This document shows positions 1 through 64,000 of a stretch of 64,000 nucleotides of DNA, piece after piece. Numbering within the stretch: position 1 is the first letter of the stretch; each line of letters begins with the position of its first letter. The stretch spans positions 7,965,335-8,029,334 of the forward strand of contig OZ026601.1 of assembly GCA_964020085.1 (NCBI GenBank), read 5' to 3'. A model generated the notes under the pieces. The model searched no databases and was not told the origin of the DNA. It saw only the letters and a program-made list of their open reading frames with translations. A program made the position numbers and the translations under genes. This stretch comes from Micromussa lordhowensis. Lineage: Eukaryota > Cnidaria > Anthozoa > Scleractinia > Lobophylliidae.

Positions 1-1239
1 ACGGGTCTTAACGGACAGGCCAAAAGAAGCGATTAAAATCATCGATGTAGCGGCCGGAACCGGGCTGATTGGGGTTGAACTTCAAAAACTCGGCTACACG
101 AACCTGCAGGCTTTGGATATCTCACAAGAAATGTTAAATGAAGCCAAGAAGAAAAACGTGTATAAGAAGCTCATATGCGCCGCTCTGAATGACCAGCGGA
201 TCCAGGAGATTGAAACAGGGGAATTTGACGCGTTGGTGTGTGCTGGTACGATGCTCACGGGACATATCCGCTCCTCTGCGCTCGTGGAAATGATTAGAAT
301 AGTGAAGATCGGTAAGTTTCACTCTTAAATTCAAAACAAAGAAAGGCAAAAGGAATAGATGCAATGTCTACCCCGGGTTTTCGCGGGGGGGTGGGGGGTG
401 GGGCGCAGGTACTCCCTCTTATGGGCTACATAGGTATGCGCATGTATCGTTTTATAGTCAGAAATAGGGTATCGCTTTTGATTTTGGCCATTTTGGTCTC
501 AAATAGGAGGTGGTTTTTGCACTCTAGTCTTCAATTCGGTATGGCTTTTTTTGAAGAAGATTCTTTTTCGTCCTTATGGATATGACCATCAACAATAGCC
601 ATTCACAGTGCCTTTAGAATCGTGTGAACTAGGTAACTAATAGGAACCCATTAACTACTGATTAATTTATGAGTAAAAGGGTAAATATTTGGTCAGGTTA
701 TAAATAGGGTGGGGAAAATCACAGAATTTGGTAGCGTAAGGGTATATCGGTTTTGAGAAGCGCGCCGTTCACTGCCACTCAAATTTTCTGGGAGTTGAAA
801 AAAAAAGTACTCCCCGTGAAATAACCTCCCTCACCCCCACACCCCTTCCCTCCCCCACGCCCTCGCCCGTCCCCTCTCCTCACGGACAAAAAGGAGCCCA
901 GACTTATAGGTATCCTCTAAAGCTTCCCCCCTTTTATTTTAGTTTAGGGTTTTATTAAATTACAATTTATTACGTCTCGATTCGTTTCGTTTTGTTTCGC
1001 CAGTTAGTTTTAGTTCAGTTCAGTGAGTTTGTTGCATTTCATTGTATTTTTCAGGCGGCCTTATTTGTTTCAACATTCGGGATGGCCAGCTGGTTGACTA
1101 CCAAGCGAAGATATCCGAACTAGAGACATTGGGAAAATGGGAAAAAGTCTCCAAAACTGTAATACCATTTTTCGAAAGTGATGGCATGCCAAAGGAAACT
1201 ATGGTGTTCATATACAAAGTGCTCGATACTATAAGTTGA
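1..1239 (+). CDS. METTL27-like methyltransferase, copy A (5' end outside window)
   Basis: Two exons are visible. Exon 2 runs from the window edge to 311, followed by a GTAAGT donor. Exon 3 is 1055-1239, after a TTTTCAG acceptor, and ends in TGA. The intron is phase 1 and splits the glycine codon before GLICFN. The product resembles METTL27 (WBSCR27), a class I SAM-dependent methyltransferase whose substrate is not established. Motif I reads IIDVAAGTG, so the first glycine of the usual DxGxGTG is alanine-like here, unlike the DAGAGTG of the other copies. The LDISQEM acidic motif that follows is normal. Exon 1 and the start of exon 2 must lie left of the window. The third exon gives the C-terminal beta-strand and ends VLDTIS. 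Both splice sites are intact, so this is probably a working gene, though only its 3' part can be judged. Confidence 0.85.
312..1054 (+). other. Intron 2 of copy A
   Basis: No second gene is seen. The stretch around 805-890 is very C-rich on this strand. The short open frames here are not supported by splice sites or a recognisable domain. Confidence 0.6.
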
Positions 1240-1401
1240 CTCTGATCGTTATCCGACACATTTCTTGAGAAATATATATATTTTTTGAGGTCTCTCTGTT
1301 GAATGCAAACTGCCTAAGAGCTATTGCTCATGTTCAGGTGGTATTTGCATCAATTAGTATTCGGCCTCGAAGACTCAAAACGATTTACCTAAATTAATTC
1401 C

Positions 1402-1643
1402 CAGGGCCGGGTTGTTCAAATGCCGGTTAGCGCTAACCGGTTAACGCTGTAATGCTAGCTAGAATTATTCAGTTTCTTGTAAAAGAAATGTTTTTCACTG
1501 CTTGTGTAGTTTAAGATTATTCAAACTCAAAACTATGGACAAACAATATAAACAAAAAAACTCACCGAAAAGATCCAAATTTGAAATCAAAATTCTCGCT
1601 TATCTGGCTTAGCTTATAACCAGGCTTTGAACAACCTGGCCCA
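1402..1643. mobile_element. MITE with GGGCC..TTGTTCAAA terminal inverted repeats
   Basis: The left end GGGCCGGGTTGTTCAAA is mirrored at the right end as TTTGAACAACCTGGCCC. The element is about 240 bp with no coding content. The superfamily is not decided, because no clear target duplication was seen. Confidence 0.65.
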
Positions 1644-2205
1644 GAAGTGTAGCTAGTCCATAGTTCTGTAGGCCCAGATTGTCACATATTAAGTATTTGT
1701 AGATTTTTACGATCTGGAAATAAATAAGAAATAAATAGTGGCGCGATTATTTCAAATAATTTTTTTCGGGTGCCGGTTTATATAAGACAAGACTGGTTTT
1801 GTTAACCGTGTTGGAAGTGTTCCTGTTATGACGTCAATATTAGTTCGGTTGAAAAGAAAATGACAACAAAATATCATTTTATTACCCCTGGGAGGCCCAC
1901 TCCCTGTCCCCCACGGAATGATATTTACATACAGTTTGCCATGTTAAAATCCATACACACGGTTTATCTAAACACGGTACAAAACATCAGCTACAAGCTT
2001 AAGTAACGAGATAAAAAACAAACAAACAAACAAACAAAAAACGCAATAACAAAAGAATTTAATTTGTCTTCTGAGTCTATGGTACGTGCTAAAGGTTTAA
2101 AAGGGTCTTGCTAGTGCTGTGAAGTTTGTTCATTCAGAATGTTAAATATTTATTTCTCTGACATGTTTGGACCACGACAAGTTATGATTGATATAGACTC
2201 TAAGC
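1644..2205. other. Intergenic, no gene seen
   Basis: AT-rich sequence with a short CAAA-rich tract near 2020-2040. No exon, RNA gene or clear repeat boundary was recognised. Confidence 0.5.
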
Positions 2206-2208
2206 TTA

Positions 2209-2683
2209 AGCCGTGTTCACACTAAATGTTAATTATATTCAACTGAATTACGATTCAATCTATCATAGTCCATTCGATTTTATTCAATTATGGCTCTATT
2301 CAGATCTGCGAAAATTCAAATAAACTAGGCAGGGCAACCTCGCAATCTAAAGTTGAAAACAAAACGGCGCCCTATCGAACAGCTGCCATGATATTCACCG
2401 TAATACTTGATTTGGAGGCCAGAAGAAGGGCAAAGGAAGCTTCGAAGGCCAGAAGAAGAAAAATACGCCGTCTGAAACAGCAACAACGGATGAGACAAAC
2501 CACCACGTGTCCGCCATTTTGTTCAATCACGCACTGTAATTACTTCAAACAACCCCAAGGGGGATGTTTGAAGTAATTGTAATCCAGTTATAATCAGGGA
2601 CTGTAATTAGTTGATGTGAACCCATTTCATATTAAATTCGATTATAATTCGATCATAATCGAGGCCTAATGTGAACACGGCTT
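2209..2683. mobile_element. Non-autonomous DNA transposon, TTA target duplication
   Basis: The ends are AGCCGTGTTCACA on the left and TGTGAACACGGCT on the right, each flanked by TTA (2206-2208 and 2684-2686). A 3-bp TWA duplication is typical of PIF/Harbinger elements. The interior has a short basic open frame (2388-2576, rich in Arg and Lys) but no recognisable transposase. It is probably a deletion derivative. Confidence 0.65.
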
Positions 2684-2686
2684 TAG

Positions 2687-3536
2687 ATTTGGAGTGGAAC
2701 ACTCAACTAAGATCTTTACCTTCTGTGTCTGTATAGTAAGTCAATAACTGACAACGGAGTTAGCGTTCTCTGACATGAGAAAATGACGACAAAATATCAT
2801 GCATTTCTTTGTTCCTGGGATGTCCGCCCCTTCCCACCCAATTTAGAAAAGAGGATTTACTCTGTCATCCTTAATTCGCTTCAATATTCAGTAGATGTTC
2901 ATCCATCTTTCGCGGAGAATTTGATTGTCCTTTTCCTCATTTGACATTGTCATAGCAATTTTCTCGAACTTTCTGAGAAAATCAGTGAAATCCAAGATGG
3001 CGGATCCCACAATGAAAATGGCGGACTTAATGACGTCATATGGGGTCAGATCACATCGTTATCAGATAGAACTTGGTCTTTATCTACAAAATGCTAAACA
3101 GTTTGGAATTGCTTTATTACAACGAAAAACTCTGGGAAGGGGCTGGGAACGAAGGAACATTTCCCGCCTTTTTATAGCTTTCGTGATGTAACAAGCGTCA
3201 AGCTGTTGCCACGAGATGGATTTCATTCTTCTCAAGAATAGCGTGCGAGGCACAAGGCGTGGTGAGTACTAATGAGTTAGCCTGTTTTATATAAGTTCTT
3301 GTTTAATGAGAATTAACGTATATTCCAGTTGTTGCGGGCATAAGAACTATTGTATTTAGTTTTCGTTAGTTTCGTCACAATATGTCTTAGAGAAGAGGCA
3401 ATTTTGCTGAAAATGTTATTCTCATCCTCGTCACTTTTAAAGGTTCCTTGTTTATACAAACCGATAATTGTCCATTGTATGTTACTTTGTTAGGCCCTAG
3501 TTTATATCGTTCAGTTAAAAATTGTAAACCTCTCAG
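2687..3536. other. Intergenic, no gene seen
   Basis: Contains a stretch near 2995-3040 with repeated ATGGCGGA and TGACGTCAT words, which also occur near 40,590-40,630 and are probably old transposon sequence. No gene was recognised. Confidence 0.5.
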
Positions 3537-3952
3537 TTAAGGCGGGGGTAAACGTGAATTTAAGTGAAATTTTGGTAAGTTAAAGAGAGGTTGAAAGGGA
3601 AAAAAAGGGTTATGGAACACCACCAGACAGTTGCCCGACTGCACAATGGCACCCCAGGTTGTTGGGCAACTGTTTGGAGTGTAGCTACCAATTTTTAATT
3701 TCAAACTCTAATTTTAAAACAACAACAAATCTTCAAAATTTCCTATTTCCATCAATTTTACTAATCCTTTGAGAAAAACTATTTCTCTACAAATATACCT
3801 AAAAATCACCACAAAATTTACAAAACAACCCAAAACATAGATATGTGAGATGAGCAGAGAGATTCTTGATTGCTTGAAACGTAAACAAGATATTTGCATT
3901 AAAAACATAATACCCAGCCAAAATACGGCTTTCATGTTTACCCCCGCTTTAA
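3537..3952. mobile_element. TTAA-flanked MITE, copy 1
   Basis: TTAA at 3537-3540 and 3949-3952 flanks an element whose ends are inverted repeats: GGCGGGGGTAAACGTGAA on the left and its near complement TTCATGTTTACCCCCGCTT on the right. TTAA duplications suggest a piggyBac- or Kolobok-type helper transposase. A second copy lies at 11344-11764. Confidence 0.8.
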
Positions 3953-4027
3953 GCCTTTTAGAGAACTAGCCCGAAATCGGTAATCATATATCTTTTTTTG
4001 TATTGTGTCTTATTTTCTGTAGCGTAA

Positions 4028-4207
4028 AGGCTGGTTTTTACTAGCGCATAAGCATAAGCATAAGCCGACATACGCAGACGCAGTAAGATGTTGATAATTA
4101 GCACCTTTTGTTGAAAATGTCAGTAACAAAAAACGAACTATCAACATCTTTCTGAGTCTGCGTATGTCGGCTTGTGCTTATACTTATGCGCTAGTGAAAA
4201 CCAGCCT
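4028..4207. mobile_element. Fold-back MITE (GGCTGGTTTT ends)
   Basis: The two halves form an almost complete hairpin. The left arm runs from GGCTGGTTTTTACTAGCGC through a run of CATAAG units. The right arm mirrors it and ends GCGCTAGTGAAAACCAGCC. Only about 40 bp at the centre are unpaired. It has no coding content. Confidence 0.8.
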
Positions 4208-5115
4208 AAATCTTTTAACCAGGCTTCGAATGACATCTCGTCGTCTCGGCGTTATTCCCGTCTGATCATGCAGGGCTCTAACCACCTCCATTCAACCCCA
4301 CCCCACCCCTCGTTAGTCTTTCTCAAGGCCGGGGCTATGAAATTTTCTGGCGTTGAGAGAGGCTTATGTTGTAAGTCGAAATATTGCCCTCTATGGGCAA
4401 GCCATGCTGTTTTGGTGCCGGCCCATTCAGCCTTGATAACCCACTTTTAGGGACGACGTCTGGTACGAGTGATCGTGTAGAAAGAGATCCGACAACTTAA
4501 CCAGTACGTTTTGTTTCTTGGGTCGTGAGGTTGGGGTATAAGTTTGAATGTACATTCGCTGGATTAGTGATCAATATGGTCTTGAAACAAAATGGTGGTT
4601 TGTATCTCCTTCGATAGATAACATTGCCAAGCCCGTCCCCCTACCCCAGAGGGAACGGGTAAGTAATCGTTCGTGACGAGCACCCAGAGACGTTGGATGA
4701 GATCGAGTCGACAGCATTATCGTCAAAGTGCTACAAGCCTTGATCGAGGTTAGTTTAATATCACAGTAACTGCTAATCGCTAGTGGAACGTATTTTAGCT
4801 AAGGACATCCTCGCGTCCGTTTTCCGAAACTACAATCAAACTTAGACCACAAAATCGATATGTGCATCGTTTATCAGTCATCGTGCACATCCAGCCGGAG
4901 CAAGTAAATTTGACATTTTCTAAAGCGTGCCGACCGAGTTCCACTGGAAACAAACTGCCGACAATTCAACGGCCTTTCCGCCTTGCAATTTCAAAACTTA
5001 GCACTAACAAGCAATATAATAGTCGTGTTGGAATCCGAATAGTCTATTTCACAACCTCGATTAACATGCTAATTACGGTGTAATGTATAAATCGTTAAAT
5101 GCTAATGTGGAGAAC
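4208..5115. other. Intergenic, no gene seen
   Basis: No exon or RNA gene was recognised. The open frames in this stretch are short and look random. Confidence 0.5.
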
Positions 5116-5302
5116 AATACGCCTTATTCCAAAATGGCCACTATTTTAGTGGTCTTTTGTTTGCCTTCAAATTAGCCCTTGATGCCTCGTTCTTAAACTC
5201 GAAATTCAAAAGAATATTTTCCCTTGAACGAGGCAACGAGGGCTAATTTGCAAGCAAACAAAAGAACACTAAAATGGCAGCCATTTTGGAATAAGGTGTA
5301 TT
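5116..5302. mobile_element. Fold-back MITE (CCTTATTCCAAAATGG ends)
   Basis: The left arm starting CGCCTTATTCCAAAATGG is mirrored by the right arm ending CCATTTTGGAATAAGG, and pairing extends well inwards (GAACGAGGC against GCCTCGTTC). It is about 187 bp and non-coding. Confidence 0.75.
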
Positions 5303-5454
5303 AAATGGCTGGTTTGCAGTGTCACGCCATCCAAAATACAAATCGTAACCTTTAATTTCAATAAATTAAGTTAAAGTGCCTATGAAGTGAAAAATAATTG
5401 CTGCTTGTTTGAAAGGCTTTTCAAAATAAATAAACATGGCGTTTTTCTTTTTGG

Positions 5455-6080
5455 AACTCTTCTTTCGTTTTAGAGATATTGACGTTTTTGTATTATGCAA
5501 GTGAGGAAAGCGATGACGTCAAAAACTGTTCTACTAAAACAGTAAAATACTGAAACTAGAATATCTCCAAAAATATAAGAGCGGTGTTCTTCAAACTTTT
5601 CACCAGAAATGTACATCACAAAAGAAACAGGACGACACCCATTGTGCCGTTGTCATGACAACACTCTTGGCTCCAGTCTCTTTCTGTAAAAAACCAAAGA
5701 TCGCCATTTGCAACTTTAAAGTGAGACAGAGGGTCCTTCTCGGAACTTATACATGATGCTCATATTGTCTTAACTCTTCGCAGTAGATTGTTGGGAGTGG
5801 ATGATCCTTGGTTAAGACAAAAACTGGGAATTTCTATTATAAATAACACTGGACCTGCGGCAAAACTGTTGTCATGCCTGCGGCTCAGCAGATGGCATTT
5901 TCTTTCTTTTGTGATGTATATTTTTGGTGCCAAGTTTGAAGAACACCACTAGCTCTAATATTTCTAGAGATATTTTTGATTCAGTATTTTACTGTTTTAG
6001 TGGAACAATTTATGACGTCATCGCTTTCCTCCTTTGCATAATACAAAAACGTCAATATCCGTAAAACAAAAGAAAAAAGA
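5455..6080. repeat. Long imperfect inverted repeat with ~240-bp spacer
   Basis: The left arm (about 5460-5640) and right arm (about 5885-6070) are complementary over most of their length. They share the words GTATTATGCAA, GATGACGTCA, ACTAAAACAGTAAAATACTGAA and GGTGTTCTTCAAACTT in opposite orientation. It is likely a large fold-back transposon. The exact ends were not resolved. Confidence 0.7.
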
Positions 6081-6258
6081 AAAGAAAAGTTTTGACTTAA
6101 AAAAAAAACAGTTATTACTCTTTTCTCGAAAAGAAAAGTTATTACTCTAGAGCTACGACACATAAAATAAAATGTATGTAAGTGTATAAAATGTAGATAT
6201 GCTGCTAAAACCCCAAGTTATATTACTTTGTATACATATCAGGAATTCCAAGTGATCG

Positions 6259-8839
6259 ATGGCATCATACGACTCCAGTTTTGAAAAATACGTTGGCCCA
6301 AAACTCAGCAAACTGACAAAAGAGACGACAGAAGATGAAAGAAAGAAAATGTATAAAGACTGGGCAACCGAATATGACAAGGTATACGACTCGTAACTGC
6401 TCAATCCCAAGAGTATATGATATGACCTCCTCCTAGCTTTAGTTAAAACCAGGAGTCTTAAAGTCATCGCAGGGTGGAGAATGAGAATGGTTTTAGAGCA
6501 TTGTCGGTTTTTATTTTCTCAGTCATTTGCTTAGCATCCTACATCTATTGAGTCGTCACCCACTCCTCCCGGAAGCTTGGAATGGGTCACGACCCCCCAC
6601 CCCTCCAAAAAAAACAAACAAACAAACAAAAAAAAACACAACAAAACGAAACAAACAGACAAACGTCTTGCGTAAAAGGCTGTACTCTATCGTATTCAAG
6701 CCAAAGTATAATGTTTTGATTATGGATTGGTCCCAATTTTCGTTATATTATTTTTAGGAAGTCAAGGGAGCCGCTAAGATAGCTTATCACGAGCCACTGG
6801 CCAAAGCTTTAGATGCCGCTTTTAAACAGGTTTTTCAGGATAAAACGCAAAGCCAGATTAGGATAATTGATGCAGGTGCCGGAACAGGGCTTGCTGGTGT
6901 GGAACTTTCCAAACTCGGCTACACGAATATTGATGCTCTTGATATCTCACAAGAAATGCTGAATGAAGCAAAAAAGAAGAATATTTACAAGAAGCTCATC
7001 TGCGCCCCACTGAATGAACAGCGGATTCCCGAAATAGAAACAGGAGAATATCATGCGTTGGTCAGTACTGGTGCACTTGTTATTGCGCATGTGCGACCAG
7101 GGGCTCTTGGAGAGATGGCACGCATGGTAAAGCCTGGTAAGAGTAATTTTAGTGATGTGTTACATCTTGATGTATAATGTAACCTTTACTGTTTTAACAA
7201 ATTCCTGTAGACTTTAATGTGCATTCAGGGTACGAACCGTGTTTTCTGTTTCGCCGCCAATGGTTATATAACGTCTGATAGGCGATTCGGACTACTGGCA
7301 CGTTTCCAAGTTGACCAGTTCCGGATATTCGTGGCAGTTTGGTCTGTTCGTGAAAGCAGACACCTCCTCCTCTTCCCACTCCCACCCTCCCCCCTACCCT
7401 CTACAAGCGGAGATCTACTCATGGTTTGGCCACAAAGAGTACTAGATCTTTTAGCCTGATATTAGCGCGCGTTTAGGCGTCTACTCGTAACCTACCTCCT
7501 ATACAGACAGACGTGTGTTTATTTGGAGTCTTATACAATAAACATACGGCGACTTCAACCAAATAACTAAAAATTAGAAACAACAAAAATACACATGACT
7601 AAAAGGTTATTAATTAATTAAGTCCTAGTGTATTTACTTCAGCCTTGCCGTCTTCCCCTTTCCGTTTTTTAAAGCATTCGAATATATGTTTTGCTATCAT
7701 GTTTTGTATTTTTAACATTTCATATCTTGCGAGGGTGGAAGGGGAGAGGGGGAGGGGCGAGGGTGGACCTTCCATATGAAAATGTCGGGGGTGCTCGTCG
7801 TGTTGCTTAGGGGTATATACAGAGGGTGTTGATGACGAAACGCCACTATTTTAGCTGTCAAAGTATCTTTTAAGGTGCACTCGAAGAAATCATAATAGGA
7901 AAACGCTTCATTCCTCTCGGTCTCTCGAGCCGGCATACTAGTGTAGGCTTCTTTCCTGAACAGCGGCACCTATTCCTTTTCACGTGGTATATTTTAGGGG
8001 TCAAATAAAGCTCGAGCCACGCCCAGATTGGTCTCCTTTTTGGGGTTTAATTCAAATTTCCCGACGAGCGTCCCCGACTTTTTTATATAGGAGCCCCTGG
8101 TGTCTCCTATAAGAGAACAGTTCTCCTAAGTTGGCAGATATTCTGTGTGTGACACGTTGTCCTTGTTGTATGTAAAGTGGGTCACTAAACAGTAGCGGAT
8201 CCAGACCTTGAGCTATGGGGAGGGGGGGGGGGGGGCGGTCTTGATTTACTTGCCATGGCCGCAATTTTCCCTTCAGTCATTTCTTCTTTTTTTACCCAAA
8301 ATAAGGTGGGGCTGGGCCCCCCGGGCCCCTCCCCTAGATCCGCCACTGCTAAACTGTTTTTTTATTTTGGTTACTTAACTTGTTTATCTTTAACACGTTC
8401 ACTCAGATTTTTCACGATAACAGACCGTAAATCATCAGTTTGTATTTAAAAAAACAAACAAAATGAGCCAAGAAAACATACAAACAAGCTGAAAAGACAA
8501 AAACAATACTAACATGACAAATAAGTTGGGTTTTTTTTATTGTTTCGGTGGATTTTCCAATCCAAAATGCAGTTGTGTTGTCACTTGTTTAATATGTAGA
8601 GATAGGTGTCTAGGAACGTGGATGTTAACGTATATTTTTGCGTGAAATCTCACTTTACAGGAGGTCTTTTGTGTTTTCCAATGCGAGACATTGAAGTGAA
8701 AGAATATGGAGAAAAAATGCTGGAGCTAGAGAAGGCAGGAAAATGGAAAGCTCTTTACAAGGCGGTGATACCATTTTCTGACAACGAAGATTTACCTCAA
8801 GAAACCAATGCATTTATTTTCAGAGTACTGAAGAATTAA
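6259..8839 (+). CDS. METTL27-like methyltransferase, copy B (complete)
   Basis: Three exons: 6259-6381 (41 codons, starts MASYDSSFEKY), 6758-7136 and 8661-8839. Introns are phase 0 and phase 1, with donors GTATAC and GTAAGA and acceptors TTTTTAG and TTTACAG. The product is about 227 aa, close to METTL27 proteins. Exon 1 carries the WATEYD block that precedes the Rossmann fold. Exon 2 holds SAM motif I (IIDAGAGTG) and the LDISQEM motif. Exon 3 gives the C-terminal strand and ends FRVLKN. It is probably a cytosolic SAM-dependent methyltransferase with an unknown substrate. Relative to its siblings it has HVRPGAL in place of HIRSSAL, and KPG before the last intron. AG dinucleotides just upstream of the ATG suggest a 5'-UTR intron. 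Intron 2 contains a MITE (8191-8347). Confidence 0.9.
7735..8030. repeat. Fragment of a dispersed repeat (shared with about 22,840-22,960)
   Basis: The segment with a GGGGGTGCTCGTCG-like core next to CATATGAAAA resembles the piece at 22,840-22,960, which has GGGGGTGTCGTCGG next to CATATA. It is inside intron 2 of copy B. The antisense open frame here is low-complexity Pro/Ser and not a gene. Confidence 0.45.
8191..8347. mobile_element. Small MITE in intron 2 of copy B
   Basis: The ends AGTAGCGGATC and GATCCGCCACT are inverted repeats with one mismatch. The interior includes a run of G on this strand near 8221-8235. Confidence 0.65.
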
Positions 8840-8920
8840 ATTCTTGACAAAATCGAGGCTGTTTTCATTGTTGTATGAGGAATTATCCACTTAATTTTAG
8901 TAACCATACTGCTTGTGGGA

Positions 8921-9140
8921 GGTGTAGTGGCCTCATGATCAGTGCGCGTCCCAGGAACGAGCGGTCCGGGTTTGAGCCCTGACAGGGAACATTTTGTTGG
9001 GTTCTTGTGCAAGACACTTTACTCTCACTGTGCCTCTCTCCATCCAGGTGTATAAATGGGTATCGGCGAACTTAATGCTGGGGGTAATCCTGCGATGAAC
9101 TACATCCCATCCAGGAGGAGTAGAAATACTCCTAGTCGTT
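8921..9140 (+). mobile_element. tRNA-derived SINE
   Basis: The head looks like a decayed tRNA gene. A box A-like segment (CATGATCAGTGCGCG) is followed by a box B-like GGTTTGAGCCC at about 8988-8998. A non-tRNA body follows, containing TGTGCAAGACACTTTACTC. A related body in the opposite orientation is at 60888-61000. Ends are approximate. Confidence 0.65.
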
Positions 9141-9267
9141 TTATGCTACAGTAACCGGGGTACACTTTTTACCTTAGTAACCAAACTAGGATCTTTCCAA
9201 GTCGTAAAAAGAAGAAGAGGAAAAGGGGAGATTTCGACGTAAACCACTGACGTTAGAAAGCCCCACG

Positions 9268-9347
9268 CAACCTCGATCCCAGCCTCTCCCCCTGTTGCCT
9301 GCCTTAGGGACAAAGGAGGCAAAGGAGAGAGCCTGGGATCGAGGTTA
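9268..9347. repeat. Short fold-back related to the long-TIR elements
   Basis: CAACCTCGATCCCAGCCTCTC faces GAGAGAGCCTGGGATCGAGGTT about 40 bp away. These are close variants of the outer ends of the elements at 24229 and 26235. This may be a deletion derivative in which two ends are almost abutted. Confidence 0.6.
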
Positions 9348-11343
9348 GACCGCATGTTGAAATTTAGTTTACGGGATCAGAAAAAGCTACCTATGGATAG
9401 AAAAAAATTTCCAAAATTAAAACACAAAAGTCTGTCTGCAGTCAAAATATCCCGGGAAAACGGAAAACGTAACAATGGGTTCTATATCCCAAGCGCCGGG
9501 TTCAGTAATATTTTAATAAGCCTGCCATCACGACGAAATCGACAAGAAAGACGATCTGTGGACACTCCACTTTGTTGCAATTAGGCAATTCTAAACAGCC
9601 TTTGTCAAAGGGTTAAGAAAGGCTTCAAATGGTGATGCCATTGATTGAAAAACAAGTACACCATTTACAATCCCCTACTCTCTAAGTTTACACGACGCCC
9701 CAGCCCCCCTCCCCCCCACTCCCCCCCCCCCTCAAGAGGACTTTAGTTGAAGAAGAGGGTGAGTTCAACTCAAGAAAACAGCCGCGAGGTTAGCATCTTC
9801 ATTATAATTACTGTAGACGAAAGGGCAAGAAAACTTATTGAGTAAGTCGTAAAGCATTGTAATGTCCTATGTTTCGTGTAATTTCTGCTAACGTTTTTGC
9901 GAAAGTTCTTATGAATATATTTTTAGTGCTTTTGCAGGCAAATTATTTCACGCATAGGTGTCAGGTGTCAGTGAGAAATCGAAGGCGCCATTTCTCAAAG
10001 TCTCGCAGTACTTTGCAAGTATTTTTCACATAGCTCTATTAACTGGTACATTAAAGCCATTCTTGAACTCGGAATGCTTACTACAAACATAAATGCTCAA
10101 TGGTTGATTTATGGTCAAAGTAAGCATAAAACATACTAACATAGATAAGGTGGTCTGGTTGTCGTGGTATGAAAACTCAAGGCCTAGTTTTTGTTGTTGT
10201 TGTGAGTAGGCGACGAAGCTGTGTATTTTGTATGAGAAGCTGTAGCCTGCAAGCCAACTCTAGAGTTTGCGTTTCACACTCAAGCGCTGCTATCTAGCTT
10301 TTCGCTTTGGCGCGCAAGCGAGTTTACAGGACGATGCGTGTTACGGAACAAACGACGTGGCGAGTGTCTCTCTCGCAGCTTCGCGTCCACGGCTCAAAAC
10401 ACGAGAGCCTGTTCGCACGCTAGAGAGGCTGGGACCCGTGGAAAGAGATCTATAAATTCATGAAAGCAACGATATCTATTTTTTTTATTATTAAATCATT
10501 ATTATTGGATGTTTTCACGGAAGGTTACGTTTTATGAATAAATCACAGAATTTGCTGAGTGTGAAAATAGCTGTGTTCACCGCTCAGCTTGAATACACAG
10601 TGAAGTGTTTTCGTGACCTAAAACCGCATCTCCTTCTGTTTTCTCCTTTTTTCAAGTTTTTTCAAGCATAAAATAACAAGTATGTTTTCTGAGGAGGTCA
10701 GTTGTAAGGGTCAGTTAATCATTTATCCGACTTCATGCACTTCCTGTTTCGATGACTGATATTGTATTTCAAACCGTCCAAAAAACGTTGTTTTAAACAA
10801 TGCAATAAAATCCAGGTTAATTAGCTGGAGCTAAAACCACAACAAAATCAAAATAACAGAAAAACACATGTACTTAAATTTCCCACAATACTTTTACCAC
10901 CTTACTCCTTCTTGTTCGCGTTCGTCTGGGAATTTATCATGCTTATAAAACGCAAAATGATACCGATTACCATAGCACCGTGTGTAAACTTATTGCTTTT
11001 GAATTCGTGACGTTTTCTTGGTCAGGTGAGGTTCTCCTTTCCCTGCTGTGAGCCTTCCAACCTCTTATCCGTATTAGGAAACGTCGTTTACATTTCCTAA
11101 TAGCCACACCCATCCTCGTGTTTTCTCCAGGTATTACCCTACATAGGTCCTGTCCTTAGTTCAAGCGTCAGATTGGAAGACTGTAGGAAATTATTTCACA
11201 ACTAAAGCGAAGCACACGTAATTTTTCTTGACAATAACTAAACATTTGTATATTGTAGGGATGTCTCTGCTTTAATGTATGCTCATTTTCTGTTTGATAG
11301 GAATCTTTTTAAAAGAATGTATCGAGGCTGAAATTGGCGAAAT
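9348..11343. other. Intergenic, no gene seen; poly-C tract
   Basis: A nearly pure C tract lies at about 9696-9733 and could fold as a G-quadruplex on the opposite strand. No exon with conserved content was recognised in the rest. Confidence 0.5.
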
Positions 11344-11764
11344 TTAAGGCGGGGTACACGTGAATTTAAGTGAAATTTTGGTAAGTTTAAAGAGAGGTTG
11401 AAAGCTTAAGGGAAAAAAGGGTTATGGAACACCACCAGACAGTTGCCCGACCGCACAATGGCACCCCAGGTTGTTGGGCAACTGTTTGGAGTGTGTCTAC
11501 CAATTTTTTAATTTCAAACTCTATTTTAAAACAACAACAAATCTTCAAAATTTCCTATTTCCATCAATTTTACTAATCCTTTGAGAAAAACTATTTCTCT
11601 CCAAATATACCTAAAAATCACCAAAAAATTTACAAAACAACCCAAAACATAGCTATGTGAGATGAGCATAGAGATTCTTGATTGCTTGAAACGTAAACGA
11701 GATATTTGCATAAAAAACATAATACCCAGCCAAAATACGGCTTTCATGTGTACCCCGGCCTTAA
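11344..11764. mobile_element. TTAA-flanked MITE, copy 2
   Basis: Same family and orientation as 3537-3952, again bounded by TTAA (11344-11347 and 11761-11764), with ends GGCGGGGTACACGTGAA and TTCATGTGTACCCCGGCC. Both copies keep an antisense open frame of about 73 codons. Its differences between copies mostly change amino acids, which argues against a protein under selection. Confidence 0.8.
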
Positions 11765-12065
11765 GAACATCAGAGCTGAGTCTTTTTAAGGGCATTTAAT
11801 TTTTGCGTGTTGATAAAAACGAAAAAAAAAAATTATATCACACTTTGTTTTAAATGAACCAACTGAAAAGTGTGGTGTGCAATTTAGTTCTATATGATAG
11901 TTCAATTCCTTGTCACCTTCCTTCAATTAAACTGAAATACATGTACTGTAATCTGTACTCTAAGAATGTATGCAATAACATTTTAGTCCAAGTTTAGCCT
12001 AGGCTAGTCGGTCGAAGAATAAGAAGTCCAGCTTAGGTTTCGGGATTTTCTCTTTTATTTTCAGA

Positions 12066-14331
12066 ATGCCATACCAAGGCGGTTTTACCCATGTCTTCGG
12101 CGATAGATTAGCACACTTATCGCATGGGACAACAAAGGAACAGATTAAACATGCTTATGACAGCTGGGCGAGTTTGTATGACAAGGTAGCAACAATTTGT
12201 ATGATTTTAATATCTGTAGTCTTACAATCTCTTTTAGACTAGTAAAACAGAGGAAAGGTATCCGTGATTATATGGAAAAGAACATATCCCCAAAATGAAA
12301 TTATGTAATCCATATTCTCTGATGGCAGACGTCATGTATAGATCCTAGATGCTGGTATCTCATCAAATCTTTTGTGAACTTGTTGATTATAATAGACAAA
12401 AATATAGAAGGAACCTTCATGGTGACTTATATAAGGCAGAGTCCACAGTACTCTGGAGAAATTTAATTATCCGGTTGGGTCTTCCTTTCACCCTTATTCG
12501 TCACGAAAACGGAGCTTTTCGAAAACGCTCTTCAAACCGGAGGAATATGAAAAAGCCTTTTTATCGTTTTCGTGTGGACGGAAAGCCGTTTCAAAACCAG
12601 ACGGGGCTTTTCGAAAACGATGTAATCACGACAATCCTGTGTTTTCTCTGCCCGAGTTTTTCAAACACAAATCCAAAATGGCATGTGATTACTGCGCTTT
12701 AAAATTCCTCCGGTGTAGTGTGGACGGAATTGAAAACATTTGATGCGTGTTCAGAGTGAAACGCCTGGCATAGGCATATCTTCCGGCAAAGTGTGAACGG
12801 GCCCTGAAGCATCCATCTTGTACATTCGTATTATTGAAATTGTTTGTGGATGTAAGATGGAGCTGTTTTTATTTTAGGAGGTCGTGCACGATGCAAGCAG
12901 TGTTTACCACAAGCCACTAGCTGAATGTCTAGACGAAGCAGTCAACCAATTTTTTCCTCGCAAACCGAAAGATGAAATCAAAATCATAGATGCTGGAGCC
13001 GGAACGGGGCTGATGGGAGTCGAGCTTCAAAAACTCGGTTACACTACCCTGTGTGCCCTGGATATCTCAGAGGGAATGTTGAATGAAGCCAAAAAGAAAA
13101 ATGTGTACAAGAAGTTTATCTGCGCCGCTCTTACCGAACAGGAAATTCCCGAGATTCATACAGCGGAGTTTGATGCTCTGATTTGCGGTGGTTCAATGTT
13201 CAAGGGACATATTCGGTCGTCAGCTTTGACTGAGATGGTTAGGATTGTCAAAACTGGTAAGTCTGCTCTCGGAATCATTAACAATTATTTCACAATTATT
13301 TCACAAGCGCGCGTTGGATATGAGATGGTAGATAGCCAACGAGGCGCATAGCGCCGATTTGGCTATAATTATCTCATATCGACAAGGGCGAGTGTAATAA
13401 TTGTTTTATTAAAAACGCCCCAAAAATATAGCAAACAAAACTTTCAAAATAAAATGAAAACGCCTCAAAAAAATCACGCGTACGCTTACCATACTCGTGG
13501 AGCATGGTATAATGGCTCTTAGTAAATTCTCCGCTCCGACTATTGCATTTCTAGCTTTTTGATTGGCTAAAAAGCTCCGACTATGAGCCAATAGTCGGAG
13601 TTTCACGTCACATGGAAAATAGTGCGCCAAGTTTAAAAAATTTTCCGCACGAAGTTTTCAACTTCAGCCCTCTATAATGTCCGAAATAAAAATCGGCGAC
13701 AAAACCCGGTTTGAGAATTTACTAAAACAATTATTCCATTCGCCCTTGTTGGATATGAAGTGATTATAACCAACTCGCGCTACGCGCTCGTTGGTTATTT
13801 TATTACTTCATATCCAACTCGGGCTCAGGGAATAATTGTTTAGCCTATAATGGCTAAGCCAGTGAAAACTCTCGAATTGCATTACCCATTGATCCAGTTT
13901 TTAATAACTTAGGATGCATACTTGTCATTGAACAATAGTGTGAGGTCCGACGTGGCGAAATCATGGCGTAGCCACTGTTCGGGAAAGGACCCGCGAGGAC
14001 CCTCGGGAACAGCACCCGAGAGGGGAGTGGGAAAGAAAAGTGCGGTATGAATAGGGCAAGAACCGAGCATCCAATGTAGGGAAAAATATAAATTAAATTG
14101 ACATATTGACATATTTGTTATTTTTCGTTTCAATTCTTCTTTTTTTTTGTAGGTGGTCTTCTTTGTTTTAATATTCGCGACAGTAGAGTGGATGACTTCA
14201 GTGGAAAGATTTTAGAATTGGAGAATGCAGGTATATGGGAAAATGTCTGCAAAAGGACGGTGCCTTATTTCGATAGGGATGAGTTGCCGAGAGAAACTTC
14301 AGCGTTTGTGTATAAAATTCTGGCGAAGTAA
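12066..14331 (+). CDS. METTL27-like methyltransferase, copy C (complete)
   Basis: Three exons: 12066-12185 (40 codons, MPYQGGFTHVFGDR), 12878-13256 and 14153-14331. Phases 0 and 1 and the 379-nt and 179-nt exon lengths match copy B. An acceptor-like TTTATTTTCAG ends at 12064, just before the ATG, so a 5'-UTR intron is likely. The protein is about 226 aa. It has the WASLYD block, motif I IIDAGAGTG, LDISEGM (an unusual EG in place of QE), and the conserved YKKFICAAL segment. It ends KILAK. Intron 1 contains a copy of a dispersed repeat also seen near 47,400. Intron 2 contains a nested inverted repeat. The reading frame is open throughout and the splice sites are canonical, so it is likely functional. 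The substrate is unknown. Confidence 0.9.
12460..12810. repeat. Dispersed repeat (pair with 47390-47710)
   Basis: Both this stretch and 47390-47710 have TCGTCACGAAA-like, GGAG-TTTTCGAAA and CCGGAGGAAT-like words in the same order, followed by a second half with TGTGGACGGAA and CATTTGATG. They are old copies of one non-coding element. The 117-codon open frame here is incidental. Confidence 0.6.
13284..13850. repeat. Nested inverted repeats in intron 2 of copy C
   Basis: Two smaller hairpins, GGATATGAGAT..ATCTCATATC (about 13315-13380) and GGATATGAAGT..ACTTCATATCC (about 13750-13822), lie at the two ends of a larger inverted arrangement. The larger one is bounded by AATAATTGTTTTATTAAAA on one side and AAAACAATTATTCC on the other. 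It looks like a composite MITE. Confidence 0.6.
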
Positions 14332-14604
14332 TCGGAGGCAGACACATGTCGTACTATAAACGAAATGTATATTAAGATTCGATTTCAAATCGCCTTCTGC
14401 GTGACAGAAATTGACATTAACGGAAATCAAACCACACAAGTATAGCTAGAACTTTAATCAAGCGTTTCATTGAAAATGAGGTTAAAACAAGTGTAATTTA
14501 ACATACATGTATGTACATTCGAGAGACTTTTATGTGTTTTTAATCATCGTAGAGACTTTTAAGGAAAGCTCGAGATATCAAGTCACCAGTCCAGAGCTAG
14601 AGCA

Positions 14605-14837
14605 GCGGCCCGTTTCTCGAAGGTCCCAAAAGATTTTAATATACGGAAAGCCATTGCAAAGCCAAAAACTTTACGATTACAGGGATGTTTTATGCACATA
14701 TCCCTTTATATGGCCAGAGGTTTCCTTTATGCAGACGTTTCAGGCCTAGATACCTCTCTGTTTCTAAATACAGATTATAACTAAAAATAGCTTTGCGGGC
14801 CCGAAATGTTTCCAGTGCTCTCGAGAAACGGGCCCTA
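14605..14837. mobile_element. MITE with GGCCCGTTTCTCGA ends
   Basis: GCGGCCCGTTTCTCGA on the left faces TCGAGAAACGGGCCC on the right, about 230 bp apart. No coding content. Confidence 0.65.
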
Positions 14838-15085
14838 GAAGTGATAGACTCCTGTCAAGAGATTATGTGTAGGATAAGATGGAAGAATAAGTCAGTTAAT
14901 AATAAAGAGGGCCTTTTAGTTTATCAACTCACTGTCATGCGGTTCAGGATCGATCTCAAAATATTCGTTAGGAAAGGGGCAAAATGAAAAGGAAAGTCTA
15001 TTAAATAAGGTAAAGAAAGGAGAGAAGAGGGAGTGAAGGGACGGAAAAGAAAGAAAATCATACTTGACCTGAATCGGGGTTATGG

Positions 15086-15121
<36 letters not shown>

Positions 15122-16100
15122 TCAATTTCTCATCAGCGTTTGTCTACCAGTGCTTGTTATATAAAATTATAAATATTTCGAAGGTGCGTTTGGATATTTG
15201 GTTTATGCTTAGAGAATAGGATCATAATCTCTTGATTTCGCTGGTTCAAAAGCATTTGAGTACCAATGCAGCTCTCCAAAAGTGACGAAGGCCGGGATAA
15301 ACAGGAGCTTGCATCTCTGGCTCGGCTGTCAATGAATCAATTAAATTCAGTTTCATCATTGCCAACAAGCTCGTCATGTCTTACAGCGTTTACCAATCGC
15401 ACACACCCGAAACGCCAAATATTTGCTGTAACTGACTAGGTGTCAATTTTAACAAAATCCAACTTTGTATAAATTCAACTCAAAAGCCATTTTCTTCAAC
15501 AACATCGGGCACTCAGCCGCATTTGAGTTCGTGAAAATTGATTAATATAAAACTGCCCGGACAAAACTGCAGCTGTAATCCTCACAATATTAAATTTGAT
15601 TTAACTGGAATATTAACTTCTGCAAGGTACATACAATTTGAAATGCATTACCAATAATACCTTTCTTTAAGCATCGTGGCACAAACCTTAACTTCTTTTG
15701 AGATGCTTTCGACCCGCGACCACAATCAATGTTATCGAATCTTTGTTTTTAGCTGCAGGAAGAGATCTCTTTCGTAGTACAAACAGAAAGTATACTGCCA
15801 AACGCTTTGTTTTGTTTTATAATTGAAGAGGTTTTCCCGTACGTCTAATTGCACTTATGACATACAAACTATGTTATTAAAGATCTGTCTCCATTGTTGA
15901 ATCAGGGCAGATGTCTTGTTGTAATTAAAATTTCACAATCCTTGAAGCTAAGAGCAAATTCGCAGTCAACAAGTTCATTTTCTGCAGTACGATTGCGTCT
16001 GAAAAGGAGCCCTGAAATTAAGCGGAAGCGGAGAAGACTTGCCCCAGGCGATCGAAAATTATAGTCTCTGTTGAAAGCATCATTACCAAAAAGGTTCTTT
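14838..16100. other. Intergenic / upstream of GPCR, no gene seen
   Basis: Contains a GTTTTGTTTT-type simple repeat at about 15090-15120. No exon was recognised. The 5' UTR and promoter of the GPCR at 16101 probably lie in its right part. Confidence 0.45.
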
Positions 16101-16976
16101 ATGGCGAATTCATGGTTTTACATCTTCGGCTGGTTGCCCAGTGTTTTTGCAATCCTTGGAAACACTATGGTTGTGCTTTTAATCCTATCCAGGACACGAT
16201 TACACATCCTACCAAACTGGTTTGTCCTGTCGCTCGCAGTGGCTGATCTCGCTGTTGGTCTTACCTGCTTCCCCACAATCTTCTTTTGTGGAAAACTTGT
16301 ACTTTGCGAAAGTAACTTGGGCTTTGACTTAGCCGTGCTGGCGATATATTCTTCTGTTACTAACTTGTGTGCTATGACAGTTGATCGCTACATCGCAATT
16401 ATCAAGCCTTTGAGGTATGTTACATGGATGACTTCGCGTCGAGCAGCTCTCCTCGTGGCGTTAGCTTGGAGCATACCCATTGCTCTCGACTTTATTCCAA
16501 CATTATGTGCGAGGGTAGGAAAATGCAACATGCAAAACAAAAGTCTCATCTTTAGCAAAATGATTTTACTGGAAATTCTTCCATGCTTGTTTCTGCTAAT
16601 AGCTACAATTCAAATCATCATAACTGCCAGAAGGCACTGGGGACAGAATGCTCGTCTCCATGCTCAGCTACGATTTAATCAAGTCAATCACCGACAACCA
16701 AGAGAGTTATCAACTGCTAGAGTCATCACAACAGTAGTAATCGTTTTCCTGACTTGCTACTGTGTAGAGCTGTACAGCGTTATCCGTTTTCTTGTCAACT
16801 CCTCGATTCCAACGTCAGATGTTGTTAACGTCATTGTTTTGCTGGTAGTGGTTAATTCGGCCGCCAACCCCATAGCTTATGCTTTGTTCAAAAGAGACAT
16901 TAGAAGGGAACTCAAAACCTTGTGCAGACCATTTAGATGCGCAGCTTTAAGGCATAACGAAGTCACTGCCACTTAA
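16101..16976 (+). CDS. Rhodopsin-like (class A) GPCR, single exon
   Basis: An intronless frame of 291 codons. An in-frame TTG lies upstream, but the first ATG is at 16101 (MANSWFYIFGW). Seven membrane segments can be placed: TM1 with the GN pair (ILGNTMVV), TM2 LAVADLAVG, a Cys before TM3, the TM3 end motif DRYIAII, TM4 with an internal Trp, TM5, TM6 and TM7 with NPIAY. The second extracellular loop is short with two Cys. There is almost no N-terminal tail, and the C-terminal tail is short and basic. Class A receptors bind a ligand outside and activate G proteins through the DRY face. The compact intronless layout is common in expanded cnidarian amine-type receptor sets, but the ligand cannot be read from the sequence. 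No TM6 CWxP was found; the TM6 core is VIVFLTCYCVELY, itself unusual. Confidence 0.9.
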   Translation: MANSWFYIFGWLPSVFAILGNTMVVLLILSRTRLHILPNWFVLSLAVADLAVGLTCFPTIFFCGKLVLCESNLGFDLAVLAIYSSVTNLCAMTVDRYIAIIKPLRYVTWMTSRRAALLVALAWSIPIALDFIPTLCARVGKCNMQNKSLIFSKMILLEILPCLFLLIATIQIIITARRHWGQNARLHAQLRFNQVNHRQPRELSTARVITTVVIVFLTCYCVELYSVIRFLVNSSIPTSDVVNVIVLLVVVNSAANPIAYALFKRDIRRELKTLCRPFRCAALRHNEVTAT

Positions 16977-18414
16977 ACATGAGACAATGCAGGCTTGCAA
17001 GTTCCTTTTCCTGGGTAAAGAAGCCTGGCCATGCTAGAAGAAAAGTAAAGCGACAGCCTGATTTCAGCCTGAGCCTACACTGATTACGCTAATTGAAAGC
17101 TATTTCCAACTCGTGTGAAACCCCTTGCGTTATGAAGTGGGGTGGTACGAAATTCTACCTGTATTTCTGTGGAGCATGGTACGAATTTTGGCGCAGACTG
17201 CAAGTCACGTGTTACTACTGTTTTTAATCCACAATGAAGCAGCGAGTCTGTTCCCAGTCTTTCCTTTTTTGCTACGATTTATTTTTTTTAAGCGCGCAAA
17301 CGATGGGAGAGGGTAGCGGACAACAAAATTAAACGACCTTAAACGTCTGTGTACTTTTTTGGAAAAAAGAACGATTTTAGTCTCCTCCCCATGCCATCAC
17401 CTTGTCATTATCAGCTCCACCCTCGCTCCCTTAATTAAATCGAGCAACATCTGAAAGGATCAAAATACAACACAAAACTGTATGGTGTCACACGTGTGCC
17501 GGAGCATGTCGTCTCAGAATCATTTTTAACTTGGAGAAAAGCAAACGAGAGGGTAAATCGGAACCATCTGACTTCTGTAGGCTAGGAAGATGTGATTTTC
17601 TATGTTAGTTTTTGGAAAGCCCCTAGATATAAGATATCGACGGAAAGTCTATTTGCAGGAAAGAAGCCATGAACTTGTCACTAAAGATACGAAACGTTAC
17701 AGATTTCCTGTCCGATCTTACGTTTTATACAACTTGGGGTAGTCAAGTTAAGTCTGGAGAACGTTTCATGGCTCGACTACGCGCATTACCAGATTCCACT
17801 GAAAAAGCGACCTTGTTTTCAAATCAATTCCATGTGCCGATCGGCTGTGTAGCATGGGATAATTTTTATTATATAGTAAATGAATTGTGTATATAGTGAA
17901 CGAATTGAATATAAAGTAAATGAATTTGTAATGAGTTTGTAAACCCTGATGAATATTTTACCGTGACTAAAGAATGATTAAAGATAAAAAATTACTGTCA
18001 CAGCGCCATATCGCTTGAAATCGTAATCGCCTTTTAGGCAATGTGAATTTTCGTTTCTGGAGAAACGGAGAATTCAGTTTCTTAAAAGAATACCGCAGGC
18101 CCTCTATTTTTTCTTTCCCCAGGGCCATCCTTTATTCAAATCTCCTGCGGCAAGAGACTATGACAGATCTTGCCTACCGTTAATACCTTCACTAATTGCG
18201 ATCTCGGCGAACCCAATACAAAACAGAATGTCCGTGGACAGACTATGACGCCACGGTCAACGAGGTTTTAAAAAAAATAAAGATGTCCTACAGGCGGTAT
18301 TCAGTTCAAGACCATAACTGAGACGGCTATGTAACAAAAACAAATGTGTCTAAACGACAGGTGACAATGAAGCATGCGCACACAAAGAAAGAGGAGAGTA
18401 CTGTTGTTGTTGTC
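16977..18414. other. Intergenic, no gene seen
   Basis: A 75-codon frame at 17669-17896 resembles nothing recognised and lacks splice or codon support. No other candidate was seen. Confidence 0.45.
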
Positions 18415-18463
18415 GTTATTATTATCATCACCATCATCATCATCATCATCATCATCATCATTA
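18408..18463. repeat. Microsatellite (ATC/ATT)n
   Basis: A tract of trinucleotide repeats, mostly ATC. It produces open frames of poly-Ile, poly-Ser or poly-Asp on both strands, which are not genes. It sits directly at the left edge of the recognisable gypsy sequence. Confidence 0.9.
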
Positions 18464-18722
18464 TCAACTCCATTAGTAGTGTGGATGGTCGTGTTGTTTC
18501 TATGGAAACGGATCCAGATTTTACAAATACCTCCCATCCATCTTGTTCGCTTATTGGCAGATCAGTAGTTAAAGATGAGCAGCCGATGGAAGAGGAAAAG
18601 TGGAAATCACTTTTACAAGGTAACCTGGAAGAGTTTTCGGAAGACCAGAGAGGACAATTTTCGTCTCTAGTAACGGAGTATGAGGATATCAATTCGAAGG
18701 ACAGCTCTGATTTAAGAAAATC

Positions 18723-19362
18723 GTGCCTCTTGGAACACCACCCTACCAGCGAGAGGTTATTGATGAGCAACTAGATGAGCTCCTAGCTACAGGTAGGGTT
18801 GAACCGTCTCAAAGTCCATGGAGCAGTCCCGTAGTGCTTGCGAGAAAACATGATGGGACATATCGTATGTGTATTGACTTTCGTAAACTCAACCAGTCTA
18901 CAAAGAAGGATGCCATACCCCTGCCTCGGACAGATGATTTGTTCGAGGCCTTAGGTGGGACTCAATGGTTTTCTAGCCTGGATTCGGCTTCGGGATACTG
19001 GCAAATGCAGGTGAAAGAAGAGGACAGGCCTAAAACAGCTTTCTCAACTCATCGTGGACAGTGATGCCATTTGGATTGCAAATGGCCCAGCTAGCTTCAC
19101 CAGATTAATGACTCTTGCAATCAGTGGTCTCACCTGGACCCACTGTTTAGTGTATTTGGATGATATAATCATCTGGGCTCCTACCTTTGAAGATCACATT
19201 CACCGTCTCCGGCTGGTGTTTGATCGTATAAGGGCTGCTGATTTGAAACTAGAGCCATCTAAGTGCCGATTCCTTAGAAAGGAAGTTGTCTTTCAAGGAC
19301 ATATCGTGTCTTCTGATGGGATCAAGACTGACCCTGAGAAAGTTAAAGCTGTTGAAACATAG
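18723..19362 (+). pseudogene. Reverse transcriptase part of the gypsy element
   Basis: RT motifs span two frames, with a shift near 19057 and a stop at 19362. The catalytic YLDD is present, but the block that normally joins the two halves is damaged. Part of the mobile element at 18480-22500. Confidence 0.85.
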
Positions 19363-20379
19363 CCAGTGCCACTTAATGTGAATAAGCTTCAAACCTTCCT
19401 TGGACTTGCTCGCTATTACAGGAAATTCATCCTTGGGCTTTCCATCACCGCCGAACCTCTGTACCAGCTGTGTAGGAAGGCTGTGTCGTTCAGTTGGCAA
19501 CAGGAACAACAGAAAGCATTCGAGGAACTGAAAGGCCGTCTGATAAGCGCGCCAGTGCTAGCTTACCCCAATTTCAGTCCTGAGGCAGGGTCTTTCATAC
19601 TTGACACTGATGCAAGCCAGTACCAGGGAACTGAAGCAGTTCTATCTCAACAGCAGTAGGATGGGACAGAGTGGGTGATTGTTTATGGTAGTCGCTCCTT
19701 GAACGAACATGAAAATAATTATTGCACCACTCGGTTGGAAATGCTTGCTTTAGTGACGTATGGTTGAGGTTTTTTAAAGAGCCTCAAGGGCAGATGGCTC
19801 GTTGGCTTGAACGATTCCAGGAGTATGACTATGAGGTACAACACCGGCCAGGAAAGCAACACAGTAACGCAGACAGCTTGTCTCGGTGGTCTAGGCGATA
19901 TCATGGAGAATGCCCCTCATGTGCTCCATCTGCAAAGCCAGAGGTAGCAAAGGTCACCAGCAGGCTGCCACATGGTCATAATGACGATGAAAAGGATCTG
20001 TGGTCATTCGAGAATGTGGCACAAGCTCAAAGTGAGGATCCTGATACTGGCCCAGTTGTAGATCAATTGTTCCGGAAATGGAAGAAACCAACCGATGAGG
20101 AACTTCGACTCTTGAGTCGACCAACAGGAAAAATTTGGGCGCAATGGGAACTATTGGAGCTACGCCGAGAAAGAGTACTTTATCTGCGGTCACCTGAAAG
20201 AGCCCTGTCAGCGAAGACTGAGGATGGTCTTACCTCAGAAACTTGTTAAAGAATCGCTCATGGAAATTCATGATGGCTTAGCAGGTGCCCACTTAGGAAG
20301 AATGAAGATTCTGAAGAAGATGGTTTTGGAGGCCAGGTTTGACAAAAGAAGTTCATCGGTATTGTAGCAGCTGCCTGAC

Positions 20380-21819
20380 ATGTGCAAGCCCAGGCCTAAA
20401 CCAAAGACACCCCTGCGTCCGAGTCTGGAAACCCTATGCAAAGAATCCACATTGACTAATTGGCCCCTTACCAAAGTCTCGAAGGGGAAATGGCTACATT
20501 CTTACTGTACAGTGCAGTTTTACAACGTGGGCGAAGGCGTATGCAATTCCAAATCAACGTGCACAACTTGTGCAAGGGTGTTGGCAAAAAACTGCATTTG
20601 TCGGTATGGTGTGCCAGACAGCATACACAGTGATCAAGGAAGAAACTTCGAGTCCCAGGTGTTTGAGGAAATGTGCCAGTTGTTGAACATCAACAAAACT
20701 CGGTCAACTGCGTATCATCCAGAGGGCAATGGGTAAGTTGAGAATCTGCGCAAGACCCTTAAGAGCATGCTGAAAGCCACAGTTGACGATGATCCAAAGG
20801 GCTGGGATGAACAACTAGATTACTGCATGATGGCCTTCAGAAGTAGTGTCCACTCCTCCACGGAACATACACCATTTGAGCTAATGTTTGGGAGGGAGAT
20901 GAGGATACCCCTGGATGTAATGATGGGCAGTGGGCCCATGGGCAATGAAAGCAGTTACTCTGAATTCGTAGCAGACCTTCAGGGTAGCCTAGAAGCTGCA
21001 TACCGTGATGTGAGGCAAAACCTCAAGGTAGCTCAGCGTCGTCAGAAAGGTGCATACAATCCACAACTGAAGCCAGGTGAAGCAACCAAGTTCCATCGAC
21101 AGTGGGAGGGACCATATGAGATAGTGGAGCAAGTCACTGATGTTACGTACCATGTGAAGAAGGTCAAGGGACATTCTAGGAAGTCTCAAGTAGTCCATTT
21201 CAACAACTTGCGGTTGAACAAGAGAAGGCAGGAAGGAAGCATGGAGGAAACGGGTGCCAAGGAATTAGTGGATGCACCTGTAGGAGGCAAGGGAGCTGGT
21301 GAACAGGTACAGACAGCATCGGAGGAGGTGGTATCAATGGAACCTGATACTGCTGCCAGTGGAACCGTGGGAGAGGCTCTCTGGGTGGCAGTTAGAAGTG
21401 AAGTGTACAATGTGGTTGTTGATATGCCAGACGAGAGCGCAAGCGGGGATCCGTCCTACCTTGCTGAATCTGCTTCGGACAGAGAAGTTAAACAGGGTGC
21501 TGGAAGTGACCGCGTGGTAGATATACCGGCGGCTGAGGGAGGTGGACTGTTAGATGATGCCCAAGGTTGTTACAGGAATGAGGGAGAGAACAGAGAACAT
21601 GAACAGGAAGTCGAATAGGAACAGCCAATTGCTCAGAGCCTAAGACCAGCAGGCATAAGAAGACCCCCAGACCGTTATGGTGAATGGATTCTGAATAGTT
21701 TACAGCAGATAACTGAACGCTTAAAGATGCTGGAGGACAAGCAGAGACAGGACAAGGAGAGGATAGAGAAACGGAAGCCAAAATTGCTGAAGAAGGCTAA
21801 ACCACTGCGAGAACTTTGA
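20380..21819 (+). pseudogene. Integrase and C-terminal tail of the gypsy element
   Basis: The integrase core is split by frame changes. The longest intact stretch (20767-21616) contains the end of the core, the GPY/F module and a long acidic tail rich in Glu, Gly and Val. After a TAG at about 21616 the frame continues through a Lys/Glu-rich, likely coiled-coil end to TGA at 21817-21819. Confidence 0.8.
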
Positions 21820-21927
21820 TAGTATTCCAACTGTTTCAGAACTTTTTTAAGAGACTAAATCAACGGATTGACTTTATTTTGTTTTAGTACACGGAATGAT
21901 CGTGAATCTGTAGATTCATTCTTTCCA

Positions 21928-21940
21928 GTAGAGGGGATAG
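21928..21940 (+). promoter_or_regulatory. Polypurine tract and start of putative 3' LTR
   Basis: AGTAGAGGGGATAG precedes TGTAATGGGACAC, which has the TG start expected of an LTR at 21941. The LTR's right end could not be fixed, because no 5' LTR is present for comparison. Confidence 0.5.
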
Positions 21941-22509
21941 TGTAATGGGACACTTTGTGTATGATACATAGTGTAAGAATCGGATAGAAAACTCACGTGG
22001 TAAGAATCTTTGAAGAACTTGTTGTATGTCACTCGGCTACGCGATTAAAACAGTTAAAACGACTTCAGGAATCGTCTATACTTTCCTGTGTGGCGTCTAT
22101 TAATTACACAATCGATAAGGCTTCAAAATCATCAGTTAAGCGATCTGCAAAACGAGCCAAGGGGTTCCCATCAGGCCGGAGCTTATTCCAGTTTCTGTCT
22201 CATCATTAATTTGTTGCATGAAGCCAGGCTAAGAGTATGGACGGCGACGCCTAGGACGACGCCTTGTCGAAAATGAATTTATATTTTACCAGCGAAATTC
22301 GCAACTGTCAAGATCTGTTCAGTACCCCCAACAGCTCTTAAAGCGTGCTCAGGCCAAATACGCAACGACACCGTTCAATTCCAAATGGAAAAACGAAAAA
22401 TTAGCCGTCGTCGTTCGCGTTTCTCAGACTACGCACAACTTGGTCATTTCACGTTCTTGTTTTGCAGAGGACGGCAAAGAAATGTACAAAGAGTTATAAC
22501 GCACGTGTA

Positions 22510-23121
22510 TAGCTATTGTTCTGCTCATTAAACCTTTTGTTTGGCGACGTTGTCGTTGCCGTCGTCGTCGTGGTTTGCTTAAGCTCCCCAATCAAGGAGG
22601 GGCGACGGTGCATATAGAATCCAATGTTTTTAATGTAGAGGGTCGCGAAAACGCGTCGTTGGTCGTTGTTTCTGTTGAGATTCTGTTTTATTGTGATATT
22701 TGGATTATGTTAGCTATCTATTCATGTTACATCGAGCGTAAGCTACTCGAATCACTTCCATCTGCTTGCTGTTCAATGTATATGCAAGTGTTGTAAGTGT
22801 GCCTTGTAAACTATACCTGCGCCCGCAGTACGTGAGGCCTGGGGGACTCCCATATACAACAAGGACGGGGGGTGTCGTCGGAAATTTTGAAAAGAACCCC
22901 TAAGAGATACCAAGATCCTGTTTTTTGGTCGTTGCCTGAAAATATTTTCACTCCTAAGAGACACCAATTTTGAGACAAGATTTAAAATCAGTTAATTTTC
23001 AAATTTCGCCTGTCATATTTTATTCATACAGTAAAAGTACCGCAAAAGCTCTTGCTGAGCTCGAGGACCTTTTGAGCCTGAACACCCTAAGAGGAAACAA
23101 AACCGCTTTTAAACCACTGAA
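22510..23121. other. Intergenic, dispersed-repeat fragments
   Basis: The segment at 22,840-22,960 is related to the repeat in copy B intron 2 (7735-8030). No gene was recognised. Confidence 0.4.
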
Positions 23122-23502
23122 AGGTACGACCAAGAGAAAATGACTGGACAGAGAGAGAAGCTCAGGGCGTTGGCCGGGATATGTCATGTCTACGAAAGTT
23201 ATTTTTAATCTAGCGGAAGTCTGTTTTTTTTCTGGCGGAAATCTGTTTTCCGAGACTTCCGCATGTAGTCTTGTCTCGCTCTCAGGTTGTTGTTATTGAC
23301 ATTTCGTCCGCCATTACATGAAATCTTTGCTTTTCTTTCAAACATCAGACCGAGGTTGGCCTGCATGCGGACGTCTCGGAAGACAGACTTCCGCTAGAAC
23401 AAAGACTTCCGCTCGTCTAAAAATAACTTTCGTGGACATGACATATCCGAAGGGCTGTACCGGGAGCCTGCCTCTCTGTCCCCTCATTTTCTCTTGGTAC
23501 GA
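23122..23502. mobile_element. Long-TIR fold-back element next to orphan exon
   Basis: Arms of about 100 bp are inverted. The outer words GTACGACCAAGAGAAAATGA and TCATTTTCTCTTGGTACGAC are followed inwards by GGATATGTCATGTC and GACATGACATATCC, then by AGCGGAAGTCTG and CAGACTTCCGCT. The element is bounded at about 23122 and 23502. Confidence 0.75.
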
Positions 23503-23691
23503 CGAGCAACCATATCCTTTGCATATGGGAGCCTTCCCTCACTTTAACCCCCTTCCCCTCCCCGGCTAGAGCCAGTCATAGCCGAGCTAGCCTTCCGAAA
23601 TGGCCACACACAATAGTCTTTTTTTTTGTTCGCACCTCTTGGGTCTTACGTACTGAACTTTCAGTTCTGTTTTTACTGAATCATTTTGCAG

Positions 23692-23873
23692 ATGGTCTTC
23701 TCTGTTTAAATGTACGGGTCAATGAACTGGATGACTACCAAGCCATGATGTCGGATCTTGAGAAAGCCGGCAACTGGAGCTTATTCTCCAAAAAGACTGT
23801 GCCTTATTTTTCAGCTAACGACATGCCAAAGGAAACCTTGGCGTTTGTGTACAAAGTTCTGAAGAATCAGTGA
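23692..23873 (+). pseudogene. Orphan third exon of a METTL27-like gene (copy D relic)
   Basis: After a TTTTGCAG acceptor, this reads DGLLCLNVR..VYKVLKNQ and stops at TGA. It is a full-length exon 3, closest to those of copies E and F. No exon 1 or exon 2 is found between copy C (ends 14331) and here. That interval holds a GPCR, the broken gypsy element and fold-back repeats. The sequence downstream (TTGAGTGATGCATGAAGATG near 23920) matches the region about 370 bp after copy E exon 3 (near 35877). This is therefore the end of an older duplicated block whose front half is gone. The exon itself is undamaged, so loss may be fairly recent, or it may be used by a transcript not seen here. Confidence 0.8.
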
Positions 23874-24228
23874 AGAACAAAAGATAACGTACCGTTAAAT
23901 AAATGCGTTCAGTCTCAATTGAGTGATGCATGAAGATGTCTCCGTGTCCGGAACTCTAATTGTCCTGTCTTTGTAGAATTGTTACTTACATTTTCTTTAG
24001 TTATTACTATTTCCAATTGTTTTTGTACATTGTATTTAACTTTACGTTTTACTTCCTTCTGATTAGTTTCGCAAGCGAGTGTATCTCTTTCACATTAAAA
24101 CGCCATCACTACATTATTTTTTACCGAATATTTACCGATGTTGGAGGAATATTGTCCATAGTGTCTGCTTCGCTTTGAGAATTGCTGGTTTTCACATGAC
24201 GTCACTAAATTTTAAACTTCAGAAATAT

Positions 24229-25263
24229 CAACCTCGTTCCCAGGCTCTCTCTCCTCTGCCTCCCTTCGTCGTTGGGAGAAAGACCTTGGTTGCGGCTGGT
24301 CACGTGACCACCCAGAATCTGGGTGGTAAAAAAATCTATTGGGTGGGAGGGGTGCCAGAGTACTTTGATTGTTGTTGTGGCAAACTTTGTGGGTTTCAAA
24401 ACCTCGAGCAGTCGCTAAAAAAGCTACCCGCTCTATCGGGTTCGAAGTCGGATTTTGCCGATGAAGAAGGCTACATTATTTCTGCCGTCTCCAAAATATA
24501 GAAGACTTTCGTTCACAAAGCAATTCGGCAGTCGAATGGAGCTCAAAATTTCCGACGGTTATCACTTGTAAAACGTCACGTACCGAATCGAAATGAGACC
24601 GACCAGTAGATCAGTCTCTTGAATCTTTGCGTTCGGAGGTAGTTTATTTTCTTCTTTGTGCGGTAATTTGAATTTAAAAAGTACTTCTGTCACATGGCCG
24701 ATTAGCCGAGCTGACTTGCATTTGGTTTAACGCAATGTAAAATGATTTGCAGTTTTGTTGACTTAAGCCCGCGCTTATACTCATCTGCATCAGGTTTATG
24801 TAAGTTTATATTTAGGCAGATGTTTAAACACGATTCCTTGACATAGTCAAGAATTATGTTTTGCAAAATAGTAAATAAAACATCGTTTTATATAGCGAAC
24901 AATGTGCCATGAGGTTAATTCCGGCAACATGCTATGAAACAGTTTACGCTTAATTCGACCGGCTGGAATTGAAATAAAGAGTGGTAATTCAATACGCTGG
25001 ATACATACAAATTTATTTCGTTTGTCCTGTATGAAGCTTAGAATAGGACTGAAGAATTTCAAAGGTATTTGCCAGTGTGTAGTTTAATATAGCGACCAGT
25101 GATCGCCTTTCTTTCGCTTCAGTTGATATCGACAAAAATTATTTGTTGACTCCACCCTGGTGAAAAAGTTTGTGTCACAGGTGGTCACGTGACCAGCCGC
25201 AACCAGGGTCTTTCTCCCAACGACAAAGGGAGGCAGAGGAGAGAGAGCCTGGGAACGAGGTTG
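24229..25263. mobile_element. Long-TIR DNA transposon (MULE-like), copy 1
   Basis: An element of 1035 bp. The 84-bp terminal inverted repeats start CAACCTCGTTCCCAGG, end CCTGGGAACGAGGTTG and differ at about two positions. It is flanked by a 9-bp duplication, CAGAAATAT (24220-24228 and 25264-25272). Long TIRs plus 9-bp duplications fit the Mutator superfamily. No transposase was recognised, so it is non-autonomous. Two open frames (24301-24501 forward; 24847-25062 reverse) are shared with copy 2 but match no family I know. Confidence 0.85.
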
Positions 25264-25395
25264 CAGAAATATTGATCCTCCTGGAATTTTACTTTCATGC
25301 TGTATGAGAGCAGCTAAAAACTATTATTCATACACATTTTCACTCCGAATGGGTTCTTGGTTTAGTGATAGACTACCCTTGAATTTCTAAGCTTC

Positions 25396-25431
<36 letters not shown>

Positions 25432-25615
25432 TGTTATGTTGGTTTAAAAGGTGTCTTATTTCGAGGAATTCTGCTATCTGAACAGTTCTTGTATTAGAAT
25501 AAAGTACTATTGTTACGTTTTTTAGTTATTCGAGAGATAAATTCACTCTTTCGTAGCAAAACTCAGTGACAGATGTTTCTGCTGGTTTCCGGCCGCCAGT
25601 TGGTGCCCATGTACA

Positions 25616-25649
<34 letters not shown>

Positions 25650-25734
25650 GTAAATTTTGGGAAAACGTTTCTTCGCATATCTTCCATGAGAAAAATTGCT
25701 GTGATCTGAATCTCGGCTAGAGTCTTTGCATATG

Positions 25735-25773
<39 letters not shown>

Positions 25774-25835
25774 AAACGGTTTTGATTTTTTATTTTGGTC
25801 TATTTTGAATGGCGTTTGAATTGGTCTATTTTGAA
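25264..25835. other. Intergenic; palindromic repeat fragment
   Basis: Contains a CGGCCGCCA..TTGGTGCCCATGTACATGGGCACCAA-type palindromic unit (about 25,590-25,670). A diverged relative lies at 46,885-46,990. No gene was recognised. Confidence 0.5.
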
Positions 25836-25947
25836 TGTCTCCCTCGCAGAGACGTTTAGTCTCGTCACGCAACGCTCCTCCCACAAACGGGCCGTTTGTG
25901 GGGAGGAGCGTTGCGTGACGATACTAAAAACGGCTGCGAGGGAGACT
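25836..25947. mobile_element. Near-perfect hairpin MITE
   Basis: GTCTCCCTCGCAG on the left and CTGCGAGGGAGAC on the right are inverted. A central CTCCTCCCACAAACGG-CCGTTTGTGGGGAGGAG palindrome lies between them. Non-coding. Confidence 0.75.
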
Positions 25948-26234
25948 ACTTTGAGAACAACATCAGTCGTGTGCCTCCCCCAGAGTCCAGGGGACTTAAT
26001 TTACCGTACGTTATGATCTAAAATATCTCGAGCTTTTGGAAATTCAGTTCATGTGTAGTCAGCCACGTTAATTATGCAAATTACAGTCAAATTGTTCTCT
26101 AGATGATCAGAGCTTCGGGCTCGATTGCAACCCCAGTAAGAACTTTCTAAAGGAATAGCCTGCTGATCAGTTTCGCCGTTTCGTAAAATGCTTTAATACA
26201 GGATAAAGAACAAAACATTGTTCTCCTCTCCAGC

Positions 26235-27261
26235 CAACCTCGTTCCCAGGCTCTCTCTCCTCTGCCTCCCTTTGTCGTTGGGAGAAAGACCCTGGTTGCG
26301 GCTGGTCACGTGACCACCCAGAATCTGGGTGGTAAAAAAATCTGTTGGGTGGGAGGGGTGGCAGAGTACTTTGATTGTTGTTGTGGCAAACTTTGTGGGT
26401 TTCAAAACCTCGAGCAGTCGCTAAAAAAGCTACCCGCTCTATCGGGTTCGAAGTCGGATTTTGCCGATGAAGAAGGCTACATTATTTCTGCCGTCTCCAA
26501 AATATAGAAGACTTTCGTTCACAAAGCAATTCGGTAGCCGAATGGAGCTCAAAATTTCCGACGGTTATCACTTGTAAAACGTCACGTACCGAATCGAAGT
26601 GAGACCGACCAGTGGATCAGTCTCTTGAATCTTTGCGTTCGGAGGTAATTTATTTTCTTTTTTGTGTGGTAATTTGAATTTAAAAAGTACTTCTGTCACA
26701 TGGCCGATTAGCCGAGCTGACTTGCATTTGGTTTAACGCAATGTAAAATGATTTGTTGACTTAAGCCCGCGCTTATATTTCATCTGCATCAGGTTTATGT
26801 AAGTTTATATTTAGGCAGATGTTTAACACGATTCCTTGACATAGTCAAGAATTATGTTTTTCAAAATAGTAAATAAAACATCGTTTTATATAGCAAACAA
26901 TGTGCCATGAGGTTAATTCCGGCAACATGCTATGAAACAGTTTACGCTTAATTCGACCGGCTGGAATTGAAATAAAGAGTGGTAATTCAATACGCTGGAT
27001 ACATACAAATTTATTTCGTTTGTCCTGTATGAAGCTTAGAATAGGACTGAAGAATTTCAAAGGTATTTGCCAGTGTGTAGTTTAATATAGCGACCAGTGG
27101 TCGCCTTTCTTTCGCTTCAGTTGATATCGACAAAAATTATTTGTTGACTCCACCCTGGTGAAAAAGTTTGTGTCACAGGTGGTCACGTGACCAGCCGCAA
27201 CCAGGGTCTTTCTCCCAACGACAAAGGGAGGCAGAGGAGAGAGAGCCTGGGAACGAGGTTG
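26235..27261. mobile_element. Long-TIR DNA transposon (MULE-like), copy 2
   Basis: An element of 1027 bp with few differences from copy 1, including a missing 8-bp block. It has the same 84-bp TIRs. Its own 9-bp duplication, CTCTCCAGC, is at 26226-26234 and 27262-27270. The paralogous block 2 has a single CTCTCCAGC at 37713-37721 with matching flanks and no element, which is a related empty site. Confidence 0.9.
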
Positions 27262-28154
27262 CTCTCCAGCTTTATGTCACAACTCAGTGCAGTACAGTGG
27301 CTTGGGCGCTTCAGAATTTATGTTTTGAGTTCACCGGCTCAGAGCCACTTTTATTTGTATTGTTCAGTGGCTGTGTATATTATGCAAATATCTCGCTGTT
27401 TCTATTCTGTTTGGTAATGAGCAAAAGGGTTGGCTTACAAAGGATGCTTTGTGCACGGTTAGTGTAAAACGCAGACTGCGGACCGGGGGTAAAATTCAGA
27501 CTAAAGAATGCAGCCTTAGTATATTTCGCGTTATTTTCATTATCGAGTTCTAACCACGAACAGGATTATTCATGCTAATCGTAGGGAATGCCTCCTCTCG
27601 GTTAGCATGAATGTCGCTTAGGTTAGCCTGAATAATGCTCCGGTCAGCCTGTTTACCCTTAGACTGACCACTTTGTGTATCTCAGAGGAGCGCGGGCTCG
27701 GCTGTACCGAAAGCGGCTGCTAAGCTGCTAAGCCATCCAGTGTTTCTGTCCTGACCCTCAGCCAGCCTTTAGCTGTGGAAACAGTCTGCAAGTTGGCGAA
27801 GTTTAAGGTATGTAATGCGAGTTTGGTTGACAGTGATGTAGGTTAAGGCATGAACAACGAAAACAAACCACCGAAACGAAACAACCGATGAAACGAGAGT
27901 GTAAGATCGCAAATGCAGACTTCATTGAATGGCCGTTTGTTCACTGGTAAAATGCCGAGCATGTTGTTGCTTTTAGATCATGGGCACACAAATGACGATT
28001 CTCGGCTCTCAAATACTTCGGAGTGTTTTTAAAGCTATAAAGCTTTGTTCTTGTTGTGGTTGGTTAATTTTATGCTGCGCTGTAAAATTAAATTTTAATC
28101 TCCTAGGTCATTCTAGGAGAACTTCAGCTCGTTCTCTCTCGTTCTCTTTATAAG

Positions 28155-28440
28155 GGTTTGAAAGTGAAGAATGATCATCGCAGTAGTTAAGTTAAGCAAC
28201 TGGAAAGTTAAGCAATTGGAAAGAAGAAGCCTGAAAAAAATCAGGGTTTCAACGGATTTCGAACCGTGACCTCCGCGATACCGGTGCGATGCTCTACCAA
28301 CTGAGCTATGAAGCCACATATTGGGAGCGAGGTCTTGACCTCGCTCCCAATGTAATGATCATTCTTCACTTTCATCTACAACCGTGATGATCATTCTTAA
28401 CTTTCATCTACAACCGCAGTTCATATATATGAATTATTTC
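28155..28440 (-). mobile_element. tRNA-derived SINE and flanking hairpin
   Basis: Includes the tRNA-like head (28244-28315, minus strand), a perfect hairpin GGGAGCGAGGTC..GACCTCGCTCCC (28323-28348), and two tandem ATGATCATTCTT..TTTCATCTACAACCG units. Block 2 lacks this stretch near 38940, so it was inserted after the duplication or lost from block 2. Confidence 0.65.
28244..28315 (-). tRNA. tRNA-like sequence (Thr-like, GGT position), head of SINE
   Basis: On the minus strand it reads as a cloverleaf. The acceptor GGCTTCA/TGAAACC has one C-A mismatch. The D-arm is GCTC..GAGC, box B is GGTTCGAAATC, and the anticodon loop CCGGTAT puts GGT at 34-36. The loop has C rather than T at position 33, and the anticodon stem has mismatches. 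It is embedded in a repeat, so it is probably a SINE head and not a working tRNA. Confidence 0.6.
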
Positions 28441-29851
28441 GTAGATATATCACACCATCATGTTTGTTGCTTTTCCGAAAATCATATTTGGCCAATTTTC
28501 GATACCCAAAACGACATTTTTATCTATCCGAAAATATCATGCAGGCATTGTATTTGTCACGAAGTTCGAGGTGACAATTCACATTAGAATGACTAAAGGC
28601 CTTCCGAACAGATAATTTACTGAAACAATCCGTTGGGTGCCTCTCAGTGTTGAAGAGTTCTGAGAGTAGCTGAGAGAGATTTCGTCGCTTAGAATTCAAG
28701 TCAAATGAATCGAACATAGCCAAGGACAGCCAGGCGATACGAGAGAGTCAGTGTAAGGAAAACTTCAAAACTGTGTAGATTGGGGAAGAAATTCGTTATT
28801 CCCATTTGTTACCTAGACCACAGTCAAACGGCTGAATCGCTCTTCACAGAACAAAGTGCTGGAGTTTTTCGCAAATAATATATCTGAGAGTTCTCGAGTC
28901 AGTCCGAGTCACGCAAGGTCGCAAGACCAGCCAAGCGAACCCGGGGCTCGAGCCATCAGAGTTTTGAAGATATCACAATAAAATAGGGCAGTAATAGAAA
29001 TAAAAAATAGTCATAAGTTATCACGATATATAAAATGTATTGCACCACGCTAATCATCCACAAAAAAATCGAAAAGAAAAGAAACGAAAGAATGCCTCAA
29101 ACTGACTCAACCGTGTTCTGGAGATACTACAGAATGCGTGACTTGCTGTTATGAAATTTGTTGTTTATTTAAATGCGATCGTTCATATATTCTGTCCATG
29201 TAATAAAATAAACAAGTGTCTTCAAATTGCGCTCCTTTCGGTTCTAAGCGACAGATATCATGTCACAAAACATATAATATAACTGCTTGCTGATATTTAA
29301 AAAAATAACAAACAATAAATATATTTTCATATATGATAATTTGTAACACGTTTCAGAATCTTGCATGAAATTGAAACCGTCGCCACTGAAGCGCGCGCCA
29401 AATAAATATTTTGCAAATATATTGCAGCATTTTTGCCCGGTACACATTTTTAGTACATATTTTGTTACGTTTAAAATTGGTCATAGCTCTACCAAGCCCC
29501 TTGTATTAAGTGCAATTAATTTCCTTGGGCTAATTTGGGGGTTAATCGACTAGGTAAGGGCAAACTGAGTGTGCAGAAGGGAGCTAATCGACTGGTTGGG
29601 GCCTACTCTCTATATGGCTTATAATAGGTATGTGCAGCACCAAAGGGTAACCAAATATGTGGGGGCACCAAAGGTATGTGGGGCACCAAAGGTCTCAAAA
29701 TTCGTCAAAAATATTCCGCTGCGTGTCGTATTTGCAAGCCTATCGATGTTTTACTTCACGATTTAAAATTGTACAGAATGAAATACTGGCTATTGCGGTA
29801 TTTTCTTAAATCCAGACAACAGATACCGATAACGTTCATTTCCTTTTAAGG
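28441..29851. other. Leader region of block 1, no gene seen
   Basis: Homologous in part to 39,060-39,720 in block 2 (for example the GGCGATACGAGAGAG and GTAAGGAAAACTTCAAA words). It has no exon upstream of copy E other than a possible 5'-UTR exon that cannot be defined. Confidence 0.45.
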
Positions 29852-32800
29852 ATGGCTCATAAACATTTTGAGACTGGATATAGGAAGTACTTCGGTGATA
29901 TCTTAGACAACGTATCAAGTGCAACAACACAAGAAGAAATAAAAGAGGTTTATGCCAACTGGGCGAGCAGCTATGATGAGGTAAACTTCAGTAACAAATA
30001 ACACGCTGGGGCTAAACCATCCGTCAAATGTGTCATTCATGATCAGTAGTTGGTTCTCCCTTTAGCCTTTTTTTTTGTTTTTAATTTAATCTTAGTTTTC
30101 AGCATTGGCTACCAGACCAACAAGTAACGTATGGGGTATTAGTCTAGTATTTCCTTATAAAATTATTTCGACAACAATGATGAGGTCAGAAAAGGTATAA
30201 CGTCATATGCAACAATCTCTCGTGGTTAACCGTGGAATATTCTACTTGTCACTTTTATTTTCCTGGTTTACACACTCGACTAAAAGCTCGTGTGCATGCT
30301 GAGAAAATATTAGTGACTTGTGGTATATTCCATTTTAGTATCACCCAACTACATAGTGGACTAATGCAAATCCTGCATTTTAATTCGCTACGCTACTCGA
30401 GGACTATTAGCAATAGTCCTCGAGCGCCATCGAGCTTGACGCTTTCTTTCGTTTTAGTCCAAATGAATATTTCTTCAACTTACATTTGCTAACTTTCTTA
30501 TTGCCATTTCTGTCCGACTAGTTGGGTGATACTAAAACAATTAGACCCTTTGCCCCCAAGGGCCACGAGTAAATAGCCCATTCGGCTACGCCACAGGTGC
30601 TATTGACCCGTAGCCCTTTCGGACTATGGGTCTAATTGTTAAGTATACCATACCATAACTAGTCTGTATTGTTCATTTGACGTAGCCACAGAACATGAAA
30701 CCGACATGATCGAGGGTTGGTTAGCAGTTTTCGCAAGGTCGTATATAAATGACTTGATTCCCTTTAAGCAGACAATTGGACAATGAACGTGAACAGAAAC
30801 AATATTCCCAGCCGCAAAAATAATAACAGCTTCTCTACTATTACGTTTAGGCTCACGAAAGCCACTTCACTTTGGAAAACTAGTGAACTATTGCAATCTT
30901 CTTCTCTTGTAGAAGCACTGTCTAGCTGAAATTGTTTACCAGAAGAAAATGACGCAATATCTGGATGATACCATCAAACAGGTTCTTAGAGGAAAACCAA
31001 AACATGAAATCAAAATAATGGATGCCGGAGCAGGTACAGGGGAGGCTGGAGTCGAACTCAGTAAACTCGGCTACACTAACCTGCATGCTCTCGATATCTC
31101 ACAAGAAATGCTACAGGAAGCAAAGAAGAAAAACGTGTATAAGAAGCTCATCTGCGCCGCTTTGAATAACCAACGGATTCCTGAGATTGACACAGGAGAG
31201 TTTGACGCGTTGATTTGCTGTGGTACGCTGGTGCAGGGGCATGCGAACTCCGATGCTTTCGTGGAGATGATTAGGATGGTCAAAATTGGTAAGTTTTTTT
31301 TTTCTTTTTTTATCTCCTATGGCTAACGCTGCCTTAATGCGGACTGTGTCATTGAAAAAGTGCAAAAAAAAGTGAGGTCGTAACGAACCCAACCCCTTAT
31401 CATCGATGCCCATTTTTACTACATCTGCCATCGCACTCCAGCACCCAGTCTGTACACGATTAACCCTGAACTAGGCTTGGTGTGAAAAGAGTTCATGCTA
31501 CAACAACAATACCGTTTTCTTTTACACGTCGGTACTTTTGTCGGATTATAGTATTCGGGAAGAAGACTGCAAGTTAGCAAGATAAGCGGCCAGAGGGTTC
31601 CTTTAAAAAAAAATCAGTTACCAGTCCGGGATCGTTATCAGTTTTGATAACCATGTGACGTCACAACATGGCGGCCATTTCAAAAATCCGGAATTTTCGT
31701 ATTCACTTCGCTTTGCTCGTTATTTTTTCGATTATACTCGGGTAATTTACCTATAACTCCATTTGATAAGTGCCAGGAAGGAAGGAGCCCCGCGTGGTTT
31801 GAAGATGGCGGTTGAAGAACATCCTAAACGGTATAAATGCTACTCGTAAAGTGAAACAGCGCTTGCAATTTTGCATCCAGATCAGGTATGTTTTTCATTT
31901 TGTCATTAGATTTAAGTTACTTGCAGATTTTTGCGGCAATCACAAAAAATATGTCGTTAATCTTCACGATATATTCTTGGGATTTAACTTATTTCTAGTG
32001 TTGTTCACGATCTGTGAAAAAAGTGCACGGGGCTATTTTGATTTGCGATGTGTTGTTCGTAACGGCGGCCATATTCACATCTGTAATTGATGTGTTCCTA
32101 GTATTGAGATGGCGGATGCGGGTACCCACAGAATTAAAATAGCAAATCTATGTCGATTTTGTGGCAAGACTGCGTCTTCAAAAAAGACGTTCGCAAGACC
32201 CAAAGAAAAATTAAGCTTGAATTCGAACGACATGGTGTCAATGTTGAAAACGACAACGACTTTATTCATCCTTCTAATGTTTGCCCGACGTGTGACGTAC
32301 GCAAGGATAATCGTGCTCAAATAAGCATTTTGACGAGTGTGTGTCATGCAGAGGTCGGTACCAGCAGTACAGTTTTACAAAGAGATGAGAAGCTTGCACC
32401 AAGGTAATGCAAATAACATGTATCACTCCTCACCACCTCCAAGCATTGTTTTTTTGAAAACAACTGGTCAAATATTTGTGGTCCAATGTGGGCATAATGA
32501 AAAAATACCCCACAAGTAGGTACTGAAGAGTGGGTAGAATATCCCATACTATGAAGAGAAAGCCCTCCTCCAGTCATGATAAAGGGAAAAAAATTATTTT
32601 AATTTATCACATTACTCAGCATTTTTTTGTATGTGCATGTGCAGACACCCATTTAGAAGACCTTGAATTTTTTAACGACATCTGGGCGCTTGCATTGGAT
32701 TGTTAGCAATGCATGTAGAAGTGCTGCTTATTATTGGCTGACTTAATCTTACTTAATTTTAATTACATTGACAGCAAATGGCTCGAGAGATTAGAGGAGG

Positions 32801-35500
32801 CAAAGATTGACAGTTCAAAGAAACAGTGTCTCATCGATGATTGCTCTGCCAAAACTGATGATGCATTGCTCTTGCGTAAAGAGGTAAATGATGGAAAACT
32901 GTAATTAAGATGTACACATTATTTTTAAACTTGAACGTACAAAGCATGGTTGACAATGATGAAGAATTGTGTCTATAGCAATGTCAAGAAGTTTTAGAGC
33001 CTTGATAAACTGCAAATTTTAATTTTAACACTTAATTTTTTTCCAAATATTTTTGTGTTGTATTACATGTATGTTCACTGCAATCTTTCCTGCATTTTAT
33101 CTGATGAAAGTCGCTGAAGTGACTGTCTTATGTTGAAAATTCTTTATCAACGTCAAGCCTGATTTGTATGTTCATGTTTTATACAACAGGCTGTTCCCTA
33201 ACAGTCAAACCAAGGAACTACTTTAGTTGGCCGTTAAATTTCTGCATGGTCATGTAGATTTTTTAGTCTGGGCTTTTGATTATTGATGCTCTTTATGTAA
33301 TGGTGCAATGCAGAGTGTAGTCAGCTTACAAAGACTATACCTGGCAACTGGGACCACAGTTAAGTGTCTGACTGATAGAGGCAGTCTGTAACAGGGAGAG
33401 ATATAAAGAAATACCAGTGCTTATTGGCCAGAACTTTAACTTCTGTCCATAATTACATGTATGGGGTGTAATTGTAAGCAATGTGTTTACAAGCAGCAGT
33501 TTACTGTATTATGAAGAAGTTATCGCACTGCTAGCTGTGGAGCCAGGGGATTAAGGATTAAGAATTACTGTAATTGTGAAGTACTAAATTATCGTTTTTG
33601 TTCTTGTTGTTGTAGGTTGTTAATTGATATTCATGGACACACCTGGTACACAAATTAGTCTGTTTCATCATTGTAATGAATTAACCTAAAGTTAAATGTC
33701 ACTTAGTGGATACTTTATATGTAAGTGTCGGGCCCTGTCCTACTTTTTCTTTAACTGTTTGAGACTGACAGTTAGAGAAATCTGTACAAGACTACCACTC
33801 ATTACTAAATTGACTTTCATCAGTAATTTGAAGCAGTATTAAGAAATGTCATAATAATTAGAAAAGTTTTTTTTTTAATTTTGACTGATTTTGAGTGCTT
33901 TGTTATTGTCATGTGGTTTCTTCTTGGGAAGTCTCAAATTGTCTATAACAAAGCCACATCTCTAGACCTTAGATTCAAAATTAATTATCTAAAAAATTCT
34001 AGCCTCAAATGGACACCTGCTTAAATAACAGCTGGATTTGTTTTGTGTGTCATTTGTATGTGTAACTCTGCCATAAACCATTAGTTAACTAATCACTCAT
34101 TCATTCATTGTTCTAGTTAAGAAACTGGCTGTTATCCTTAATTGGGATGTGTGATCCCAAGGAAGATGCTGCAGTTTCATGGAAAAACTATGACTTCAAA
34201 GAGGAAGTGCTGGCATGGGCGAATCAAGCTTCGAAGAGAGGGGTAAGTCATTATCCTTACTCATTGTAGAGTTTTGGATGTGTTTTCATGCCTTACCTAC
34301 TGAAAGTAGAAATTAAGTCATTCCAGTGAAACTGAGCATGTACATACACTGTACAAGGACAGTACGATCTGGCCTTAAGTGACCATTCATTTGAAAGCTT
34401 TTCAGTACTATTTTTCTGAGTTGCATCTTCTCTGTGAATGTTTAACAGTACAAGGTTTTGTACAAATTAATATAAATTTGAGAGCTTGTTTCCTAATTTT
34501 AGAAACCCTAAGGATTGAAATTGCTGATACTTTAAACTTGAATTTTAAACTTCTTGTCTTGGCTCTCCGCTTGGAACATAGTAGGAACTTGTTCATTGCC
34601 AATTTATTTATTTATTACAATCAATGGATTAAAAAACCAAAGGATGAACTGTAAAAGAGTCCCAGACCCCATATATATAATAAGCATGAATTCACTGTTA
34701 CTGTTTCGTTTCTATTTTATACAGTTTGTTGAACAAGCAGCTTCGCCAGCTAGCAAGAAAATGAAGCCTGAGTGAAGCTAGACATGATAGAAGCTATCAT
34801 TTTCGTATCAATAAACAACGCTTTTGTGAACAGAATAACTGTTGTGTACCTTCACTGTGTCATTTTATTCGGAACAAATACTATACGGTGTCCACCTAGA
34901 AATGAAATAATTTCGCAGTAACTTTTGGACGAAGACAGTTTTCTTCCAACCTATTGTGAACCAAACATAGAATTAATTCAATGAAACTGTAGCTCCTTTC
35001 ATCACAGCGCCTCGCACCTCGTCGGCCGCCATATTGAATTATACACTGTTGCTACCAACTACCAACATGTCACGTGAACGAAACCTTCTGCAGCGATTGG
35101 TTAATGGTTTGTTTTGGTCGAGGTTATCAAAACTGATAACGATCCCGGACTGGTTACGTCATGTTGTTTTTCCCTGTTTTTAAAAATCTTGGCACGTGAA
35201 GCCAAAGATTGGGATCATGTTTTTTTGTCCCGCAAAACGGTTAATCTTTTCCATTTATTGTAAACTGGATCAGGAAATCAATCTTTATTCCTCACTAATT
35301 CTGTTGTTTTATATTTCCCAGATGGTCTTCTCTGTTTTAACATACGAGTCACTGAACTCGATCACTACCAGGAAATGATGTTGGAACTTGAGAAAGCAGG
35401 GAGGTGGAGCTCATTCTCCAAAAAGCGATTGCCTTTTTCCACAGCCGACGACATGCCAAAGGAAACCTCAGCATTCGTGTACAAAGTTCTCAAAAATTAA
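29852..35500 (+). CDS. METTL27-like methyltransferase, copy E (complete; intron 2 hosts a transposon)
   Basis: Exons are 29852-29980 (43 codons, MAHKHFETGYRKYFGDIL), 30913-31288 and 35322-35500. Phases are 0 and 1. Donors are GTAAAC and GTAAGT, acceptors CTTGTAG and TTCCCAG. The product is about 227 aa. Exon 1 carries WASSYDE. Exon 2 has motif I IMDAGAGTG and LDISQEMLQEAKKKN. Exon 3 ends VYKVLKN. It is nearly identical to copy F, apart from changes such as YFGD/YLGD, VSS/VSR and KPKHE/KPKDE. Intron 2 is about 4 kb because of a 3.5-kb TIR element in the same orientation with its own splice sites. Whether the transcript still splices cleanly across it cannot be told here. Confidence 0.9.
30334..30640. 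mobile_element. MITE pair inserted in intron 1 of copy E
   Basis: A first unit of about 205 bp has ends TTTTAGTATCACCCAACTA and TAGTTGGGTGATACTAAAA. A second hairpin, CAATTAGACCC..GGGTCTAATTG (about 30537-30640), follows it directly. Copy F intron 1 (near 41302-41310) runs through without it. Confidence 0.75.
31621..35153 (+). mobile_element. 3.5-kb TIR transposon with RAG1-N-like gene
   Basis: Perfect 32-bp terminal inverted repeats (31621-31652 and 35122-35153; outer end CCAGTCCGGGATCG) are flanked by TTA on both sides. Block 2 shows the unoccupied site with a single TTA at 43046-43048 and matching flanks. A 3-bp TWA duplication is typical of PIF/Harbinger, but no DDE transposase or Myb-like partner is seen. 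The only gene found is the four-exon one at 32109-34775. The element is therefore non-autonomous, or a type not recognised here. Confidence 0.85.
32109..34775 (+). pseudogene. Transposon-borne zinc-motif gene, resembles RAG1 non-core N-terminal region (frameshifted)
   Basis: Four exons can be joined in phase: 32109-32403, 32775-32883, 34117-34242 and 34725-34775 (stop TGA), with GT-AG sites and AATAAA at about 34810. Exon 1 encodes LCRFCGK, then after a gap FIHPSNVCPTC. This gives a C-x2-C ... H-P-x4-C-x2-C zinc pattern. The spacing and the IHP/C-x2-C context resemble the zinc-binding region N-terminal to the RAG1 core, and the N-RAG-TP type transposon proteins reported from molluscs. The two halves are in different frames. 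A one-base difference at the A-run 32206-32210 would explain this, as a real frameshift or a sequence error. Later exons (ending FVEQAASPASKKMKPE) are Lys/Glu-rich with no recognised domain, and no RAG1 core is present. The family call is an inference from the motif. Confidence 0.55.
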
Positions 35501-37157
35501 GGATTGTTAAAGAGGCATAAAAACACGTCTTTTATGTAGCTCTTCCGTAGGCTTTCGCATTTTTAATTGAAATTAACGTAAAAACAAACTGTTTATTTGT
35601 GCTCTGGTGTATAGGAATTGACGATCATGTTTTCTTCGTCTGCAATTCCCAAGCCACGACAATGATTTCGATCATTGATTGTGTTAAGACCTGAAGGTTT
35701 CTAACATCACACATATTTTTGCTGTCAGTTATTAGGAATCTTTCAACTTTAAACTTGTAAACACACTGAAAGAGTGTTACAATATTGTTTTGATCTGTTT
35801 TGAATATGAAAGAAAATTATTGGGTTACTGCTGAATAGAAAGTGACTGCCATTCGTGTATACTGCAGACCTCAGTTGAGTGACGCATTAAGATGGCTCTG
35901 TGTGGAACGTATTAAACTACTGTCACCTCTCATAGAAATATTAACGAAGTTTCAAGAGCGTATCAGATAATAGAGGAAACAATGTTCAGCCGTAACTGTG
36001 ATGCAAAATTTTCACAGTACACATCTTTTAAGCTTTGCTGTAAAGTATAGTTGAAATGTACGGAATTGAACCATTCTGTAAGCACTTTTAAACTATAAAC
36101 TAGGTATACCTATCGATAGAGTGCCAACGAGCGAATAATTTGTGCTATAATAAGGGGTTTATTAATACAGCATAACGGATTTTTGGTTCTCTTCTGTTGC
36201 AAACATTACCGAGAGAAAATTATAACGCGTTTACCGGCCGGTAACGTTCGTCACGCAATCCTTTAATATCAAGAGTATTGGAATGTATTGCTGCTCGGTC
36301 GAACAAAGTCAAACTGAAAGTGAACACGCTAGTTTGATTGATGAACACGACTCGTTTAATTCTGTCGCAAAACAGATCCGATTTGTGTTTTGAACACTGG
36401 ATTCGACTGTATGATAAACACGCTCGTTCAGTTCTGTTCGGAAACACTGCCGACTCAACCTTCAGTTCGATATGCTAGATTTCAACACTGGATTTGCTCT
36501 AGTGGTTCGACTGGTGAACACAATCTTTCCAAAAAAGCTTCCCGATGGAACTTTCAGTTCGATATAGGTAAACAGAGAAGGAATACACTGTTTCGATTCA
36601 TGAACACGCTCGTTCAATTCCGTGGTGAACACGCTGGTTCGTTTCCATGTCGATTTTGTGTCTTGGATTTGCTCTTGTCTGACAGTTTTCCTGAATATTC
36701 GAATTAGAAGAAGAGTTTTGTTAAGGGTACGCTCCCCAATTGAACTTTCATTTCGATAAAGTGAGAGGAAACACGCTGGTTCGATATGTTCTGAGACTAT
36801 GAAATTGTTCACAGTTGGATAAACACAACAGCAAAGAAAACAATGATATTCCAAGAGACAAGTCTAGATGTAACGCGCCTCCTGATTGGCTAAAAACTAC
36901 AATAGCTCGAATAGTTCCGTCCTTGCAATTGGCTCAAACTGAGCCATTGTTACATCTTACACCTTACAGTTACACTTTTCAGAGCTCGATCGAGAATTTT
37001 TTCGCATACGCCATTCTTCGCGCGGCACTATTCTCTGCCGCCTCAAGACGCTCGGCTGGCTCGTTGGCAACAATGAGCTATGAGCGTTGCTATATAGCTA
37101 CTAGGATGCAGATTTTGTAATATCTGACGAAACCGAAAAAGCGTTTGCACAGAGTCT
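35501..37157. other. Between blocks 1 and 2; no gene, degenerate repeats
   Basis: The first 200 bp are block homology. Apart from the GAACACG repeat cluster (36285-36800) there is no recognised feature. A small inverted pair, GATTGGCT..AATTGGCTC, lies near 36880-36940. Confidence 0.45.
36285..36800. repeat. Degenerate repeat cluster around GAACACGCT-GTTCRATTC
   Basis: At least six imperfect copies of a word like TGAACACGCTCGTTCAATTC, often followed by TGTCG or TGGTGAACA, lie at irregular distances (for example near 36325, 36343, 36412, 36516, 36600 and 36770). The open frames across them on both strands are by-products. Confidence 0.55.
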
Positions 37158-37334
37158 CATTCTCCTCCCCAGAGGCCGCGCTCCTTTTGGTCAGCATCAA
37201 AAATCGCAGCATCAAAAATTTCAGCGAATCAGATTTGTCGGAAGGTGAATCGCGGACTTCCGTTGTTGGACCAGATCAGAGGTCGTGATTCTTGGTGCTG
37301 GTCAAAAGGAGTGCGGCCTCTTGGGACAAGAATG
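37158..37334. mobile_element. MITE with CATTCT..GAGGCCGCGCTCC ends
   Basis: CATTCTCCTCCCCAGAGGCC on the left is mirrored by GGCCTCTTGGGACAAGAATG on the right. Inner arms CTCCTTTTGGTCAGCA and TGCTGGTCAAAAGGAG pair well. Confidence 0.7.
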
Positions 37335-39776
37335 CAGTCTATGCTGAAGTACGTGCGCGTCGCCAGACGCGACGGCGCAGTGTTTCTGATTATGACTCCT
37401 GATTGAGATGATTTTGTTTTAGCCCATGGTTGAGTCCAGGAGTCCATGGCTTCCGGTTTAAATTAGATATTACTGTGCCACAGGAGTTCTTTTGCTACTA
37501 AGGCATCTGCATTGCACCGTCTTAGAAACAATTTTCAGGTCACTTGTAGTCAGCAACGTCTATTATGCAAATTACAGTCAAATTGTTCTCTAGATGATCG
37601 GAGCTTCGGGCTATTGCAACCCCAGTAAGAACTCTTCTAAAGGAATAGGTAGCTGATTTTCGTCGTTTCGTAAAATGCTTAAATACGGGAGACAGTACAT
37701 AACATTGTTCTCCTCTCCAGCTTTTTGTGACAACTCAGGGAAGTACAATGGCCAGGAACTTGCTATTGCGTGCTTCGTAATTCATTTTTTGAGTTCACTG
37801 GCTCAGAGCCACTTTAATTGGTATTTGTTATGATTGCGTGACGGACGAAATTTTAGTTAACATGACTAAACGTAAAGCAGCAAAATGTCGATTTGTATCG
37901 GATTGCGGGAAATAATCGATGGCCCGTAGTGTCTGCTATCGATTTGGTGTTAATTTCCTTTAGCATGCCAGTGGTTGTGTATATTATTTAAATATCTCGC
38001 TGTCCTTTTTTTCTGTTTTGTAATGTGTAAAAGGGTTGGCTTACAAGACTGACAAGGGTGCTTTGTGTACGGTTACTGTAAAACGTAGACTGCGGACTGA
38101 GGATAAAATGCAGGCTTTCAGTAGACCCGGGGAAAAATGCAGACTACAGACTGCAGACCTCTTGAGTACCGGTATATCTCGTGTCATTCCCATTATCGAG
38201 TGCTAACCGTAAACAGGGTTGCTTATGCTAATCATATTGCATTTCTGTACACTGGTTATCATGAACGTCGCTCAGGTAAGCCTGAGTAATGCCTGTTTAC
38301 TGTTAGCTCTCTATGATGGAAATAGTAGTAAGATTCAGTTAAAAAGTCTACAGCCTGCAGTCTGGATTTTGCAATCTGCATTTTATCCTCAGACTGAATT
38401 TACCCCAGTCTTCGTCTTACACTAACCGCTTTGTGTACCTCATGAGGAGCGCGGGCTCGGCTGTCTTAAAATGCTAAGTCATCCAGTGTTCATGTCTGGC
38501 CTCTAGACTAGATTATCAGTCTAATAAGCTGTGGGAACAGTCTGCAAGTAGTGAAAGTTTAAGGTATGTAATGCAAGTTATGGGTGAGGTCTATGACGCA
38601 CTCAGTTTGGTTGACAACGATGTAGATTAAGGCTACGATTTGCAAGGAGAACTGACAAACCATCGAAACGAGACAGCAAGATGACGAATGCAGATGGACT
38701 TAATGTTTAAAAGGCCGTCTGTTCACTCTTAACACAAAATCCGAGCATGTTGCCGCTATTAGATCAGGGGAACACGGCCGACGATTTTCACTCAAAAGCT
38801 TTATAACGCTGTTTTAGGCGATCTGGAGAGCTCTAACTCCTGTTAAGCTCTGTTTTGGCTGTGGTAGGTAATTTAAGGCTGCGCTATACGATTTTATGCA
38901 TAATCTCCTCGGTCATTCTAGGAGAACTTCAGCTAGTTCTCGAATTTATAAAGGATTTGTTGTCAATTTTCCAAAAACCTTGACAGCTGTTGCCTTTTCG
39001 AAAGTCACATTTGGCCAATTTCCGATATGCTCAAACTCGCAGCAGTTTTATCTATCCGAAAATGTCATGCAGGTACGAAGTTCGAGATGAAACCGAACAG
39101 ATAATTTACTGAAACAATACGTTGGCCAGGCGATACGAGAGAGAGTGTAAGGAAAACTTCAAACCTGGGTAGAAATAGCCTGCAAGCAGTTTCTGGGTTG
39201 CTACAAAAATACCTTGGGGAAGAATCTTGCTATTCCCATTTGCAATCTAGACCAGAGTAAATTGGCCGAACCGTTTTTCACAGATCAAAATGCTAGAGCT
39301 TTACTAATATGCGAGTCAACCGAGGTCACAAGACCAGCCAAGCGATCCAGGGCTTGAGGCATGAGAGTTTCTGCAGTTTCTGTGAAGATATCACAATAAA
39401 ACAAGGTATCAATACACACAAAAAAGTCAAAAGTTATCGCAATATATATAATGTACAGTACCACGCTAATCATTCATAAAAAAAAACGAAAAGAAACAAA
39501 GCCTCAAAGTGTCTCGACCGTGTTCTGGAGAGACTAAAGAGAATGCGTGACTTAATGTTACGAAATCTGTTATTATTTAATTGCGATCCTTCATTGCGTC
39601 AATGGCTTACAATAAACACGTGTCTTCCACGATATTGGTCATCGAAATTTGCGCTCCTTTCCGTTCTAAGCAACAGATATGCCCCAAAAAGTATTTTATA
39701 ACTGTTTGTCGATATTTATTTGGAGCGAGATAATGTGTGCGTGAATCAGAACCCAAGTGTGAAAGGCAAGTTCAAG

Positions 39777-39936
39777 CTACAATCTTGGACAAAATAAAAA
39801 GGAACAATTAGCCCCCTCCCCCCCCCCCCCAAAGCAATGATGAAGGCGGGAAGGAGCAATAAACGCGCCATTTTGGCATCATTGAAATGGGGGAGGGGTG
39901 GTCCAGATGTTCGATTTATTTTGTCCAAGATTGTAG
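39777..39936. mobile_element. MITE with CTACAATCTTGGACAAAATAAA ends
   Basis: The first 22 bp and last 22 bp are perfect inverted repeats, beginning CTACAATCTTGGAC and ending GTCCAAGATTGTAG. The interior has a poly-C run near 39816-39830. Total length 160 bp. Confidence 0.8.
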
Positions 39937-40598
39937 TCTTTCGAGTCGGAACTACTGACAAACACGGCGGACTTTAACAAGTCATACACACTATTAACGA
40001 AGAGTCAACCTTTTCCTGTATCATTCTATTTTTAAAACTGTAATAAGCGCAAGGGTCTCTTGGTTTCCCATGAAATATCTTGTTTCTGCAGATATAAATG
40101 CAAAATAGCGGGCAAAAGTGGGATCTCATGCAGTTTTTGTTGTAACATGGTCTTAGCTGGGGTATCATTAGGTACTGAAAAGGGGACAGATAAAAATTCC
40201 CACAAGAGCTGTTTCTAAAAATAGAAAGATACGTGAAAGGGTTGACTCACAGGGTTAGTATAAGAGATGGAGGCTTCGGGTAATGGGATCCTGAACAAGT
40301 GTAAACAGAGGGCGGAATTTTTTCTCTACTGTACGTCATTAATAATTCAGTAAAATCAAAACAAAAGAAATTGCGGAGCTAGGTGATACTGATAGGAAAT
40401 TACATTTAACTAGCGTGAAAACTTACGATTTTATCTGTCAGCAGTGTGCTCTTAAGATTTAACCCTCGGACGTACAAACTTGCTCGTACCCTCACCGTAT
40501 TTCGTTCTGTTAAAACAGAGCGAAATTATTATACATTGATTAGACAGAAAATTATTATACATTGATAGAAAAAAAAATTTTGTTGGTAATGACATCAT
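39937..40598. other. Upstream of copy F, no gene seen
   Basis: This stretch does not align obviously with block 1, so it is probably unique or diverged. A tandem ATTATTATACATTGATAGA-like duplication lies near 40525-40570. Confidence 0.4.
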
Positions 40599-40632
40599 AT
40601 GGCGGATCAAATGACGTCATTTGATCCGCCAT
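40599..40632. repeat. Perfect 34-bp palindrome with TGACGTCA core
   Basis: The sequence reads the same on both strands, with outer ATGGCGGATCAAA arms around TGACGTCA. The core matches the CRE/ATF consensus. It lies about 110 bp before the copy F start codon. It may simply be a small transposon tip. Confidence 0.6.
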
Positions 40633-40741
40633 TTTGGATTTCCCTCTGATAAGCTACTAGTTTTACAAAACGTCAAGAAGTAATGGAAACAAAACTCCAG
40701 ACAACAGATACCGATAACGTTCAATACATTTCCTTTTAAGG

Positions 40742-43438
40742 ATGGCTCATAAACATTTTGAGACTGGATACAGGAAGTATCTCGGTGATATCTTAGACAA
40801 CGTATCACGTGCAACAACGCAAGAAGAAATAAAAGAGGTTTATGCCAACTGGGCGAGCAGCTATGATGAGGTAAACTACGGTAACAAAGCACACGCTGGG
40901 GCTAAACCATCCTTTAAATGTCCATCACTTTAGGCAATGTGTGTTTTATCGTTTGCCTTGATTCGAAGTTCTGTGTAAACTACCAGACACACAAAGGCGG
41001 CTTGTAGAGTTTACAAACATTTCTACCATGTCATAGAAACTACTGCCAATCAGAATACAGGAAACCTTTGCATATTTGACGCTATTAAATCTAACCTTCC
41101 CATCATGCGCCGCGCGTGTGTCGCAATGATTGCGCCGTGTACATTGTATTTTCTATGGCTTGGTATAAAATAGCTATGCAAAGATCCCTCGTGGTAAACC
41201 ATGGAATGTTCTACTTGCCACTTTTATTTTCCTGGTATACACACTCGATAAAAGCTCGTGTGCATGCTGAGAAAATACTAGTGAATTGTGGTTTATTCCA
41301 TGGTATATACCACATACCATAACTAGTATGTATTGTTCATTTCACGTAGCCACAGAGCATGAAACCGACACCACCGGGGGTTGGGTAGCAGTTCTCGCAA
41401 GGTCGTATATAAATGACTTGATTCCCTTTAAGGTGGCCGAACACAGTTTTCGCACGTGCTTTTGTTGATGCAATATTTAACACGTGCACAAGGATTTCAC
41501 AAACATGCCGACAGTAGAGCGATCATTTTATTTACTCAACACCCGCACTATCTGTGTCAATTTTCTCTATAATTGAACGCAGTGTATTGATGGCTTTAGT
41601 CTTTTATTACAAAGGTATGCTAGAAAAGGTAACGATGCAAAGAACCCAGCAATTTTCAGGTTTTGTTTGTTACCGAAAGAACCCAGTTAAATCCAACGCA
41701 TGCGCATTTGCTCGAAAAATTGAGACTGATTGCTTTAGCAGAATTAGAAACATGCCGATTTCTAACGATCCAGTCGCAAGATAAGTAGATCAGAGACCAC
41801 GTGAATGATCTATCAAAAAACTCTGAATTTTGACATAGGGGATTTTTAATAATACAGAAAACGATTACCGGCGAATTACGAAAATGTCAAAATTTTATTA
41901 GAACCGTGTTGACAGAAGGTATTTAATATCAATTCTTAGAGTGCCAAATATAAAAACAATCTAACGACTGGATCCTTTTTAAATAAACAAAAACCATTAT
42001 TTAAGCCTTGTTTTTAACCAGCCCCATTGCCATGGCAACATCACACACCCTAGTCAAAATGTGAGAATAAATACTTCTGTAATCAACCTTGACTCTTGCA
42101 AAAAATGGGCGCCAAAGCATAAATAGTTTAAGAGTTATGGTGAATTAGACATAGGCACTTGAAAACTGTGTTCGGCCACCTTAAGCAGACAATTGGACAA
42201 TGAACGTGAACAGAAACAATATTCCCAGCCGCAAAAATGATAACAGCTTGTGTACTATTACGTTTACAAGCTCACGAAAGCCACTACACTTTGGAAAACT
42301 AGTGAACTATTGCAATATTCTTCTCTTGTAGAAGCTGTGGCTAGCTCAAATTGTTTTCCAGAAGAAAATGGCGGAATATCTGGATGATACCATCAAACAG
42401 GTTTTCGGAGGAAAACCAAAAGATGAAATCAAAATAATGGATGCCGGAGCAGGTACAGGGGAGGCTGGAGTCGAACTCAGTAAACTCGGCTACACTAACC
42501 TGCATGCTCTGGATATCTCACAAGAAATGCTACAGGAAGCAAAGAAGAAAAACGTGTATAAGAAGCTCATCTGCGCCGCTTTGAATAACCAACGGATTCC
42601 TGAGATTGACACAGGAGAGTTTGACGCGTTGATTTGCTGTGGTACGCTGGTGCAGGGGCATGCGAACTCCGATGCTTTCGTGGAGATGATTAGGATGGTC
42701 AAACTTGGTATGTTTTTTTTTCTTTATTTATCTCCTATGGCTAACGCTGCCTAAATCCAGACTGTGTCATTGAAAAAGTGCAAAAAAAAAAGTGAGGTCG
42801 TAACGAACCCAACCCCTTATCATCGATGCCCTATTTTACTACATCTGCCATCGGACTCCAGCACCCAGTCTGTACACGATTAACCCTGAACTAGGCTTGG
42901 TGTGAAAAGAGTTCATGTTACAACTGTCAACCCAAGATACCGTTTTCTTTTGCACGTCGGTACTTTTGTCGGATTATAATATTCGGGAAGAAGACTGCAA
43001 GTTAGCAAAATAAGCGGCCAGAGGGTTCCTTTAAAATAAATTCAGTTACGTCATGTTGTTTTTCCCTGTTTTTAAAAATCTTGGCACGTGAAGCCAAAGA
43101 ATGGGATCATGTTTTGTCTTTTTTTTGTCCAGTTTGTTAAATGAAGCAAAATTATTAAAACCCGCAAAACGGTTAATCTTTTCCATTTATTGTAAACTGG
43201 ATCAGGAAATCAATCTTTATTCCTCACTTATTCTGTTGTTTTATATTCCCCAGATGGTCTTCTCTGTTTTAACATACGAGTCACTGAACTCGATCTTTAC
43301 CAGGAAATGATGTTGGAACTTGAGAAAGCGGGGAGATGGAGCTCATTGTCCAAAAAGCGATTGCCTTTTTCCACAGCCGACGACATGCCAAAGGAGACCT
43401 CAGCGTTTGTGTACAAAGTTCTCAAAAATTATGAATAG
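40742..43438 (+). CDS. METTL27-like methyltransferase, copy F (complete)
   Basis: Exons are 40742-40870 (MAHKHFETGYRKYLGDIL), 42332-42707 and 43254-43438. Introns are phases 0 and 1, with donors GTAAAC and GTATGT and acceptors CTTGTAG and CCCCAG. The protein is about 229 aa, ending VLKNYE because the stop differs from copy E. Motif I is IMDAGAGTG, and the exon 1 block is YANWASSYDE. It is the youngest paralogue of copy E and the reading frame is intact. Intron 1 is lengthened by a 749-bp TTAA element. Function is inferred from METTL27: a small soluble SAM-dependent methyltransferase, substrate unknown. The same AAGG-ATGG context precedes both start codons, with an AG that may mark a 5'-UTR intron. 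Confidence 0.92.
41432..42180. mobile_element. TTAA-flanked DNA transposon in intron 1 of copy F
   Basis: A 749-bp element. The perfect 20-bp TIR GGTGGCCGAACACAGTTTTC is flanked by TTAA at 41428-41431 and 42181-42184. Copy E intron 1 has the empty site with one TTAA at 30764-30767. No transposase is present, so a piggyBac- or Kolobok-type helper is presumed. Confidence 0.9.
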
Positions 43439-44515
43439 TTTGGAGAGGCATGCATGAAAAACATGTCTTGTTTGTAGCTCTTTCGTAGATTCTAGATTTT
43501 TTTATCAACGTGAATAATAATTTTTCATTTGTGCTCTGTGTAATTAGGAAATACGAACATGTTTTCTTCGTCTTTGTTTTCTAAGCCATGACGACGATTT
43601 CAATCACCGATAGCGTAAAGATCTGGACTTTGTTTTTACTTCAGACATGTTTCAATCATAACTCTGTAATTCTAACAGACGAAATAAGTCGGTTTTAGGA
43701 ATTTAAACTGACTACGAATTGTCTCTATTTAGATGGCGTTTTGATCATCTTGTCACGGGAGCATAAGACAATCTTTTCAAAATTCACCCGATCAATAGCT
43801 CGAAAATGACGGAAATTGTCGACATCATCGGCTGACTCAAAGGTGTTGTAGCTCAAAGGTGTTGTAGGTGTTGTGACTCAAAGGTGTTGTAGCCATTTTC
43901 AAAATCCGCGATTATCACCCGATCAATAGCTCGAAAATGACTGAAAACCAGTTTGAACTCTTCAAATATAGTTTATGCTCGATTCGTTGCTACTTTACTG
44001 ACTAAAATAAACAATACAGCCAACCCAAGGTGGCTTTTATTTTCGTTTTTCTTTATTATTTTTGTTGTGGCGAAGGGAAGGACGGGTACGTGGCTGAGCG
44101 AAAAGATCGTGAAACTGGTGTTTTCGGCTCAAATCAGGTCTTTAATTTTTAAGCTTGACATGTAGGGCAGGGTATTTGATTGGCCGTTATTAGTATAAGC
44201 TGCTGAGTTGCTCACCCTCAAGGAGTTACCGATAAAAACAACATTGTTTTTTGAAGGTCTTATAACAACAAAAGCAGAGGTCAATTTCCTGCTCTAAAAT
44301 GAAGCCAACAATGGTCTTGAAAGTTATTGTCCTATAGCGTATCTTGTCTTTTCATCTTCCAAATCACTAAGAGACGTCCTATGAGGCTGGGAGAGCTTCC
44401 CGGTCTTTGCTTGTTAATTCGCGATTCCTAGACTCAACTAGACGCATCATCAACTGAAACATCAAAAAAAGAAGTTCTGGAAAATCTTCTCTTCAGTTAG
44501 GCTGACTCCATCTCC
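43439..44515. other. Intergenic; short tandem words
   Basis: The words TCAAAGGTGTTGTAG (three times, 43837-43893) and ATCAATAGCTCGAAAATGAC (twice, 43791 and 43922) form a small local duplication. No gene was seen. The GPCR promoter should lie at the right end. Confidence 0.5.
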
Positions 44516-45499
44516 ATGAATTTCACTGTTGGATGTGGCAACTCGTCATACAATGCCTTCCTTCTTCAAGATCTTGCTGTCGTGAAAACTTACAGCCCAG
44601 CCCTTTTGGTCATTTTCTGCGCCGCAAACGTCGTGTCGGCAATCGTTTCGAGCTTTGGAAACGCATTGGTGTTGATAACTGTTTGGAGCTTCTCCGAGCT
44701 TCACATTTCTTCTAATATTGCCTTAGCCAGCTTGGCCGCGGCGAACTTTTTCGAGGGTTTGACCGTACATTGTTTTTGCGCTGTTGGAGTTGTCGCTGTT
44801 ATCCAAGACGACTGCCCTTTCTCAAGGCTAAGCCATGTTATTGCCCTCTACTTAACCAACGCCTTCGTGTACAGTGCCGTTCTGAACCTCACCCTCGCGA
44901 CACTTGATCGTTACATCGCTGTGATCCATTCCCTTCGCTACCACGTGATTTTGCCTCAGCAGCGCATCGTCAAACTCACCATTGCCGTCTGGTTGAGCAG
45001 CCTGCTCGCCAGTGTTCCATTTCTGATTGACGATTCCGTCGTTAACGACCGATGTCAAAACGTCGTGTCAGCGACGTTGTTCTTGGCACTTGCTGCCATA
45101 TTTTATTTCAATTTTAGAATTCATCGTCTTTCCAGAAGACAACGGGAACTAGTTCACTTGCAACTGCAAGCGATGCAGCAATTGCCTGTCGCGAATCAAC
45201 AACGACATCGATTTAAAGGCGCAAAAACAATGCTTTTTATTTGCATGACTCTTGTAATTTGTTTTGTCCCAGCTTTAATAGCAAGACTTGTAAACGTTTC
45301 GTCAGACGGCATGGGGATCAAGGTTTCATTTATAAGACCTTGGAGCACGTTTTTTTTCGGACTATATTGCAGTATAAGTCCTTTCATTTACTTTTTCAGA
45401 TGTAGAGAGCTTCGTAAATATACCAAGAAACTGTTTCGTCGTATTCTAAGTTTTGATTGTTACGGGTATTTTAAGTTCTTAGTGTCAAACTCCCAATAG
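44516..45499 (+). CDS. Rhodopsin-like (class A) GPCR, divergent, single exon
   Basis: An intronless frame of 327 codons from ATG at 44516. The N-terminal tail has N-glycosylation sequons (NFT, NSS). TM1 carries the GN pair (SFGNALVL). TM2 reads LASLAAANFFEG, so the usual Asp of LAxxD is replaced. A Cys precedes TM3, whose end motif is DRYIAVI. A long third intracellular loop is rich in Gln, Arg and His. TM6 is CMTLVICFVPAL, without the Trp of CWxP. TM7 reads SISPFIYF, so NPxxY is SPxxY. Both residues that normally hold the sodium ion are thus changed. The short C-tail has Cys residues that could be lipid-modified. The fold assignment is firm. The ligand is unknown, and signalling may be unusual. 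Confidence 0.88.
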   Translation: MNFTVGCGNSSYNAFLLQDLAVVKTYSPALLVIFCAANVVSAIVSSFGNALVLITVWSFSELHISSNIALASLAAANFFEGLTVHCFCAVGVVAVIQDDCPFSRLSHVIALYLTNAFVYSAVLNLTLATLDRYIAVIHSLRYHVILPQQRIVKLTIAVWLSSLLASVPFLIDDSVVNDRCQNVVSATLFLALAAIFYFNFRIHRLSRRQRELVHLQLQAMQQLPVANQQRHRFKGAKTMLFICMTLVICFVPALIARLVNVSSDGMGIKVSFIRPWSTFFFGLYCSISPFIYFFRCRELRKYTKKLFRRILSFDCYGYFKFLVSNSQ

Positions 45500-47389
45500 A
45501 AATTCGCTTCGTTGTAAAAGAGTTGCCAAATTGATTAAAAATTGTCATCGGATTTTAACGCCATCATCCATGCATAGGGTGATAATTAAAGTGAAGGGAA
45601 CAGTATTGTTTTGGTGTTCTTAATGTATTTTTTTTCTTTTTTTCTTTAATTCATTTATTTATTGTTTATCTAATTTTTTTCTTTTATTGTTTTGGTTTGC
45701 ACATCACAAACAAACTTACTTAATGAACAAACTGTATTTTGAGGGAATTTTTCTGCAGATTCATTTCGTTCCGTCTTCCCAAAATTTCTCAGTCCAATGT
45801 TCCAAAATTTGTCAAATTGTTATGCAATTCAAGTATACATTTGCATAATCTGTCAACGCCTCAATAGTTCCTTTTATTACGAAAGAATTATTCATTACCG
45901 GTCACACAACAGCGGCGTCTTACGGCGAACTTATCGCCAAGAAACTTCTGCGGCGATTGCTTGCCTTTTTGTGCGGCGGAGACTAGTCACAAAACCTTCC
46001 CTGGCTTAACGGTAAGCTTTTTATGTTACCTATCAGTCTACTATCTCCTTTGAACGAACAGTTTGCATTCGCGACTGTAAAATATTGAGTCAACACATAC
46101 TGGCCTGGAGCCGCACTTAGACCACGTGTTGGAATAGACTTGCCTTTGTTCTCAATTCTACCATTTCTTCTTTCGTTATCTCTCCACCAGGCCATAAGAA
46201 ACGTAGTAAAGACTTCGTAAAGCGTAGTCAATCTCAAATGATCATTTGTGAAGGACTTACGGAGCGTAATTTGGCTAAAACATCAACCAGCATACATAAT
46301 GTGGTAATTTATGCTTCGTCAAACAGACGTGTTTCCATGAGTGTTTATAATTTCAATGGCATGTTGACGCCGTTTAATTTATAATTATTTTCCTTAAGAT
46401 TCGTTGACAAATACTGTGACGGTAAAATCCGTTTCTAAGTTCCGCCTAGATCTTTTATGGGTACTAAGTTTTCTTACCCTTATGCGCGTGGATCTGACGT
46501 CGATTTGCGTGAATCGCGCGCGAATTGTGTGAAATGTAAAGATCGTTTTCACGTGACGTCAGCACTCTCTAAACTCTAAAACTAACGATCCACCAAAGTT
46601 TTCATCCTCATCAGGTATAAGAGGTGACATATTTATACCTGTTTACAACTTTACAGCTCAATAGCGTTCTTCGTTTGGAAACCAGAGCATTTTGACTTTA
46701 CGAGTTGTGGAGGTGCGTGACACAAGGCCATGATCAAATTTGTTGAAAAATATATACTTATCTCATGATTTTGAACCCAGTTAGAAGCTAGAGCATTAGG
46801 AAAAGTGCTTATGTAAATACTTGTTTCTTCAGTACTGGTAATCAGTCGCCTAGAAAGCCAAAATAAGTTCCAGATGTTTACACTATTTTCCGGCCGCCAT
46901 ATTGATGTACCATGGAGGTACACCAACATGGTGTTTTCATACTGAGCTCTGTAAATTTCTGCGAAACATTTCGACGAACATCTGAAGTTTGGGGAAACGC
47001 ACAGGGCTAAAACTTGGAGAAGTGTCTTATTTTTTATCTTCTATAACATCACAATTTCTTAACTTTTTCCACTGGATAGTTCTCGATTTATTTTTTAATT
47101 GCGTGACAGTGAAAACGATCTATTTACCCTCTTTTACGTGTCCACACTTTAGAAATAATTATAATCACTTCTATGTTTTTTTCTACGTTTGATGCTCTGA
47201 GTCCTGTTTTAAATAGTCTACCTTATGCAGTGGCCATCAACAAACTAATAAGCTAAAGAAAATAATTTGGAGTTCGAAGGATTTTGATTGGGTTCCGCGA
47301 TCGATGACAATCGAAGGATCGGAACTCGAACCCCGATCAGGACCGCGTCTGCCCTGCGAGCAGAGGTCTCTTCGATCTTCCTAGATGAT
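45500..47389. other. Intergenic; possible 5' region of the snoRNA host gene
   Basis: Near 45980-46012 a pyrimidine-rich stretch (TTGCCTTTTTGTG) is followed by CTTAACG and then GTAAGC. This would suit a 5'TOP-like start and first-exon donor of the host gene downstream. It is only a guess. A palindromic repeat fragment lies at 46,885-46,990. Confidence 0.3.
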
Positions 47390-47710
47390 GCCACACTAAT
47401 CCGTCACGAAAGCGGAGTTTTCCGAAAGCGTTCTTCATACCGGGGGAATTTGAAAACGCCGGCTTTTCGTTTTTAGCGTGGACAGAAGACATTTTAAGAA
47501 CGAAGCTTTTCGAAAACGAAAACAATAGTCATGATATTTTCCTGCCCGAGTTTTGCTCGAACATAAATCCAAAACAACTCGGTGATTTAGTGTTGCGTTT
47601 TCAAATTTCTCCGGCTCAGTGTAGACGGAAAACATTTGATGAGTTTTCAGAGTGAAACCCCCGTTTTAGTATTTCTCCGGCGTATCGAAAACGCTAGAGA
47701 AGTCACGTAG
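47390..47710. repeat. Dispersed repeat (pair with 12460-12810)
   Basis: A diverged second copy of the element in copy C intron 1, sharing TCCGTCACGAAA, CGGAGTTTTCCGAAA and CATTTGATG in the same order. It lies just before the first snoRNA copy, where a host exon would be expected. Confidence 0.6.
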
Positions 47711-47847
47711 AGAGGGAGCTTGCAGAATATAGAACTATCAAAATTATCACAAAAAAACTGGTACAGCCAGCTGTTTTATGTTATAGAATTAATATCCTTC
47801 AGGGTCGAGAGCATATTTCATGCTGGGTTGATATTCATTTAGCAAGA

Positions 47848-47977
47848 GCACGGCTATCGCCGGGAGGCGGTCCTCAGTCCGCTCGTCCCATCTCCCGCTG
47901 TGCTACAGTAGAGCCCAGTCTTCTGAGTCGACTCAGGATCAATAGTTCCTTTGTCGAGAATTACACCTGGCACATAT
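47848..47977 (+). ncRNA. H/ACA-like snoRNA, copy 1
   Basis: 130 nt. The 5' hairpin uses GCAC/GTGC and CGGGAG/CTCCCG. Box H is ACAGTA. In the 3' hairpin, lower stem CCAG/CTGG and upper stem TCGAC/GTCGA plus AGGA/TCCT enclose an internal loop. Box ACA is at 47972-47974, three nt before the end. There are 14 nt between the upper stem and ACA, as expected for a pseudouridylation pocket. No adjacent host exon was found upstream. Confidence 0.75.
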
Positions 47978-48508
47978 TTTAGTTGTAAACCAAGTATTAG
48001 TGTGTTTAGGCTGATCATGGCATGTACGCGCAGTTCTGCACTACACTTTTCCCAGACTTTTTCTTGCTAATGCAATACTAAGACTCGGTTAGTTTTGTGA
48101 CTTTTTTTTGGCAGCGAAAGCATCAAGTTACAACTCTCAAAAAGTTCGCTTGGAACGCATGTGGGATTATTGCTTTTACTTATCTTGTTTGTTGCCTAAA
48201 GAGTAGCTTGCCTTCAATATCATTTCAGTGGCACGGCGATTACGTCTTGTTGACGATCATGTTGATTTATTACATGTATTAATTGCCCGTGTCCTTTTCT
48301 TTTTAGCAGTCAACAGCTGATTCCCTGCAAACATGAACGAGCTGTTTGTAGTAAGAATATGGGATGTATAATGTAGAAGAGATTACAGCCAAGGGCGTCA
48401 TAAAGAAATTGTCTCCAACATGGAATACATTGTATCCAAAGCAAGGTAGACGCTAGCTACTGAAATTGCTTTAATTTGATTTGATTTCATGTTTTTTTTT
48501 CGACACGT

Positions 48509-48622
48509 GCACAGCTATCGCCGGGAGACGGTTCCCAGCCGCTCTTTCCATATCTCGCTGTGTTATAGAGCCCAGTCTTCTTATCAGTAGTTCCTCTGTC
48601 GAGAATTACACCTGTTACATAT
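48509..48622 (+). ncRNA. H/ACA-like snoRNA, copy 2 (decayed)
   Basis: The same element with a shortened 3' part. The CTGAGTCGACTCAG block is missing, box H is damaged (TTATAGAG), and stem bases have changed (CATATCTCGCTGTGT). It is 114 nt instead of 130. Probably a pseudogene copy. Confidence 0.6.
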
Positions 48623-48984
48623 CTTAGATGTATTCTATTCACTCGGCCTAGCACTGATGTGGCATATTCACAACCCTGATCTGCCTGCAATCAGTAGATT
48701 CTTTTGAGTCATCGTTACAGATTCGCGCAATTCTGCACGGCTCTTTGGCCACATTTTTTCAGTCCTTGCGTTAGCAAGATCCATTCAGTTTTGTGAAATT
48801 TTATTGGCTGCCAACATGTCCGGTTAAAGGTCTCATAATGTTTGCTTCGTATTTATGTAGCGATATTTTCAATATGAATGTCTTGTCTGTTGTCTAAATA
48901 GTTCGCTCACCTTCAGTATTATTTCCGTGGCAGAGCAATTTGACGGTTGGCAGCAAGTCGTGGATGATCTCAATTTATCAAATC

Positions 48985-49175
48985 TGTAGCTCCATAAAAT
49001 TTCCATACCTCCCCCACGAAAGGGGTCTTGTTCAAGACCCCTCCACCCCTCTGGAAACCCCATTAAGCTTCATAGATTTCTTTAAATTTTTGGTCTTACT
49101 GAAACGGCCTTACCCCCAGCAAAATCTCTTCTGTGGGGGAAGTATGGATATTTCCTGGGACTGCAGAATGCATTT
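48985..49175. mobile_element. MITE inserted between host exons
   Basis: AAATTTCCATACCTCCCCCAC on the left faces GTGGGGGAAGTATGGATATTTCC on the right. The parallel older repeat unit (48060-48310) lacks it. Confidence 0.6.
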
Positions 49176-49438
49176 ATTGCCTGCTTCCTTTTCTTTAGCA
49201 GTCTACAGCTGATTCCCTGCAAACATGGACGAGCTTCTTGTCAGAATGAGAATATGAGATTTAAATCTAGAGAAGATTACAGCCAATGGCGTCATGAAGG
49301 GATTGCTTTGAACAGGGAGTACATTGTGTAAAAAACAAGGTACACACTATACTGAAGGATAGAAAGGTGACTTATTGTTAAAACTGCTTTTATTTGTTTA
49401 CATGTGTGTAAATGTGTCTGTCTTGTTTTTCGTCACGT

Positions 49439-49568
49439 GCACGGCTATCGCCGGGAAGCGGTCCTCAGTCCGCTCATTCCATCTCCCGCTGTGCTACAGT
49501 AGAGTCCAGTCCTCTGAGTCGACTCAGGATCCACAGTTCCTCTGTCGAGAATTACACCTGGAACACGT
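49439..49568 (+). ncRNA. H/ACA-like snoRNA, copy 3
   Basis: 130 nt. Box H is ACAGTA and box ACA is at 49563-49565. The upper stem of the 3' hairpin is TCGAC (49519-49523) with GTCGA (49544-49548). It begins 99 nt after the host exon ending at 49339. Confidence 0.75.
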
Positions 49569-49981
49569 TCCATTCCATGACAGGATCGCGTTTTAAATGA
49601 CATTTCAGTTGCAAACTTCACAGGCGCCGTATTGCTGTGGGATTATTGCATAATCCCATATAGATACCGGCCGCGTTGTTCAAGTTTGCAATCCATCGTA
49701 ACGTACAGTAGTTTTCCCCAGTGGCACTAGGAAGAGCTTGATAGGGGCGCAAGAATCAGCCCACTTCTCAGATATCGGTATATTTTGCATATCCCAGATC
49801 TTAACTATCAGTTACAACTCTCGTCATATTTCAGCTGATGATTAATATTCTAACCAATTTTCAGCTATTAGTTAAACCCCGTCTATGCCCTTATCTATCT
49901 TGGCACAGGTATTTCTTTGATTAGTTTAAGTTCTCAATTTTTATGTAACTTCGTACATCTGATTTATCACTTTAATACTCT

Positions 49982-50561
49982 GACATAGAGTTGAATTTAC
50001 TTCTGAATAGTTTATTTAAAGGAATTTACTTGATTGATTTTTTCAAAGATTTCTATGTAGTCATCTCTTTTGTCTTAATATCTGTAGTGTTCGGAGGCTT
50101 CAAAAGTAACCTTGAATCAAGTTAACGTTTTCTGCCCTTTTTTAATCTTGTTGCAGTTTCCTCTTGAGATACGGTCCTTTGTGAGAGGAAAAAGAAAGTT
50201 GGACAATGCACATCCTCCGGTAAATTCAAAATTCATTTGTTTTTTTGCTTGTTGTTGTTGTTGTTGTTTTCTTCTTTTGTAACACGAAGTCAAGTGCACG
50301 GCTATCGCCGGGAGGCGGTTCCCAGTCCGCTCATTCCATCTCCGGCTGTGCTAGAGTAGAATCCAGTCTTCTGAGTCGGCACAGGATTCACCGTTCCTCT
50401 GCCGAGAATTACACCTGGAACATTTTAAACCAGTTCAATATTTACAGTGGTACATCTTCATGACGCACCGAGAATCTTCATCAGAAATCGCATGACGACA
50501 ATATTTGAGTATTATTTTATACATTTATTTTCCTCTTGTAGTATTAATACATAGCTAAGTA
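49982..50561 (+). repeat. 580-bp tandem duplication, unit 1
   Basis: Starts GACATAGAGTTGAATTTAC and contains one host exon (50157-50219) and one snoRNA (50296-50425). It is repeated head-to-tail from 50562 with few differences. Confidence 0.85.
50296..50425 (+). ncRNA. H/ACA-like snoRNA, copy 4
   Basis: 130 nt. Box H is AGAGTA and box ACA is at 50420-50422. The 3' hairpin stem is TCGGC (50376-50380) with GCCGA (50401-50405), a double change from TCGAC/GTCGA that keeps pairing. The 5' hairpin has one mismatch (CTCCGG). Confidence 0.75.
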
Positions 50562-51135
50562 GACATAGAGTTGAATTTACTTCTGAATAGTTTATTTAAA
50601 GGAATTTACTCGATTAATTTTTTCAAAGATTTCTATGTAGTCATCTCTTTTGTCTTAATATCTGCAGTGTTCTCAAAAGTAACCTTGAATCAAGTTAACG
50701 TTTTCTGTACTTTTTTAATCTTGTTGCAGTTTCCTCTTGAGATACGGTCCTTTGTGAGAGGAAAAAGGAAGTTGGACAATGCACATCCTCCGGTAAATTC
50801 AAAATTCATTTGTTTTTTGCTTGTTGTTGTTGTTGTTTTCTTTTTTTGTAACACGAAGTCAAGTGCACGGCTATCGCCGGGAGGCGGTTCCCAGTCCGCC
50901 TATCCCATCTCCCGCTGTGCTAGAGTAGAATCCAGTCTTCTGAGTCGGCACAGGATTCACCGTTCCTCTGCCGAGAATTACACCTGGTACATTTTAAACC
51001 AGTTCAATATTTACAATGGTACATCTTCATAACGCACCGAGAATCTTCATCCGAAATCGCAAGACGACAATATTTGAGTATTATTTTATACATTTATTTT
51101 CCTCTTGTAGTATTATAGCTAAGTAGACACTTGAC
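50562..51135 (+). repeat. 580-bp tandem duplication, unit 2
   Basis: The second copy of the unit at 49982, containing host exon 50730-50792 and snoRNA 50865-50994. Its right end, near CTAAGTAGACA, is approximate. Confidence 0.85.
50865..50994 (+). ncRNA. H/ACA-like snoRNA, copy 5
   Basis: 130 nt. Box H is AGAGTA and box ACA is at 50989-50991. The 3' hairpin stem is TCGGC (50945-50949) with GCCGA (50970-50974). It begins 72 nt after the host exon ending at 50792. Confidence 0.75.
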
Positions 51136-51618
51136 AAAACAAAAGCAAATTTGAAAAACGCGCTGAGTTTCCAGAGACAACATCAGGCCACATGCAACAG
51201 CGGTCAACATTTCGCGGTTAATAGTGAACTATTTCTCCGTTTGACGTCATAGTTTTCCCAATGTTGCCCGCTCATGGCGTTTGGCGGGAAACAGTTTCAT
51301 TGTTAGATGTCAGGTGACCATGAACTAGCCAATGAATGGGCGCGTTGTAGCGGGAAAAGCGCCAGCTATATAACAATCTGGCGTTTAGTACATGTAATAA
51401 TATAATATTTTATTATCTAGATATCCGTTTTTTTAATAGTCCGATAAATTTACTTATGTTTGTAACTTTACTCTTTCGTTGCAGTTTGCCATAGTCATGC
51501 GAGTATCTTGGTTATCCTGTGAAAGAAAGAGGGAAAGTAGACCGCGTTTAGTCTTTGGTAAGATTTTTGTGTCGTTTTTTGCCAGTTTGTCAAGGCTTCA
51601 CCGTTATTCATGTCACGT

Positions 51619-51748
51619 GCACGGCTATCGCCGGGAGGCGGTCCCCAGTCCGCTCTTCCCATCTCCCGCTGTGCTACAGTGGAACCCAGTCTTCTGAGTC
51701 GATACAGGATCAATAGTTCCTCTGTCGAGCATTACACCTGGAACAGTC
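51619..51748 (+). ncRNA. H/ACA-like snoRNA, copy 6
   Basis: 130 nt. Box ACA is at 51743-51745. The 3' hairpin has TCGAT (51699-51703) with GTCGA (51724-51728), so a G-U pair replaces C-G. Box H reads ACAGTG, differing at the last A. It begins 61 nt after the exon ending at 51557. Confidence 0.72.
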
Positions 51749-52081
51749 CTTAACCTTTTGAATTCCTTTTACGTTTTGTGTATTCGGACAGCTTCTTTCT
51801 TATCTCACTGAGATTTCTGTTCCCACGGATAATGATATCCGAGTGCCTGGTTGTTCAAAACTTTATGGTGGCGTTTTCGTCTGTTTTTCCTTCAGTTTTG
51901 AGTTTGGATAATCTCAAACTACACAAAAAGGCAGAAGCAGTGAAAAATCATTTTTAACCAAGAAAAAGGACATGTCTCGTAGCTCGTGACAACGAGTATG
52001 CCTTGGTAACGAAGCAATAGGTGTAAATAATATTTACGTAACATATACCGTTGTGAAGAAAGGAATATTACCGTCAACTCA
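51749..52081. other. Between snoRNA array and GPCR, no gene seen
   Basis: Convergent region. The 3' ends of the host gene (+) and the GPCR (-) should lie here. No clear AATAAA was fixed. Confidence 0.4.
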
Positions 52082-55000
52082 TTATCCATTACTTGCTTGT
52101 CTTTCCTCAAGGTCTGTCACGCGAGTTTTCATGCACAACATCCGTCTGACTTGGTCACGGAACTGACTGTGTCTGAAGCCATAGATCCAAGGGTTTGTCA
52201 CGCAACTTATGCTTATGAGAAAGGCTGCTGCCAGGTCAACTGAATCAGGAATGTTTCCAATCCGTGCCACGCGTAAGAAATGAATCACGCAGATTGGAAT
52301 CCACGTGATAATGTAGACTCCGATGAGTAAGAGAACAGTCTTCGCCAGTTTAACCTGGACAGCAAAGAAATGAAAAACAAAAAACACAATGGTGTGAATG
52401 TTTTTCAATAAATTAAGTTGAACGTCTGATTTGTGCCGTTGTAGTTGAAATCGACAGCTTTCACTGAACTACAATCTACAATCCACAGAATTTTTTAAAA
52501 CTTTGCCAAACGTTGTATCTTATCATGCTTATTATAATTCGATAATAAAAAAATAGGGGTCACCGAGCTCGTTTTTGAGTTATAAGCGCTCAAAGCTAAA
52601 ATTAAGGGCGTTTTTAGCAAGTCATATTGTTGCTATGGTAACCTATTGTGCCACAAATTTGACAACAACATGTTTACCAATGATTGGGCAATTTTTTCAT
52701 GCAATGATTTTGGCGTCAACCGATATAGAGTGGTTATAATGATCCATCAAAGTCTACGTCTTGGAAAGTGCTGGAAACTGTTTTGAGCCAGCTTAAATGA
52801 AAAATTAATTTTCAATGATGGAAGTTGATCATTGATTCGGGGGAAGGGGTGCTTTTATTTTTTATTTCATTCTGGCGAAGATTTCAGTTACGTTTTGGTT
52901 TTCATTGCCAATTGTATATACGGCTGTTTCGAGAAAAGTTGTCCAACATGTACAACAACGAACAACCCAACCTGAAAACGTAGGCGATGATGTTAAAAGG
53001 TGTCTTTGGTGATGGTGGTTTACTGTTTTAAAGTTATCAGCATGTTTATTCATGTTTTCTCCTTCTTTCCTCGCTGAAACAACGTGAACCTCAATCAGGC
53101 AAAGCCAAACTATTACCCATAATGCCAATGAATCGGCATTTTCGGGTACGCTCTCGCTCTTGTGTACGCTCTTTCGCCGCTATACTATTAGTCCTGTATG
53201 ACGAGACTCGAATTTGGTAAAGGGATTATTCGGTAAAACGGATACCTTCACGTTTCTGTGCATGCGCAGGGTATAGCTTGGAGAGCTGCAGGCAAGGGCA
53301 GTATATATTAATTCAACCCGGGAAGAAAAAAATGGTTGATTGTTTTATAATCTAGCGTCAAAAGAACTACCTTAACTAGCTAATCAGAACCTTAGCAGAA
53401 TGCAAACGTGTTTTTCTTCTATGTAAGGTATAATGTTACGTGTAAAGCCAGTTCCTGGGTAGGCTTCGTTCCCTACAATCATCTGTTCAGTGTTTCTTTG
53501 TCGAAAAAATAATTGGGGGAAGCTCAAGAAACGATATTTCTTTATATGTAGATCTGTGTATATCATATTCTAGAAAACGAGGTTTTACCATCATATTACG
53601 TTGTCGAGCATTAAAACTCAAGATACCAGTAAGTTAGAACACATTTCTTCTTCTCGTTGATTGTCTTCCAGTCAATTTTTAGACACCATTTAGTTTTCGT
53701 AAGACAAGCAAGGAGACAATGAATTAACTACTGAAGGGCTATTGTTTGCTGGATGTACCTGCAGAACACAAACAAGTAGATATTCAGGGGTAACCAAAAG
53801 ATTGTTTTGGTAAATCAACTGTCCGGAAGGATTTTCTGAGAGAGTTGTCCCCTCGAACTTTCGTGATACGAGATATTTAATTTCTTATTTCGGTACGATA
53901 AAAAAGTCACGTACGATTTGAAGACCTAAGGTTTTCGGGAAATGAATGTAAAATATCGTTTTGCTTAATGTACCTCCGGTACATGAACAGGCCGATATTT
54001 CATACATCAGGGATTAGATATCACGAAACTAATTCTACCGTAAGTTTGGCAATGTTCATGATTTCTGGGATTACTTAAAGACCGGTCCTTCTGTTGAATT
54101 CATCTTTCCGACAATTAGCTACAGAGTAATAATAAAAAAAGATTACCCATTAAGAGAACATTCTTAAGTTTATTTCGTACGAGCGTATCAATTATCGACC
54201 GGCAAGTCATTAACGATCATTTCCCATAGACCTCATTCCTTTTAAAAAGGTTTTTAAAAGCCCCTTTAAAAAGAATATATCCCAATACCAGAGAGTGAAA
54301 TCAGTTTATCGTTTGTGCCAAAAGTTTTGAGATTTTAAAAGATGTTAAAGTCGAAAGTAATTTCTTACAAAATATCACACAAATATACAATATTTGCCTT
54401 AGGCTGATACGCATGTTAATATATAATAAAATTTTTCGCTGATTTCACTGCAGATGAGATCTTAAACGAAATGACTGTATTAGTTTTTTAACATGTTATT
54501 TTCTTAAAAAACAATAAACCTTAATCAAAAGACATTTTTCACGTTGGCTTTAAAAGGCGGAAAAAGTGATTTTGCTCATCTTGAGAGCTTTCAGGAGTGC
54601 AATTACTTTTAATCCTCCATCAAGGTTAAAACTAAAAAGCAAATTAAATTACCTTACCTCTTTCTTTAATCTCTCGTTATTCTCTGCACCCATCGATACA
54701 GGCAAACTTCGAACGCTTATCTGGACCACACGTCGCTTGCTTTTCTTCATGGCCAGGTAAATCTTCATGTAGCACCAGATGAGAACGGAAAATGGCGTTG
54801 CAATAAACGCTATCACGAGAAAACTCGTGTAGGAATAACTGCTTCCCACTGCTATGAAACAGGTCGCGCGCGAGGCGAAAAACCCATAGTGACCCCACCC
54901 TAAATTCGGTGGAATAGCAATGGAAACGGCCAGGAACCACAAGGTGAAGAGCATACCTCTTGTCCGGCGCAAGCTGAAAAATGTCGCACTTTCGTTAAAT

Positions 55001-55365
55001 CGCACGATTAAAAAATATCTGTTCACGCTGATAATTGTCACCGACATGAGCGACGCCACCAGAAAAACCAGCGTGTAGCAACCGTTTACACGACAAAACG
55101 TTCCACCAGAAATCCAGCGTCGTTCTACCAGGACGCCCGCGGAGACGGACAGAGTGAAGAAAATCCGGAGCAGATCCGAGATACTGAGATTCACAATCAG
55201 GTAGTTGGGGATTGTTTGAAGATGGCGGTGAGCATACACCATGGCGCACACGGCAAAGTTACCGATGAGACCAAAAATGATCAACAGAAAGACGAAGATG
55301 ACTTCTAGGACTGTCAGCAATGTCGATTGGTCACGTAAAGGAGGGAAAAGCGATGGATCTTCCAT
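52082..55365 (-). CDS. Rhodopsin-like (class A) GPCR, two exons
   Basis: Minus strand, exon 1 55365-54658 and exon 2 52354-52082, joined at a phase 0 intron (donor GAG-GTAAGG, acceptor TGTCCAG). The total is 326 aa. The open frame extends upstream to a GTG, but the first ATG is at 55365 (MEDPSLF). TM1 has the GN pair (LIGNFAV), TM2 NLSISDLL, and a Cys precedes TM3. The DRY motif is NRY (SVNRYFLI). TM4 and TM5 are in exon 1. The intron falls in the third intracellular loop after a basic stretch. Exon 2 has TM6 (IGVYIITWIPICV, with TWxP for CWxP), TM7 TNPWIY and a short tail. The NPWIY ending is seen in opsin- and melatonin/peptide-like groups, but no retinal lysine is evident in TM7, so an opsin is unlikely. 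Ligand unknown. Confidence 0.88.
52355..54657 (-). other. Intron of the two-exon GPCR
   Basis: About 2.3 kb, AT-rich. It contains repeat fragments, such as the GGGGTCACCGAGCTCGTTTTTGAG block near 52556, and a loosely repeated GTACCT..GATATT segment at about 53753 and 53970. No nested gene was seen. Confidence 0.5.
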
Positions 55366-57854
55366 CGATGATCGAGCGGTGTTCAGTTTGACGGCCACGA
55401 ATTGTATATGAATTGGGTCTCGAGATTTATATCCTCTTTGACCACATAGTTTTCCCTTTGTAAACACGAGGTGGAATCTAAAGATTCGCTCTTGCCAAAG
55501 ATCTTGCCCACTTCAATGATTTCGATTAAAAGTGTGACGACGGTAATTAAAAAACGAAAAATAAAATATCCCAACCCAGCTAAGTGCTTTTACACTAACG
55601 GGTTTTTTACGAGATGCCGGTTGTATACAACACGTTGATGAACATTATACGTAAACGACATGCCATAAATTTCATATCTTACCGGTTTTGGCGTCTCTGA
55701 GAGCGAACAATATGTAATAATTGACACCTGCCGGCGGGCAGTAACCATTCTGATTGTTTTCCTTAATTTCTCTCTTCTAAAAGTAAACCATGTTGACATA
55801 CGGTAGCAATGATTTAAGGGCTTGCCGATGCGTCCCATTTACTTAAGGCAGAGAACTGTCACGTTTGATCAAAGATTTGCGAAGACACCTAGTCAATACT
55901 GTGAATATCTACCCGTCTATATCTTTAGACATTGGGTGATTTCAGATGCAAATCGAAATCCAAGACACGGGGAAGAATCCGGTTAGGATATGAGGACTGT
56001 GAAAAGCTAAAATTGTATGATATACGAAGTTTTACGAAAACAATAAATCGGCATCGAAGTAGGCATTTCATTTCTGACGCATCTTAAGCACGCTGAAGAG
56101 GCCTCTTACGAGTGTTTATAAGCTTAGGAAAACAAAAGAATCCGTCCAACCCTTGTTACGAAATATCTGCTAGCAATGATGTTTTCCGTTCGAAGAAAGT
56201 TCAATGCAAAACTTTCAAATGTTACAAGATCTTATATGCAACGTTATATATAGTTTAACGATATAGCTCGAACACATTTCTCTAGAAACTGTGAGCATCA
56301 CTGAAAAATGTGAAATTAGACTCCAAGATCAATCACTTGATTTGTTATGACACAATGCAACGTCATGTTTAGCAGCTGCATGCACTACCGTGCTTTGACG
56401 AATATCAATATCAACAAGGGCAGCATAAAACAGCGACAGAAACAACAAAAGAAACAACAGTAAATGGAGACAACATAAATATTAAACCACAGTAAAAACT
56501 TACAACAGCAACAAGAATAACAGGGACTATAACAGGAAAATGGTAAAACTCCAGCACAAGACAACAATTCACGAGACAGTAACTCGTGCTCCCAAACTGA
56601 ACTACAATTAAAACCAAAGAAAATAAAAGCCAACTTAGATTTTATTTTATCAAGTTTACAATTCTGTTTCAATTACATAACAACAGCTCTTTTTTTAAAA
56701 AAAAATATGCTATCAATATCATAAAAATAGAAAAGTACAAATTATCTAAAAAAAGACCTGAACATGGGATTCTTTCATTACTAAAATTAATCAGCACCAA
56801 ATATTAAAAAAGGCAAATTTTGTGCGCTAGATTTACTCGTGGTGGGTGCATCTAAGGAAAATTCACCCAACATAACTCGATTAGTCCTGGACTGTCGGAG
56901 CCACAGCTCCAATTTGATTTACCGGCGAGCCACGCAACCTTTTGGTGACAAACTGGCAGAACAGCGTCCAATCACTATCAATTCTCTTTTATTGACTAAA
57001 TTCTGAGCTGGAAAAGCTGAACCTTTAATCGCAATGCCTTATGAAACGAAGTCTTCAGTTCTTAGTCAATTACTCACAATTTCACTAATAAACAAATCAC
57101 TGCCGCTTTACTGACTGCAAAAGAGGTTTTCTTTTCTCCACCTAAAGAAAACCTGTCTCAAAAAGCATCTACAGTAAGTCAGTCAGTCGCGACGCGTGTA
57201 CCTCCGCACGCTCGCCAAGCGCCTACTTCACGCGCGCACCTCGCGTTCGTCGCGCAATCTCACATTCGACCAACACTCTATCAAAATCACCTATCCTGGA
57301 GAGAAGCGCGGATCAACGCGTGGATGTCGCGTTCCTCCCTAATTCATAACTTCTGCACATCCTTTTTCGCAAGGAGCGCTCGTCGACCGACTGTTTTGCA
57401 GTCGAACTCATTCACAAAAATAAATCCTTCATTAGCAGCAGATTTTCACTACAAAGTTAAATAAAATCAGCTTCTATTATACAAAACAAAATTCGTTCTT
57501 TTTGAAAATGTAGAAAAATAGACGTATTTTAAACTTCGTGTAAAAATAGATAATTTCAATTCTTTTCACATTGCTATAATGTTTGTCTCACTAACGCATT
57601 TTTTCTGCCTAAAAATCGTTTTCATGTTGAAGTATAAATGATAAACGGACTTGATTTTATTCCTTCGAGTCCAATACTTAACATCTATAAGTTTCTCGTA
57701 CATTTTGGTTATTTCGCCCCGAGAGAGTCTGTTTGCGGGTCAGAAAGTCTTTCCCGAGATCCATTACTCAGATCCATTACTCTCACGGTCATTTAAAGCA
57801 CTTTTAGAGAATTTAACAATCCATCAATGACTGTATTAACCCGCTGGGAGCCCC
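55366..57854. other. Intergenic, no gene seen
   Basis: Contains a low-complexity ACA/CAA-rich stretch at 56430-56520 that yields Cys-rich antisense open frames. The rest is AT-rich without recognised features. Confidence 0.5.
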
Positions 57855-63704
<5,850 letters not shown>

Positions 63705-64000
63705 CTGAAAAGGAAACAAAAAGAAGACGATTGCGTGACTCCACGTTGGGTTATTAGTCACACACTCTTTAGTGCTTCTTTGGACCACAAACATTCGTGA
63801 CTTGATCTCAAAAATTGCAACACGGACCACCACAGAATCTTGCCGAGATCAAAAGAGTTCTTTGTTTGCCTCGTGTGGTGTCCATTTCCTTTACTGGGCA
63901 AACAATCAGAAGGAAGTGCCCAAGTTATTTCCTAGCGCTTTAAATACTTTACAGTTAATTCTACACTACTAACGCTGAGTAGCGCAAAGTGACCAGCTGC
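63705..64000 (-). other. RPTP intron at window edge, no exon seen
   Basis: The exon with the start of catalytic domain 1 is expected upstream on the minus strand. None is found before the window ends. Confidence 0.6.

Follow-up and report, generated by a model that had tools for sequence, protein, structure and literature searches.

What kind of element is the ~130-nt sequence that recurs along one strand of this locus, and how did it come to be multiplied there? The original prediction counted six occurrences, and searches of the window (the whole 64,000-nt stretch analysed, from the coral Micromussa lordhowensis) bear this out. A unit of ~129 nt is present in six copies, all on the + strand, forming a tandem array at 47846–51745. 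Five are intact: copy 1 (47846..47974), copy 3 (49437..49565), copy 4 (50294..50422), copy 5 (50863..50991), which is a recent tandem duplicate of copy 4, and copy 6 (51617..51745). Copy 2 (48507..48619) is decayed and 16 nt shorter than the others. A 17-nt core of the unit, allowing up to 3 mismatches, gave 7 matches in the window against 0.04 expected, namely the six copies and one 3-mismatch match at 63464. At E values up to 10, a covariance model built from the six copies recovered those six alone from the window, with 94.7 bits for copy 2 and 157.8–162.2 bits for the other five. A search of viral contigs for the initial 25 nt of an intact unit and for rRNA patterns found neither.

Each copy had been read as an H/ACA-like RNA, with two hairpins, a box H (ANANNA) between them and an ACA close to the 3′ end. 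The consensus fold consists of two hairpins, each with a pocket, one of 7/7 nt (TATCGCC/ATCTCCC) and the other of 9/9 nt (TCTTCTGAG/GAATTACAC). In H/ACA RNAs the top of the pocket lies ~14–16 nt upstream of box H or ACA; the pocket tops of the unit lie 15 nt upstream of box H and 14 nt upstream of ACA, in agreement with this distance rule. The two hairpins, a strict box H and ACA occur together in copies 1 and 3 (box H ACAGTA in both; ACA of copy 1 at 47972–47974) and in copies 4 and 5 (AGAGTA in both). ACA is present in all six copies but a strict ANANNA in only four: box H of copy 6 is off consensus (ACAGTG) and that of copy 2 is damaged, the best candidate being ATAGAG. Both in the consensus fold and with the hairpins folded separately, copies 1, 3, 4, 5 and 6 show two hairpins, hinge and tail. 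The 3′ hairpin of copy 2 is not canonical, the upper stem being gone. Folding each unit as a whole gave the expected structure for copies 1, 3 and 4, with two extra pairs in copy 3. In copy 5, three pairs occupy part of the hinge, and in copy 6 pairing between hinge and lower stem takes the place of the canonical 5′ hairpin. H/ACA RNAs of the Cajal body (scaRNAs) are distinguished by an apical-loop CAB box, UGAG. TGAG occurs in neither apical loop in any of the six copies, and the units thus lack this scaRNA motif; the only TGAG of the unit falls within the 3′ pocket, on its left strand (five of six copies).

An H/ACA predictor had been proposed as a check, and we ran a generic H/ACA detector over the whole window on both strands, scoring 4270 ANANNA sites, 13 of which passed. 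Ranks 1 to 4 are copies 5, 4, 1 and 3, with scores of −47.7 to −41.0, far from rank 5 (−26.9). The best score in eight locally shuffled windows was −30.1. Copy 6 reached −42.8 after box H was relaxed. When the boxes were fixed and the hairpins of each intact copy dinucleotide-shuffled 2000 times, the joint geometry arose twice each for copies 1 and 4, once for copy 5 and never for copies 3 and 6.

The pattern of conservation follows the same anatomy. The intact copies form 10 pairs, and 7 of the local alignments between them stop on the last A of ACA; those of pairs 1–4 and 1–5 extend 4 nt past ACA, and that of the recent pair 4/5 continues. Leaving out pair 4/5, intact units share 86–92% identity, and their 123-nt flanks give a global identity of 10–43%, versus 9–45% for shuffles (three per pair). 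Variable columns number 0 of 22 in the lower stem, 3 of 32 in the pockets and 0 of 3 in ACA, as against 10 of 42 in the upper-stem region and 6 of 16 in the apical loops. Covariation is weak, with one pair altered on both sides and a score matched by 43 of 500 shuffles. This weakness, the deviation of copies 5 and 6 from the model when folded whole and the failure of a target to emerge from the pocket scan (see below) would suit a tandem-repeat family whose hairpins formed by chance and have no guide function. Such a family is, however, hard to reconcile with a joint geometry that 2000 shuffles of a copy reproduced no more than twice, with a whole-window scan that sets the copies apart from all else and with identity ending at ACA in most intact pairs, and we consider it highly improbable. 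Reading the units as H/ACA RNAs is supported by their geometry and box distances, by the shuffle controls, by conservation that mostly stops at ACA and by where the variable columns lie.

The original prediction also placed five copies 60–100 nt downstream of exons with GT–AG borders. Candidate exons were called from sequence signals, and splice sites were ranked among all AG or GT of the window; all candidates lie on the + strand. The candidate first exon (45966..46011) ends at donor TAACG/GTAAGC (46012, top 0.6%), is locally GC- and CpG-rich and has a TOP-like pyrimidine run, CCTTTTT, at 45964. Copies 2 and 3 are preceded by candidate exons at 48310..48445 (acceptor top 0.1%; weak donor AAG/GTAGAC) and 49202..49339 (acceptor top 0.2%; weak donor, with an alternative at 49367). 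The candidate exon 5′ of copy 4 (50157..50219; acceptor top 0.6%; donor CCG/GTAAAT, top 2.0%) has a duplicate 5′ of copy 5 (50730..50792), and copy 6 follows 51485..51557 (acceptor top 0.5%; donor TTG/GTAAGA, top 1.4%). An uncertain last exon may span 51896..52420 (acceptor 51896, top 0.8%; nearest downstream AATAAA at 52407); it is antisense to an open frame on the − strand, and its start overlaps a stretch resembling 1473–1545. The predicted spacing is essentially as described, with donor-to-unit distances of 61, 97 (70 from the alternative donor 49367), 74, 70 and 59 nt for copies 2 to 6, and the five acceptors (48310, 49202, 50157, 50730 and 51485) are strong, within the top 0.1–0.6% of window AG. 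The donors at 48446 and 49340, by contrast, fall outside the top 5% of window GT. No candidate exon was identified directly 5′ of copy 1. The exons had been predicted to keep no reading frame, and the longest open reading frame (ORF) of the joined candidates is indeed 51 amino acids, below the shuffled 95% point of 65–82 amino acids (four exon variants); the homologous exons of copies 2 and 3 differ by one 3-nt gap and one 1-nt gap. A neighbouring GPCR has four named relatives among 25 matches, from Oculina and Desmophyllum (both Scleractinia), in support of an anthozoan origin of the DNA.

Exons and units were duplicated together. Two adjacent + strand blocks of ~580 bp (49982–50565 and 50562–51129) share 94.5% identity, and each contains one exon and one H/ACA unit (copies 4 and 5). 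An older + strand pair (48274–48614 and 49168–49560; 71.6% identity) likewise carries one exon and one unit per block (copies 2 and 3). The paired exons retain GT–AG borders in both duplications. A small insertion was suspected at ~48980–49170, and a search there for inverted repeats found none.

Two further explanations accept the units as H/ACA-derived and differ on their setting. The exons could be accidental, the units being real H/ACA RNAs with promoters of their own or processed from an unspliced precursor; the weak donors of two of the five exons and the missing exon before copy 1 would fit. That five strong acceptors stand at matching places before the copies and that GT–AG borders were kept through two duplications speaks against this, as does the usual intronic origin of such RNAs in vertebrates, described in the available part of PMC2653536, and the animal rule of one non-coding RNA gene per intron (PMC1821038, in part). 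We judge this explanation unlikely. Alternatively, the copies could be dead inserts of a snoRNA-derived, SINE-like retroposon clustered here by chance, as human H/ACA copies are attributed to retrotransposition in the accessible text of PMC8178906 and copy 2 has decayed. Against this, all six copies lie on one strand within 4 kb, with none found elsewhere in the window by the covariance model, and pairs 4/5 and 2/3 were duplicated along with their exons. Lower stems, pockets and ACA also vary less than the loops. The SINE hallmarks of target-site duplications and an A-rich tail are missing from the near flanks, which share no direct repeat >5 nt and have no A-run >3 within 60 nt downstream, although old inserts could have lost both. 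Within the window the SINE reading finds no support, and we consider a retroposon origin unlikely.

Taken together, H/ACA anatomy, detector ranks, conservation and splice signals indicate that the original reading was essentially right, and splice signals, an ORF within chance and exon–intron tandem duplications support its non-coding host gene. We are thus fairly confident that the array encodes intronic H/ACA guide RNAs, carried by a spliced host gene that is non-coding, and that it grew by duplication of exon–intron blocks. We infer that its RNAs are transcribed, spliced, assembled into particles and used as guides. The putative host, on the + strand, would carry one copy of a single H/ACA family per intron. 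Tandem duplication of exon-plus-intron blocks would have enlarged the array, after which exons and introns would have diverged and the RNA would have been retained. Exonucleases would then digest every spliced-out intron as far as the H/ACA particle (dyskerin, Nop10, Nhp2 and Gar1), leaving a stable RNA of ~132 nt with its 3′ end three bases beyond ACA, the two pockets of which would guide pseudouridylation. Copy 2 is probably dead or reduced to a 5′ hairpin.

For targets, the pockets (±1 nt slack) were compared with human 18S, two parts of human 28S, U1, U2, U4, U5 and U6. The scan took 11 of the 12 pockets; copy 2, whose 3′ hairpin is gone, contributed its 5′ pocket alone. None of the 11 had an rRNA or snRNA target above chance among these human RNAs. 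The best energies per pocket were −13.7 to −16.9. With 30 shuffled guides as an approximate null, 50–97% did equally well or better, so we claim no target. A second scan, run without a null, used rRNA stretches of L003, L004 and L005 (eukaryotic rDNA inside prokaryote records; L001 and L002 were left out) and gave a best value of −15.2, reached solely by copy 2 with its 5′ pocket. Nor did Rfam supply a family above cut-off, and 45500–52500 matched no H/ACA family at E up to 10. In single-copy searches (copies 3, 5 and 6), copy 5 retrieved H/ACA families at E 0.03–1.4, and copies 3 and 6 retrieved none. SNORA35 (HBI-36, RF00566) aligned to copy 5 end to end at 21.0 bits (E 0.03); we rejected this identity, the score lying below the 39-bit cut-off and copies 3 and 6 having no match. 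Annotation by Rfam cut-offs would overlook this coral family. A more specific possibility, which we think rather doubtful, is an orphan H/ACA family of the coral lineage without an rRNA or snRNA target, multiplied in one non-coding host for dose and directed at mRNAs or at some other RNA specific to the lineage; it would be an H/ACA equivalent of the imprinted mammalian C/D arrays.

The kind of RNA is well known, and from our look at the literature the unit family and its six-fold array appear to be new. No H/ACA array from a coral or other cnidarian was described in the titles and abstract openings among the matches listed in the open-licence literature. A Hydractinia paper that aimed to be the first detailed cnidarian survey of non-coding RNA used Rfam, Infernal and tRNAscan-SE, according to its available part (PMC11067881). 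In human, several SNORA71 paralogues are located in SNHG17. SNORA71A sits in intron 3 of that gene (PMC7559222, in part), and the coral array resembles this arrangement in having H/ACA RNAs in introns of a non-coding, here putative, host, but the matches to the region and to copies 3, 5 and 6 in the Rfam searches did not include the SNORA71 family. The Drosophila mfl cluster similarly has related copies, one per intron, that arose by duplication; there, however, it is a C/D RNA that has four copies and a small RNA of unknown function that has two, the host encodes pseudouridine synthase and one H/ACA RNA is described (PMC1821038, in the part available). In the sponge Suberites domuncula, a non-bilaterian animal, H/ACA copies with 94% identity occupy neighbouring introns of RPL13A, but these are two copies in a protein-coding host, compared with six and an ORF within chance in the coral (PMC3412847, in part). 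In chicken, duplication within a gene accounts for almost all snoRNA paralogues; duplicates exist for six H/ACA RNAs, with 13 paralogues, ~90% of H/ACA RNAs are single and duplicated ones average about two copies, against six in one putative coral gene (PMC2653536, in part). Among human families with at least two expressed members, all members lie in one host gene for 7.3% of H/ACA versus 59.5% of C/D families (PMC8178906, in part). Growth of H/ACA families is attributed to retrotransposition in human (PMC8178906), whereas in chicken it is snoRNA paralogues in general that nearly all have an intragenic origin (PMC2653536), as far as the available parts of both sources go. In the coral, an H/ACA family would have reached six copies in one putative host by tandem duplication, with old, recent and decayed steps preserved together.

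One unit is present six times on the + strand of the window (copies 1–6: 47846–47974, 48507–48619, 49437–49565, 50294–50422, 50863–50991 and 51617–51745), as the original prediction had claimed from the sequence alone. A covariance model made from the six copies and run on the 64-kb window (E up to 10) recovered these six and no others. From the 5' stem to the ACA box, the unit measures 129 nt in the intact copies (1, 3, 4, 5 and 6) and 113 nt in the decayed copy 2.

The consensus fold consists of two hairpins and an intervening hinge. Hairpin 1 has a 7-bp lower stem, a 7/7-nt internal loop or pocket (6/6 nt in copy 4 alone) and a 9-bp upper stem; hairpin 2 has a 4-bp lower stem, a 9/9-nt pocket and a 9-bp upper stem. 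The 3' sides of the pockets start 15 nt upstream of box H, the hinge motif, and 14 nt upstream of ACA, within the 14–16 nt that separate pocket and box in H/ACA guides. Two hairpins, ANANNA and ACA had been predicted for every unit. The ANANNA part holds for copies 1, 3, 4 and 5, where box H reads ACAGTA or AGAGTA, but not for copy 6, where it reads ACAGTG, or for copy 2, where it is damaged and the 3' hairpin has since been lost. Folding whole units yielded two hairpins for copies 1, 3 and 4, with two extra pairs in copy 3. In copy 5, three pairs engaged some of the hinge bases; the copy 6 hinge paired with the hairpin 1 lower stem, and the canonical form of copy 6 was therefore seen only when its halves were folded separately. 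The apical loops of the copies contain no TGAG, and a Cajal-body type is therefore not indicated.

To compare the units with chance, we used a generic H/ACA detector designed independently of these copies, which required ANANNA, an ACA or ATA, two single hairpins and a pocket distance of 13–16. It accepted 13 of the 4270 ANANNA sites on the two strands of the window, and the top four ranks went to copies 5, 4, 1 and 3 (scores −47.7 to −41.0; for copy 1 with an ATA ending two bases beyond ACA). Rank 5 scored −26.9, and the best score in eight locally shuffled windows was −30.1. Copy 6 required a relaxed box H, scoring −42.8 in a run over the + strand of 45500–52500. An extra match in that run (box at 47831, −41.6) outscored copy 3; by position, its 3' hairpin seems to be hairpin 1 of copy 1, and we regarded this match as an artefact of relaxing the box. 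When each hairpin was dinucleotide-shuffled 2000 times around fixed boxes, the two geometries coincided in 2 (copy 1), 0 (copy 3), 2 (copy 4), 1 (copy 5) and 0 (copy 6) cases.

Apart from the recent tandem pair 4/5, the intact copies are 86–92% identical. Their 123-nt flanks, taken beyond the nearest 7 bases upstream and 3 downstream, show global identities of 10–43%, no better than shuffles (9–45%, with the upstream flank shuffled three times for each pair). In 7 of 10 intact pairs, local alignment goes no further than the final A of ACA; pairs 1–4 and 1–5 extend 4 nt beyond it, and pair 4/5 runs on into the duplicated intron. Between copies 2 and 3, local alignment extends the likeness upstream through their candidate exons. 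Variable columns among the five intact copies number 0/22 in the lower stems, 3/32 in the pockets, 10/42 in the upper-stem regions, 4/11 in the hinge, 6/16 in the apical loops and 0/3 in ACA (pockets versus loops, P = 0.044, Fisher's test, indicative only as the sequences are related). Since the copies differ so little, classical covariation is weak: both sides changed in a single pair, and the observed covariation score was reached in 43 of 500 shuffles. Sliding partners out of register lowered pairing from 98% to 38–49%, as expected for a structure derived from these sequences.

Rfam searches of the copies gave no family at its cut-off, and H/ACA families were absent from the matches to 45500–52500 (E up to 10). 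Searched alone, copy 5 matched SNORA35 end-to-end (E 0.03), SCARNA21 (E 0.34), which we take to be an H/ACA scaRNA, TB11Cs4H3 (E 1.4) and an unrelated viral element (E 6.6), all below cut-off; copies 3 and 6, each searched alone, had no match at E up to 10. The copy 5 matches weakly favour the H/ACA class and lend no support to SNORA35 membership. No guide target rose above chance for the 11 pockets in our scan, which covered human 18S, two parts of 28S, and U1, U2, U4, U5 and U6.

Candidate exons of the putative host gene precede copies 2–6, and a candidate last exon starts at 51896; none was identified immediately upstream of copy 1. Scored against a generic consensus and ranked among all AG or GT of the window, the acceptors before copies 2–6 and after copy 6 fall in the top 0.1–0.8%. 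The first donor (46012) ranks in the top 0.6%, donor 51558 in the top 1.4%, donors 50220 and 50793 both in the top 2.0%, and donors 48446 and 49340 outside the top 5%. Similarly strong sites occur elsewhere in the region, such as acceptors 50542 and 51111 (top 0.3%). The first intron, upstream of copy 1, contains stretches repeated elsewhere in the window (47392–47661 with 12489–12765; 46856–46983 with 25555–25682), and a further repeat (51882–51965 with 1473–1545) overlaps the beginning of this last candidate exon. Many snoRNA host genes have TOP-type starts; here, the pyrimidine run CCTTTTT at 45964, where GC and CpG are locally enriched, would be compatible with one. The predicted lack of a reading frame was borne out: the joined exons contain no ORF longer than 51 aa, less than the 95% point of shuffled sequences (65–82 aa in four exon variants), and alignment of the homologous exons that precede copies 2 and 3 shows one 3-nt and one 1-nt gap. 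To the right, a GPCR lies on the opposite strand (Pfam match for 54652–55512), and an open frame at 52082–52468 resembles its end by eye; on these grounds the host gene would end at about 52 kb. The closest AATAAA (52407) is antisense to that frame.

Two exon-plus-unit duplications are visible, an older one (48274–48614 and 49168–49560, 71.6% identity) and a recent one (49982–50565 and 50562–51129, 94.5%). Together with an additional intron match (48027–48241 with 48724–48940, 68%), they indicate that the array grew by tandem duplication, at least in these steps. An extra block (48980–49170, +) in the intron following copy 2 has no counterpart in the intron that follows copy 1 and aligns with it; the block has CCCCCAC and GTGGGGG close to its ends. 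It is possibly a small insertion; an inverted-repeat search found none at the block.

Elsewhere in the window, rhodopsin-type GPCR frames flank the array on both sides (16065–16976, +; 44501–45499, +; 54649–55512, −), the last convergent with the proposed host gene. Of 25 matches of the neighbouring GPCR at 44513–45496, the four that carry species names belong to two scleractinians, Oculina patagonica (three, up to 67%) and Desmophyllum pertusum (one, 65%), so that the source of the DNA is most likely a stony coral. Four + strand frames, alike by eye (6758–7177, 12878–13351, 30913–31326 and 42332–42754), are likely a local gene family; the one tested, at 12878, has methyltransferase domain matches. 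A retroelement spreads over several frames at 18711–21618 (+), with reverse transcriptase (18711–19064) and integrase C-terminal (20737–21618) matches. A single tRNA was found with Rfam (28244–28315, −). The region 58164–60174 (−) has a tyrosine phosphatase match at 59698–60174; another piece was picked out by eye around 58.4 kb, next to a simple repeat that on the other strand reads SFVRSFVR.

Taken together, the six units very probably represent an H/ACA RNA family from introns of a putative non-coding host gene, and the original prediction was right in substance. The family appears to be new, its kind already known. Human H/ACA families seldom expand inside a single host gene (PMC8178906), but such growth has precedents in chicken (PMC2653536) and sponge (PMC3412847). 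A precedent in fly concerns a C/D RNA (PMC1821038).
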